A stretch of DNA of 35,167 bases. Source: a virus. The translations under genes were made by a program, and so were the position numbers. This document shows, one piece after another, positions 1 through 35,167 of this stretch (positions within the stretch are counted from its first letter, which is position 1; the number at the start of each line of letters is the position of its first letter). The stretch covers positions 1-35,167 of the IMG/VR virus record IMGVR_UViG_3300021357_000007; one strand, given 5' to 3'. The notes beneath the pieces were generated by a model. The model saw only the letters and a program-made list of their open reading frames with translations, ran no database searches and had not been told where the DNA came from.

Positions 1-198
1 ACTCATACTGGGGGCACTGTCTTAGATATTATTCGTCTAAGGACATCGGGAGCCAGCCAACAGGCTACAAGTGTAGGTTCTTCTCCTTTTGATGAGCGTG
101 GAGTTGTTGCAGGAACCTACTATTTCAGAATAACTAATTTGGGTGTAGGCACCTTGGTAGGTGTCTTCAAAGCTCGCTGGGAAGAACGTCTTCCATAA
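1..198 (+). CDS. C-terminal end of a phage structural protein (partial)
   Basis: An open frame enters from the left edge and stops with TAA at 196-198, giving the last 65 residues of a protein. The segment is rich in Gly, Thr, Ser and Val with short beta-prone stretches (GTYYFRITNLGVGTLVGVF) and ends ERLP. That composition and its position just upstream of small virion genes suggest a virion or fibre-related protein, but no family is recognised. Its start lies outside the window. The next gene begins 16 bases downstream, so they are probably co-transcribed. Confidence 0.6.
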   Translation, partial: THTGGTVLDIIRLRTSGASQQATSVGSSPFDERGVVAGTYYFRITNLGVGTLVGVFKARWEERLP

Positions 199-214
199 AC
201 ATAGGATTTTATAA

Positions 215-511
215 ATGTCTTCTACTGCACTCTCTACGGGCTCTCTAGCCACAGCTTCCACAACCACGGTTCTCACTGGACGGGGTCTTCTCAATAGTAT
301 CCAGCTTTTTGGTAATGGCACCAATGCTCCCTCTGTTATTGTTTATGATAATACAGAGGGCTCTGGTAAAATTGTAGCACAGCTTATCGGGGCAGCCACA
401 ACTACTTACATGGACTTTGTTCCCCGCTTCGCTCTGCGAAGTGACATTGGTTTAACCATTGTTGTGGCAGGTACAGGTGCTTCTGCCATTGTAGGGTTTG
501 GGGCTGCGTAA
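215..511 (+). CDS. Small virion-like protein of unknown function
   Basis: A 98-residue protein beginning at ATG 215 behind an AGGA ribosome-binding site. It is low in charge and rich in Thr, Ala, Gly and Ser, with alternating hydrophobic residues typical of beta-structured phage head or tail proteins (for example SVIVYDNTEGSGKIV). No catalytic motif, signal peptide or membrane segment is visible. Its place between a structural gene end and the tail module suggests a decoration or minor structural role; this is inference from context only. Confidence 0.6.
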   Translation: MSSTALSTGSLATASTTTVLTGRGLLNSIQLFGNGTNAPSVIVYDNTEGSGKIVAQLIGAATTTYMDFVPRFALRSDIGLTIVVAGTGASAIVGFGAA

Positions 512-515
512 TTAA

Positions 516-938
516 ATGAAAACCTGTTCTAGATGTAAAGAAACTAAACCTTTTAAAGGCTTCTCTAAAGACAAGTATCATTCTTCTGGTTATAAAAGTG
601 CATGTAAAGTTTGTGCTCAAAAAGACTTCAGTGAATGGCGATCTACTAATCTTGAGTCTGCAAGGAAACAAGATAGAGTGAGTCATTACAAAAGAACTTA
701 TAACTTATCTCCTGAAGAAGCTGAAAAAAGAGCTACCAGTCGTTTAGGAAAGTGCCTAATCTGTAAAGATGAAGCTCCTCTTGTTGTGGACCATTCTCAT
801 GTAACTAATAAAGTTCGAGGATATGTTTGCAGTAGCTGTAATAGTGTCTTGGGTTATGCTAGAGATAGTCAATACATTCTAGAACAAGCTATTTTATATT
901 TAAGGAAGTCTAATGAAGACGACTTATATCCCCGGTAG
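516..938 (+). CDS. Endonuclease VII-like HNH (homing-type) nuclease
   Basis: A 140-residue protein resembling the phage recombination endonuclease VII family. An N-terminal zinc-binding half has CSRC near residues 4-7 and CKVC near 30-33. The catalytic half reads CLICKDEAPLVVDHSHVTNK then VRGYVCSSCN, giving the paired cysteines around a VDHSH core that this treble-clef nuclease fold uses for zinc and metal binding. T4 endonuclease VII resolves branched DNA, but small copies like this one in phages are usually free-standing mobile nucleases. It is the only nuclease in the virion arm, it ends with TAG, and its tail overlaps the next gene by 26 bases, consistent with an intruding element. Confidence 0.8.
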   Translation: MKTCSRCKETKPFKGFSKDKYHSSGYKSACKVCAQKDFSEWRSTNLESARKQDRVSHYKRTYNLSPEEAEKRATSRLGKCLICKDEAPLVVDHSHVTNKVRGYVCSSCNSVLGYARDSQYILEQAILYLRKSNEDDLYPR

Positions 939-1242
939 GTATTTAGCAATCTGTGACGTTTGTGGACTAAGGTTTTATAATACGGACCTACGAAAAGATT
1001 GGCGGGGCCTTATGGTGGACTCTGCTTGTTTTGAAACTCGCCACCCACAGGATTTTCTAAGAGTTCCTGTTGATAATCCGGCTGTACCATGGGTTAGGCC
1101 AGAGGGAGAGGACGATCTCATTCTTGTCTGTTATGTCTGGGAACGCACTTCCTACGCAGAAGTGGCTACAGCAGACTGTGCAAGAGCAGACAATGTGGAC
1201 ATATCTTATGCGCTAGCTGCTTCTTTAGCAGCAGGGAATTAA
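913..1242 (+). CDS. Conserved phage protein with CxxC near the N-terminus
   Basis: A 109-residue protein starting at ATG 913 behind AAGGAAG, inside the end of the upstream nuclease gene. The first half reads ICDVCGLRFYNTDLRK-DWRGLMV and then ETRHPQDFLR, a pattern often seen in small phage proteins encoded beside tail or fibre genes and resembling half of a zinc ribbon (CDVC, then one later Cys). The C-terminal part is Ala-rich and contains ADCARAD. Function unknown; a virion-associated role is inferred from the neighbours. Confidence 0.65.
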   Translation: MKTTYIPGRYLAICDVCGLRFYNTDLRKDWRGLMVDSACFETRHPQDFLRVPVDNPAVPWVRPEGEDDLILVCYVWERTSYAEVATADCARADNVDISYALAASLAAGN

Positions 1243-1356
1243 ATGAGAACAAACCCAAAAGCAAATGAAGGGGAAGCAGATTTTGCTATAGTAGACGAAA
1301 CTACAGAAAACTATCCCATGGCAGACTGTGCTCTCGCCGATTATACATATATTTAA
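1243..1356 (+). CDS. 37-residue small protein with an ADCAxAD motif
   Basis: A short frame of 37 codons begins at ATG 1243, immediately after the TAA of the previous gene, with AGGGA positioned as ribosome-binding site. The protein is acidic (NEGEADFAIVDETTENYP) and ends MADCALADYTYI. This ending echoes the ADCARADNVDISY segment near the C-terminus of the upstream protein, so the two may share ancestry or interact with the same partner. The tailspike follows 9 bases later. No function can be assigned. Confidence 0.5.
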   Translation: MRTNPKANEGEADFAIVDETTENYPMADCALADYTYI

Positions 1357-1365
1357 GGACTTCTA

Positions 1366-2997
1366 ATGAGTGACACGACTTTCGTAGCTGGTACAGTAAT
1401 TGCCTCTACTTGGCTTAATGATGTAAATGACACTGTTTACTCAGCCCTTGGTACAGGAGGTGTGGCCCCCACAACTGCTGCTACAGTCAGAACAAATCTC
1501 GGTTATCCAGCATCCACGGGTTCATCTCTTATTGGTCATATAGGGACTGGTACTGGTGTTGTGGCTACCACTGTTCAGAATAAACTTCGTGAGCAAGTAA
1601 GTGTTAAAGATTTTGGGGCTGTGGGTGATGGTGTCACTGATGATACAGCAGCTTTACAAGCTGCCCTGACTCGGGGCGGTTCTATTTTCGTTCCTGCCGG
1701 AACATATTTATTTTCGACGTTGACATTAGATGTCAGCAAAACTACTTTATTTGGTGCTGGCCGTGACACATCTGTTTTGAAATGTACTACTACATCAGGA
1801 ACTGCCATTCTAGTCGGTAGTAGTTCAACTCAAAAAGAAGATTTAATTATTCGCGACATTGGAATCGCCGCACAATCTGCTCGTACAGCCGGGTCGGCAA
1901 CAATTTACTGCCCTAATTCATATAATGTTTTCTTTGAGAATTTACAATTTACTGGGACACATGGGACGGCCCTCTGGGTAGATGGAGGAGCCGGTCAATT
2001 TCTTACCCATATTAACAAAGTAGAGATTTTTACAGCCACTATTGGGATAGGTCTAGGTCTTACAACAGCATTGGGTCAAGTACAAGATATTTGGCTATCT
2101 GAAATCATAGTGTCCAGTTGCACAGATGCAGGCATTCGTATAAATCATGCTAGCGGAGTGTATATGTCAAGCATTGATGTTATAACCTGTAGTAAAGGTA
2201 TTGCGATTGAACCCGTAAGTGGGGCACAGGCAAAAGCTCTCTTTATGACAGCGGTACTGGCGGATACCTGCACAAATGGCGGGTGGGTTATTTCACCTCC
2301 TGCTGGTGGGTCGGTTGTGGATGTAAATATGATGGGTTGCTGGGGAGCCACGACTACAAATGCGGTTGGGGCTGGGCTAGTTATTGATCCCACTGGCGGA
2401 AATGTGTCTAACATTGCATTGAGTGCATTTCGTGCCGTAAATAACAAGGGTGCTGGAATCAGAATCAACGGGGGGAAAAATATCACTCTGACAAATTGCC
2501 ATTCGTCAGGCAACAGCCAAGCTACAGTCAATACATATGATGGTCTAAATATTGCAAACTGTTTTAACGTAAATATTCTCGGAGGGGTATTCGGTGGAGA
2601 TGATGATTTACCACAACAACAGCGATATGGCATCAGTGTGGCAGCGTCAGTGAACAAGTATGCAATTATTGGAGCTGTCGTTGAAAACAACGACACGGCT
2701 GGCCTTTCTGATGCTGGGACTAATGGAAATGTGATTAGTAACGTTGGCCACAGGACTTCACAAGCTGGTCTTGTATCAGTTGGCTCCGGGCAGACTTCTT
2801 TGGTAGTCACACATGCTGTGAATTTCACTCCGACAGTACAGGAAATTCTTGTAATACCGGCGACAAATCCGACAAGCTCTGGATTGACAAGCTGGTGGGT
2901 ATCAGCGACGTCATCGACCACCTTTACTATAACGTTTAATACTAGCACAACAGCCACTGTGTTCTTTTCGTTTTTGATTAAGCGTACCGAGAATTAA
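1366..2997 (+). CDS. Tailspike / tail fibre with pectate-lyase-type beta-helix
   Basis: A 543-residue receptor-binding protein. Residues 1-75 form a probable virion-attachment head with low similarity to known types. Residues about 78-101 carry SVKDFGAVGDGVTDDTAAL, the hallmark that opens pectate-lyase-3/beta-helix domains in phage tailspikes. After it comes a long repetitive stretch with many Asn-, Gly- and Val-containing turns (for example GAGIRINGGKNITLTNCH), as expected for right-handed parallel beta-helix rungs. The last 75 residues look like a beta-rich cap. Such proteins bind and often cleave host surface polysaccharide; the catalytic residues cannot be assigned from sequence alone. 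It starts at ATG 1366 after TAAGGA and precedes the lysis genes. Confidence 0.8.
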   Translation: MSDTTFVAGTVIASTWLNDVNDTVYSALGTGGVAPTTAATVRTNLGYPASTGSSLIGHIGTGTGVVATTVQNKLREQVSVKDFGAVGDGVTDDTAALQAALTRGGSIFVPAGTYLFSTLTLDVSKTTLFGAGRDTSVLKCTTTSGTAILVGSSSTQKEDLIIRDIGIAAQSARTAGSATIYCPNSYNVFFENLQFTGTHGTALWVDGGAGQFLTHINKVEIFTATIGIGLGLTTALGQVQDIWLSEIIVSSCTDAGIRINHASGVYMSSIDVITCSKGIAIEPVSGAQAKALFMTAVLADTCTNGGWVISPPAGGSVVDVNMMGCWGATTTNAVGAGLVIDPTGGNVSNIALSAFRAVNNKGAGIRINGGKNITLTNCHSSGNSQATVNTYDGLNIANCFNVNILGGVFGGDDDLPQQQRYGISVAASVNKYAIIGAVVENNDTAGLSDAGTNGNVISNVGHRTSQAGLVSVGSGQTSLVVTHAVNFTPTVQEILVIPATNPTSSGLTSWWVSATSSTTFTITFNTSTTATVFFSFLIKRTEN

Positions 2998-3057
2998 GAA
3001 GTGTCTACCAACATTTTCTTTTGTGTATTGCTTTTGTAATATTTTCTAGGATTTTAT

Positions 3058-3450
3058 ATGGCAGCAATGGAATCAAGCGGGGCATGGGGCCTCGCTGCAA
3101 TAACAAAATTTGGGTGGATTAAGTTTGTATCTTTGGGTGCTGCTTTACTTGGTGCTGGTATTATGGCTATGTCCCGCCCCCCTAAAACCCGAAGAGAGCA
3201 GTTTTATCAAGGCTTAACAGCTTTAGGTAGTTCGTTTCTTTTTGGGGATTTTGCTGTAAGATGGGCAGCCACTTTCTTTACTTTTGTGAACCTGTCTACT
3301 GACAGCTTCTTTGATGTCCTGACTTTCTATGCAGCAGTGCATGGATTGATTGGGGCTGTTGCATGGGGAGTCTTTGGAGGTATTGGTAGCTACCGAGATA
3401 GGTTTACTCAAAATCCAACAGAGGCGGTGAAAGATGTTAAGTCTTTATAA
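3058..3450 (+). CDS. Putative holin (three membrane segments)
   Basis: A 130-residue membrane protein with three predicted hydrophobic segments at about residues 18-38, 55-78 and 86-110, joined by a short basic loop (RPPKTRREQ) and with a charged tail. This size and topology fit class I-like holins that permeabilise the inner membrane at lysis. No family-specific motif is recognised, so the call depends on topology and on its position directly before the inner and outer spanin genes. It starts at ATG 3058 behind TAGGAT and overlaps the i-spanin by 17 bases. The 60 bases before it are AT-rich with no clear promoter. Confidence 0.6.
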   Translation: MAAMESSGAWGLAAITKFGWIKFVSLGAALLGAGIMAMSRPPKTRREQFYQGLTALGSSFLFGDFAVRWAATFFTFVNLSTDSFFDVLTFYAAVHGLIGAVAWGVFGGIGSYRDRFTQNPTEAVKDVKSL

Positions 3451-3772
3451 AAACTATATCCTTGCTGGTTTGTTTATTGTCTACTCTTTAGGTGTCTGGC
3501 ATGTAGCTGGAACTTACAAAGAAGCTAAATATATAAAAGAAAATCTTGCCCAAGCAAATAAGGTTATAGAACTTACCGAAAAGAACCAAGAGATCATTGC
3601 AGGGATAGACAAGAAACTACAAGAAGGTTTTGCTAAAATTAAACCACAAGTCACGACAATCAATAAGGAGATTCAACGTGAAATTATTGAAAATCGGATT
3701 TATTCTGAGTGTAAGTCTACTCCTGATCTCGTGCAGCAATTTGAGGACAAGCTCGACCTCTACTCCCAGTGA
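3434..3772 (+). CDS. Inner-membrane spanin (Rz-like)
   Basis: A 112-residue protein with one N-terminal membrane anchor (ILAGLFIVYSLGVWHVAG, about residues 9-26) followed by a Lys/Glu-rich helical region likely to form a coiled coil. This is the layout of Rz-type i-spanins, which sit in the inner membrane and pair across the periplasm with an outer-membrane lipoprotein to fuse the membranes at the last step of lysis. The gene overlaps the putative holin at its start and contains the start of the o-spanin in another frame, the classic nested Rz/Rz1 arrangement. Confidence 0.8.
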   Translation: MLSLYKNYILAGLFIVYSLGVWHVAGTYKEAKYIKENLAQANKVIELTEKNQEIIAGIDKKLQEGFAKIKPQVTTINKEIQREIIENRIYSECKSTPDLVQQFEDKLDLYSQ

Positions 3773-3932
3773 GGGTTGGTTGGTTGAGTGTGCCCCTTGG
3801 CCCAAGGATGGGAAGTACAAGGACTTCGGTGAAGTCTGGCAATATCTAAATGATAGGGCCGACCAGTATAACGACTGTGCTAAACGTCATAATGCTTGGG
3901 TAGAGTTTGAACGTAAGAAAGTAACAAAATGA
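3678..3932 (+). CDS. Outer-membrane spanin lipoprotein (Rz1-like), GTG start
   Basis: An 84-residue lipoprotein read in a different frame from the i-spanin, overlapping its last 95 bases and extending past it. The start is placed at GTG 3678 because AAGGAG lies seven bases upstream and the product then begins with a compact lipoprotein signal, KLLKIGFILSVSLLLISC, with the lipidated cysteine at residue 19. A longer frame from ATG 3630 exists but would bury that signal. The mature part contains SSTSTPSEGW and then a charged segment. Partner of the i-spanin for outer-membrane disruption. Its end overlaps the adaptor gene by 4 bases (ATGA). Confidence 0.8.
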   Translation: MKLLKIGFILSVSLLLISCSNLRTSSTSTPSEGWLVECAPWPKDGKYKDFGEVWQYLNDRADQYNDCAKRHNAWVEFERKKVTK

Positions 3933-4642
3933 GTACTATATTTCAGTTAACTAGGGATGACATCATTAATGCTGCTTTGCGTAAACTCCTTGTTGTGGGG
4001 GAGTCTACGACAGCTAACGCTGCTCAACTTACTACAGGAGCACAAGCTCTTAACGCCATTGTGGCTACGTTTCAGTCTCTGGGGATGCCTCTATGGGCTC
4101 GTAAGGAGCTGGCTATCACCATGGTAGCTTCTCAGAGGGACTACACCATTGGTGTTGGTAAAACTATTGCCCAGCCCTTTCCTCTTCACATCTACCAAGC
4201 TGTTCTTAACATTCCCAACAGCAACAGTCAGATTGATGTAACGATGATGGCTAGGAATGATTTTAATCTCTTGCCTTCTACTAAAGGGAATACGCCTGTT
4301 AATGCCACATATCAGCCGTTCATTAACTATGGTGTGCTGTCTGTGTGGCCAACACCATCAGCAACTATTCCTGCATCCACGACAATTACTCTGACCTACC
4401 AATCTCCGGCTGAATATTTTACTACTGGCACAGGTACTCCCAATTTTCCACAGGAATGGACAAATGCATTAATCTATGCTCTTGCTGAGTCTTTGGCTCC
4501 TGAGAACGGCCTGCCTCTTCCTGATAGGCAGTATATAGCTAGAGAAGCAAAAAGACATCTGGATGAGGTACTAGCTAATGGAGCAGAGGATGGTAGCGTG
4601 TTCTTTGGTAAAGACTGGGCTGGTAGCAACTTTAGGGGATAA
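3929..4642 (+). CDS. Head-tail adaptor, P22 gp4-like
   Basis: A 237-residue virion protein. The N-terminus (RDDIINAALRKLLVVGEST, followed by a helix with NAIVATFQSLGMPLWARKE) resembles the helical start of P22 gp4-type adaptor proteins, which bind below the portal and close the head. The central part is beta-rich and the last 60 residues are again helical (EWTNALIYALAESLAPENG). It lies directly upstream of a P22 gp10-like gene, the same order as in P22. The similarity is by pattern and order; I could not align it. Confidence 0.65.
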   Translation: MSTIFQLTRDDIINAALRKLLVVGESTTANAAQLTTGAQALNAIVATFQSLGMPLWARKELAITMVASQRDYTIGVGKTIAQPFPLHIYQAVLNIPNSNSQIDVTMMARNDFNLLPSTKGNTPVNATYQPFINYGVLSVWPTPSATIPASTTITLTYQSPAEYFTTGTGTPNFPQEWTNALIYALAESLAPENGLPLPDRQYIAREAKRHLDEVLANGAEDGSVFFGKDWAGSNFRG

Positions 4643-4645
4643 ACT

Positions 4646-6103
4646 TTGGCTTTCGACAAGACACCGGGTCAGTCTACCTATCAGACTAAAGATATCAAGC
4701 TTCTCCAACAATGGGAAACACGCGATAAAACCAACGCTAAAGATAACGACACAATCAATTGTTTTTATGAAGTAATTAAGAACAAAACTACAGAAGATAA
4801 AGAATATTACGTAGTTTCTAGGGACGGGAGTGTTACCTATCCTTATGTGGTTCCCTCAACCAACATCCGGGGAATCTATTACTGGGAAGATCAGAATAAA
4901 CTGTTTGTAGCTTATGACACAAGTATTGCTGTTATTACCGCAAACACTGGGGTTTTGGTAACTACTATTGCTCCCGGTTTTGCTGCTGGATCAACTGAGG
5001 TGGGCTTTACAGAGTTTAACTACGATGTGGGCACCACCAAGTTAGTTGTCACTAACGGAACTGTTCTAGGTACAATTGATACTGCCAATACTTTTGTGGC
5101 CTCTACCGACCCCGATCTCCCTGTTCCTCATGTACCCACTCCTGTTTTCTTGGATGGGTATGTCTTTCTAGTTAAGTCGGGTACGGCAGACATTTACAAC
5201 AGTAACCTGAACGATCCTCTTCTGTACACAGCAGGAAACTTTATCACTGCGGAAATGCTCCCGGATACTCTTGTCAGACTAGAGCGATTGAACAACTACC
5301 TAATAGCTTTTGGTTCAGCTTCTATCGAGTATTTTTGGGATGCTGGTATTGCTACTGGTAGTCCTCTACAACGAAACGACACTCCTGTCAAACTAGTTGG
5401 ATATGTGGGCGGTATTGCTCATTGGGGAAATAAGATTTATTTTGTGGGGAACACCTCTACTACAGGTCCGGAACTTTATGTACTAGATGATCTTAAAATA
5501 GAAGACTTAGGGCTCCCCCCTTTACGGCGCTATTTAGAGCCCTTCTCAACGGGTCTTTATGGGAGTACATTCTCTAACGGAGGGCATGATTTTTATGCCC
5601 TGACGGTAGGTACTTTGACTTATGTTGTGGACTTGGAAACTAAGTTGTGGACTAGGTTTGCTTATAAGGCTCAGACCAACTTCCCCATTAAGTTCTCCCT
5701 AACTCTCCCTTTCACTGGGTATGGTAACACCTCTCTGTTTGTTTTAGATGGTGTGGCTACCATGAGTAGCTTCAGGGCAGGTGTGTTCTTAGATGATGGG
5801 GTTGATTTCAGTCCTACTGTAATTACTGATCCTCTGATGTTTTCTACCTATCGTAAGAAGTTTGGAGGTCGTTTGTCCATTTTAGCAGACCGTCCAACTA
5901 ACACTGCTTACATCACTGTCTACTGGTCAGACGATGATTATCAGACTTGGAGTGCAGGAAGACAGGTAGCTCTTAATCAGGAGTATCCTGCTCTAAATGC
6001 TTTAGGTAGTTTCCGACGTAGGGCTCATAAGTTTATCCACACTGGTAATGCTCAGATGAGACTTCAGAAGGCGGAGATCGATGTAAACATGGGAGCTAGA
6101 TAA
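4646..6103 (+). CDS. Packaged-DNA stabilisation protein, P22 gp10-like
   Basis: A 485-residue protein, close to the 472 residues of P22 gp10, the hub protein that plugs the portal-adaptor channel and carries the tail needle. It begins at TTG 4646 behind AGGGG, 3 bases after the adaptor stop. Recognisable gp10-type features include LNNYLIAFGSASIEYFWDAG in the middle (P22 gp10 has a matching FGSSTIEYF segment), repeated beta-propeller-like strands, VVDLETKLWTRFAYK, and a C-terminal segment with RRAHKFIHTGNAQMRLQKAE. Its stop overlaps the start of the next gene. The gene order gp4-gp10-needle supports the assignment. Confidence 0.75.
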   Translation: MAFDKTPGQSTYQTKDIKLLQQWETRDKTNAKDNDTINCFYEVIKNKTTEDKEYYVVSRDGSVTYPYVVPSTNIRGIYYWEDQNKLFVAYDTSIAVITANTGVLVTTIAPGFAAGSTEVGFTEFNYDVGTTKLVVTNGTVLGTIDTANTFVASTDPDLPVPHVPTPVFLDGYVFLVKSGTADIYNSNLNDPLLYTAGNFITAEMLPDTLVRLERLNNYLIAFGSASIEYFWDAGIATGSPLQRNDTPVKLVGYVGGIAHWGNKIYFVGNTSTTGPELYVLDDLKIEDLGLPPLRRYLEPFSTGLYGSTFSNGGHDFYALTVGTLTYVVDLETKLWTRFAYKAQTNFPIKFSLTLPFTGYGNTSLFVLDGVATMSSFRAGVFLDDGVDFSPTVITDPLMFSTYRKKFGGRLSILADRPTNTAYITVYWSDDDYQTWSAGRQVALNQEYPALNALGSFRRRAHKFIHTGNAQMRLQKAEIDVNMGAR

Positions 6104-7137
6104 TGGCATTACTACCCCCAAGTCCAGTAGGGAGCCCTCCGGGGTCTTCTTATTGGAATGATTGGTATGAGAAAATGAGGACTATTGTTAATGGCATCAC
6201 AGGTAGTTATGTGGTGTCGTTTAATAGTAGGACAGGAGCTGTAACGTTAACTTCTGGCGATGTGACGGGTGCTCTTGGGTACACTCCGGGAACGGTAACT
6301 AGTGTAGCAGCAACAGTGCCGTCTGTGTTCTCTATCTCTGGTTCCCCCATTACAACATCAGGTACGCTGGCTATTACCTATTCGGGATTGGCTCTGCCAG
6401 TGCTTAATGGAGGAACAGGAACCACTACATCAACAGGCACGGGCTCTGTTGTTTTAAACACATCCCCTACTTTAGTTACTCCAGCTTTAGGAACTCCCTC
6501 TTCTGGTGTTGCTACTAACTTGACGGGACTACCACTAACTTCAGGTGTTACTGGAACTCTTCCTATTGCTAACGGGGGTACTGGAACTACAACGGCTACG
6601 GGAACTGCTGGTAGTGTTGTTCTCTCAGTTTCTCCCACGCTAACAGGAACTCCTTTAGCTCCTACAGCGGCGGCGGGAACAAGCACCACTCAAATAGCTA
6701 CAACAGAGTTTGTAAACAATACCATCACTGGCCCGGCATTCAGTGCCTACCAAAGCACCACTCAAAGTGTCCCTAATGCTACCTTAACAAAAATACAATT
6801 ACAGTCAGAAGAATTTGACACGGGACTCGCTTTTGATTCAACTACAAATTATAGGTTTCAACCCACAACGGCCGGTTATTACCAAATATCCGGGTGTTTC
6901 GCATCATCTGTTGCAACATCACTAATCGTTTCTGTTTTTAAAAACGGGGCCGAGTTTAAAAGAGGCCAGCAATTGTTAGGCTCTCATAACCAAGTTGAAA
7001 TGTCATGTCTAATTTTTTTGAATGGGTCTACTGATTATGTTGAGTTGTTTGGTTTTCAAGCATCTGGGGCTCCGGCCAACTCATCGACAGGGGCCCATAT
7101 AACTTATTTTCAAGGCTTTTTAGCAAGAGCAGCTTAA
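6103..7137 (+). CDS. Needle-position fibre with C1q/TNF-like C-terminal knob
   Basis: A 344-residue fibre. Residues about 40-70 carry SRTGAVTLTSGDVTGALGYT, a common phage-fibre module. Two imperfect Gly/Thr-rich repeats (NGGTGTTT) follow, then TQIATTEFVNN, a fibre repeat ending. Residues about 212-344 form a C1q-like beta-sandwich: GPAFSAYQSTTQSVPN, TTAGYYQISGCF, VFKNGAEFKRG and VELFGFQASG. The gene stands where P22 has its tail needle (gp26). Some P22-like phages, such as Sf6, have a needle knob with a TNF-like fold, so this may be a needle with a host-contact tip. Trimerisation is expected. The start overlaps the stop of gp10. Confidence 0.75.
   Translation: MALLPPSPVGSPPGSSYWNDWYEKMRTIVNGITGSYVVSFNSRTGAVTLTSGDVTGALGYTPGTVTSVAATVPSVFSISGSPITTSGTLAITYSGLALPVLNGGTGTTTSTGTGSVVLNTSPTLVTPALGTPSSGVATNLTGLPLTSGVTGTLPIANGGTGTTTATGTAGSVVLSVSPTLTGTPLAPTAAAGTSTTQIATTEFVNNTITGPAFSAYQSTTQSVPNATLTKIQLQSEEFDTGLAFDSTTNYRFQPTTAGYYQISGCFASSVATSLIVSVFKNGAEFKRGQQLLGSHNQVEMSCLIFLNGSTDYVELFGFQASGAPANSSTGAHITYFQGFLARAA
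6394..6498 (+). repeat. Fibre repeat, copy 1
   Basis: First of two imperfect repeats of about 35 residues inside the fibre gene: LPVLNGGTGTTTSTGTGS then VVLNTSPTLVTPALGTP. Each unit has a Gly/Thr-rich turn followed by VVL..SPTL. Confidence 0.7.
6559..6666 (+). repeat. Fibre repeat, copy 2
   Basis: Second copy of the unit, reading LPIANGGTGTTTATGTAGS then VVLSVSPTLTGTPLAPT. It diverges from copy 1 mainly at its C-terminal end and leads into the TTEFVNN segment before the knob. Confidence 0.7.
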
Positions 7138-7155
7138 CGTCATAAAGGAATAGAA

Positions 7156-8535
7156 ATGTCTCTAAAAAAGAAGGCTGCTCAAGTCAGGGCGGCAGGACAC
7201 AAGAACTCTAGGCAAGACTCAATGCTTGCCCACATCACACCAAGAGAAGCCCGCTTCTTAAAAGCTGGCGGAGGTTCTGGTAGGAAAGACCCTAAGACAG
7301 GGCTACCTCATTATGAGGGTTTTGGTGACTCTGATACTGGAGGCTTCAGTGACTCCGGTGGTTACAGTTCTAGTGATGCTGGGGGCTATGGTGGAGGTTG
7401 GGGTAGTGAGGGACTGTCTGATTTAGCTTCTATGGATGTGGGTAGCTACGGCCCCGTTGCTGGTGTTATGGCAGGTTCCCCAGCAGACAATGAGGGTGCT
7501 TTCAGTGACCCCTTCAGCAATCCCTACAGTGAACTTAGCTGGGACTCTCCCCTTAGTGATCTGACCCCTACGGATGTAAACAGCTATGGTCCTGTGGCAA
7601 ATGTACAGGCAGGCTCGCCAGCAGAGGGAGAGGCTGACACTTTCTCAGAGATGGCTGCTAAACGTGCTAGGGCAATGGCCATGGGCCAAGTAGCTAGCAA
7701 ACTAGGCATCCCCGGTCCTGTTATGTCTGCTGTAAACATTGGTATGGCTAAAACCCCACAAGACCAAGCCCGTGCTTTTGGTAACACTGTCTCCTCTGGC
7801 ATCTTGGGAGCTATGGGGCCTTTGGGTATGGCTTTAGGTATGACCCCTGCTGGTAAAGCTTTGGGTAACGCCTTAGCTAGTTTTGAGGGTACCCGCACTG
7901 ACGCACAGCGAGCAGGGGCTAGCGCTGCTACTGGTGCTGCTGGCCGTGCTGCTGGTGGTGCAGGCGGTGATTTTGATATAGGTGGGGTTCTTACAGGACT
8001 TGCTGGTCTCTATCAAGGCAACCAAGCTGCTGGTTTGGCTAAGGGTGCTCAAGGACTGGCTCAGGGACAGGCAGATACTCTTGCCAATATGTATGGTCCT
8101 AACAGCCCCTATGCTGCTCAGCTTCGTCAGCAACTGGAGCGTAAGGATGCTGCCGGTGGGCGTCGTAGCCAATATGGCCCAAGGGAAGTAGAGCTGCAGG
8201 CACGTCTTGCTGATGTGGCTTCTAGGAATGCTCCTAACACTCTTGCTGCTCAACAAGCAGCCATGGGATATGGTCAGCAAGCTAACCGTACTAGGGCACA
8301 GCAGTTTGGTACATTGGCTGGACTAGCTAAAAGCTCAGGCCTAGCTGGAATGGCCCAACGAGGGTTGTCGGGTATGTTTGACGGAGGTGGGTACGGCTCT
8401 ACGGGCACAGGTGGCTTCTCTGATGCTGGTGTGTCTTATAACAATCCTTCTGCCTACACTGCTCCTGACTTAGGTGTTCCTGATACTTATGATGCTTATG
8501 ATTTTCAAGGTGGTGGCGGTAGCTACTGGGAGTAA
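7156..8535 (+). CDS. Internal / ejection protein, Gly- and Ala-rich
   Basis: A 459-residue protein starting at ATG 7156 behind AAAGGAA. The N-terminus (SMLAHITPREARFLKAGGGS, then DPKTGLPHYEG) is a motif often seen at the start of podophage internal virion proteins. Residues 55-165 are very rich in Gly, Ser, Asp and Pro and contain a duplicated segment. Residues about 165-290 are Ala/Gly-rich and helical. The part near 305-380 is amphipathic and helical, and the tail is again Gly/Tyr-rich. Low-complexity, membrane-active composition and position (after the needle gene, before two further ejection-type genes, as in the P22 gp14-gp7-gp20-gp16 order) suggest a protein ejected with the DNA. Exact equivalent in P22 unclear. 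Confidence 0.65.
   Translation: MSLKKKAAQVRAAGHKNSRQDSMLAHITPREARFLKAGGGSGRKDPKTGLPHYEGFGDSDTGGFSDSGGYSSSDAGGYGGGWGSEGLSDLASMDVGSYGPVAGVMAGSPADNEGAFSDPFSNPYSELSWDSPLSDLTPTDVNSYGPVANVQAGSPAEGEADTFSEMAAKRARAMAMGQVASKLGIPGPVMSAVNIGMAKTPQDQARAFGNTVSSGILGAMGPLGMALGMTPAGKALGNALASFEGTRTDAQRAGASAATGAAGRAAGGAGGDFDIGGVLTGLAGLYQGNQAAGLAKGAQGLAQGQADTLANMYGPNSPYAAQLRQQLERKDAAGGRRSQYGPREVELQARLADVASRNAPNTLAAQQAAMGYGQQANRTRAQQFGTLAGLAKSSGLAGMAQRGLSGMFDGGGYGSTGTGGFSDAGVSYNNPSAYTAPDLGVPDTYDAYDFQGGGGSYWE
7417..7491 (+). repeat. Tandem duplication in the ejection protein, copy 1
   Basis: Residues 88-112 of the ejection protein read SDLASMDVGSYGPVAGV-MAGSPAD. The unit recurs 46 residues later with seven or eight changes, indicating an internal duplication. 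Confidence 0.6.
7555..7629 (+). repeat. Tandem duplication in the ejection protein, copy 2
   Basis: Residues 134-158 read SDLTPTDVNSYGPVANV-QAGSPAEG, matching copy 1 in frame (shared SDL...DV.SYGPVA.V.AGSPA). Confidence 0.6.
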
Positions 8536-8537
8536 TT

Positions 8538-9488
8538 ATGGAATTCTATAATCCACAACAACTGAGTCAGATTTACGGAGACTGGAACCCTGAGATGTAC
8601 ATGCAGGGCCGGTCTCAAGTGGAATCTAGCAATCAAGCTCAGGCTTCTGCTAGGACTTTGGAAGCAGAGAGGGCTAAACAGGCGGGTTTAGAAACTCTAT
8701 TTAAGGAACAGTCCAATCCTATAACTATCCAGCAAAATCAAGCCAATTTACAGGGCACTCTCTATGACAACATGAGTAAAGGTGTTAAGGGGCGGCTTGA
8801 TGTAGCCACTGAGCCGTTTAAACTTGATGATGCTAAACGCGCCCAAGCTCTTGCGATGCCCGAGCATGAAATTAAGATGATGCAGGCCAAGGGTGAGCAG
8901 TGGGCTATGAGTGATGATCCTGCTCTTGCTACTAAAGGTAAGAACATCTTAATGAAGTCTCGTGCTGCTATTGAAGCTAGGCAGAAACATGCAGAAGAGA
9001 TGGAGAAGCAAAATCTCATCCGTTCCTCTGCTGAACGCATTGCAGCAGCTAATAGGGCAGCTCAACTAGAAGCTACTAAAGTTAGGGCTGCTCCTAAAGC
9101 AGGTGGTGGTGCTGACTTCTGGAGCAGTTTCTACAAGCAACGTAACCCTGCTGTACAACACAGTGCTCTCATTGCTGAAGCAACTAAAATTGCTCAGGAC
9201 AATCCAGAAGAAGCAGCTAAGATGATGCAGATGGCTGAAGCTATTCGACCACAGGTTGAGGCAGCTCTTAATGCACCTAAACCGGGTCAGATGGCTCCTC
9301 CTCCGGGCATTGGAACCCTCCCTCCTGCGTCAATTGCTCCCCCTGCTGGAGCTAGGCCACAGGGAAGCTCAGGTGCAGGTGATCTTAAATCTCTAGTTGA
9401 ACAACAAGGGGGGTCTTTTGATCCTCAACGCTTTGAGTACAGAGTTAACCCGGTTACGGGGAAAGTACAGTCTCGACCTAAAGGATAA
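8538..9488 (+). CDS. Internal / ejection protein, helical
   Basis: A 316-residue protein starting at ATG 8538 with GGGAG just before it. Residues 25-250 are almost wholly helical and charged, with heptad-like stretches (ARTLEAERAKQAGLETLFKE and KHAEEMEKQNLIRSSAER), and a Pro-rich linker follows near 255-285. No enzyme motif is visible. The neighbours on both sides look like ejection proteins, so a role as a structural partner or chaperone within the ejected complex is likely. The 2-base gap to the next gene implies coupling. Confidence 0.6.
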   Translation: MEFYNPQQLSQIYGDWNPEMYMQGRSQVESSNQAQASARTLEAERAKQAGLETLFKEQSNPITIQQNQANLQGTLYDNMSKGVKGRLDVATEPFKLDDAKRAQALAMPEHEIKMMQAKGEQWAMSDDPALATKGKNILMKSRAAIEARQKHAEEMEKQNLIRSSAERIAAANRAAQLEATKVRAAPKAGGGADFWSSFYKQRNPAVQHSALIAEATKIAQDNPEEAAKMMQMAEAIRPQVEAALNAPKPGQMAPPPGIGTLPPASIAPPAGARPQGSSGAGDLKSLVEQQGGSFDPQRFEYRVNPVTGKVQSRPKG

Positions 9489-9490
9489 AT

Positions 9491-12400
9491 ATGGCTGATT
9501 GGCAAGATGTAGGTGATTCTGATGGCTGGGCCGATGTAGGCTGGGAAGATGTGAAACCAAAACAAGCGTCTATGTGGGATGCAGTTAAGCAGGCTGGTGC
9601 CACTGCTGGCACAGCTATGGATTATGCTATCTCTGTTCCTGCTGGTGCCCTTGCTTCTGTTTTCAGTCAGGAAGAGGGAGATAAAATCTTCCGTCAAATG
9701 GAAGCTAACAGAGCCTACAGACAGCAGTGGGCCAATCCAGAGAATCTCCCTACTTCTATGGGACAGGACTTGGCTGGTATGGCTGCTACAGCTCCTCTCC
9801 AAGTGCTGGGTATGATGGGTGGCCCCGCTATGAAAGGCACTGATTTAGTTAGCCGGGGGGAGTCTCTTCCTAGAGCTATGACAGCTACTGGAGTAGAGGC
9901 TGGTTTGACAGCGGCTGGTGTTGGTCCTATGGCTGCTGCTCGTACCTTTGGCGGCCGTGCTGCTATCGGGGCGGGAACTAATGTGGCTCTGGGTGCAGGT
10001 GCCGACGCTGCTACCCAATTCCTTGCTGAACAGGAAGCTACCAAGAAAGCCTATGACCCTTATGATGTTCATCGTAGGGCAACTGAGGCTGTCGCTGGTG
10101 GTGTTCTTCAAGGTGCTTTTGGTGAGCGTCCTATCTCTAAACCAGCTACCAAGCTGGACATTATCCGTGCTCAAACAGAAGCAGCTCGTCCTGTAGACCA
10201 GCCTAAGACTGGTCAGATGAATCTGTTCGATCAGTTTGATGAGGGGATGGCTACTCCTTACGATGCGGGTATGATGGGTGTCAGTGAGCCTATTTCTCCC
10301 AAGCTTCAGCGCCGTCAGATGGAACTACCGTTTGGTGAGGAGCGCGGCCCCCTGAATGTTGACCCACAAGGTCAGGTGTTCCGGGGGGATGTTCGTGATC
10401 CTATGGCTCAAATTGCTCTAGAACAACAGGGTAGGGCCTTTGAATGGGAACTGGGTCAGGGAACTATTCCTGAAGGGCTTCCTAAAGGAGAGCCTCTCCC
10501 ATTCTTGCAAGAAGGGAAAATGGCCCCCTTGCCTGAAGTTTCCCGCATCGGTGAGCCTTTTAAAATTCCCATTAAACAGCGTGGAGGTGTTAACCCTGAA
10601 GTGTTCCGGGAAGGGTTTGAGAAGGTTAAGGAGTTTGGTGAATACACCTTGCAACTCCTTGGTCGTCAGAATGGACCAGAGGTTAGAATCTTTGATAAGC
10701 AGGGAAATGACATTGGGGGTGTTTCTACTAGTGCTAAGTACACTGGTAGGGAGCAGAACCTAGAAGCTGATTTCACCAAGGTTATTCCCCAGCATCAAGG
10801 CAAGGGATTGGCAGAAGCAGCTTATAAGTTTCTTGCTGACACTGGTTCTGACATCAAGCAGTCTGCTACGCAGTTGCCCGAGGGGCGGAAGATGTGGGAG
10901 GGGTTTGAGAAGAGGGGTGTATCCAAAGGGGGGTATATCCCTAAAGGACAGAGGGGTGCTTTGCTTATCGGTGAGAAAACTGGCATTGAGAATGCCCTCA
11001 CCAAAACAGAGGATGATACATTCATTCCTAAGAACCCAAATGTAACTCAAGCTCTAGAACAAGCTCTTGCTGAAGGCAAGGATGGGAAGCAATGGAACTA
11101 TCTCCAGAGTGGGTCTACTTCTACAGCAATGAAGAGTGGGTCTGCTGCCATTAAGGCTGCTTCTGAGATTGTGCAGAACGCTGTTAAGCGAGCTGACCTG
11201 GCTATCCGAAACTGGGTGTTCCCTGCTGAGCGTGCTTTAAAGGGTTTGCCTAGAGAATCTATTATAGAACTTGCTGCTTTGTTTAAAGAGGAGATGTTTA
11301 AGGGTGAACGTTTCCCTGCTGACATTCTTGCTAACAATCTTAGTGTTAAGGAGCTTAAAGCTTATACAGCTATGCGGGATTTGTTCGATGACACCTTGGC
11401 AGCACAAAATGCTGCTCGGGTAGCCAAAGGACAGGAACCCATCACTGCTTCTGAAGCCTATATGTCTAGCCGTTGGAAGGGTGACTTCCGTAGGCCAGTT
11501 AAGGATGCTAAAGGTAAGCTTGTCTGGTATCTTGCTGACAGCACTAAGCTGGGCCTAGAAGCCCAGTCTAAAGCACTTAAGAAGCAGTTCCCTGACTTGG
11601 TTGTTGATAAGTCTCTCGATCACACTGTTAGGTCTTCGACCAGCAAGACTGACTTGCAGAGCATGTACTCCACTATGCTAGACATCCTTGGTAGGGATGA
11701 TCCTGCTATTCAGAAGATTGCCCAAGCGATTGAAGAACAGACAGTGGCTGAAGGGAGCCTAACCCTTGCTCAAGAGAAACACCTTAAGGGTAAAGGGAAC
11801 ATCCGTGGCTTTATGGGTGATAGACCCGGCGTAGGGGTTGAGATAAAAGGGAAAACCTTCTACAAAAAAGCTGATCCCCTTAAACAGTCTTTGGCTATGT
11901 TTCAGCAGCAAATCCAATATGCAAAGAATGCCTATAAATGGTCTGAAATGCAGAAAGCTGCTGATGACATTAAAGGGCTTGTAAGCAATCCCGAGTTGCA
12001 GGCACAACAGCCTAACAATGTCAAATACATTCGTGAGTATTTCAAGAACGCTATAGGGCATGGTGAGTCTGCCGCTATGCGGGCTATAGATGATTCCCTA
12101 CGTAAAGGGCTCGGTTTTAGTCCTGAAATCATCAATAAGGGAGTGGGAGGGTTGAAGAGTTTTTTCATTCTCCAGAAGCTTGCTGCCTCTGCTGGCTACA
12201 CTATTGCCAACTTAATCCAAACGAGTAATGTCTTGCCTTCATTGGCTTTGCTATATTCTAAGGGATATAAGGGCAACCCTATTACAGCAATGGCTGTGGG
12301 ACTCCCTGCTGGTATGATGATGGCTACTGCTCACTACCTCAAGTCTGTTGGGGGTGAGTATCTGAGTAAGCTTCCTAATCAGTTTATGAAGGATGCTATT

Positions 12401-13657
12401 CAATACGCAGAGGACAATGGCGTTACTGCTCGTTCTGTGTATGACGAGAGCCCTCTGTCTTCCAGCTTTAGCCGTATAGGTCAGGTAGCTAACATTGCTG
12501 CTAAGACAATGACCATTCCTGAAACCTTTGTGCGTAGTGTTGCTTTCATGACTTACGCACAGATGTTAAAGGACAGTGGTAAGTTTAAGGATATGTCCAA
12601 GCTGTTCCAAATGGCAGAGGAGTATGTCAATCAGAGTATGGTGGATTATCGGGAAACCGAGCGGCCCATGGTGTTCGCTAAGCTAGGAGCCACAGGCAAC
12701 TTTCTGAACACCCTGCAAACCTACCCCATGAGTTTCTATAATCAATGGGCTCTGATGACTAAGGAAGCTTCTAAAGGGAATGTAGTTCCTTTTGCTACAG
12801 CTCTTGCTCTGCAATACGGCATTGCTGGTGCTATGGGCCTGCCATATTTCGACGACACAGTAAAACTCTTTAGCTATATCCGGGACAACTTTGTTCCTAC
12901 TGGGGTATGGGCTAGGATGCAGAAGAGTCCTTTCCTGTCCAACCCTAAGCTGTGGTTGGTAGAGAATGTTGGTAATGCTGCTTTGTGGGGCGCTCTGTCT
13001 GACTGGTCGGGTATTGGCATGACTAGTCGTGTTGCTGCTCCGGGTGTTGGGGCTATGCTCCAGTCTCCTGCTGGTCCAGTAATGGACATTGCTAAGCAGG
13101 TGGGACATGTGGGCTCAGCTATTATGGACCCCTCTAAGGGTAAGCTGGCTCAGGCAGCAATGTCTGTAGCTCCTGTAGGTTTACAGGGAGCCTTGGAAAC
13201 GAGTCCTATGATGGAAGGGCTCACCTATAACAAACGTCCTAATGGAACTGAAGTTAGTATTAAGTCGAAAGACTTGGCTGCCCGTAAGGGGGGCTATGAG
13301 CGTACTCCAGAGGAAGTAGCAATGCGTAGATTTGGCCTACGTAGCCAGAAGGAAGTTGTAGCTAGGGAACTGGCCTATGAAACTTCTGAGGCTAACAGAA
13401 TGCTAGATGTTAAATCCAGTGAGCTTGTGGGTAAATACTATGATGCTATTCGGCAAGGCAATGCAGAGAAAGCCAATCAACTGAACACTCTCTATTACAA
13501 TCTGACAGGCAAGGGGCTTGTAACCTCTCAAATGGAAGAACAAATTAAAGAGGAAATGTACACAGACGTTGAGAAGCTGTCCCGTAAGGGCTCTACTCCA
13601 CAAAAGATGCTTAACATTGTCAGGATGGATAAACTCATGGAGCAACATAAACAATGA
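9491..13657 (+). CDS. Large internal virion / ejection protein with embedded GNAT-like segment
   Basis: At 1388 residues this is the largest gene. Residues 1-190 start with an acidic repeat (DVGDSDGWADVGWEDV) and then Gly/Ala-rich amphipathic helices. Residues about 384-475 resemble a GNAT acetyltransferase fold: a beta strand pair, then VIPQHQGKGLAEAAYKFLAD (close to the acetyl-CoA-binding Q/RxxGxG/A signature) and a later GFEKRG. The rest, about 540-1388, is long and helical, with hydrophobic stretches such as ITAMAVGLPAGMMMATAHYL. No transglycosylase or peptidase motif was seen. Size, position after two ejection-type genes and directly before endolysin suggest a P22 gp16- or T7 gp16-type DNA-ejection protein that forms a channel across the envelope. 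Confidence 0.7.
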   Translation: MADWQDVGDSDGWADVGWEDVKPKQASMWDAVKQAGATAGTAMDYAISVPAGALASVFSQEEGDKIFRQMEANRAYRQQWANPENLPTSMGQDLAGMAATAPLQVLGMMGGPAMKGTDLVSRGESLPRAMTATGVEAGLTAAGVGPMAAARTFGGRAAIGAGTNVALGAGADAATQFLAEQEATKKAYDPYDVHRRATEAVAGGVLQGAFGERPISKPATKLDIIRAQTEAARPVDQPKTGQMNLFDQFDEGMATPYDAGMMGVSEPISPKLQRRQMELPFGEERGPLNVDPQGQVFRGDVRDPMAQIALEQQGRAFEWELGQGTIPEGLPKGEPLPFLQEGKMAPLPEVSRIGEPFKIPIKQRGGVNPEVFREGFEKVKEFGEYTLQLLGRQNGPEVRIFDKQGNDIGGVSTSAKYTGREQNLEADFTKVIPQHQGKGLAEAAYKFLADTGSDIKQSATQLPEGRKMWEGFEKRGVSKGGYIPKGQRGALLIGEKTGIENALTKTEDDTFIPKNPNVTQALEQALAEGKDGKQWNYLQSGSTSTAMKSGSAAIKAASEIVQNAVKRADLAIRNWVFPAERALKGLPRESIIELAALFKEEMFKGERFPADILANNLSVKELKAYTAMRDLFDDTLAAQNAARVAKGQEPITASEAYMSSRWKGDFRRPVKDAKGKLVWYLADSTKLGLEAQSKALKKQFPDLVVDKSLDHTVRSSTSKTDLQSMYSTMLDILGRDDPAIQKIAQAIEEQTVAEGSLTLAQEKHLKGKGNIRGFMGDRPGVGVEIKGKTFYKKADPLKQSLAMFQQQIQYAKNAYKWSEMQKAADDIKGLVSNPELQAQQPNNVKYIREYFKNAIGHGESAAMRAIDDSLRKGLGFSPEIINKGVGGLKSFFILQKLAASAGYTIANLIQTSNVLPSLALLYSKGYKGNPITAMAVGLPAGMMMATAHYLKSVGGEYLSKLPNQFMKDAIQYAEDNGVTARSVYDESPLSSSFSRIGQVANIAAKTMTIPETFVRSVAFMTYAQMLKDSGKFKDMSKLFQMAEEYVNQSMVDYRETERPMVFAKLGATGNFLNTLQTYPMSFYNQWALMTKEASKGNVVPFATALALQYGIAGAMGLPYFDDTVKLFSYIRDNFVPTGVWARMQKSPFLSNPKLWLVENVGNAALWGALSDWSGIGMTSRVAAPGVGAMLQSPAGPVMDIAKQVGHVGSAIMDPSKGKLAQAAMSVAPVGLQGALETSPMMEGLTYNKRPNGTEVSIKSKDLAARKGGYERTPEEVAMRRFGLRSQKEVVARELAYETSEANRMLDVKSSELVGKYYDAIRQGNAEKANQLNTLYYNLTGKGLVTSQMEEQIKEEMYTDVEKLSRKGSTPQKMLNIVRMDKLMEQHKQ

Positions 13658-14064
13658 AGCTATCTAAAGAAGGGGCTACAAAGCTTGTTGTCCGTGAGGG
13701 CAAGAGGAACAAGGCATACAAAGACACTAAGGGCATTTGGACAATTGGCGTTGGGCATACGGGTCCCGAGGTTGTTGCCGGTCTTGTCTGGTCCGAAGAT
13801 CAGATCATAGACGCCTTCTTGAAGGATGTGGCTTGGGCTGAGAAAGCTGTGTCAGGAGTTAAAGCCCCTTTAACGACCAATCAGTTTGATGCTTTAGTTT
13901 CTTTTGTCTTTAATGTGGGGGCAAGCCAGTTTGCTAGAAGCACAATGAAGAAGATGCTTGATGTTGGCAACTACGAAGGTGCTGCAAGGCAATTTGACAG
14001 GTGGAACATCCCTCCTGAAATTATAGGTCGGCGTATGTCTGAGAAACAACAGTTTCTTTCGTAA
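13654..14064 (+). CDS. Endolysin, GH24 (T4/P22-type) lysozyme
   Basis: A 136-residue muramidase that cuts the glycan strand of peptidoglycan. The catalytic triad of the family is present as E15, D24 and T30 in REGKRNKAYKDTKGIWTIGV, followed by GHTG. Conserved helices follow (TTNQFDALVSFVFNVGASQF), and the C-terminus RRMSEKQQFLS matches the usual RR..E...FL end, so the protein is complete, a little shorter than the typical 145-165 residues. No signal peptide or SAR segment is seen, so export depends on the holin-like protein encoded 10 kb upstream. It overlaps the ejection gene by 4 bases. Confidence 0.9.
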   Translation: MKLSKEGATKLVVREGKRNKAYKDTKGIWTIGVGHTGPEVVAGLVWSEDQIIDAFLKDVAWAEKAVSGVKAPLTTNQFDALVSFVFNVGASQFARSTMKKMLDVGNYEGAARQFDRWNIPPEIIGRRMSEKQQFLS

Positions 14065-14098
14065 ACTCAAGCCCTCTCTTCTAAAACCTACAGACGTG

Positions 14099-14140
14099 AA
14101 AAAGCTCCCTATCCTTTACAGGACGGGAGCTTTCTTTTTG
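14099..14140. terminator. Bidirectional intrinsic terminator between converging arms
   Basis: A 9-bp stem, AAAGCTCCC at 14101-14109 and GGGAGCTTT at 14125-14133, closes a 15-base loop. A T-rich run follows on the plus strand (CTTTTT) and an A-run precedes the stem (GAAAAA), which gives a T-run on the minus strand, so the hairpin can stop transcription from both sides. It sits between the plus-strand endolysin and the minus-strand gene ending at 14142. Confidence 0.85.
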
Positions 14141-14141
14141 T

Positions 14142-14327
14142 CTATTGAATAACGTTTACTCTATAACCCATGTATTTTGGATCAAGGGGAAGGTAGGCAC
14201 CTTCAAATACTTCTTTGGGGCTCCAACTTACATACCCATCTTCATAGATAACTCCATACCCCGCCTTACCCTCTTTTTCTTGTGTATAAGCGGTTACGAT
14301 TTTAATACCGATATATTGTTGTGTCAT
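14142..14327 (-). CDS. Conserved small phage protein (61 aa)
   Basis: A 61-residue protein containing YGVIYEDGYVSWSPKEVFEG, a motif widely shared among small early proteins of podo- and siphoviruses. Function unknown. It is the last gene of the minus-strand arm, ending just before the terminator, and its ATG overlaps the stop of the 48-residue gene upstream (TAATG). Confidence 0.7.
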   Translation of the reverse strand: MTQQYIGIKIVTAYTQEKEGKAGYGVIYEDGYVSWSPKEVFEGAYLPLDPKYMGYRVNVIQ

Positions 14328-14473
14328 TACTCTTCTTTAAATTTAATTAAAATAATTCTAACCAGCAATAGGTGGAACACCACCATCCAACTCAAATCTT
14401 CTGTCTCTTCTTGTGCATTAATGTGCTCAATGCCAAGAGACAGGCCATTGATTAATTCAAACTGAATTCCCAT
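14327..14473 (-). CDS. 48-residue small protein with hydrophobic C-terminal half
   Basis: A short frame from ATG 14473 to a TAA that overlaps the start of the next gene. The product begins MGIQFELINGLSLGIEHI and has a hydrophobic C-terminal stretch (MVVFHLLLVRIILIK), suggesting membrane association. The start follows immediately after the stop of the HNH gene with a weak ribosome-binding site, so translation probably depends on coupling. Confidence 0.6.
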   Translation of the reverse strand: MGIQFELINGLSLGIEHINAQEETEDLSWMVVFHLLLVRIILIKFKEE

Positions 14474-15025
14474 TTATACTTCACAGGAGCCGCCGCACTG
14501 CTCAGCCACTTTAACACACCAATTAATAAACTCATCTTCTGTCATATCATTTTTCATAGTATTTATCCTTTTATGTACCCATTGAATGTTTCCTTTAACA
14601 TATCCAATGGACGAGTCGGTACGATCAAGAGAGGCTGTGCTTTTACTCCAACCCGTGTCCTTTTCTACAAGAGTAAGAACTTGACCGGAATAGGGACACA
14701 ATCCTCGCTGCGCCTTCCAAACATCTACTAAATCCTGTAATGAGACTCCAACCTCTTTTTTTCTAAATTTAAGTTTGGTAAGATACTGAACAGAGACACC
14801 ATCAATACCCTCCCAGAACGAATACTTCTCCCTTTCAATCGCATTACAACTTTGACAGCCTTTTGATCTACCATTCACTAGTTGACCCGCACGTCTGATA
14901 TAGTCACGATTACAGCCTATACAAGTGACATCCCAGTAATGTTCGTTGTTATAGTGGGAGTACCCTATAACTTTCCATTTACCAAAGAGAGTACCTGTTG
15001 GTGCAGGAATGTACTTTGATTTCAT
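14474..15025 (-). CDS. HNH homing-type endonuclease next to nrdJ
   Basis: A 183-residue protein with a zinc-binding half (CIGC near residues 35-38, CQSC near 57-60) and a C-terminal HNH-type segment containing GLCPYSG, ASLDRTDSSIGYVKGN and IQWVHKRINTMKND. This arrangement (CPxSG, then SLDRxDSxxGYxxGN, then QWVHxxIN-MKN) is common in phage mobile nucleases. Its ATG overlaps the stop of the ribonucleotide reductase gene. Free-standing nucleases often protect their own genome site and spread to related phages; here the target is probably near the nrdJ 3' end, which is an inference. Confidence 0.8.
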   Translation of the reverse strand: MKSKYIPAPTGTLFGKWKVIGYSHYNNEHYWDVTCIGCNRDYIRRAGQLVNGRSKGCQSCNAIEREKYSFWEGIDGVSVQYLTKLKFRKKEVGVSLQDLVDVWKAQRGLCPYSGQVLTLVEKDTGWSKSTASLDRTDSSIGYVKGNIQWVHKRINTMKNDMTEDEFINWCVKVAEQCGGSCEV

Positions 15026-16659
15026 ATGCCACAGGTTCCTGTACCATAGAGGTCACAAATATCAATTTCATCATATATAACATCCTTATGTTTTAAAGCT
15101 TCGTCGTAGGGAACTGAGGTGAGGGGTTGACCTCCTCTACTGCCATCAGGGTAGCACGTAAATCCTCGTAAGCGTGGTGCATAAGATGCAAGAACTCTTG
15201 TGAATTCCTGCACTCGATCTCCATTGTTTTCTTTAGTTCCCCATGCTGGAAGATTGATTGTTGAGGAAATGGACATGTCAACGTAATCTTGAATGTCTGC
15301 TTGGAATTTAATTCGTTGTTCATAATTGCTACTTAAATCTAGCGCTGATTCAATTTTACTGGGATCAACTCCGTACTCGTTGATGAGTGTGTTTGCTGTT
15401 CCATCAACCACATACTGATATTTCCATTTAGTGCCTTCAGTAAGGAAACGACGTTTATAAGCGACGGCGAATAGAGGTTCAATTCCAGTGGTAGTTCCAG
15501 CAAGGATGCCAATGCTTCCAGTAGGTGCAATAGCTCGGTACGCAACTGGGTGTGAGATATAGAATCGGTCGCAGTGTTCGTTTGCTGCTCGTTCACTCTC
15601 ATGCTGATAGACCTTCAACCATTCGTGGAGTTCGGGGGTGACTTCGTAGCCACTTCCTCGTTTAAGCAGCCATTCGTGTATGCCCATGAGCCCAAGTCCA
15701 AGACGACGGTTCTTTTCCCGTACTTTGTAGACTTTATCATAGGGTAGGTCTGCTCGTAGGGTTCCACACACAAGGAATTTGGAGGCAAGCGCAACCACTG
15801 ATTTGAATTCTTCCAAACTCGAAATATTGCCAAGATTGATTGAACCAAGATTGCATACGTCACTGTCATCTTCAGACGTAACTTCAGTACAAGCGTTGCG
15901 TAACGTTTCATTTTGTTTCTTTCCAAAGTTAAAGGAGAAACCGGGCTCCCCTGTTTCTAAAGCTTGATAGCAATTGGCCATGAACACAGCATTGTTTTCC
16001 AGCCCCCCTACCAAACTAGCGTCATCATAATTAACACTAATGTTAGTCATGTCCAACGGGGCAGGGTAATTGAAGTCCAGCAGCTTCTGTTCTTTAGTTA
16101 AGTTGTTCCAGTTTTTGGCGTTAAGGAACGCGCCAATGTCCTCATGTTTCCAATTGAGTGAAGCGTAGATAGCACTTCGTCTTGAACCACCCTGCATAAC
16201 ATTTCGTCCGATCTCGTTGATGGCAAACATGAGAGGTAGAGGTCCACTAGCAGTTCCTCCAGTTCGTGAGAGCGCTTTTCCAGCAGCTCTAAGTCGGCTG
16301 TAGTCAATTCCAATTCCGCCTCCAGTCATTAAACAACTCATTGCTCGCCATGTCACTGCACTCCATTCTTCTCGGGTGTCTTCTTCAGCTCGGAGGAGGT
16401 AGCAATTATTATAAGCCTTGTAAGGTCGTCCTGCGTAATATAAATATCGGCCTCCGGCCAATATCTTGAACTCTTTCATATACTGTGTCAGTTGTCGCCG
16501 TTCGTCGTCAGACATAAGTTTTGGTTGTGTGCCCCAACGAGTACCACACACATCCTCTACTAAGCGATCTACTAGTTTAGACCAGCTGTCATCTGGACCC
16601 TGACTGTATTTCTGTTTAAAGATTGTCTGCCCGAAGGCCGTCCTAAATTCTGATTTCAA
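15022..16659 (-). CDS. nrdJ: Class II ribonucleotide reductase (adenosylcobalamin-dependent)
   Basis: A 545-residue enzyme that reduces ribonucleotides to deoxyribonucleotides for phage DNA synthesis. The class II active site is visible: C86 in NNCYLL, then N255, C257 and E259 in RNACTEV, and C269 in DVCNLGS, with TGGGIGIDYSRLR and PTGSIGILAGTTTGIEP typical of the family. The C-terminus GTGTCGI with an upstream C gives the redox cysteine pair. No separate small subunit (NrdB) is present, as expected for class II. It is shorter than bacterial forms (700+ residues), as in other phages. It starts with TTG overlapping the upstream stop. Activity needs vitamin B12 cofactor from the host. Confidence 0.88.
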   Translation of the reverse strand: MKSEFRTAFGQTIFKQKYSQGPDDSWSKLVDRLVEDVCGTRWGTQPKLMSDDERRQLTQYMKEFKILAGGRYLYYAGRPYKAYNNCYLLRAEEDTREEWSAVTWRAMSCLMTGGGIGIDYSRLRAAGKALSRTGGTASGPLPLMFAINEIGRNVMQGGSRRSAIYASLNWKHEDIGAFLNAKNWNNLTKEQKLLDFNYPAPLDMTNISVNYDDASLVGGLENNAVFMANCYQALETGEPGFSFNFGKKQNETLRNACTEVTSEDDSDVCNLGSINLGNISSLEEFKSVVALASKFLVCGTLRADLPYDKVYKVREKNRRLGLGLMGIHEWLLKRGSGYEVTPELHEWLKVYQHESERAANEHCDRFYISHPVAYRAIAPTGSIGILAGTTTGIEPLFAVAYKRRFLTEGTKWKYQYVVDGTANTLINEYGVDPSKIESALDLSSNYEQRIKFQADIQDYVDMSISSTINLPAWGTKENNGDRVQEFTRVLASYAPRLRGFTCYPDGSRGGQPLTSVPYDEALKHKDVIYDEIDICDLYGTGTCGI

Positions 16660-16868
16660 ATCTTACCGATCCTCACATTAGGTTTAATTGGCTGTTCCGG
16701 GTTTGCCTCACGACGTTCGGCGTCCTCTTTTGCTTTGTTCCTGAAATGACAAGTGAGGCACATAGGAGGACCATCTGTTTGGTTCTTCAGCCATGAGTTG
16801 CACACTTTACATTTCCTTGGGTGGCCTTTAGGAACATAAGAAGACTTGTGTATCTTCTTAATTATCAT
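16656..16868 (-). CDS. Small zinc-ribbon protein
   Basis: A 70-residue basic protein with two CxxC pairs (CKVC at about 20-23, CLTC at about 37-40) separated by 13 residues, which should bind one zinc ion. The tail is charged and ends RIGKI. It overlaps the start of the ribonucleotide reductase gene by 4 bases. Nucleic-acid binding or protein contact is plausible; no specific family recognised. Confidence 0.6.
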   Translation of the reverse strand: MIIKKIHKSSYVPKGHPRKCKVCNSWLKNQTDGPPMCLTCHFRNKAKEDAERREANPEQPIKPNVRIGKI

Positions 16869-16884
16869 ACCTGATCAATTTCCA

Positions 16885-16965
16885 TCACTCACCATCCATC
16901 GGCCAAGTAACTAAAATACCAAACACAGCTACTAGGAATATAATAGCTAAGATGTATAGAATCAT
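16885..16965 (-). CDS. 26-residue single-span membrane peptide
   Basis: A very short frame (ATG 16965, TGA at 16885) encoding MILYILAIIFLVAVFGILVT and a short acidic end. One hydrophobic helix spans almost the whole peptide. Its ATG overlaps the upstream TGA (ATGA), typical of translationally coupled small genes. Possible membrane-effector or host-takeover role; otherwise unknown. Confidence 0.5.
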   Translation of the reverse strand: MILYILAIIFLVAVFGILVTWPMDGE

Positions 16966-17135
16966 TCTTTATCCTCGTCATAAGGGAAGTCCAAAGGCTC
17001 ATAGAAAAACTCCCTAATCTCCTTGTTAGTTTCCCATTCCTGTCGTTTACGCAAGACATACTTCTTGCTGTCTTCAGTGGGGTCCACATGCCGGTACACC
17101 TGCTCTTTTTCAGTTTTCTTTTCGTTCAAGCTCAT
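16962..17135 (-). CDS. 57-residue charged small protein
   Basis: A frame from ATG 17135 behind AGGAGA, encoding a strongly charged protein (MSLNEKKTEKEQVYRHVD, then EPLDFPYDEDKE). No motif recognised. Its ATG overlaps the stop of the 50-residue gene upstream. Confidence 0.6.
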   Translation of the reverse strand: MSLNEKKTEKEQVYRHVDPTEDSKKYVLRKRQEWETNKEIREFFYEPLDFPYDEDKE

Positions 17136-17284
17136 CGAAAAGTCTCCTCAAATTCAGGGATTTTCTCGATAATTTGATCCTCTAAAATTTCTACGAGTTC
17201 TTCAATGGAAATGTCAAGGAAGTCCAAGAGTTCAACTTCCCCCATCTGTGCTTTAATTTGTTCTTTTATGTCGTCGAGAGTCAT
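17132..17284 (-). CDS. 50-residue acidic small protein
   Basis: A frame from ATG 17284 to TGA 17132, encoding an acidic, helix-prone product (MTLDDIKEQIKAQMGEVELL, then SIEELVEILEDQIIEKIP). Overlaps both neighbours by 4 bases. The Leu/Ile spacing could support a coiled-coil or dimer. Function unknown. Confidence 0.55.
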   Translation of the reverse strand: MTLDDIKEQIKAQMGEVELLDFLDISIEELVEILEDQIIEKIPEFEETFR

Positions 17285-17850
17285 ACAAGAATAAGCTTTC
17301 GTTCCCCATCCGACGAGCTTACTTTAGTAAGGTCCGAGAACCAAGTCATAAACAGTTTATAGCTGTCCAGAGGATTGAGACAGCGGGGTTCCCATTTAGG
17401 GTTGGGCTGAAAGAACACTGAGTTCCAGTCCTTGCCTCTACTCTTCAAGAGGTAATAAGCTTCTGTTGCCGTAGCATCCACATCTGCTGTCTTCACATCT
17501 GGATGAAACTCAACACCAAACTTCTTGTTTATAGCGTTTTGAACTTTCGTTTCCATCGCTTGATAATCCGGCAAATATTGTTTGATAGGCGACGGAATGT
17601 CCGAGAGATAAGCCTCGGCAGCGTCGTGAAGAAGTCCCGCAAGCTGTAGATTAGGAGACAGCCGTGCAGCAACAGCCACTGAATGCTCTGCCACGCTAAA
17701 GAAAGGTATGTGGCCATTAAATCGACACTGGTTAGCCAGCGCGAAAGCAATGTCTTTGATGTTGATTTCATCTTCTTTTGGCTCCAAGAAATGGAATTTA
17801 ATTCCGGATACTGTCTCTATGTAGGGGGAGTTATTTTGTTCGATTTTCAA
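17281..17850 (-). CDS. HD-domain phosphohydrolase (nucleotidase-like)
   Basis: A 189-residue protein of the HD superfamily, similar in layout to YfbR-type 5'-nucleotidases. The metal ligands are H56 in FSVAEHSVAVAARL, H75-D76 in LAGLLHDAAEAYLSD, and a later Asp in the segment VDATATEAYYLL. The start is uncertain. A TTG at 17850 removes a stretch that is only an out-of-frame copy of the preceding gene, so I prefer it; an ATG at 17898 would add 16 residues. It probably trims nucleotide pools and lies in the nucleotide-metabolism segment between DUF3310 and nrdJ. Confidence 0.75.
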   Translation of the reverse strand: MKIEQNNSPYIETVSGIKFHFLEPKEDEINIKDIAFALANQCRFNGHIPFFSVAEHSVAVAARLSPNLQLAGLLHDAAEAYLSDIPSPIKQYLPDYQAMETKVQNAINKKFGVEFHPDVKTADVDATATEAYYLLKSRGKDWNSVFFQPNPKWEPRCLNPLDSYKLFMTWFSDLTKVSSSDGERKLILV

Positions 17851-18079
17851 TCTCCCGATTAAGGTAGAAGATGGCCTTTTGCAAATCCTCCACGCCATTC
17901 TTCAAATCAGCTCGCCAGAGATATTTCATTGCATTGCCCATTAAGAAACTCATGTGTTCTGTAATTTGGATGCATTCAATTCCCGAGGGATGCGAGCAGT
18001 AGTGGTTTGGATGGTTTACAGGGTCCGGCTGTGGGTGGTTGTTATCTTTGTAGTCTTTAATGTCTTTTTCGTTAAGCAT
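17831..18079 (-). CDS. DUF3310 protein (phage nucleotide-metabolism-associated)
   Basis: An 82-residue protein containing VNHPNHYCSHPSGIECIQIT followed by GNAMKYLWRADLKNGVEDL and KAIFYLNREIE, the DUF3310 signature shared by many phages (part of T7 gp1.7-type nucleotide kinase proteins). The start is taken at ATG 18079, which overlaps the stop of the metallophosphoesterase gene; a TTG at 18100 would add seven residues. Fits its setting between phosphatase and HD hydrolase genes. Any enzymatic role is unproven for this short version. Confidence 0.8.
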   Translation of the reverse strand: MLNEKDIKDYKDNNHPQPDPVNHPNHYCSHPSGIECIQITEHMSFLMGNAMKYLWRADLKNGVEDLQKAIFYLNREIENRTK

Positions 18080-18833
18080 ATTTTTTATTAATATAGTCAA
18101 GGGATACAGTCATCAAATCGAAGTCACCATCTTTAACGTCATGGCAAACAAGGAAACCTCGCCAGTGTTTGTTGCCCTGTGCTGACATATAATCTTCGTT
18201 GTGCTCGTAACAGGAGCCCGCAATAACGGAGGTTAGTTTACCCCCGTCGGCGCGATAGCCAGTTGCAATTTGCAGTCCTTGCTGATGGCCTTGAATCGTG
18301 CTTTGGTGCTTCTTGGTTAAACACGCCTGAGCTGTAGTCACAGGACGTCCCATAAGGCCAGTTGTAAAGTAGTGGCTGTAAGCAATGCCATCAATAACCA
18401 CCACATCAAGAAAAGGAACAACCTCCCACCCGTATGATACATAGTGTAAATCGTCAATAGATAAGACCCCATCCAACTTAGGGTCATCATTAACAGCCCG
18501 ATTAATACGATTTTCATGGTTTCCTAAAGTTAACACCATCTTAGGTGCATATTGTTTCTCTTTGTTCTTCTTTGCCTTAGCATTGAACGTCCAAAGAGGC
18601 TCAAGGAGGCTCTCCATAGCCTCGTGGCTGGCTTTAATGTCGGCTGTGTACCTTCTTCCTTCGAAGCTTTTCTTGCCCACGTCGTAAGAACTAAGAGAGG
18701 GCATGTCCGCAAAATCCCCGATACACACCAAAACATCTGGCTTCTTCTCTACAATGTAGTGACCTATTTTGTTTAGATATGTAAAGTCAACACCCGGCTT
18801 AGCTTGCACATCGGGTAGGATTAGGTGTTTCAT
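18072..18833 (-). CDS. Calcineurin-like metallophosphoesterase
   Basis: A 253-residue protein with the metallophosphoesterase metal-binding blocks: LPDVQ at the N-terminus (D8), CIGDFADMP, TLGNHENRINR, and later histidines in AYSHYF and IQGHQQGLQI. These enzymes hydrolyse phosphoesters with two metal ions; the DNA or nucleotide substrate is unknown. The first block has Gln where His is common, which may alter one metal site. It lies in the nucleotide and replication segment and overlaps the neighbours on both sides. Confidence 0.8.
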   Translation of the reverse strand: MKHLILPDVQAKPGVDFTYLNKIGHYIVEKKPDVLVCIGDFADMPSLSSYDVGKKSFEGRRYTADIKASHEAMESLLEPLWTFNAKAKKNKEKQYAPKMVLTLGNHENRINRAVNDDPKLDGVLSIDDLHYVSYGWEVVPFLDVVVIDGIAYSHYFTTGLMGRPVTTAQACLTKKHQSTIQGHQQGLQIATGYRADGGKLTSVIAGSCYEHNEDYMSAQGNKHWRGFLVCHDVKDGDFDLMTVSLDYINKKYA

Positions 18834-18970
18834 TGGTCTGCCTCCACAGTATCCTCAAACTCCCACTCTTCAAAATCCATATTATCTAGTAAATAAGAAT
18901 CTACTTTATCTTGAGCCTTTTGCCTAGAATCGCCTTCTAGTAAGATAACCACAGTTACGTAATATTTCAA
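18830..18970 (-). CDS. 46-residue small protein, TTG start
   Basis: A frame from TTG 18970 to TGA 18830; AAGGAA lies five bases upstream of the TTG. The product starts MKYYVTVVILLEGDSRQKAQ and has an acidic end (DFEEWEFEDTVEADQ). The start overlaps the upstream stop and the end overlaps the phosphoesterase ATG, so coupling supports it. Function unknown. Confidence 0.5.
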   Translation of the reverse strand: MKYYVTVVILLEGDSRQKAQDKVDSYLLDNMDFEEWEFEDTVEADQ

Positions 18971-19134
18971 TGCATTTCCTTATTAGATGCAGAGGAGCCA
19001 ATTACATTAAAAGCTCCCGAACGAACTAGGAAGTTTAAACCTAGTATTACAACCAACTTTGTTTCTTCAGGGGAAAGCTCACCAGAGAACTTTACACCCC
19101 CTTCTGGGGTTTCAATTACTGTGTCTATGAGCAT
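18967..19134 (-). CDS. 55-residue small protein
   Basis: ATG 19134 lies behind AAGGAAA at the end of the HNH gene, with the 55-residue product starting MLIDTVIETPEGGVKFSGEL and containing SPEETKLVVILGLNFLVRSG. A longer frame from 19170 exists but would be read mainly inside the HNH gene. Function unknown; conserved-looking small replication-arm gene. Confidence 0.55.
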   Translation of the reverse strand: MLIDTVIETPEGGVKFSGELSPEETKLVVILGLNFLVRSGAFNVIGSSASNKEMH

Positions 19135-19514
19135 TTTTTCCTTTCTTCTTTTGTTTTGATGGCATGGCATCCCTTACATAAGACTTGCAAATTGTCCTTC
19201 TCACAAAAGAGTAGGTTAACAAATTCATCCCAAGAACGGTTTTTCCCAATAGGGACAAGATGGTCAACTTGGACATCTTTGGCGGTGAATTCATCACCAC
19301 AAGAAGTGCATTGATAATGCTGTGCAATCCTACCAGTCTTTGGGTTAACTTTTTTCTCTGTCTTTGCTTCATTTAAACATTCCCATTTGGGCTGCCATCG
19401 GCGGCTTCCACTTCTAAGTACAGAGGTTACAAAGGAATTGAACCTTCCTTCAGTCCAGTTTCCGCTGTTATATTGTCGTTGTTTCTTTTTAGGCAGGAGG
19501 CCTCCATATATCAT
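19125..19514 (-). CDS. HNH nuclease (free-standing)
   Basis: A protein of about 129 residues with a classic HNH zinc finger: YQCTSCGDEF, then DVQVDHLVPI, then NLLFCEKDNLQVLCKGCHAI, so the CxxC pairs and the VDH core are all present. The N-terminal part includes EGRFNSFVTSVLRSGSRRW, a helix common to phage HNH proteins found in replication modules. I place the start at ATG 19514; ATG 19547 is possible. It overlaps the exonuclease 3' end. Nicking or restart of replication, or simply mobility, are the usual explanations. Confidence 0.8.
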   Translation of the reverse strand: MIYGGLLPKKKQRQYNSGNWTEGRFNSFVTSVLRSGSRRWQPKWECLNEAKTEKKVNPKTGRIAQHYQCTSCGDEFTAKDVQVDHLVPIGKNRSWDEFVNLLFCEKDNLQVLCKGCHAIKTKEERKKCS

Positions 19515-20208
19515 CTTCTTTTTGGTGAATCCACAAACAAGCAGCATTCATATGCATTGTCTCTGTGCTTGACCCAGCTTCTTTATACATTAAGAGGACG
19601 TGTTCATACATCTCCCCTTCGGAATGACAGGTGTAAAGAACATCAACCTTTGGCTGTAAGAACTTAGGAATTTCTGTCCTAGCTTTTCCATCATAACCAA
19701 ATATATTGTCAGCCCTATCACCAAGAATAAGTTGAACATAAAACCAACGTAGCCCGTCAATGGCTGGGACAGTTGAGTGTTCGTCCTTAACAAAGTTGTA
19801 ATGGTTGCCCGGAATCATGAGGAGGTCTTTGTCCACACTCACAATAACCGTGCTTCCCTGCTCCTTATCTTGATGGATACCTAATGCATCATCAGCTTCA
19901 ATGTTGTCACATATCTGTGCTCCATGGACAGTAACTAAATATTCACGAACTTGTTGTAGCCACTCAGGGCGGGGAACATCTTTACGGTTGGCCTTGTACT
20001 CAGGGTTAATTTTCAACCTGAAGTTGTCAGAGCCTCCTATAAAGACTTTGTAGCCCTCACACTGAGTTGCGTACTTGATGCGCTGCATTGTATCCTCACA
20101 CCTCCCTAAAGCCGCCTCAAGGGGCTCTAGGAAGGGCTTGGCTTTGGTTGGTTGACAGGACGCTGCGGCGCGGTATCCTACCACGTCACCGTCTACTAAA
20201 GCTATCAA
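19489..20208 (-). CDS. 5'-3' exonuclease (T7 gp6-like, FEN family)
   Basis: A 239-residue flap-endonuclease-type enzyme that removes RNA primers and degrades DNA from 5' ends. Metal-binding acids are present as D6 and D8 (ALVDGDVVG), EADDALGI, SVDKDLLMIPG and LGDRADNIFG, with the helical arch lysine/arginine segment YKANRKD. It begins with TTG 20208 behind AAAGGA. It is shorter than T7 gp6 (300 residues) but keeps all motifs. Lies in the replication module between the SSB-like and phosphatase genes. Confidence 0.88.
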   Translation of the reverse strand: MIALVDGDVVGYRAAASCQPTKAKPFLEPLEAALGRCEDTMQRIKYATQCEGYKVFIGGSDNFRLKINPEYKANRKDVPRPEWLQQVREYLVTVHGAQICDNIEADDALGIHQDKEQGSTVIVSVDKDLLMIPGNHYNFVKDEHSTVPAIDGLRWFYVQLILGDRADNIFGYDGKARTEIPKFLQPKVDVLYTCHSEGEMYEHVLLMYKEAGSSTETMHMNAACLWIHQKEDDIWRPPA

Positions 20209-20217
20209 AGGATTCCT

Positions 20218-20361
20218 TTATTTAGTTGCAAACCACAACCCCACATTAGCAAGGGCATACCCAAAATACATAATGGCAATGGGAATGTTGTCTTTAACAA
20301 CCTGCTCACCTGCTATGTATAAATAGATGAAGCCTACAAAGGCCACAAGCCATGCAGACAT
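20218..20361 (-). CDS. 47-residue small membrane protein
   Basis: A frame from ATG 20361, overlapping the stop of the SSB-like gene (TAATG), to TAA 20218. Two hydrophobic stretches (SAWLVAFVGFIYLYIAG and IPIAIMYFGYALANVGLWFA) suggest a hairpin membrane protein. The stop lies ahead of the ribosome-binding site of the exonuclease gene. Function unknown; small membrane proteins in this place could link replication to the membrane or to lysis control. Confidence 0.6.
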   Translation of the reverse strand: MSAWLVAFVGFIYLYIAGEQVVKDNIPIAIMYFGYALANVGLWFATK

Positions 20362-20936
20362 TACTCAGGAAGGTCAGAGTCCATGGTGTCAAACCCACTT
20401 GCGTCAGGCTCCGCCGACGCCGTCCCAAAGACATACTGTTCAAACTCTTTTGCAAGAGCAACAACCTCAGAGGCTTTAGGAGGAGTTTTAGCACCCGTGG
20501 TGAGTACTTCTGCCGCAGTGGACAGGCTACTTTGACGGACAATTAGCACTTGGCGTGCTGCCCTCTCATCAGGAGTCTCGTAGGAGCTGCGTACAGGGGC
20601 AGTAGCACTTGCTGCTGCCGTCTTAGGGGCATAGGCAGTCTTTGGTGCGCTGGTGTCTGGAGCGCCCGCCTCGGAGGGCACAGCAGAAGTCCAGTCATTA
20701 TTAACACCATTAGCACTTTTCTTTACTTCAATGTCAAAAATATCACCGGGTTGCGCCGTTTTTAGAGTATTAAACGCTGGTGCATTATCATAAAAAGGCA
20801 TCTGCTTCCTTCCCTCTACTTTACCCTGAAAGGTTAGATTTTTATAAGCCACATCGAGATACTCATAGGGCTTGTTGGCTTTAGACATAGCAGTTGTGGG
20901 GGCTACATTTAGAATTTGGATTTTAATAGATGGCAT
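20361..20936 (-). CDS. Single-stranded DNA-binding-like protein
   Basis: A 191-residue protein with a short N-terminal beta-rich part (MPSIKIQILNVAPTTAMSKA then YEYLDVAYKNLTFQGKVEG) of the OB-fold type, a Pro/Ala/Thr-rich linker (about residues 90-115), the helix RQVLIVRQSSLSTAAEVLTT, and an acidic tail (DASGFDTMDSDLPE) like the protein-interaction tail of bacterial SSB. No other SSB is visible here, so it likely coats ssDNA during replication. The assignment is by composition and position, not by alignment. Confidence 0.65.
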   Translation of the reverse strand: MPSIKIQILNVAPTTAMSKANKPYEYLDVAYKNLTFQGKVEGRKQMPFYDNAPAFNTLKTAQPGDIFDIEVKKSANGVNNDWTSAVPSEAGAPDTSAPKTAYAPKTAAASATAPVRSSYETPDERAARQVLIVRQSSLSTAAEVLTTGAKTPPKASEVVALAKEFEQYVFGTASAEPDASGFDTMDSDLPE

Positions 20937-20944
20937 TTATTTCC

Positions 20945-21388
20945 TTAAATATGTGTCCAATTGACACGTCTGATAATACGTCCTATATGTGCCTGTTCAA
21001 CACCATATAGTTTTCCTAATTTTTCTTGAGACAGTGAACTTGCTCTAATACTAATAACATCTTCTTCTGTTAACTTCGAATAGGGATGTTTACTACCGAC
21101 AATACGTTGTCTATCTTTTTTGTCTTTTTGATTATCTTGGTTTGTTCCCAATCTTAAATGAGCAGGATTAACACAAGATGGGTTATCACAGGAATGAAGA
21201 ACTAATAGACCTTCAGGAATAGGTTCCTTATAAAAGGAATACGAAAGTCTGTGAACAAGTTGGCCTTGTTTTCCTTTATAACACATTCTTCCATAACCAT
21301 CCCGGTCTTTCATGCCCAACCAGTTCCAACAGTCTTTGGAGTCTTTTACTATTCTATTCTCAATTCTTTCACTTAATATTTTCTTCAT
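20945..21388 (-). CDS. HNH_3-type homing endonuclease with HTH tail
   Basis: A 147-residue nuclease. The N-terminal half has the HNH_3 pattern: CWNWLGMKDRDGYGRMCY, then VHRLSYSFYKEPIPEG, then LHSCDNPSCVNPAHLRLGTN. The C-terminal part (LTEEDVISIRASSLSQEKL, then AHIGRIIRRVNW) is a helix-turn-helix-like DNA-binding segment often found at the end of such proteins. Its ATG lies only six bases downstream of a strong promoter -10 box, so it may be read from a leaderless transcript or inserted between that promoter and the SSB gene. Confidence 0.85.
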   Translation of the reverse strand: MKKILSERIENRIVKDSKDCWNWLGMKDRDGYGRMCYKGKQGQLVHRLSYSFYKEPIPEGLLVLHSCDNPSCVNPAHLRLGTNQDNQKDKKDRQRIVGSKHPYSKLTEEDVISIRASSLSQEKLGKLYGVEQAHIGRIIRRVNWTHI

Positions 21389-21394
21389 ACACTA

Positions 21395-21423
21395 ATTGTA
21401 ACAGACTTCTTGCCACTTGTCAA
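21395..21423 (-). promoter_or_regulatory. Sigma-70-type promoter (extended -10)
   Basis: On the minus strand: TTGACA at 21423-21418, a 17-base spacer, then TACAAT at 21400-21395 preceded by TG one base away (an extended -10, TGTTACAAT). Five of six bases match each consensus or better. The -35 overlaps the TGA stop of the polymerase C-terminal gene. It would drive the HNH, SSB and downstream replication and nucleotide genes. Confidence 0.75.
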
Positions 21424-22166
21424 GAACTTCTTGCTAATTTTTCCATGTTTTTCATGTTTGGGCCAAACTTGGCTTCACATGTCATGGGAACAACCCACTC
21501 ATAACGATAAATCTTCTTAATATTTAGTTGTAAGTCGTCAAACACTTGGTAGGCCAAGTCAGTGAGCTGTTGTAAATATTCAGAAGGGGTGTCGATCAGT
21601 ATGCTGTCATGAACTGTCGAAATGAATTTACAGGGAATTCCTAGAGCTTTCACTCGTCGGAAGAGGGAGATGCGTACAATGGTCATAATGTCAGCCCCCG
21701 TGCCCTGAACTGGATAATTGCTGAGAATAGTCCATGGAATCTTTAGTTCCCCATGGTTGCCATTACCATGGTTATTGCGACGCATAGGAATGCTCCAAGA
21801 GCGTCCTAGGGGGCCTACAATTGGTTTTCCACTAACTACAAGGTCTGCCCATTCTTTATGTTTCTTATCTAATCCATGATATTTCTTGTAAAACTTCTCA
21901 TTAACATTGTCCCAGTATTTAGGGTTGTCAGACACATGCATGAAGTCGTTGTCATTTGCAAATGCCCAACCTGAGCCCCTGAACAAAGTCCTGAAAAGAT
22001 ATACTTTCGCTATAAGGCGGCTAGGTAGTTCAAAAGCAACTTGATTCAAACTATGTGTATCTAAGCCTTCTATGATCTCCTTTATAGCCTGAGAGTCTTT
22101 ACTAAGTTCGGCTGCTACCCTCCACTCGGGCTAAAGCTGTGCCGCATCAATAGATAAGAGGGGCAC
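21420..22166 (-). CDS. Family A DNA polymerase, C-terminal part, broken by an in-frame amber
   Basis: Carries the polymerase palm and fingers: motif A (SIDAAQL then EWRVAAEL), the fingers O-helix (SRLIAKVYLFRTLFRGSG then WAFANDNDF), and motif C (STVHDSILID). It continues the N-terminal half encoded at 23028-24158; together they make about 625 residues, a normal phage size. A GTG at 22166 stands six bases behind a perfect AAGGAGG, giving MPLLSIDAAQL. However TAG at 22133-22131, with the extra codon CCC, separates Q-L from E-W within motif A. The next possible in-frame start is TTG 22049, after motif A, which would not give a full polymerase. The true product thus depends on suppression, repair or a sequencing error. 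Confidence 0.7.
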
Positions 22167-22665
22167 AGCCGACCTCCTTGGAATGCACAGCAAGCACTCC
22201 TTTGGCAAAAGCAATTAATTGCTCTTTAGTAGCTCTATTTTTCATTTGGTTGGCTAATATGGATATTACTTGAATGTTTTCTGAAATATACCCTTTACTA
22301 GAATCAATTCGATCTATGGATGCCCATGCAGCGGGGTCACCGGTATTAAGTGGAATACCTAAATAGGGACATAGTTCTGGAATAATAATATCTTCAGGCG
22401 TAATTGTGAATTCTCTAGAACCATATTCATATTTTACTCGATCTCTTGCCTTTTTCCATAAGTATTTTGCAGGGTCAGTGCTCCGCCTCTTTTCCATATG
22501 CCTACGTAGAATTTGCTTAGCCTTCTCCGGGTCTGCTGCTGTTGTAGCACGAGATTTGGCATTAACACATTCCTTACAGGCATTATGTCGGCCATCTGGT
22601 CGGGCCGTGAACTTACCAAATAGATCATCTGCTTTCTCTATATTACACCATGCACACACCCTCAT
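22147..22665 (-). CDS. HNH homing-type endonuclease interrupting the DNA polymerase locus
   Basis: A 172-residue nuclease. N-terminal zinc-binding pairs CAWC (4-7) and CKEC (about 30-33) precede a helical linker and the HNH-type part: ELCPYLGIPLNTGD, ASIDRIDSSKGYISEN and ILANQMKNRATKEQLIAFAK. The set CPYxG, SIDRIDSxxGY, AN-MKN-AT is typical of phage mobile nucleases. It overlaps the polymerase C-terminal start by 20 bases and its ATG overlaps the upstream stop, so it is precisely fitted into the split polymerase. Confidence 0.8.
   Translation of the reverse strand: MRVCAWCNIEKADDLFGKFTARPDGRHNACKECVNAKSRATTAADPEKAKQILRRHMEKRRSTDPAKYLWKKARDRVKYEYGSREFTITPEDIIIPELCPYLGIPLNTGDPAAWASIDRIDSSKGYISENIQVISILANQMKNRATKEQLIAFAKGVLAVHSKEVGCAPLIY
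22173..22179 (-). promoter_or_regulatory. Strong ribosome-binding site for the polymerase C-terminal part
   Basis: AAGGAGG on the minus strand, six bases before GTG 22166. It lies inside the 3' end of the HNH gene and decides the start used for the polymerase C-terminal part. Confidence 0.6.
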
Positions 22666-22856
22666 GGTTTAAATAGCGCCGCTGTCTGAGCAGCGCCTGC
22701 TCCAAAGTTCATGTGCTGATAGACCTGACGTGCCTGCGTAGGAAAAGAATCAATGAAGCGAGTAGCTACATCCTTAGCTCCCTGTTCCTGAATCAAACTG
22801 GCGAAGTCAGACAAGATTTCATTAAATACAACTTCATCAAGCTCTTTGTTTGTCAT
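22662..22856 (-). CDS. 64-residue protein between the polymerase halves
   Basis: A small protein starting MTNKELDEVVFNEILSDFAS and ending with TQARQVYQHMNFGAGAAQTA and a Phe-Lys-Pro end. No motif recognised. It overlaps the Rmf-like gene by 20 bases and the HNH gene by 4 bases, so the three are likely translated together. Confidence 0.6.
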   Translation of the reverse strand: MTNKELDEVVFNEILSDFASLIQEQGAKDVATRFIDSFPTQARQVYQHMNFGAGAAQTAALFKP

Positions 22857-23031
22857 CGAGTTCCTTTAACAATATTTTAGAATCTGCATCACTCCACCCA
22901 TGGAGCCATGAATGGAAGGCCCATTCCAATCCATTCTCATAATTTTCCCAATAGGGGTTGGCTTTGGTTCTCTGTCCTGCTTCCCTAGCTTCATATCCCT
23001 GTTTATAAGGAAGTTCTTTTATTTTGCTCAC
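22837..23031 (-). CDS. Ribosome modulation factor (Rmf)-like small protein
   Basis: A 64-residue protein with KQGYEAREAGQRTKANPY and LEWAFHSWLHGWSDAD. The pattern G..AR.AG....NPY followed by W..GW resembles bacterial Rmf, which dimerises ribosomes in slow growth. Short Rmf-like proteins also occur in phages with unknown roles. It begins with GTG overlapping the TGA that ends the polymerase N-terminal half. Confidence 0.65.
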   Translation of the reverse strand: MSKIKELPYKQGYEAREAGQRTKANPYWENYENGLEWAFHSWLHGWSDADSKILLKELDDKQRA

Positions 23032-24158
23032 TCGTATTCCGATACAAATACGTCTTGGATTTCTGACGCGAAGTTCTGTTGGTTTGGACGAGAACTAGAC
23101 AGTCGACCGGTTTGGGCAAGTGTTTGATTGAGCTGACCATGGAGTTTGCCTTTTGGCCAATGCATTTCTTCATTTAATTTCGGGAGTCCTCTGTAATAAG
23201 TACCATTGAGTTTCTCAGCCTTAGCAAGTGTAAGAAGAGTTTCGACAACTTTCTTGTGCTTACCCTTAAGTTTCCTTAAACAACCTTCGTTTGTCTCATA
23301 GAAGCCTTCCTTTTGTAGTTCACTACCCTTGACAGGCTCAAACAAACGAGGGAGCGTGTGCTCAATTTCCTGATTCTTTAGTTTTGGTTGTCCCTTTTTA
23401 ATGCCCGATTTATAGAACCCATCGTGAACTTTAATAGTTTCCACAATTTTCCCGCCATAGAGAAAGGCAGAGAGATGATCGCCAGAATTGAAGTTAATGG
23501 GTATATTAGGGTAGAAGTTTGAGAGTGTCTGCTTGAGCTTTTCTGTTTCTGCATCTAACTCCTTCGATCTTTTGTCACAAAGCTCTGTGTCGTAGGTAAT
23601 TCCGTTTTGTTCCATCTCCTGTAAAACCAGCATGTCCTGACTCATAAGCTTACACAGCTTAATCTGAGCAGGGCCCATTAGTTTAAGTTGTGCATAATAA
23701 CATTGTAGGGTAGCACTAGCATCATAAGCAGCATACTCACGTAGGATAGGCCAAGGAACATCTTTGGTATCAATACCTTTATCCCAGTATTCTGTTTTAA
23801 CAACATCGAGCTTAACAGGAATGCCGTACTTGATACAAGTGTCGTTGAGGCTAGGAAACTTATGTTGCTGATGGCTAATAATGAACTCAGCAATTTGAAC
23901 ATCCCAAACTTTTACATTGGAAAAATCTACCCCATATTTACGGAGCCACGCAACATCAAATTTAAAGTTGAACCCTATGAGCGGCTCGGCCCTGTTAACC
24001 ATGCTTTGTACAGGTTCAGGTTTGGTCCATAGATAGGCTTCACTCCAATGCTCCTCTGCTGCGCTCCAACACACTAACTCATTACGACGGTCATACGCAT
24101 TCCCTTTCGAGAATATAGTTGTCTCAGTGTCTATGGCTATAGGACTAGGGTAGGTCAT
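23028..24158 (-). CDS. Family A DNA polymerase, N-terminal part (3'-5' exonuclease plus thumb)
   Basis: A 376-residue protein with an intact DnaQ-type proofreading domain: IAIDTETT (D10, E12), LIGFNFKFDVAWL (D68) and REYAAYDASAT (Y142, D146). The thumb region follows and ends with LHGQLNQTLAQTGRLSSSRP, then NQQNFASEIQDVFVSEYE and TGA. In intact polymerases the TGRLSS.xPN.QN block is followed within about 25 residues by motif A, which here lies on a separate frame 0.9 kb downstream. The gene is thus split exactly at the thumb-palm border. The start ATG overlaps the end of the 58-residue gene upstream by 14 bases. Confidence 0.85.
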   Translation of the reverse strand: MTYPSPIAIDTETTIFSKGNAYDRRNELVCWSAAEEHWSEAYLWTKPEPVQSMVNRAEPLIGFNFKFDVAWLRKYGVDFSNVKVWDVQIAEFIISHQQHKFPSLNDTCIKYGIPVKLDVVKTEYWDKGIDTKDVPWPILREYAAYDASATLQCYYAQLKLMGPAQIKLCKLMSQDMLVLQEMEQNGITYDTELCDKRSKELDAETEKLKQTLSNFYPNIPINFNSGDHLSAFLYGGKIVETIKVHDGFYKSGIKKGQPKLKNQEIEHTLPRLFEPVKGSELQKEGFYETNEGCLRKLKGKHKKVVETLLTLAKAEKLNGTYYRGLPKLNEEMHWPKGKLHGQLNQTLAQTGRLSSSRPNQQNFASEIQDVFVSEYE

Positions 24159-24321
24159 TAATAAACTTCTTTATGGATGCTTCCAAGAGTTCTTGATTAA
24201 CTTCTGTATCATGCCATTTATTAGTGACAAGGAAATAGTCCTCCCTATCTTTCAACCAACTTGCTAAATACCTAGCAAACTCGTCGTCATCTTCAGGGGT
24301 TAGTTCAGGTGTCTTTGTCAT
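24145..24321 (-). CDS. 58-residue acidic small protein
   Basis: A frame from ATG 24321 to TAG 24145, overlapping the polymerase start by 14 bases and the upstream gene by 17. It reads MTKTPELTPEDDDEFARYLA then SWLKDREDYFLVTNKWHD. Acidic at the start, helical afterwards. Function unknown. Confidence 0.55.
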   Translation of the reverse strand: MTKTPELTPEDDDEFARYLASWLKDREDYFLVTNKWHDTEVNQELLEASIKKFINDLP

Positions 24322-24493
24322 TTAAATAATCTTCTTGGGCTACAAGGAGTAAACCCTCTATCTCATCTGCTGCCTCATCTAACAAATCAGCTAGCCGGTC
24401 TTCCTTGCCTTCTTGGACAGAGCGTCTGCTTGAAATTGTTCTACGAATTGCTGCGCGTTTACGTAGACGTTCTACTAGTGTTTCATTAGTCAT
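24305..24493 (-). CDS. 62-residue small protein, Arg-rich
   Basis: A helical, charged protein: MTNETLVERLRKRAAIRRTI, then DRLADLLDEAADEIEGLLLV. The C-terminal part could form an amphipathic helix or coiled coil. This pattern (LVERLR......DLLDEAADEIE) is common in small phage early proteins. Function unknown. Confidence 0.6.
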   Translation of the reverse strand: MTNETLVERLRKRAAIRRTISSRRSVQEGKEDRLADLLDEAADEIEGLLLVAQEDYLNDKDT

Positions 24494-24495
24494 GT

Positions 24496-24795
24496 TTATC
24501 TACAATTGTGAGTGCTGCCGGACTTAGTGGCACTTTTTTCTAATGAGTGGAAAATAGAGGCCAAATAACCTGACATACGCTCGGATGATTTACGGCAAAT
24601 ATAAACACTACCGCTGTGGTTGTGTATTTCGTAAGCCTCACCCACATCCACAATCTTAGTCACACCACTGCTCAACTTCCAAGAATCCCCTGTAAGGTAA
24701 CCGCCACCCCACCCGGCCAACACTTTCTTGTTGATCCCCTCTGGAGAAGTAATTTCAACAAGTACCCAATTATCTGGGGTGTATGTTCTACTCAT
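24496..24795 (-). CDS. Small phage protein (99 aa), beta-rich
   Basis: A 99-residue protein. The start is placed at ATG 24795 (MSRTYTPDNWVLVEI); a TTG at 24804 would add three residues and overlaps the previous stop. The product reads like a small beta protein with SVYICRKSSERMSGYLASIF near the end and GEAYEIHNHSGS in the middle. No function assigned. Confidence 0.6.
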   Translation of the reverse strand: MSRTYTPDNWVLVEITSPEGINKKVLAGWGGGYLTGDSWKLSSGVTKIVDVGEAYEIHNHSGSVYICRKSSERMSGYLASIFHSLEKSATKSGSTHNCR

Positions 24796-24797
24796 AA

Positions 24798-25022
24798 TTA
24801 ACAATCATAAAACACGGTGCCAGTGGCATAAAAATATACTTCCTCTGGGGTAAACCCCTTGTCAGTGTAGAGTTGGGAATATTCCCCCACAAGTTCCTCT
24901 GCTCTCTCCGCTGTTCGGCAACAAGAGCAGAGAACATCCTTACCTGAGAAATCATGCCTCATTACAGCATGGACAATTGCTTTATTCTTTATCTGGGACA
25001 ATTTCAACCTCAGTTCCTGCAA
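24798..25022 (-). CDS. Conserved-looking small protein with CSCC motif
   Basis: A 74-residue protein containing DVLCSCCRTAERAEELVGEY and FTPEEVYFYATGTVFYDC. It overlaps the upstream small gene by 41 bases at its start, where its reading is only a shadow of that gene, so a later start (for example ATG at residue 21, or the TTG codons near residue 6-8) is possible. Function unknown. Confidence 0.5.
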   Translation of the reverse strand: MQELRLKLSQIKNKAIVHAVMRHDFSGKDVLCSCCRTAERAEELVGEYSQLYTDKGFTPEEVYFYATGTVFYDC

Positions 25023-25167
25023 ATAGATGCACTACTTCTCCTTTGTCAGTTGTACAATAGGAATACATTCCGTCTATGTGATGGAAAGCATATGTTTCCT
25101 CATACCCAATATCACCATCATCTAAGACTTTAATTCTAGTATTCCGGGGAACGTCATATAATTTCAC
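24982..25167 (-). CDS. 61-residue beta-rich phage protein
   Basis: Starts MKLYDVPRNTRIKVLDDGDI and contains HHIDGMYSYCTTDKGEVVHL, a layout seen in many small phage proteins beside helicase genes. It overlaps the helicase stop by 4 bases. Function unknown. Confidence 0.65.
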   Translation of the reverse strand: MKLYDVPRNTRIKVLDDGDIGYEETYAFHHIDGMYSYCTTDKGEVVHLFAGTEVEIVPDKE

Positions 25168-26411
25168 ATCAAATCCTTATAGCGGGCTGTCTGGGCATCT
25201 ATGAGCACTTCACACTTTCCGTGGCGGAGGTTGGGATCGGTATCCTCATCTCCAAGAAGCTTATTCTTGCTAAGATGTAGATAACGGACCTTCTCATATC
25301 CATCGGCATTTTGTTTTCCAATTCCCAATATAAAATCCGCTTCAGCTTGTTTAGCTGTTTTTGCGTTAGCGACATGTCCCATCGTAAGCCATTTAACCCC
25401 TTCTCCAGTTCCGTCAGCTTGGCATATCCCAATGGTTGGGCAATATTGTTTTGCAAGTTCTCTAAACCATTGATAAATACTTCCCAATCTAAGGTCTTCT
25501 CTATCATTATCAAATCCTGTTATCTTGTCGGCCTGATCCGCAATTAGCAAAGAGGGTTTGTATTTCTTACAAAGCTTCTCCACTGTACTTTTATGGATAA
25601 TAGCCTTATCCAAGATTTTAATTTTGCCATTTGTCTGTCTATTAAACTCCTTGCTCCATCGAGGAACGTCCGACATAAGAGCCGTGAGGCTAATCCCAAA
25701 GAATGCTTGATAGACCCTCAACTTAACATTAACCCCCGGCTCCTCGTTAGCCAACCAGATGATTGGCCCATCCTCATCAGTGAGCTGTTCAGCCATAAAG
25801 GTAACCTCACTTGCAAGAAACGTTGTCTTACCCGTTTCCGGCCGTGCAAACACAAATCCAAAGTTGCCCTTACGCAAACTACCCATCATCCTATTGAGGG
25901 TGTTTAAGCGCCAGCGCAAGCCCGGAGTGGACACGGCAGCATGTACAAGTTGTTCGAGGTCATCTGTCACAAAGCTGTCTTCGTCAGCATCTAGCTGAAT
26001 AGCCTCCTCACCAAGGGCATTAAAACCCTCTATAAGCTCTTGAAACTTAGAGAGGCTACTCCTCCCCTCAGTTACCTCATAAGCAGCAAGGGAGATGTCT
26101 TTTAAGACTCTGTTGCGTACAAGAGTTTGGAGGAGAGTTTTGGTGGTGGCTTCGGATACATCGAGCTGATCAATTGTATCCAACAGAGGTTGATAATAGT
26201 CAGGGGTTACAGCCTTACCTGAGAATAGTAGGTTGGCTAGGTCAGCCGTGGATAAGTTAACTTTCTCTTCGTTGTGCCTATGAAATGAATCAATGGCAGA
26301 GAAGAGGGGCTGGAGTTCTTTTGGAAAATCTTGAATGAGGAGCCCTTGCGCGGCCTCCCATTCAGCATTCTTCAACAAGAGTTTAAGTAAGCTTGTTTCA
26401 ACAGGAATCAA
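25164..26411 (-). CDS. Replicative DNA helicase, DnaB/RecA-like
   Basis: A 415-residue ATPase that should unwind DNA at the replication fork. The N-terminal 140 residues are helical, like the primase-contact domain of DnaB. The RecA-like core follows with Walker A FARPETGKTTF (about residues 189-198), Walker B LLIADQAD (288-295), and the H4-type region TIGICQADGTGEG. It pairs with a separate T7-like primase encoded upstream rather than being fused to it. The ATG lies at the end of the small gene 26408-26686. Confidence 0.85.
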   Translation of the reverse strand: MIPVETSLLKLLLKNAEWEAAQGLLIQDFPKELQPLFSAIDSFHRHNEEKVNLSTADLANLLFSGKAVTPDYYQPLLDTIDQLDVSEATTKTLLQTLVRNRVLKDISLAAYEVTEGRSSLSKFQELIEGFNALGEEAIQLDADEDSFVTDDLEQLVHAAVSTPGLRWRLNTLNRMMGSLRKGNFGFVFARPETGKTTFLASEVTFMAEQLTDEDGPIIWLANEEPGVNVKLRVYQAFFGISLTALMSDVPRWSKEFNRQTNGKIKILDKAIIHKSTVEKLCKKYKPSLLIADQADKITGFDNDREDLRLGSIYQWFRELAKQYCPTIGICQADGTGEGVKWLTMGHVANAKTAKQAEADFILGIGKQNADGYEKVRYLHLSKNKLLGDEDTDPNLRHGKCEVLIDAQTARYKDLM

Positions 26412-26686
26412 TCAACCTCCTTTACGGGAACAAAGATGTCAAAGCCTTGGTCATCCTCTGGATGTGGCTGCTCCTCTGGGAAAAGGCCACCAAACTTGTA
26501 ACGCATGTATGAGAACCCTGTCCCTGTCCAACGAGCAACCTCGGAGTTCCGACAGTAGCCTTCATACTCCTTTCCAACGACAAGGTTGTTCTTAGCAATC
26601 ATCCCATCTCTAACAGCCTGTTCTATGTCCTCTGGTAAAGTCCATTTATGTAATTTATGATAAATCTTTCTTGCTACTTCATTCAT
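26408..26686 (-). CDS. Conserved small phage protein (92 aa)
   Basis: A 92-residue protein containing LVVGKEYEGYCRNSEVARWT, then SYMRYKFGGLFPEEQPHPED and GFDIFVPVKEVD. This motif set recurs in small proteins of many podophages of unknown function. It is the first gene after a strong promoter, with a leader of about 50 AT-rich bases, so it is probably made early and in quantity. Confidence 0.7.
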   Translation of the reverse strand: MNEVARKIYHKLHKWTLPEDIEQAVRDGMIAKNNLVVGKEYEGYCRNSEVARWTGTGFSYMRYKFGGLFPEEQPHPEDDQGFDIFVPVKEVD

Positions 26687-26744
26687 ATGTTGTTTATTTA
26701 CTACATTATTTAATTAAATACTTACTTTTCTTTTTCTTATATCT

Positions 26745-26774
26745 ATTGTACACTAAGTACCCTGTCCTTGTCAA
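26745..26774 (-). promoter_or_regulatory. Sigma-70-type promoter upstream of the helicase operon
   Basis: On the minus strand: TTGACA at 26774-26769, an 18-base spacer, and TACAAT at 26750-26745. Its -35 overlaps the TGA of the nucleotidyltransferase-like gene, and it shares the sequence AGTTCTTGACAAG with the promoter at 21395-21423. It should drive the small gene, helicase and polymerase genes. Confidence 0.7.
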
Positions 26775-27307
26775 GAACTATTTTTACTTGTTGCGAACAA
26801 ATCATCGATGAAAGCATCGCTGGTCGAGGTAGTTCCGGATGAGTGTATCCAGTTAGTAGCCAGTGTGCTCCAGTGTATAGATGTTCCACCATAAATTGTT
26901 GGTTTTACTACTTTTTTCTTCTCTTCCTTACCCAACACCGTGTTAAACAAAGCAATTCTGTCGCTTTTTAACAACAAGTTCTGTTCTTTAGCTTGTCGGG
27001 TAGCTTCCATAAAGAGATTAAAAAATGTTACATCTTGTGTAACAATGACATTGTCAACTCCTTTTCGATAGGAACACCACAACTCATCTTCTGGGTAAGG
27101 CTGGCTTCCTTCTTTGCAATCGTCCCACTTGTCAGTCTCCAGAGCATACTGGAAATCTTCCATATCCATGTTGACGTGAAGAAGACAGAGCCAGTCCATG
27201 TCTGTATCCGTTGGGGGTGGGTTGCAGATTATACGGCTCCCTGTAGGCTCTATACGCTCGCAGGAGAGGACAATCCAGTCAGGTAGGGGTGTAGGTAGTA
27301 TTTCCAT
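26771..27307 (-). CDS. Nucleotidyltransferase-like phage protein
   Basis: A 178-residue protein with GSRIICNPPPTDTDMDWL, the G-S followed by D-x-D pattern of the nucleotidyltransferase fold, then DNVIVTQDVTFFNLFMEATR and LLLKSDRIALFNTVLG, segments seen in related phage proteins. The substrate is unknown; related domains transfer nucleotides to tRNA, DNA or proteins. It ends with TGA inside the -35 box of the next promoter. Confidence 0.6.
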   Translation of the reverse strand: MEILPTPLPDWIVLSCERIEPTGSRIICNPPPTDTDMDWLCLLHVNMDMEDFQYALETDKWDDCKEGSQPYPEDELWCSYRKGVDNVIVTQDVTFFNLFMEATRQAKEQNLLLKSDRIALFNTVLGKEEKKKVVKPTIYGGTSIHWSTLATNWIHSSGTTSTSDAFIDDLFATSKNSS

Positions 27308-27478
27308 TTAAACGCCTCTAATGTCCCAATATTTCTTTTCTAGTACTTTCTCTGCATCCTTATAGTCTTCTATGAGTTTCTCTAAGGGCTTCTCGTTATG
27401 GGACGGAACGGGGTTGATGATTTGTCCCGGCTTGTCTTTATCCCCTACATGTTTGTGTGGGGGCATGTATTGCTTCAT
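27308..27478 (-). CDS. 56-residue small basic protein
   Basis: A frame from ATG 27478 to TAA 27308, directly before the next ATG (TAAATG). The product reads MKQYMPPHKHVGDKDKPGQI then LEKLIEDYKDAEKVLEKKYW. Charged and helical in the second half. Function unknown. Confidence 0.55.
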   Translation of the reverse strand: MKQYMPPHKHVGDKDKPGQIINPVPSHNEKPLEKLIEDYKDAEKVLEKKYWDIRGV

Positions 27479-28224
27479 TTAACTAACTCCATGATTTCTT
27501 GCTCCGAGTGATACTTTGGATCGAGTTTAGTGAGGACAACGTCTGTGTGTACACCCAGCCATTTAAACTTCAGGGCAATTTCCCACGCCTCTTTAAACTT
27601 ATCATGGTCGAGCCAGACAACAACGCTTTCAAATTGCTGTGCTAGCCTGCCCACTTTAGACATGGAAATGGATGTACCAAACAACGGCATTGCTTGATAG
27701 ACCCCACCCACTTTAATGGAACTAAAGCTGTCCTCCGTGAGTACTAAACGTTTAGTTCCTGAATTTTCCGTTCCCGCAATGGCGAAGACATCTTCTTTGC
27801 TGCCGAAGAACCTAGACTTTGGGCCTGTACTAGTCGCCATGTTGACATATAGCTGTCTAGCTTCAGCCGCGCCTGGTCCTCCCCGTAAAGCACTACAAAG
27901 CTGTCCAGATCGCCCTGAGTGAAACACTCTCCATAGCCTTCCGGTCCATCCACTGTAATAGTAGTCATATTTAATTAGTTCCTCAATTGTCAAGTTAAAC
28001 TTGGTAATATATTGTAAGACAACAGGAGGGAAGTCCTGTGTCAAGTCCTTGGGTAGATGCCACTCCTTCTCTTCAACTTCTTGAGCTTGCTTGACAAACC
28101 CACTTATTGAAGAGGAAACAGAATAGCCGCACCCGAAGCACCATTTTCCGCCATCCGAGTAGACAGCCAAATTATCACGGCTGTTGCACTTAGGGCAAGC
28201 TTCATGGTAAAGAAATATAGCCAC
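27475..28224 (-). CDS. DNA primase (T7-like zinc finger plus Toprim domain)
   Basis: A 249-residue primase that makes RNA primers for lagging-strand synthesis. Zinc finger: C10, C13, C29 and C32 in CPKCNSRDNLAVYSDGGKWC followed by FGCGY. Toprim elements: RLVLTEDSFSSIKVGGV (catalytic Glu), SVVVWLDHDK (metal-binding Asp pair) and KLDPKYHSE. The T7 gp4 protein fuses this primase to a helicase; here the helicase is a separate gene downstream. It starts with GTG 28224 behind AAGGAG. Confidence 0.8.
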   Translation of the reverse strand: MAIFLYHEACPKCNSRDNLAVYSDGGKWCFGCGYSVSSSISGFVKQAQEVEEKEWHLPKDLTQDFPPVVLQYITKFNLTIEELIKYDYYYSGWTGRLWRVFHSGRSGQLCSALRGGPGAAEARQLYVNMATSTGPKSRFFGSKEDVFAIAGTENSGTKRLVLTEDSFSSIKVGGVYQAMPLFGTSISMSKVGRLAQQFESVVVWLDHDKFKEAWEIALKFKWLGVHTDVVLTKLDPKYHSEQEIMELVK

Positions 28225-28227
28225 ACA

Positions 28228-28530
28228 TCAATCTCCTTTTCGGCTAAGTTCGGCATAGAGGAGTTTCTCTAAGATATCTTTTTGAATGGTGTGGTCTTTT
28301 TCTGCCTGTCCAAAATCAAACATACTGCCTACCAATGACCAAGCGCTAGCAACAACACTTGCCTGTATCATAATCCGCTGCACAGCGGCTTCAATGTCAT
28401 TTGCTGGTTGCACTGGCGCGGGAAATGCTCTATCGATCTGAGCTTGCGAAACATAGGGCGTTACCATAGGAATACACCCATGCTTAGAGCAGTGAGCAAC
28501 TGTTTCACAGGCATCACAAATTTTACTCAT
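28228..28530 (-). CDS. Small zinc-binding-like protein (100 aa)
   Basis: A 100-residue protein whose start is placed at ATG 28530 behind AAGGA; a longer frame upstream has no support. The N-terminus has SKICDACETVAHCSKHGC, a set of four cysteines plus two histidines suited to zinc binding. The rest is helical (ANDIEAAVQRIMIQASVVAS). Function unknown. Confidence 0.6.
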   Translation of the reverse strand: MSKICDACETVAHCSKHGCIPMVTPYVSQAQIDRAFPAPVQPANDIEAAVQRIMIQASVVASAWSLVGSMFDFGQAEKDHTIQKDILEKLLYAELSRKGD

Positions 28531-28693
28531 AATTGTCTTCCTTATAGTCGTCCTGAACATCGGTGTCTACAACGTCAACACTGTCTTCAATTGTACTAAG
28601 GCATTTATTACACATGTCAACGAATGTACCACTAGCAAAGCGTCGGGTTGATTCCTGATTGTTCAGGATTTTATTGCAGCAGGTGCAACGCAT
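28523..28693 (-). CDS. 56-residue zinc-ribbon protein
   Basis: A frame from ATG 28693 to TAA 28523. The product MRCTCCNKILNNQESTRRFA then GTFVDMCNKC has two CxxC pairs for one zinc ion and an acidic tail (DSVDVVDTDVQDDYKEDNYE). Small zinc-ribbon proteins of this shape occur in many phage early regions, sometimes as regulators. Overlaps the next gene by 8 bases. Confidence 0.6.
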   Translation of the reverse strand: MRCTCCNKILNNQESTRRFASGTFVDMCNKCLSTIEDSVDVVDTDVQDDYKEDNYE

Positions 28694-28732
28694 TTTAGTT
28701 TGTCTCTTTCCAGATTTCTTTACTAAAAACTC

Positions 28733-29437
28733 TCATACAGCCATCTCCTCTTGTGTTGTCAACCTGCCAGCTATGTTCAGCATAGTTAATGTGGCTTGAC
28801 AGCCAGCGTTATGAATACAATACATCCATTTAGTTTTATTCTCTTGCGTAACCTGCACAGAGTCTCCTAGGAACGTCCATCCACCAAAGGCGGGCTTATA
28901 CCCATGCCTAAGAACATGCTCGCGCCACCTGCCCAGAGGATTGTCTACCTGTGTGTAGGGATTGGCTTCTACCAAACTTCTAATGGAAGTGAACACCTTG
29001 TCACAGTGGGCCATCCTGATTAGATATGTTAGATAGCTAATTTGATAGGTGCTGCTGAAGAACACTTTCGGAATAAAGATGAGAATGTGAGCCCCGTCCT
29101 GAGAGAAGTTTAAAGGAGGAAGCCCATTCTCCACAGCATTGTCCCTGATGAGTTGTAGATTGGCTTTCAATTGCGCATGCCATTTCAGCCTTGACAACCG
29201 GACATACACCCCCTCAGTGTTAAGCTTAATATGCTCAAAATTCATTCCGTGAACATTCAGGACAAATCCGTTGTACTTAGCCACAACGTCGTTGAAATAG
29301 TCCTTACACTTAAACTCACCCGTTTGGTTCTCGTAGCTACCGTCCTCTTCCAGATAGAGGATGGACCAGCGGAGTGGATTAATCTGACCAGTTTCATTAA
29401 GTTTAAAGGGCAGATGAGCTGCTTGTTTAACTTTCAC
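28733..29437 (-). CDS. Unknown protein of the amidoligase cluster (234 aa)
   Basis: Follows the ATP-grasp gene with overlapping stop and start (GTG at 29437). The product has no recognised family; segments include AKYNGFVLNVHGMNFEHI, GAHILIFIPKVFFSSTYQIS and CIHNAGCQATLTMLNIAGRL. Tight coupling to the ATP-grasp gene suggests it works in the same pathway, perhaps as substrate-binding or scaffold protein. The stretch 28694-28732 before the next gene holds nothing recognisable. Confidence 0.6.
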   Translation of the reverse strand: MKVKQAAHLPFKLNETGQINPLRWSILYLEEDGSYENQTGEFKCKDYFNDVVAKYNGFVLNVHGMNFEHIKLNTEGVYVRLSRLKWHAQLKANLQLIRDNAVENGLPPLNFSQDGAHILIFIPKVFFSSTYQISYLTYLIRMAHCDKVFTSIRSLVEANPYTQVDNPLGRWREHVLRHGYKPAFGGWTFLGDSVQVTQENKTKWMYCIHNAGCQATLTMLNIAGRLTTQEEMAV

Positions 29438-30126
29438 AGAGACTCCTCAATTGCTTTTACGTAGGCTTCTACATTGCTTCCTTCAATTCCCGGCGCGGAA
29501 TTAACCTCGATGACAAAGAGGTCATTCTTCTTTTCGTTATATCCAATGTCAACTCCCTTAAAGTCGGAACCAACTACCTTGCCTGCGGCGATCGCCAGAG
29601 CGCCAATTCCTTCAGGGAGGTTAACAGGATTTTGGCAAAATACATACCCATTAGCCAAGTTACGGATGTGAGTGTCACGCACCCCGTTCCAATCTGAGCG
29701 AGCTTTCTTTTCAACAATTGCAACCACCCTTTCTTGAAAAACATGAACACGAAACTCCCGTTTCTTTTTCTTGTACTTGGTATAGACAGGAGCCCACCCA
29801 ATATCAGGCTCTACATGAACAGTAATGCCCTTGCCGCAAGATGACATGAGAAGATGCCGTGCGACAACAACCTCACCGTCAGATACCCAGTCAATAGCCA
29901 CTTCCCTATCTGTGGTGTACTCCAGTGCTGATAGTCCCTGTGCCTCAAACCACCGATACTGAGCTATTTTGTCAACCCCCTGCCCATACAAGAGCTGCTT
30001 ACGGCGCAAAGAGGTTTTCAATGTCCGTAACACCTTATAGCCCAGCTTAGCTGAAAGAGCTTGGGCAAGGCGTTTAGCTGAGCCCGACCCACGAGTACCC
30101 GCTGTAAGTTTAATGTTAAGTTTCAT
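29434..30126 (-). CDS. ATP-grasp ligase (RimK-like)
   Basis: A 230-residue ATP-grasp protein that should join a carboxyl group to an amine through an acyl-phosphate. Key elements are the lysine and glutamate segment YKKKKREFRVHVF, then VEKKARSDWNGVRD, and the metal-binding end DFKGVDIGYNEKKNDL then FVIEVNSAPGIEG (Glu-x-Asn typical of the family). The first 40 residues are a shortened pre-ATP-grasp part. It lies in the cluster with two amidoligases and two amidotransferase-type proteins, which strongly suggests amide-bond chemistry. Confidence 0.8.
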   Translation of the reverse strand: MKLNIKLTAGTRGSGSAKRLAQALSAKLGYKVLRTLKTSLRRKQLLYGQGVDKIAQYRWFEAQGLSALEYTTDREVAIDWVSDGEVVVARHLLMSSCGKGITVHVEPDIGWAPVYTKYKKKKREFRVHVFQERVVAIVEKKARSDWNGVRDTHIRNLANGYVFCQNPVNLPEGIGALAIAAGKVVGSDFKGVDIGYNEKKNDLFVIEVNSAPGIEGSNVEAYVKAIEESL

Positions 30127-30325
30127 CTTGTTTCATTTTCAAATAGAGTTTATCCAAATGACTGAAGTTGGCTGGATTGGCCTTGTAGCCTAGCCACGCA
30201 TCCTGTTTCTGTTTCTCAGAGGAAAACCACACCCCAGTATAATACAGAACAAAGACTTTCTTAAATTCAGCCTCATCCATCCCAGACCAAACCTCAGCCT
30301 TCTCTCTACATAGAGGAGCCAACAT
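30116..30325 (-). CDS. 69-residue small protein of the amidoligase cluster
   Basis: A small protein whose product contains MDEAEFKKVFVLYYTGVWFS then SSEKQKQDAWLGYKANPANF. No motif recognised. The ATG overlaps the stop of the class II amidotransferase gene and its end overlaps the ATP-grasp start, so it is translated with both. Could be a small subunit or carrier. Confidence 0.55.
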   Translation of the reverse strand: MLAPLCREKAEVWSGMDEAEFKKVFVLYYTGVWFSSEKQKQDAWLGYKANPANFSHLDKLYLKMKQDET

Positions 30326-31518
30326 CAGTGCACCGAAGCATCTTGCTCAACTACGGGCAGGATGTCCTTGACAATGACAATAATTTGTCCCAGCGCAGCA
30401 TCATACTGAGTATCTACAATACGTCCAATCCAATCTGTTTGAAAATCTACTTCCTTAATGGACATACCAAGTGAGCTTAAACTAAGCTGTCCACGGACTA
30501 AGTGCTTCACCTCATTTAAGTCATAGGCATAGTCTTCGCTAGTACCTAACAGGATTATATCATCGCTGGGATTGCTAATGTCCTTTTCTACCCAATCGAC
30601 CAACGTAAACAAAAGCTGCTTACCTATTAAAGCATTTCGGAATCTTTTGTATGCGTTTTTACTGCATCTAGGGGTGGTGCCATTAACCACTTCATCCACT
30701 GCCCTATCCCTAGGTTTACCATCTGAAAAGGGGGCTGAGTTAGTACTCGCACCCCCAGTGTTGCTCCCAGTACGGCCTTTCCATACCTGTACTGGCTTTG
30801 GGAGTAGGGGGTACTCCTTCACAACACCCCCCGCTTTCTCTGTATCAAACAGATAGAGTGTGTCCACTGCCAAATACTTATGGCTAATTTGTTTCTCCCC
30901 ATTCCGGCTAGCAATCCAGTTGGCCAATCCCAGCTCACTTGCAAACAAAAGGGAGTCCTTAGTTTCAAAGACACCTAGAGGACGCTGACTATTCCTAATC
31001 ATACCTACTTGGTTGCGCTTCTGATCATACCAAACACAAGCAAAGGCCCCTTCAACTTTCCATACTGCCTCTGACATGGCCTGTACAAAGTCTTCCTGAT
31101 CCATTGCCTGTTTAAACAACGTAGCAAGAGCCTCTGAGTCCACCTCTGTATCATGCAATTGCTTATGATTGCGCAAGGTGCCATTATGCACCATAGCAAA
31201 CGTGTTGTCAACTACAAAGGGATGGGCGTTCTCATCTTTGTTTTCGCCGATAGTCTTGGCCCTATTGTGCCCAATGACAGCCGAACCGTTCTTAAACAAG
31301 TCTTTGTCAAGAGAAGAGTCAATAAATTGATAATTGAAAGTGGCAGAGTCACTAGCCTCCTTCATAATACCAAAGTCACCATTGTTGTGGCAGGTAATTA
31401 CACCTGTTGCATCTTGTCCACGAAGAACATCAGCAAACAACATTTCATAAAACATCTTCTGCTCAAACTTATTAAACCCGTTAGTGTTTTTAGTAATGAG
31501 CCCGACGATTCCACACAT
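30325..31518 (-). CDS. Class II glutamine amidotransferase (GATase II)
   Basis: A 397-residue protein that starts with MCGIVGLITK, so that removal of Met exposes the catalytic Cys as the N-terminal residue; this fixes the start at ATG 31518 over the longer frame. Other active-site features are VLRGQDATGV, NRAKTIGENKDENAHPF, MVHNGTLRNH and an Asp in EVDSEALAT. The N-terminal half is the Ntn-hydrolase domain that frees ammonia from glutamine. The C-terminal 170 residues have no recognised synthetase domain, so ammonia is probably passed to a ligase encoded nearby. Confidence 0.85.
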   Translation of the reverse strand: MCGIVGLITKNTNGFNKFEQKMFYEMLFADVLRGQDATGVITCHNNGDFGIMKEASDSATFNYQFIDSSLDKDLFKNGSAVIGHNRAKTIGENKDENAHPFVVDNTFAMVHNGTLRNHKQLHDTEVDSEALATLFKQAMDQEDFVQAMSEAVWKVEGAFACVWYDQKRNQVGMIRNSQRPLGVFETKDSLLFASELGLANWIASRNGEKQISHKYLAVDTLYLFDTEKAGGVVKEYPLLPKPVQVWKGRTGSNTGGASTNSAPFSDGKPRDRAVDEVVNGTTPRCSKNAYKRFRNALIGKQLLFTLVDWVEKDISNPSDDIILLGTSEDYAYDLNEVKHLVRGQLSLSSLGMSIKEVDFQTDWIGRIVDTQYDAALGQIIVIVKDILPVVEQDASVH

Positions 31519-31522
31519 CGCG

Positions 31523-31660
31523 TTATGCCGTCCACTTATTAGTAAACATAGTCTTTCCCACTTGAAACTCAATCAACCAGTAACGAAACTTCGGTTTATT
31601 TTCTAATAGATAGATACAAGTAAACTTAAATCCCGGAGAATACATTTTTACTTTACGCAT
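31523..31660 (-). CDS. 45-residue small basic protein
   Basis: A frame from ATG 31660 behind a strong AAGGAGG to TAA 31523. The product reads MRKVKMYSPGFKFTCIYLLE then NKPKFRYWLIEFQVGKTMF. It lies between the amidoligase and the GATase II gene. Basic, beta-like; function unknown. Confidence 0.6.
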   Translation of the reverse strand: MRKVKMYSPGFKFTCIYLLENKPKFRYWLIEFQVGKTMFTNKWTA

Positions 31661-31669
31661 AAAGCCTCC

Positions 31670-32449
31670 TTAGTTGAATGACAGCTTAATATCAAGAAGT
31701 GAATCGGACAGCAGCTCAGGAAGCATACCAGAATATTTTAACACAGAAGGAGAGTCCTTAAAAATAGATTTAAAAGCTTCTTGCACAGCGTTGTCATCCT
31801 TAATGGCTTTCATGTTTACAAAGTTCTGTTGACCATAGAGCCACAGGTTTTCCAAAGCATTAAGCCACTCACGGAGAGTTTCAACGTTGTCTGTTCCCTG
31901 CATATGCCGAAACTCCATAGTTCCAATGCTAGCAAGAGGAATCAAATTAAGAGCTGTATACTTACTCCAGCGTTGAACCATAGTGTTAAGGGGCCGGTTG
32001 TATGACTCACTCAGACAAGTTTGATCTAGTCCCACACAATGGATGTTGTTCCTTCGGGAAGGGTCCACCATCAAGAAGAAGATTGGCTCAAACAAGGCAT
32101 ACCATAGAGCAATTGACTTGGTAGAATCAGTCTCAAGGTCAAGGCAGTTTATATGAACATGGATGGATGTTCGTGGGCTAAACCTCTTGGTTTTGTCCTG
32201 ACTCTTGTAAGTAATGAGGTTGTGTAAAGCATCAAACGTTTCTAAGAGCCTGTCTTTGGGTAATGGGGTCGAGATGAACTCACGCCCGCTGTCCCGCAGA
32301 GAACCATCCTCTGTAATGTCCCATACACCACTCTGTGCAACCTTGTCATCCCAGAAATCAATATTCTCAATTTCACATTCCAGACCTGCAATGAAGTCTT
32401 TAGAAGCAAACCTAGAGGACACTCCAAAATGTTGACGTACAGTAGGCAT
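31670..32449 (-). CDS. Amidoligase (putative amidoligase family, GCS-like fold)
   Basis: A 259-residue protein of the amidoligase family related to glutamate-cysteine ligase and glutamine synthetase, which joins a carboxylate to an amine using ATP. Family motifs are IAGLECEIEN (E24, E26), GREFISTPLP, RTSIHVHINCLDLE (H97, H99) and IGTMEFRHMQGTD. The first group supplies metal ligands and the His pair and the EFR segment line the active site in related proteins. Its ATG follows the stop of the 228-residue gene upstream (TAATG). Confidence 0.8.
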   Translation of the reverse strand: MPTVRQHFGVSSRFASKDFIAGLECEIENIDFWDDKVAQSGVWDITEDGSLRDSGREFISTPLPKDRLLETFDALHNLITYKSQDKTKRFSPRTSIHVHINCLDLETDSTKSIALWYALFEPIFFLMVDPSRRNNIHCVGLDQTCLSESYNRPLNTMVQRWSKYTALNLIPLASIGTMEFRHMQGTDNVETLREWLNALENLWLYGQQNFVNMKAIKDDNAVQEAFKSIFKDSPSVLKYSGMLPELLSDSLLDIKLSFN

Positions 32450-33135
32450 TAAAGCTCCTCCTCAAAGAAAGCTGGCGCTGGAGTAAGGTCAAGCTGCTGA
32501 TAGACCGCCTCTTCTTTTTCAGGAGGGCGTGCTGTTTTCTTAACACTAAGTATTTTGTACATTCCTTGGTTATACCCTTCTACAACTTTCTCCACTTCAG
32601 GGATGAACAAGCTGCGATTAATCATGATTTGTTTTTCTTTGGGTTCAATCCACCCAATACGAGTCTTGTCTACAAAAATCCTGCCTGATGGGTCGACAGC
32701 CATACGAGAAGACACGGGATAGCTAGTACCCAAGGTGTCCCTAAACCCCATAAAGGCAGGCTTCTGTGTGTAGGAGTTGACAACATCTAGGTCCAAGTCA
32801 ATTCGACTAAACCCTGCCCCACCAAGAAACCATACACTGGTGTTCTCATGTGTAATTCCACGTTTGTATTGCCGTGCCGGGATGCGGGCAAGGAAGTGAG
32901 CACATCCATTATGCTCAAAGAAGCTCTTACGTGGCAGGATGAAGTCTACCTCTCGTGGTCCCTTGTCGAAAGTAAACTCCCACCCGTCAAACTCAGTGCC
33001 ACGGCGCTTACCGCTGAGTCCGGCAGCACTCACCTTGTCCACATACACAGCCTCATCCCCTAAGCAGGGGAATTTCATGTAAGACTTTTCGTAATATTTA
33101 CGAATGTCTTCCCAATTTTCTTTACAAAATTGCAT
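32449..33135 (-). CDS. Unknown protein of the amidoligase cluster (228 aa)
   Basis: A protein lying between the two amidoligase genes, overlapping the downstream one. Recognisable segments are WEDIRKYYEKSYMKFPCLGD, EFDGWEFTFDKGPREVDFIL and GGAGFSRIDLDLDVVNSYTQ. No family is recognised. Its conserved position suggests a pathway-specific role such as substrate or cofactor binding, or a structural partner of the ligases. Confidence 0.6.
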   Translation of the reverse strand: MQFCKENWEDIRKYYEKSYMKFPCLGDEAVYVDKVSAAGLSGKRRGTEFDGWEFTFDKGPREVDFILPRKSFFEHNGCAHFLARIPARQYKRGITHENTSVWFLGGAGFSRIDLDLDVVNSYTQKPAFMGFRDTLGTSYPVSSRMAVDPSGRIFVDKTRIGWIEPKEKQIMINRSLFIPEVEKVVEGYNQGMYKILSVKKTARPPEKEEAVYQQLDLTPAPAFFEEEL

Positions 33136-33137
33136 GG

Positions 33138-33416
33138 CTAAATTAGCTCCACTGCTTTGAGCTGACCTGTTTCACCATCGAAAGTAACTTTGAGATTGGC
33201 AAAACAGGCCCGTAGTGGAGCATCATAATCACCATTCATTTTGAGTAGAGCATACTCCACTATATCAGGCTCTGGTTTGATTCGATACGCTGTCTCTACG
33301 TTCCAGCTTGGGGTGCCTTCTCGATCGTACCACACCCTATCCCCAGTTTGATACTGAATTGTAGCACCATCTGCCCAAGCTTTTATTAATTCAGCATGTT
33401 TGTGAGGAGTTTTCAT
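33138..33416 (-). CDS. Conserved small phage protein (92 aa)
   Basis: A 92-residue protein containing HKHAELIKAWADGATIQYQT and TPSWNVETAYRIKPEPDIVE, a pattern often found in small phage proteins. The end binds the reading of FDGETGQLKAVELI. It overlaps the second amidoligase by 4 bases. Function unknown. Confidence 0.65.
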   Translation of the reverse strand: MKTPHKHAELIKAWADGATIQYQTGDRVWYDREGTPSWNVETAYRIKPEPDIVEYALLKMNGDYDAPLRACFANLKVTFDGETGQLKAVELI

Positions 33417-34162
33417 ACAACATCCAAAGAGAGTTCATTTACAAGCTGTTTAGCTATGTCTTTATTGTTATTGTTAATAGCCTCGATGATGTGGTCTTTA
33501 TATGCATCGGCCTTGCCCAAGTTAGCTAAGGCACGCTCAGTTGCACTCCAAACCCACTCCATATATTTCTTCTCGAAAATCCAGAAGTTGGACAGGGTAC
33601 GATACTCACACCCATACTTCTTCTGACGGAAAGCACCCGCCTTGCCATAGAGTTGCTTGCGGTCTTCCCCCTTATCCATTAGGACAGAGGGAACACCAAG
33701 AAACAAGTCCATTGCCCGGATAACCTCAATTGGGTTTTCCTTAGTTTCCACATGAATGTGCCCACCAGCACTGCGCATGAATGGGTGTGGAGGCTTAGGG
33801 GCCGGGTTTGTGGTTTTCGTCCATGCGTTGTAGTCTGGCTCACATCCGAACACATGAGCAGCAGGATGCATCATCTGGTCTTTGTCAAAGATTGTGCACG
33901 ACAGCTTGCTGAATGATAGACCTGGAAGATATTCCAAACTCTTCTTCATCACAGAGTCGATATGCTCAATCAACTCAGCAGCAGACGCAGCAGGGGGAAT
34001 GCCATACTCAAGGGCTACGTTGTCCTCCTGCAATGTATAGCCCTCTGCCATATCTGGAATCTGCATAGGGTGCCACTTGTCCGCATTAATATAACCAATT
34101 ACAGAAATATGTTTACCAGAGGCGTCCAGCAGGAAGCACTCGGGGTCAGAACCTAGTCGCAT
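33413..34162 (-). CDS. COOH-NH2 ligase (amidoligase type 2)
   Basis: A 249-residue ligase of the phage COOH-NH2 ligase type 2 family. Characteristic blocks: LGSDPECFLL (D6, E8), YTLQEDNVALEYGIPPA (E46, N48, E52), RSAGGHIHVETK (H134, H136), YGKAGAFRQKKYGCEYRT and LSNFWIFEKKYMEW. These features define the ATP/metal-binding side of the GCS-like fold. It is distinct from the amidoligase at 31670-32449, so the cluster has two different ligases. Known in phages such as phiEco32; product unknown. Confidence 0.85.
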   Translation of the reverse strand: MRLGSDPECFLLDASGKHISVIGYINADKWHPMQIPDMAEGYTLQEDNVALEYGIPPAASAAELIEHIDSVMKKSLEYLPGLSFSKLSCTIFDKDQMMHPAAHVFGCEPDYNAWTKTTNPAPKPPHPFMRSAGGHIHVETKENPIEVIRAMDLFLGVPSVLMDKGEDRKQLYGKAGAFRQKKYGCEYRTLSNFWIFEKKYMEWVWSATERALANLGKADAYKDHIIEAINNNNKDIAKQLVNELSLDVV

Positions 34163-34851
34163 ATTGTTTCCTCTTGAAAAAGTTTAGATTTAATAGAACT
34201 CAAACACCATTTAACAAACGGACCGTCTTCTGTCATCCATTCGGGATGTCCCTGAATAGCAAAGCCCCTAACTTCAGGGAAATAAACCACCTCTGGCTCA
34301 ACCTTGTCAGACATATCGTATTCTATAAAGGTACCATCACACTCCTCTTTTTCCACACCAGAGGCATAAGTTTTACTCAAAGGTTTGGGCATCCATGCAA
34401 GCATTTCATGGGGCACATCAAACGGATACATCATCTGGTGATGGCATGTGGTACATTGCATCCACTCGTTACCATCCTCTGTCTTACACATCAGGGCATG
34501 ACTTCCTCCGCCATGTCCGGTGACGTGCTGAATTACCCGTCCACCGGCAAAAGCACAGAGAAACTGAGCACCACGGCATACACCAATAATAGGGATTTGA
34601 TGTGCTCGTGCATAAACCATAGCCTTCCATTCCTGTGTGTCTCGCATAGAAGGCTTCGCATGTTTCCATACTTGATTTTGTGGGTGGGCCAGTTCCCCAT
34701 AAAAAGAAGGGTGAATGTCTTCACCACCCCACAGCAAAATAGCATCAACACCAAAACCCTCCGTGAGAATGTTAACTGGCTTCTCAGGAAACAAGCTGCC
34801 AAAAGGGGTAATGTCGCTGCCTACGTAACAAGAGAGGTAACCAAGTTTCAT
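34153..34851 (-). CDS. Class I glutamine amidotransferase-like hydrolase (peptidase C26)
   Basis: A 232-residue protein with the gamma-glutamyl hydrolase/class I GATase layout: LLWGGEDIHPSFYGE (the GG.D...Y motif of C26), the nucleophile C92 in GVCRGAQFLCAFAGG, and H202/E204 in FAIQGHPEW. These proteins cleave gamma-glutamyl bonds or release ammonia from glutamine. In an amide-forming cluster it could trim products or supply ammonia. It overlaps the ligase start by 10 bases. Confidence 0.85.
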   Translation of the reverse strand: MKLGYLSCYVGSDITPFGSLFPEKPVNILTEGFGVDAILLWGGEDIHPSFYGELAHPQNQVWKHAKPSMRDTQEWKAMVYARAHQIPIIGVCRGAQFLCAFAGGRVIQHVTGHGGGSHALMCKTEDGNEWMQCTTCHHQMMYPFDVPHEMLAWMPKPLSKTYASGVEKEECDGTFIEYDMSDKVEPEVVYFPEVRGFAIQGHPEWMTEDGPFVKWCLSSIKSKLFQEETICD

Positions 34852-34863
34852 ATTATTCCTATT

Positions 34864-35001
34864 TTAAAAGAGTGACCAGACTTCATATGGGTGAATAGAA
34901 TCTGGATTATATTCAATCCAGCAGTCATTTCCGCAGGGCTCTTCGAAAAGCATTTCATCTAAAAACTCACCTGCGGATACAGCAAATAGAAGTCTGGGCA
35001 T
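34864..35001 (-). CDS. 45-residue small acidic protein
   Basis: A frame from ATG 35001 to TAA 34864. The product reads MPRLLFAVSAGEFLDEMLFE then EPCGNDCWIEYNPDSIHPYE. The ATG overlaps the upstream stop. Sits first in line before the amidoligase cluster. Function unknown. Confidence 0.55.
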   Translation of the reverse strand: MPRLLFAVSAGEFLDEMLFEEPCGNDCWIEYNPDSIHPYEVWSLF

Positions 35002-35167
35002 TATTCAGTGGGTTGAGTTAGTTGAAAGAAAGCAGCAGTGGCATTAATGGGGCCTTGTCCGGGTTTCAGTGGCTGAGCTAAGACAACAAAGGGATTGTCA
35101 TTCTTAGGCCACTCGCTATCACCGAAGTCCTCATACCCTTGGCACAAACCAATTACACGGCATTGGC
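35001..35167 (-). CDS. Unknown protein, C-terminal end (partial)
   Basis: An open minus-strand frame runs in from the right edge and ends TAA at 35003-35001, overlapping the next ATG. The 55 visible residues include DFGDSEWPKNDNPFVVLAQP then GPINATAAFFQLTQPTE. No family can be assigned; the start is outside the window. Confidence 0.5.
   Translation of the reverse strand, partial: QCRVIGLCQGYEDFGDSEWPKNDNPFVVLAQPLKPGQGPINATAAFFQLTQPTE

Follow-up and report, generated by a model that had tools for sequence, protein, structure and literature searches.

The needles of phages P22 and Sf6 have an N-terminal virion-binding domain in common (Leavitt et al. 2013, PMC3741392), and the tip of the Sf6 and HS1 needles is a TNF-like knob that probably entered this group recently (PMC3741392). 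P22 equipped with the Sf6 or HS1 knob still infects Salmonella, and changes to the tip slow the release of potassium (PMC3741392). C1q proteins of marine phages (pelagiphages) have been argued to be receptor-binding proteins (PMC3909814), and small fibers with TNF-like domains are found in Pam3 and in a Klebsiella phage, the protein of the latter being reported to bind LPS (PMC12671077). A needle with an exchangeable TNF-like tip is already known from Sf6 and HS1, and the locus described here would be a variant with another anchor, a fiber-type shaft and a C1q knob.

The virus record that was analyzed (the window, a stretch of 35,167 bases taken as a whole) is apparently a fragment of the genome of a short-tailed phage. 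No terminase, portal or capsid genes were found within the 35,167 bases, the head-gene part of the genome being missing from the record. The plus strand of the window carries a tail module with the following features:

1366..2997, plus strand: tailspike, pectate-lyase-like (PF12708, 3e-22), with the N-terminal anchor TTFVAGTVIASTWLNDVNDTVY
3058-3932, plus strand: holin- and spanin-like ORFs (from reading of the sequence)
3929..4642, plus strand: gp4-like head-tail adaptor (Ad3; phrog_12985 4e-17, phrog_637 2e-5)
4646..6103, plus strand: gp10-like head closure or nozzle protein (Hc3; phrog_578 9e-30, PF11134 only below the cut-off)
6103..7137, plus strand: needle-position protein of 344 aa with an ATG start (ORF calling)
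6103..6195, plus strand: N-terminal anchor conserved in the family, residues 1-31, LPPSPVGSPPGSSYWNDWYEKMRTIVN (family HMM; 72 gp10 loci have one member each)
6196..6729, plus strand: fiber-type shaft, residues 32-209 (sequence and tail-fiber PHROGs; no coiled coil by heuristic)
6730..7134, plus strand: C1q-like knob domain, residues 210-344 (AlphaFold and structure searches; profile match to C1QL2)
7156..8535, plus strand: Gly-rich protein with the GRRSQYGPREVELQ motif, presumed ejection protein (directly 3' of the family gene in relatives)

The gene order on which the original prediction was built (gp4, gp10 and then ORF 6103-7137 at the needle position) is borne out by the PHROG matches and by the slot that the needle genes of P22 and Sf6 occupy. 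The ATG of the ORF overlaps the gp10 stop codon by one base (TAATG), an overlap that is likewise present in 46 locus entries. The Gly-rich gene begins at most 60 nt 3' of the family gene in 57 out of 102 entries, with nearly all others being cut off or lacking a recognized motif, and is followed in the window by two further ORFs (presumed ejection proteins) and a lysozyme. Scans for promoters and terminators near ORF 6103-7137 gave nothing above chance. The closest named relative found was Alcaligenes phage vB_Af_QDWS535 (OK172329), whose tail module is colinear with that of the window; its family member (L097 11478-12035) is a 185-aa ORF without annotation, located between gp10 and a GNAT gene.

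Elsewhere in the record, the DNA polymerase gene looks split (21420-24158, minus strand) into an N-part at 23028-24158 and a C-part at 21420-22049. The two parts flank an HNH/endonuclease VII-like ORF (22147-22665), possibly as a result of an intron-like or homing-endonuclease insertion; Rfam at gathering thresholds identified no intron. The ORF is one of three HNH/endonuclease VII-like ORFs that are dispersed over the record (the others at 516-938 and 14474-15025). An amidoligase, a COOH-NH2 ligase, a RimK-like ligase and two glutamine amidotransferases are clustered at 29434-34851 (minus strand), which suggests a peptide- or wall-modifying pathway.

The last ~135 residues of the 344-aa protein constitute a genuine C1q-fold domain as judged from structure prediction and sequence profiles. 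The three short motifs that had originally led to the description of the C-terminus as C1q-like are all present and lie within this domain. AlphaFold was run on residues 205-344 with nine sequences and returned, as a monomer model, a jelly roll that is predicted with high confidence (pLDDT 92.1, pTM 0.87). The top Foldseek match of the model was C1QL1 (E 1e-8), and VIA-align gave Z scores of 18.0 for C1ql1 (2.1 A, 124 residues), 17.8 for Caprin-2, 17.6 for the knob of the phi812 central spike (1.9 A, 135 residues) and near 16 for the TNF-family protein EDA; the structural matches listed did not include the Sf6 knob. The sequence profile of the domain reached C1QL2 among the solved C1q-like proteins (E 4.7e-4). 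Pfam searches with the knob produced only a sub-threshold match to BclA_C (0.0018) and no assignment to PF16532; the full 344-aa protein had no Pfam match and only a chance match in NCBIfam, and nothing meaningful came out of PDB sequence searches, whether the query was the full protein, the anchor, or the anchor together with the shaft. Relatives of the knob are 36-56% identical to the window domain, with 17 invariant columns across nine of them. Predicted viral structures with this fold are numerous and many are already labeled C1q. The fetched relatives carry unrelated N-termini, and the domain is therefore mobile between proteins. By analogy with its C1q homologues, the knob may be trimeric.

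The shaft is rich in glycine and threonine, and segments of it match phage tail-fiber families (PHROGs). No stretch scored as a heptad coiled coil under a simple heuristic, compared with scores of 0.72-1.0 for the P22, Sf6 and X14-type needles used as controls, which sustains the idea of a fiber-type shaft instead of a coiled coil. The shaft had been described as containing TTEFVNN repeats; this motif occurs a single time (6700-6720) and the element that recurs is NGGTGTTT, found at residues 98-132 (6394-6498) and 153-187 (6559-6663). A GALGYTP element is present in one copy, and repeats at the DNA level extend over 14-15 nt only.

The anchor is a pattern of about 31 residues (LPPxPxGxPPGxSFWNDWYEKLRxxVN). 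A search with the anchor alone found nothing in 50,697 phage records and IMG/VR was therefore needed. With the gp10 relatives in IMG/VR as the starting point, an iterated HMM identified 102 ORF entries, some of which represent one contig fetched twice; a 14-sequence gp10 alignment was too diverse for scanning. Exactly one anchor-bearing ORF was present after gp10 in 72 out of 104 distinct gp10 ORFs (71 and L165, where the start was called too far upstream), and never more than one. The family member adjoins gp10 in 47 loci (L165 included); in the remaining 25 the two are kept apart by an inserted ORF, in most cases a tailspike. Many gp10 ORFs that lack a family member are cut by contig ends and others carry different needle-position proteins, e.g., coiled-coil proteins in X14 and Vibrio phage 1.184.A; in L155 the position is held by a small divergent member. 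The 72 distinct complete family members (a separate count that equals the number of loci by coincidence) range from 79 to 1280 residues with a median of about 152, and their distal parts measure between ~45 and ~1240 residues. At the lower end of the range (79-130 aa), members retain the anchor with little distal part. Two members of 992 and 1280 aa (L192:7479-10457 and L193:2296-6138) contain collagen-like Gly-X-Y repeats. The tailspikes at these loci use the other N-terminal motif, TTFVAGTVIASTWLNDVNDTVY, which was found in 91 ORF entries with zero overlap with the 102 entries of the needle-position anchor; each locus has 0-2 tailspike anchors, counts that are lower bounds given the limited flanks. 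On sequence grounds, the tailspike anchor is a recurrent putative docking motif that is distinct from the needle-position anchor.

Among relatives the anchor stays constant while stalks and knobs are swapped. Over the 72 loci, the identity of the anchor follows that of gp10 (r = 0.76, based on non-independent pairs). The distal parts are nearly always homologous when the gp10 proteins are >50% identical and are homologous in 43% of the pairs below 50%, which points to exchange between lineages rather than constant exchange. The window departs from this pattern, as its distal part is not homologous to that of any of its eight closest gp10 relatives; between the window and the nearest of these (L103), identity is 72% in gp10 and 78% in the anchor (27 residues), and the distal parts are unrelated. 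Overall, about 12 out of 72 members carry C1q/TNF-like knobs: the window protein, ten members of type v and L115. In the type-v members (229-240 aa) the knob is of a second C1q/TNF-like kind, a distant relative of the window knob (hhalign between the two: 95%, E 3e-8). An AlphaFold model of one of them (L157) has an overall pLDDT of 67, with values mostly of 80-95 in the knob and <55 in the N-terminal third, and the model has matches in Caprin-2, BclA and the knob of phi812 with Z scores of 15.6-15.9. L115 has a third version of the knob, with weak TNF and C1q profile matches and no shaft. In L147, the large ORF directly 3' of gp10 also has a C1q match, and L156 has a second one at another site.

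A search for other needle genes was conducted with phrog_1219, phrog_1030 and the X14 protein as queries. Neither the window (with its head-gene part missing) nor 15 long relatives yielded a needle of the P22/Sf6 type; these relatives were the complete QDWS535 genome and 14 others of 39-55 kb, of which those from IMG/VR may be incomplete. The P22, Sf6 and X14 controls were all recovered. Neither phrog_1219 nor phrog_1030 matched the window. One weak match to the coiled-coil part in a single relative (E 5e-4, 14 bits) was set aside.

On balance, ORF 6103-7137 probably, if by a modest measure, encodes a tail-tip protein that is the functional equivalent of the P22/Sf6 needle and has a swappable distal part. 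This reading is favored because the gene lies in the slot that gene 26 occupies in P22 and gene 9 in Sf6, because each gp10 locus has one anchor-bearing ORF with an anchor distinct from that of the tailspike, because the anchor tracks gp10 while the distal parts differ and the smallest members keep the anchor, because this slot is filled in Vibrio and Shewanella phages with gp10-like genes by coiled-coil proteins whose N-terminus is likewise Pro-rich/aromatic, and because C1q-like knobs recur on the anchor. We infer a trimer with a central location that plugs the tail, contacts a receptor and is released. The N-terminus of ~31 residues is probably the virion-binding part and would sit inside the gp10-like nozzle channel. 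The shaft, rich in glycine and threonine, would take the place of the coiled coil and project, and the C1q domain would be the distal knob (trimeric if the C1q homology holds). The knob might meet the cell surface after the tailspike has bound, and release of the protein would then open the channel.

Several observations count against a needle, the first being that neither the P22/Sf6 N-terminus nor the Sf6 knob has detectable sequence homology to the window protein. The main rival reading is a peripheral short tail fiber or receptor-binding protein: six trimers anchored outside the adaptor or nozzle would recognize a receptor with their C1q knobs, and gp10 would close the channel. This is a serious possibility, though less probable than a needle. 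In its favor, C1q domains are widespread on phage proteins and those of pelagiphages are argued to bind receptors (PMC3909814), and small TNF-like fibers are found in Pam3 and in the Klebsiella phage whose protein reportedly binds LPS (PMC12671077). That each locus has a single copy, placed in the needle slot, counts against such a fiber. The collagen-like members of 992 and 1280 aa resemble a fiber more than a plug, whereas members with little distal part, and an anchor unlike that of the tailspike, speak against a fiber. The C1q matches in L147 (on the large post-gp10 ORF) and L156 fit peripheral fibers, and the 25 loci in which another ORF, mostly a tailspike, intervenes between gp10 and the gene weaken the argument for a needle. 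Against the fiber, other phages with gp10-like genes have coiled-coil needle-like proteins in that slot.

It is very unlikely that the protein truly descends from an Sf6-type needle, with the coiled coil lost and the sequence changed so far that the kinship can no longer be recognized. The slot and the fold class of the knob are in common, and the profile of the anchor is weakly similar to the N-termini of the X14-type coiled-coil needles (above 198 out of 200 shuffles, 2/200 being as good), but the comparison with the P22/Sf6 N-terminus is at chance level (hhalign 0.1%, with 71 out of 200 column-shuffled profiles scoring as well). The window and Sf6 knobs gave an hhalign probability of 0.4% (HMM E 0.03), and the clear relatives of the knob are found on unrelated fibers. 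The best reading is that the window knob is like that of Sf6 in fold class, without detectable common descent. The relation to Sf6 that had been proposed holds as an analogy of slot and fold class, without detectable descent. The original prediction is partly confirmed in what it observed and partly supported in how this was interpreted; of the two outcomes named as contradicting it, neither a separate classic needle gene (in the window and the 15 long relatives) nor a lack of the predicted C1q fold was encountered. The idea that the C1q resemblance is due to the chance composition of a Gly/Thr-rich fiber, which could appeal to the domain having no name in Pfam or NCBIfam, is refuted at the level of prediction by the confident fold with Z 18 matches, the 17 invariant columns over nine relatives and the profile match to C1QL2, and is hardly credible.

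A wider proposal is made tentatively and with somewhat less than even confidence: widespread short-tailed phages may close their tails with a protein that has no recognizable P22-needle ancestry, held by a ~31-residue anchor in a gp10-like nozzle. The distal parts on this anchor would be swapped (among small beta tips, knobs of the C1q/TNF class and collagen-like fibers of ~1000 residues), and needles with a knob at the tip would have an origin independent of that in Sf6. If true, the needle slot would be a general docking site at which a short anchor is essential and the tip interchangeable, and knob-tipped tail needles would seem to have arisen more than once. The anchor would also provide a sequence handle for tail-tip proteins in uncultured podoviruses that now go unannotated (as does the QDWS535 member), and the family would bear on the function of the tip, a question raised by the P22 hybrids.

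Compared with known systems, the window protein is like the needle of HS1 and Sf6 (gene 9; PF16532, phrog_1030) in its slot after gp10, which is also that of P22 gene 26, in joining an N-terminal virion part that is conserved to a C-terminal tip that can be exchanged, and in the TNF/C1q jelly-roll class of its knob; for the Sf6/HS1 knob, too, a recent transfer is probable. It differs from this needle in that no homology was detected in the N-terminus or knob, in a shaft without a coiled coil by heuristic, and in a knob whose nearest counterparts, among the matches listed, are C1q proteins and the spike of phi812. The proteins of Shewanella phage X14 and Vibrio phage 1.184.A share the slot after a gp10-like gene and a Pro-rich, then aromatic N-terminus, but have a long coiled-coil body and no C1q knob, and their role as needles is likewise putative. 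The C1q proteins of pelagiphages and environmental phages (HTVC019P, MW202796) have a homologous C1q domain (32-42% identity) on N-termini that are unrelated where read, and the MW202796 gene lies away from gp10. Staphylococcus phage phi812 (PDB 9eul) carries a C1q-class knob on a protein named the central spike of the tail, although phage type and protein are different and the identity to the window knob is 15%. The SU10 needle gp18, which has a coiled-coil body and a beta-prism tip instead of C1q (PMC9509320), resembles the proposed protein in having a non-P22 C-terminal tip, in being seated in a beta-propeller nozzle and in being lost before genome release (PMC9509320).

Follow-up and report, generated by a model that had tools for sequence, protein, structure and literature searches.

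A stop-containing insert in motif A of a split phage DNA polymerase gene and a probable ribosomal hop across it

How could a phage make its replicative DNA polymerase from a gene that is both divided in two and interrupted by a stop codon within motif A? This question is raised by the IMG/VR virus record IMGVR_UViG_3300021357_000007, of which positions 1 to 35,167 (35,167 nucleotides, hereafter the window) were analysed. The locus consists of five reading frames between 21420 and 24158, all on the minus strand and with overlapping stops and starts. The exonuclease/thumb polypeptide (23028-24158, 376 aa, ending in FVSEYE*) matches PF01612 and positions 43-133 of PF00476, and the palm/fingers frame (21420-22166) takes up PF00476 at positions 207-379; both match Pol I in the PDB, and the palm profile pairs DASQLEWR with the motif A sequence DFSQIELR. 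The two halves belong to a single family A polymerase. Between them lie a 64-aa Rmf-like ORF (22837-23031; PF04957, E=7e-4, under the Pfam cut-off), for which no homologue was found between the polymerase halves of relatives, a further 64-aa ORF of unknown function (22662-22856) and a 172-aa HNH endonuclease (22147-22665; PHROG 3322 endonuclease and PHROG 1035 endonuclease VII). The second of these has no Pfam or PHROG match but does have homologues between the halves in many relatives, and its family could be a polymerase subunit or linker. The HNH frame shares 20 bp with the palm start, and its 3' end supplies the Shine-Dalgarno sequence of the palm gene.

A sequence-only reading had described the locus as a family A polymerase divided at the thumb-palm border, with passenger genes in the gap, and this holds. 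The exonuclease ORF, the Rmf-like, unknown and HNH ORFs and their overlaps were likewise borne out, but the palm frame at 21420-22166 is not open throughout. It reads VPLLSIDAAQL*PEWRV, its codon 12 being TAG (22131-22133), and the proposed total of about 625 aa passes over this stop; neither the stop nor the motif A insert of the palm half had been mentioned. The longest ATG/GTG/TTG ORF of the palm region (21420-22049) is without motif A.

The split is not peculiar to the window: the same break, just before motif A, is present in every relative in which both halves are readable (40-67% identical). In these relatives, from IMG/VR, the exonuclease ORF ends with ...DIFISRYND* and the palm ORF begins with M-LIQCDASQLEWR. 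Mostly a single ORF of ~62 aa lies between the halves, sometimes with others added and mostly without an HNH gene, and the two polymerase ORFs of L075 and Alcaligenes phage QDWS535 merely abut or overlap. MW202796 (L064) is an extreme case, in which 3.6 kb separate the exonuclease gene from the palm gene and a cytosine methyltransferase is among the genes in this interval. A fused polymerase with one continuous frame, which would have spoken against a genuine split, was found in none of the fetched relatives. The split is old and ancestral to the clade, and the three intervening genes are passengers and not its cause. A homing nuclease of the T4 sort, as had been suggested, does seem to be involved at this locus; however, the HNH gene did not cause the split, because relatives without it are split identically. 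A split DNA polymerase has been published for the OM43 phages MEP401 and MEP402, relatives within the Zobellviridae, whose authors suspected an intron (PMC10580990). These phages share with the window the exonuclease and palm in two ORFs, the small unknown ORF between them and the break point; the window differs in its palm insert, as no insert, HNH gene or recoding is described there (PMC10580990). A group I intron between the halves was rejected, since the Rfam search that had been proposed gave no match in the window at the gathering threshold and, at E<=1, nothing of relevance within 21300-24300; nor would an intron core fit among the ORFs.

Longer interruptions of the polymerase genes also occur in relatives, in the exonuclease half at SSxPN|LQN (L008, L010, L014, L156) and in the palm at RLIAK|IF (L015, L016, L112, L164) or near the PVQGTGAD motif (L018, L019, L082, L121, L168). 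Some of them contain an HNH ORF, and no Rfam intron match at the gathering threshold was found in the seven loci checked. The polymerase of Vibrio phage ICP2 (records L209 and L210) is in two pieces as well but is broken at SSxPNLQN, the site of the L008 and L010 interruptions, and in one ICP2 record the CDS is annotated as joined across an ORF that lies within it.

Alignment with uninterrupted relatives places a 6-bp insert, TAGCCC (22128-22133, minus strand), in motif A of the window (DAAQL^EWR), where it forms the in-frame amber stop. The remainder of the palm/fingers frame from EWR onwards (21420-22127, 235 codons) is intact and 57-69% identical to relatives. Pattern scans, together with a profile scan across IMG/VR and GTDB genomes, showed at least 16 distinct phages, the window included, to carry an insert of 1, 2, 6, 7, 8 or 10 bp at this place. 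All inserts fall within a 9-bp stretch of motif A, inside CAR-CTN-GAR-TGG; every one adds a stop, a frameshift or both, with the coding sequence open on either side, and the frame is changed in 10 of the 16 phages. The smallest are CTT|T|GAG (+1; L073, L077) and CTT|TA|GAG (+2; L018, L066, L169). The +6 class comprises CTT|TAGCCC|GAR, with the same six bases in the window, L011, L257 and L285, as well as CTT|TAGCTT|GAA (L078) and CAG|TAGCGG|CTA (L230). Inserts of +7 are CTT|TAGACCC|GAA (L254) and GAA|ATACGAC|TGG (L143), that of +8 is CAA|ATATGCAG|CTT (L223), and those of +10 are GAA|TAGCTACGTA or TAGCTACGAT|TGG (L010, L178). An exact scan of IMG/VR for CTTTAGCCCGARTGGMG gave, beyond the known loci, six hits, none of them in a polymerase; an exact scan for CTTTGAGTGG after DASQ found L073 and L077 only, and isolate phages held no DNA match to the L066 cassette. 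The +2 phage L018 also has a tRNA gene (L018:5793-5863) ~0.1 kb downstream of its palm gene.

The palm gene nevertheless has the marks of a gene in use. Ahead of the insert the DxxxL protein sequence is kept while third codon positions vary synonymously, and behind it the palm tails of phages that both carry inserts differ with dN/dS of 0.06-0.13, within the range of uninterrupted pairs, although dN/dS cannot date the arrival of the insert. Palm sequences with inserts have no second downstream lesion save the intron-like breaks, and no second palm copy was found in the window or in eight records with inserts. As both sides are conserved and no spare palm copy occurs in those records, both sides must be translated and joined, and since the insert adds a stop or frameshift, a single chain requires recoding. 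The gene might instead be dead or dying, with the inserts as scars of nuclease cutting and faulty repair, and their position at one spot of highly conserved DNA, a plausible nuclease target, together with their stops and frameshifts is what such scars would look like. This explanation is unlikely, as the tails are under purifying selection without further lesions, palm copies to replace the gene are missing from those records, and the inserts recur in diverged phages together with a strong Shine-Dalgarno sequence and a hairpin.

In the window, the Shine-Dalgarno sequence AAGGAGG (22173-22179) precedes the palm start, and a 9-bp stem (arms GGCUGUGCC/GGCACAGCU) is predicted by folding between a 5' arm GGCTGTGCC (22162-22170), which contains the GTG start (22164-22166), and a 3' arm GGCACAGCT (22135-22143), which runs into the proposed take-off codon CTT (22134-22136; Leu, the end of DAAQL in the alignment with uninterrupted relatives), all on the minus strand. 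A strong Shine-Dalgarno sequence stands before the palm start in 16/16 phages with an insert against 5/57 uninterrupted ones (p=4e-12), and the hairpin between it and the insert has a mean of -17.0 kcal/mol in the former and -9.4 kcal/mol in the latter (p=2e-8), the 57 being distinct relatives of which some are close kin of one another. In the first set the figures were 11/11 against 3/38 for the Shine-Dalgarno sequence, and -15.2 against -9.6 kcal/mol (p=9e-6) for the hairpin. Five insert loci fetched after the hairpin had been proposed all fold at no more than -16.7 kcal/mol (p=4e-4 when set against newly added uninterrupted relatives), and with independent pairs on the tree p is about 0.004 for the Shine-Dalgarno sequence and 0.016 for the hairpin. 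The 5' arm lies between the Shine-Dalgarno sequence and the start codon, or over the start, and the 3' arm reaches to the take-off codon or stops just short of it. The arm sequences themselves vary, for example a 16-bp stem in L223 and GCGCCG/CGGCGC in L169, and inserts of the CCC type can pair with the Shine-Dalgarno region, e.g. GGGU with ACCC in L254. The hairpin signal resides in the group and is individually weak in the window and most other phages: under codon-aware randomisation 3 of 11 hairpins are significant, and that of the window is not (p=0.13). Folding of the window strand gives it z=-1.7 to -2.1.

These features suggest programmed forward ribosomal slippage over the insert as the source of the palm subunit in the window and in related phages, a reading to which we assign a probability of roughly two in three. 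Restoring the normal protein requires a forward shift for all inserts. Ribosomes would initiate at GTG 22166 behind the strong Shine-Dalgarno sequence and read VPLLSIDAAQ-Leu(CTT), whereupon TAG would enter the A site; some would then move ahead by 6 nt and take up reading again at GAG, so that motif A regains its DAAQL-EWR sequence. Related phages would use the same slippage over 1, 2, 7, 8 or 10 nt, with take-off from CTT, CAR or GAA after ten or so codons, when a stop (or AUA) occupies the A site. The hairpin would refold behind the ribosome and pull the mRNA backwards, which amounts to pushing the ribosome forward, and may also draw the Shine-Dalgarno sequence close to the take-off codon, as in release factor 2. 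We infer the hop itself and its exact landing codon from the sequence. Codons around the insert are matched only in L078 (CTT-TAG-CTT-GAA) and L223 (CAA-ATATGCAG-CTT, Gln to Gln by CAA/CAG); the window landing codon CCC differs from the take-off CTT, and the landing codon is mismatched or partly matched also in L011, L230, L254, L257, L285, L010, L178, L143 and the +2 class. The CTT-TGA of L073 and L077 resembles the release factor 2 shift site.

Other routes to a polymerase were weighed against such slippage. The TAG could be decoded by a suppressor or near-cognate tRNA, and a 6-bp insert does keep the frame in the window, L011, L257, L285, L078 and L230, but readthrough is improbable here: it is impossible for 10 of the 16 phages, in which the insert changes the frame, and the TAGACCC of L254 is TAGCCC plus one base and out of frame. 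It would also put two extra residues, X-Pro, inside motif A. TAG terminates 5 of 46 examined ORFs in the window, no tRNA was found there, and the frame does not continue through the stop in all relatives, as it would in a readthrough gene. An alternative genetic code was rejected, as TAG ends window ORFs and the next genes start across it. Excision of the insert from the transcript, or an enzyme in three pieces of which the last is initiated on its own behind the insert, might seem natural for an enzyme that is already in two pieces, and L223 has an in-frame ATG right after the hairpin. The window, on the other hand, has no in-frame ATG/GTG/TTG until 22049, past 26 residues of conserved region, and the catalytic Asp of a three-piece enzyme would sit on a peptide of 10-11 aa; no Rfam intron family matches, and known introns are all longer than 1-10 nt, so that this route is quite unlikely. 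An assembly or sequencing error is hardly credible. All cases but L285 are metagenome contigs, and the L285 contig comes from a GTDB genome that was itself assembled from a metagenome, but the same insert recurs in different samples and collections (window, L011, L257, L285), and the multi-base inserts are exact and correlated with the Shine-Dalgarno sequence and the hairpin.

Programmed slippage remains the preferred reading, and the distribution of the inserts bears on how it may have spread. On a tree of palm tails the inserts are scattered, with at least 10 changes on well-supported branches. L178 (+10) and L128 (no insert) are ~97% identical on either side of a ~60-120 bp block that contains the Shine-Dalgarno sequence, the start and the insert. 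Similarly, L078 (+6) and L082 (no insert) become nearly identical at the first base past the insert and are unrelated upstream, and the similarity of the +2 phages L018 and L066 begins exactly at AAAGGAGG. Insert, Shine-Dalgarno sequence and hairpin thus travel between phages as a small block, apparently at least sometimes together with an HNH gene ending in it. An HNH gene abuts the block in the window, L011 and L223 (one family) and in L143 (another family), and L230 retains just the last ~28 codons of one. A complete HNH gene lies against the palm start in 4/16 phages with an insert and in 0/38 uninterrupted ones examined (hand calculation, p about 0.006). In L011 a second, broken palm start (ATGTTAATTCAATGTGAC; L011:5417-5434) lies upstream of the HNH gene; it is probably the old start left by the arrival of the cassette, and such a remnant would be expected from the insertion into the gene of a cassette that brought a palm start with it. 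High conservation makes the motif A DNA a good target for homing, and the insert most likely renders this DNA resistant to the HNH nuclease, as argued for T4 gene 60 (PMC5009743). Protection from the nuclease remains a model because most of the 16 phages have no HNH gene adjoining the insert. Further HNH-type ORFs in the window lie at 516-938 (+), 14474-15025 (-), 19125-19547 (-) and 20945-21388 (-), the last two with Pfam HNH matches; that at 20945-21388 follows closely on the palm gene, a position at which L016, L019 and L066 carry related ORFs.

To our knowledge, the evidence for programmed bypassing in bacteria and phages comes almost entirely from T4 gene 60. One gene position with many natural variants of differing length and matched insert-free relatives makes the mechanics of hopping (hairpin, Shine-Dalgarno sequence, stop and landing codon) directly testable, and with them the notion that recoding evolves to shield genes from homing nucleases. 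An apparently broken or truncated polymerase gene in a phage metagenome may, moreover, be a functional one. No earlier report of recoding in this polymerase gene was found in the literature, subscription papers being mostly outside the search. The split was already known, and a homing nuclease with a bypass cassette is known once, in T4; recoding in the polymerase gene appears to be new.

Several known systems resemble parts of the present one. Bacterial release factor 2 uses a +1 frameshift at CUU U with an upstream Shine-Dalgarno sequence (PMC5009743), and it shares with the polymerase inserts a CUU followed by a stop early in the ORF and a strong Shine-Dalgarno sequence. L073 and L077 need exactly +1 at CTT TGA, and are the only ones to do so, whereas the window needs +6 and most shifts are not +1; the Shine-Dalgarno sequence is ~37 nt upstream, a distance that only the hairpin would close. 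In synthetic stop-hops (Weiss et al. 1987), matched codons flank a stop and nine nucleotides are read as one amino acid (PMC5009743). The CTT-TAG-CTT of L078 has the same form but is natural, and a 2016 review knew of no natural in-frame stop-hop (PMC5009743). The bypassing elements of Magnusiomyces capitatus mitochondria, many short inserts in genes (PMC5009743), are likewise corrected by translation; unlike the window, they are mitochondrial, belong to a yeast and have an unused codon in the A site.

There is also a likeness to T4 gene 60, in which a 50-nt gap at codon 46 is bypassed between matched GGA codons with the help of a nascent-peptide signal (PMC5009743; PMC2988022). As in T4 gene 60/mobA, an essential replication gene comes in two pieces with a homing nuclease gene at the break, and protection against that nuclease is proposed, the HNH gene adjoining the cassette in the window, L011, L143 and L223. 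The insert lies early in the second piece, UAG directly follows the take-off codon (CTT TAG in the window, 22131-22136), and a stem-loop lies upstream, with the 9-bp stem of the window standing beside a T4 5' stem-loop that is said to pull the mRNA (PMC5009743). In contrast, the cassette family of the window has gaps of 1-10 nt at codons 9-11, in varied lengths, in many phages and in a family A polymerase. The window is without matched take-off and landing codons, and a nascent-peptide signal, which would sit 25-30 residues back, is impossible where only 11 codons precede the stop. The window would work like the T4 system but is not classed as a member of it, because these two features, matched codons and nascent peptide, are absent. 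On the wider proposal we are evenly divided: a natural series of hops over 1, 2, 6, 7, 8 and 10 nt, including the stop-hop CTT-TAG-CTT, in a replicative polymerase, with a hairpin-tethered Shine-Dalgarno sequence as the driver and a mobile nuclease-resistance cassette carried along with HNH genes, may constitute a second, independent and far more widespread system like that of T4 gene 60.
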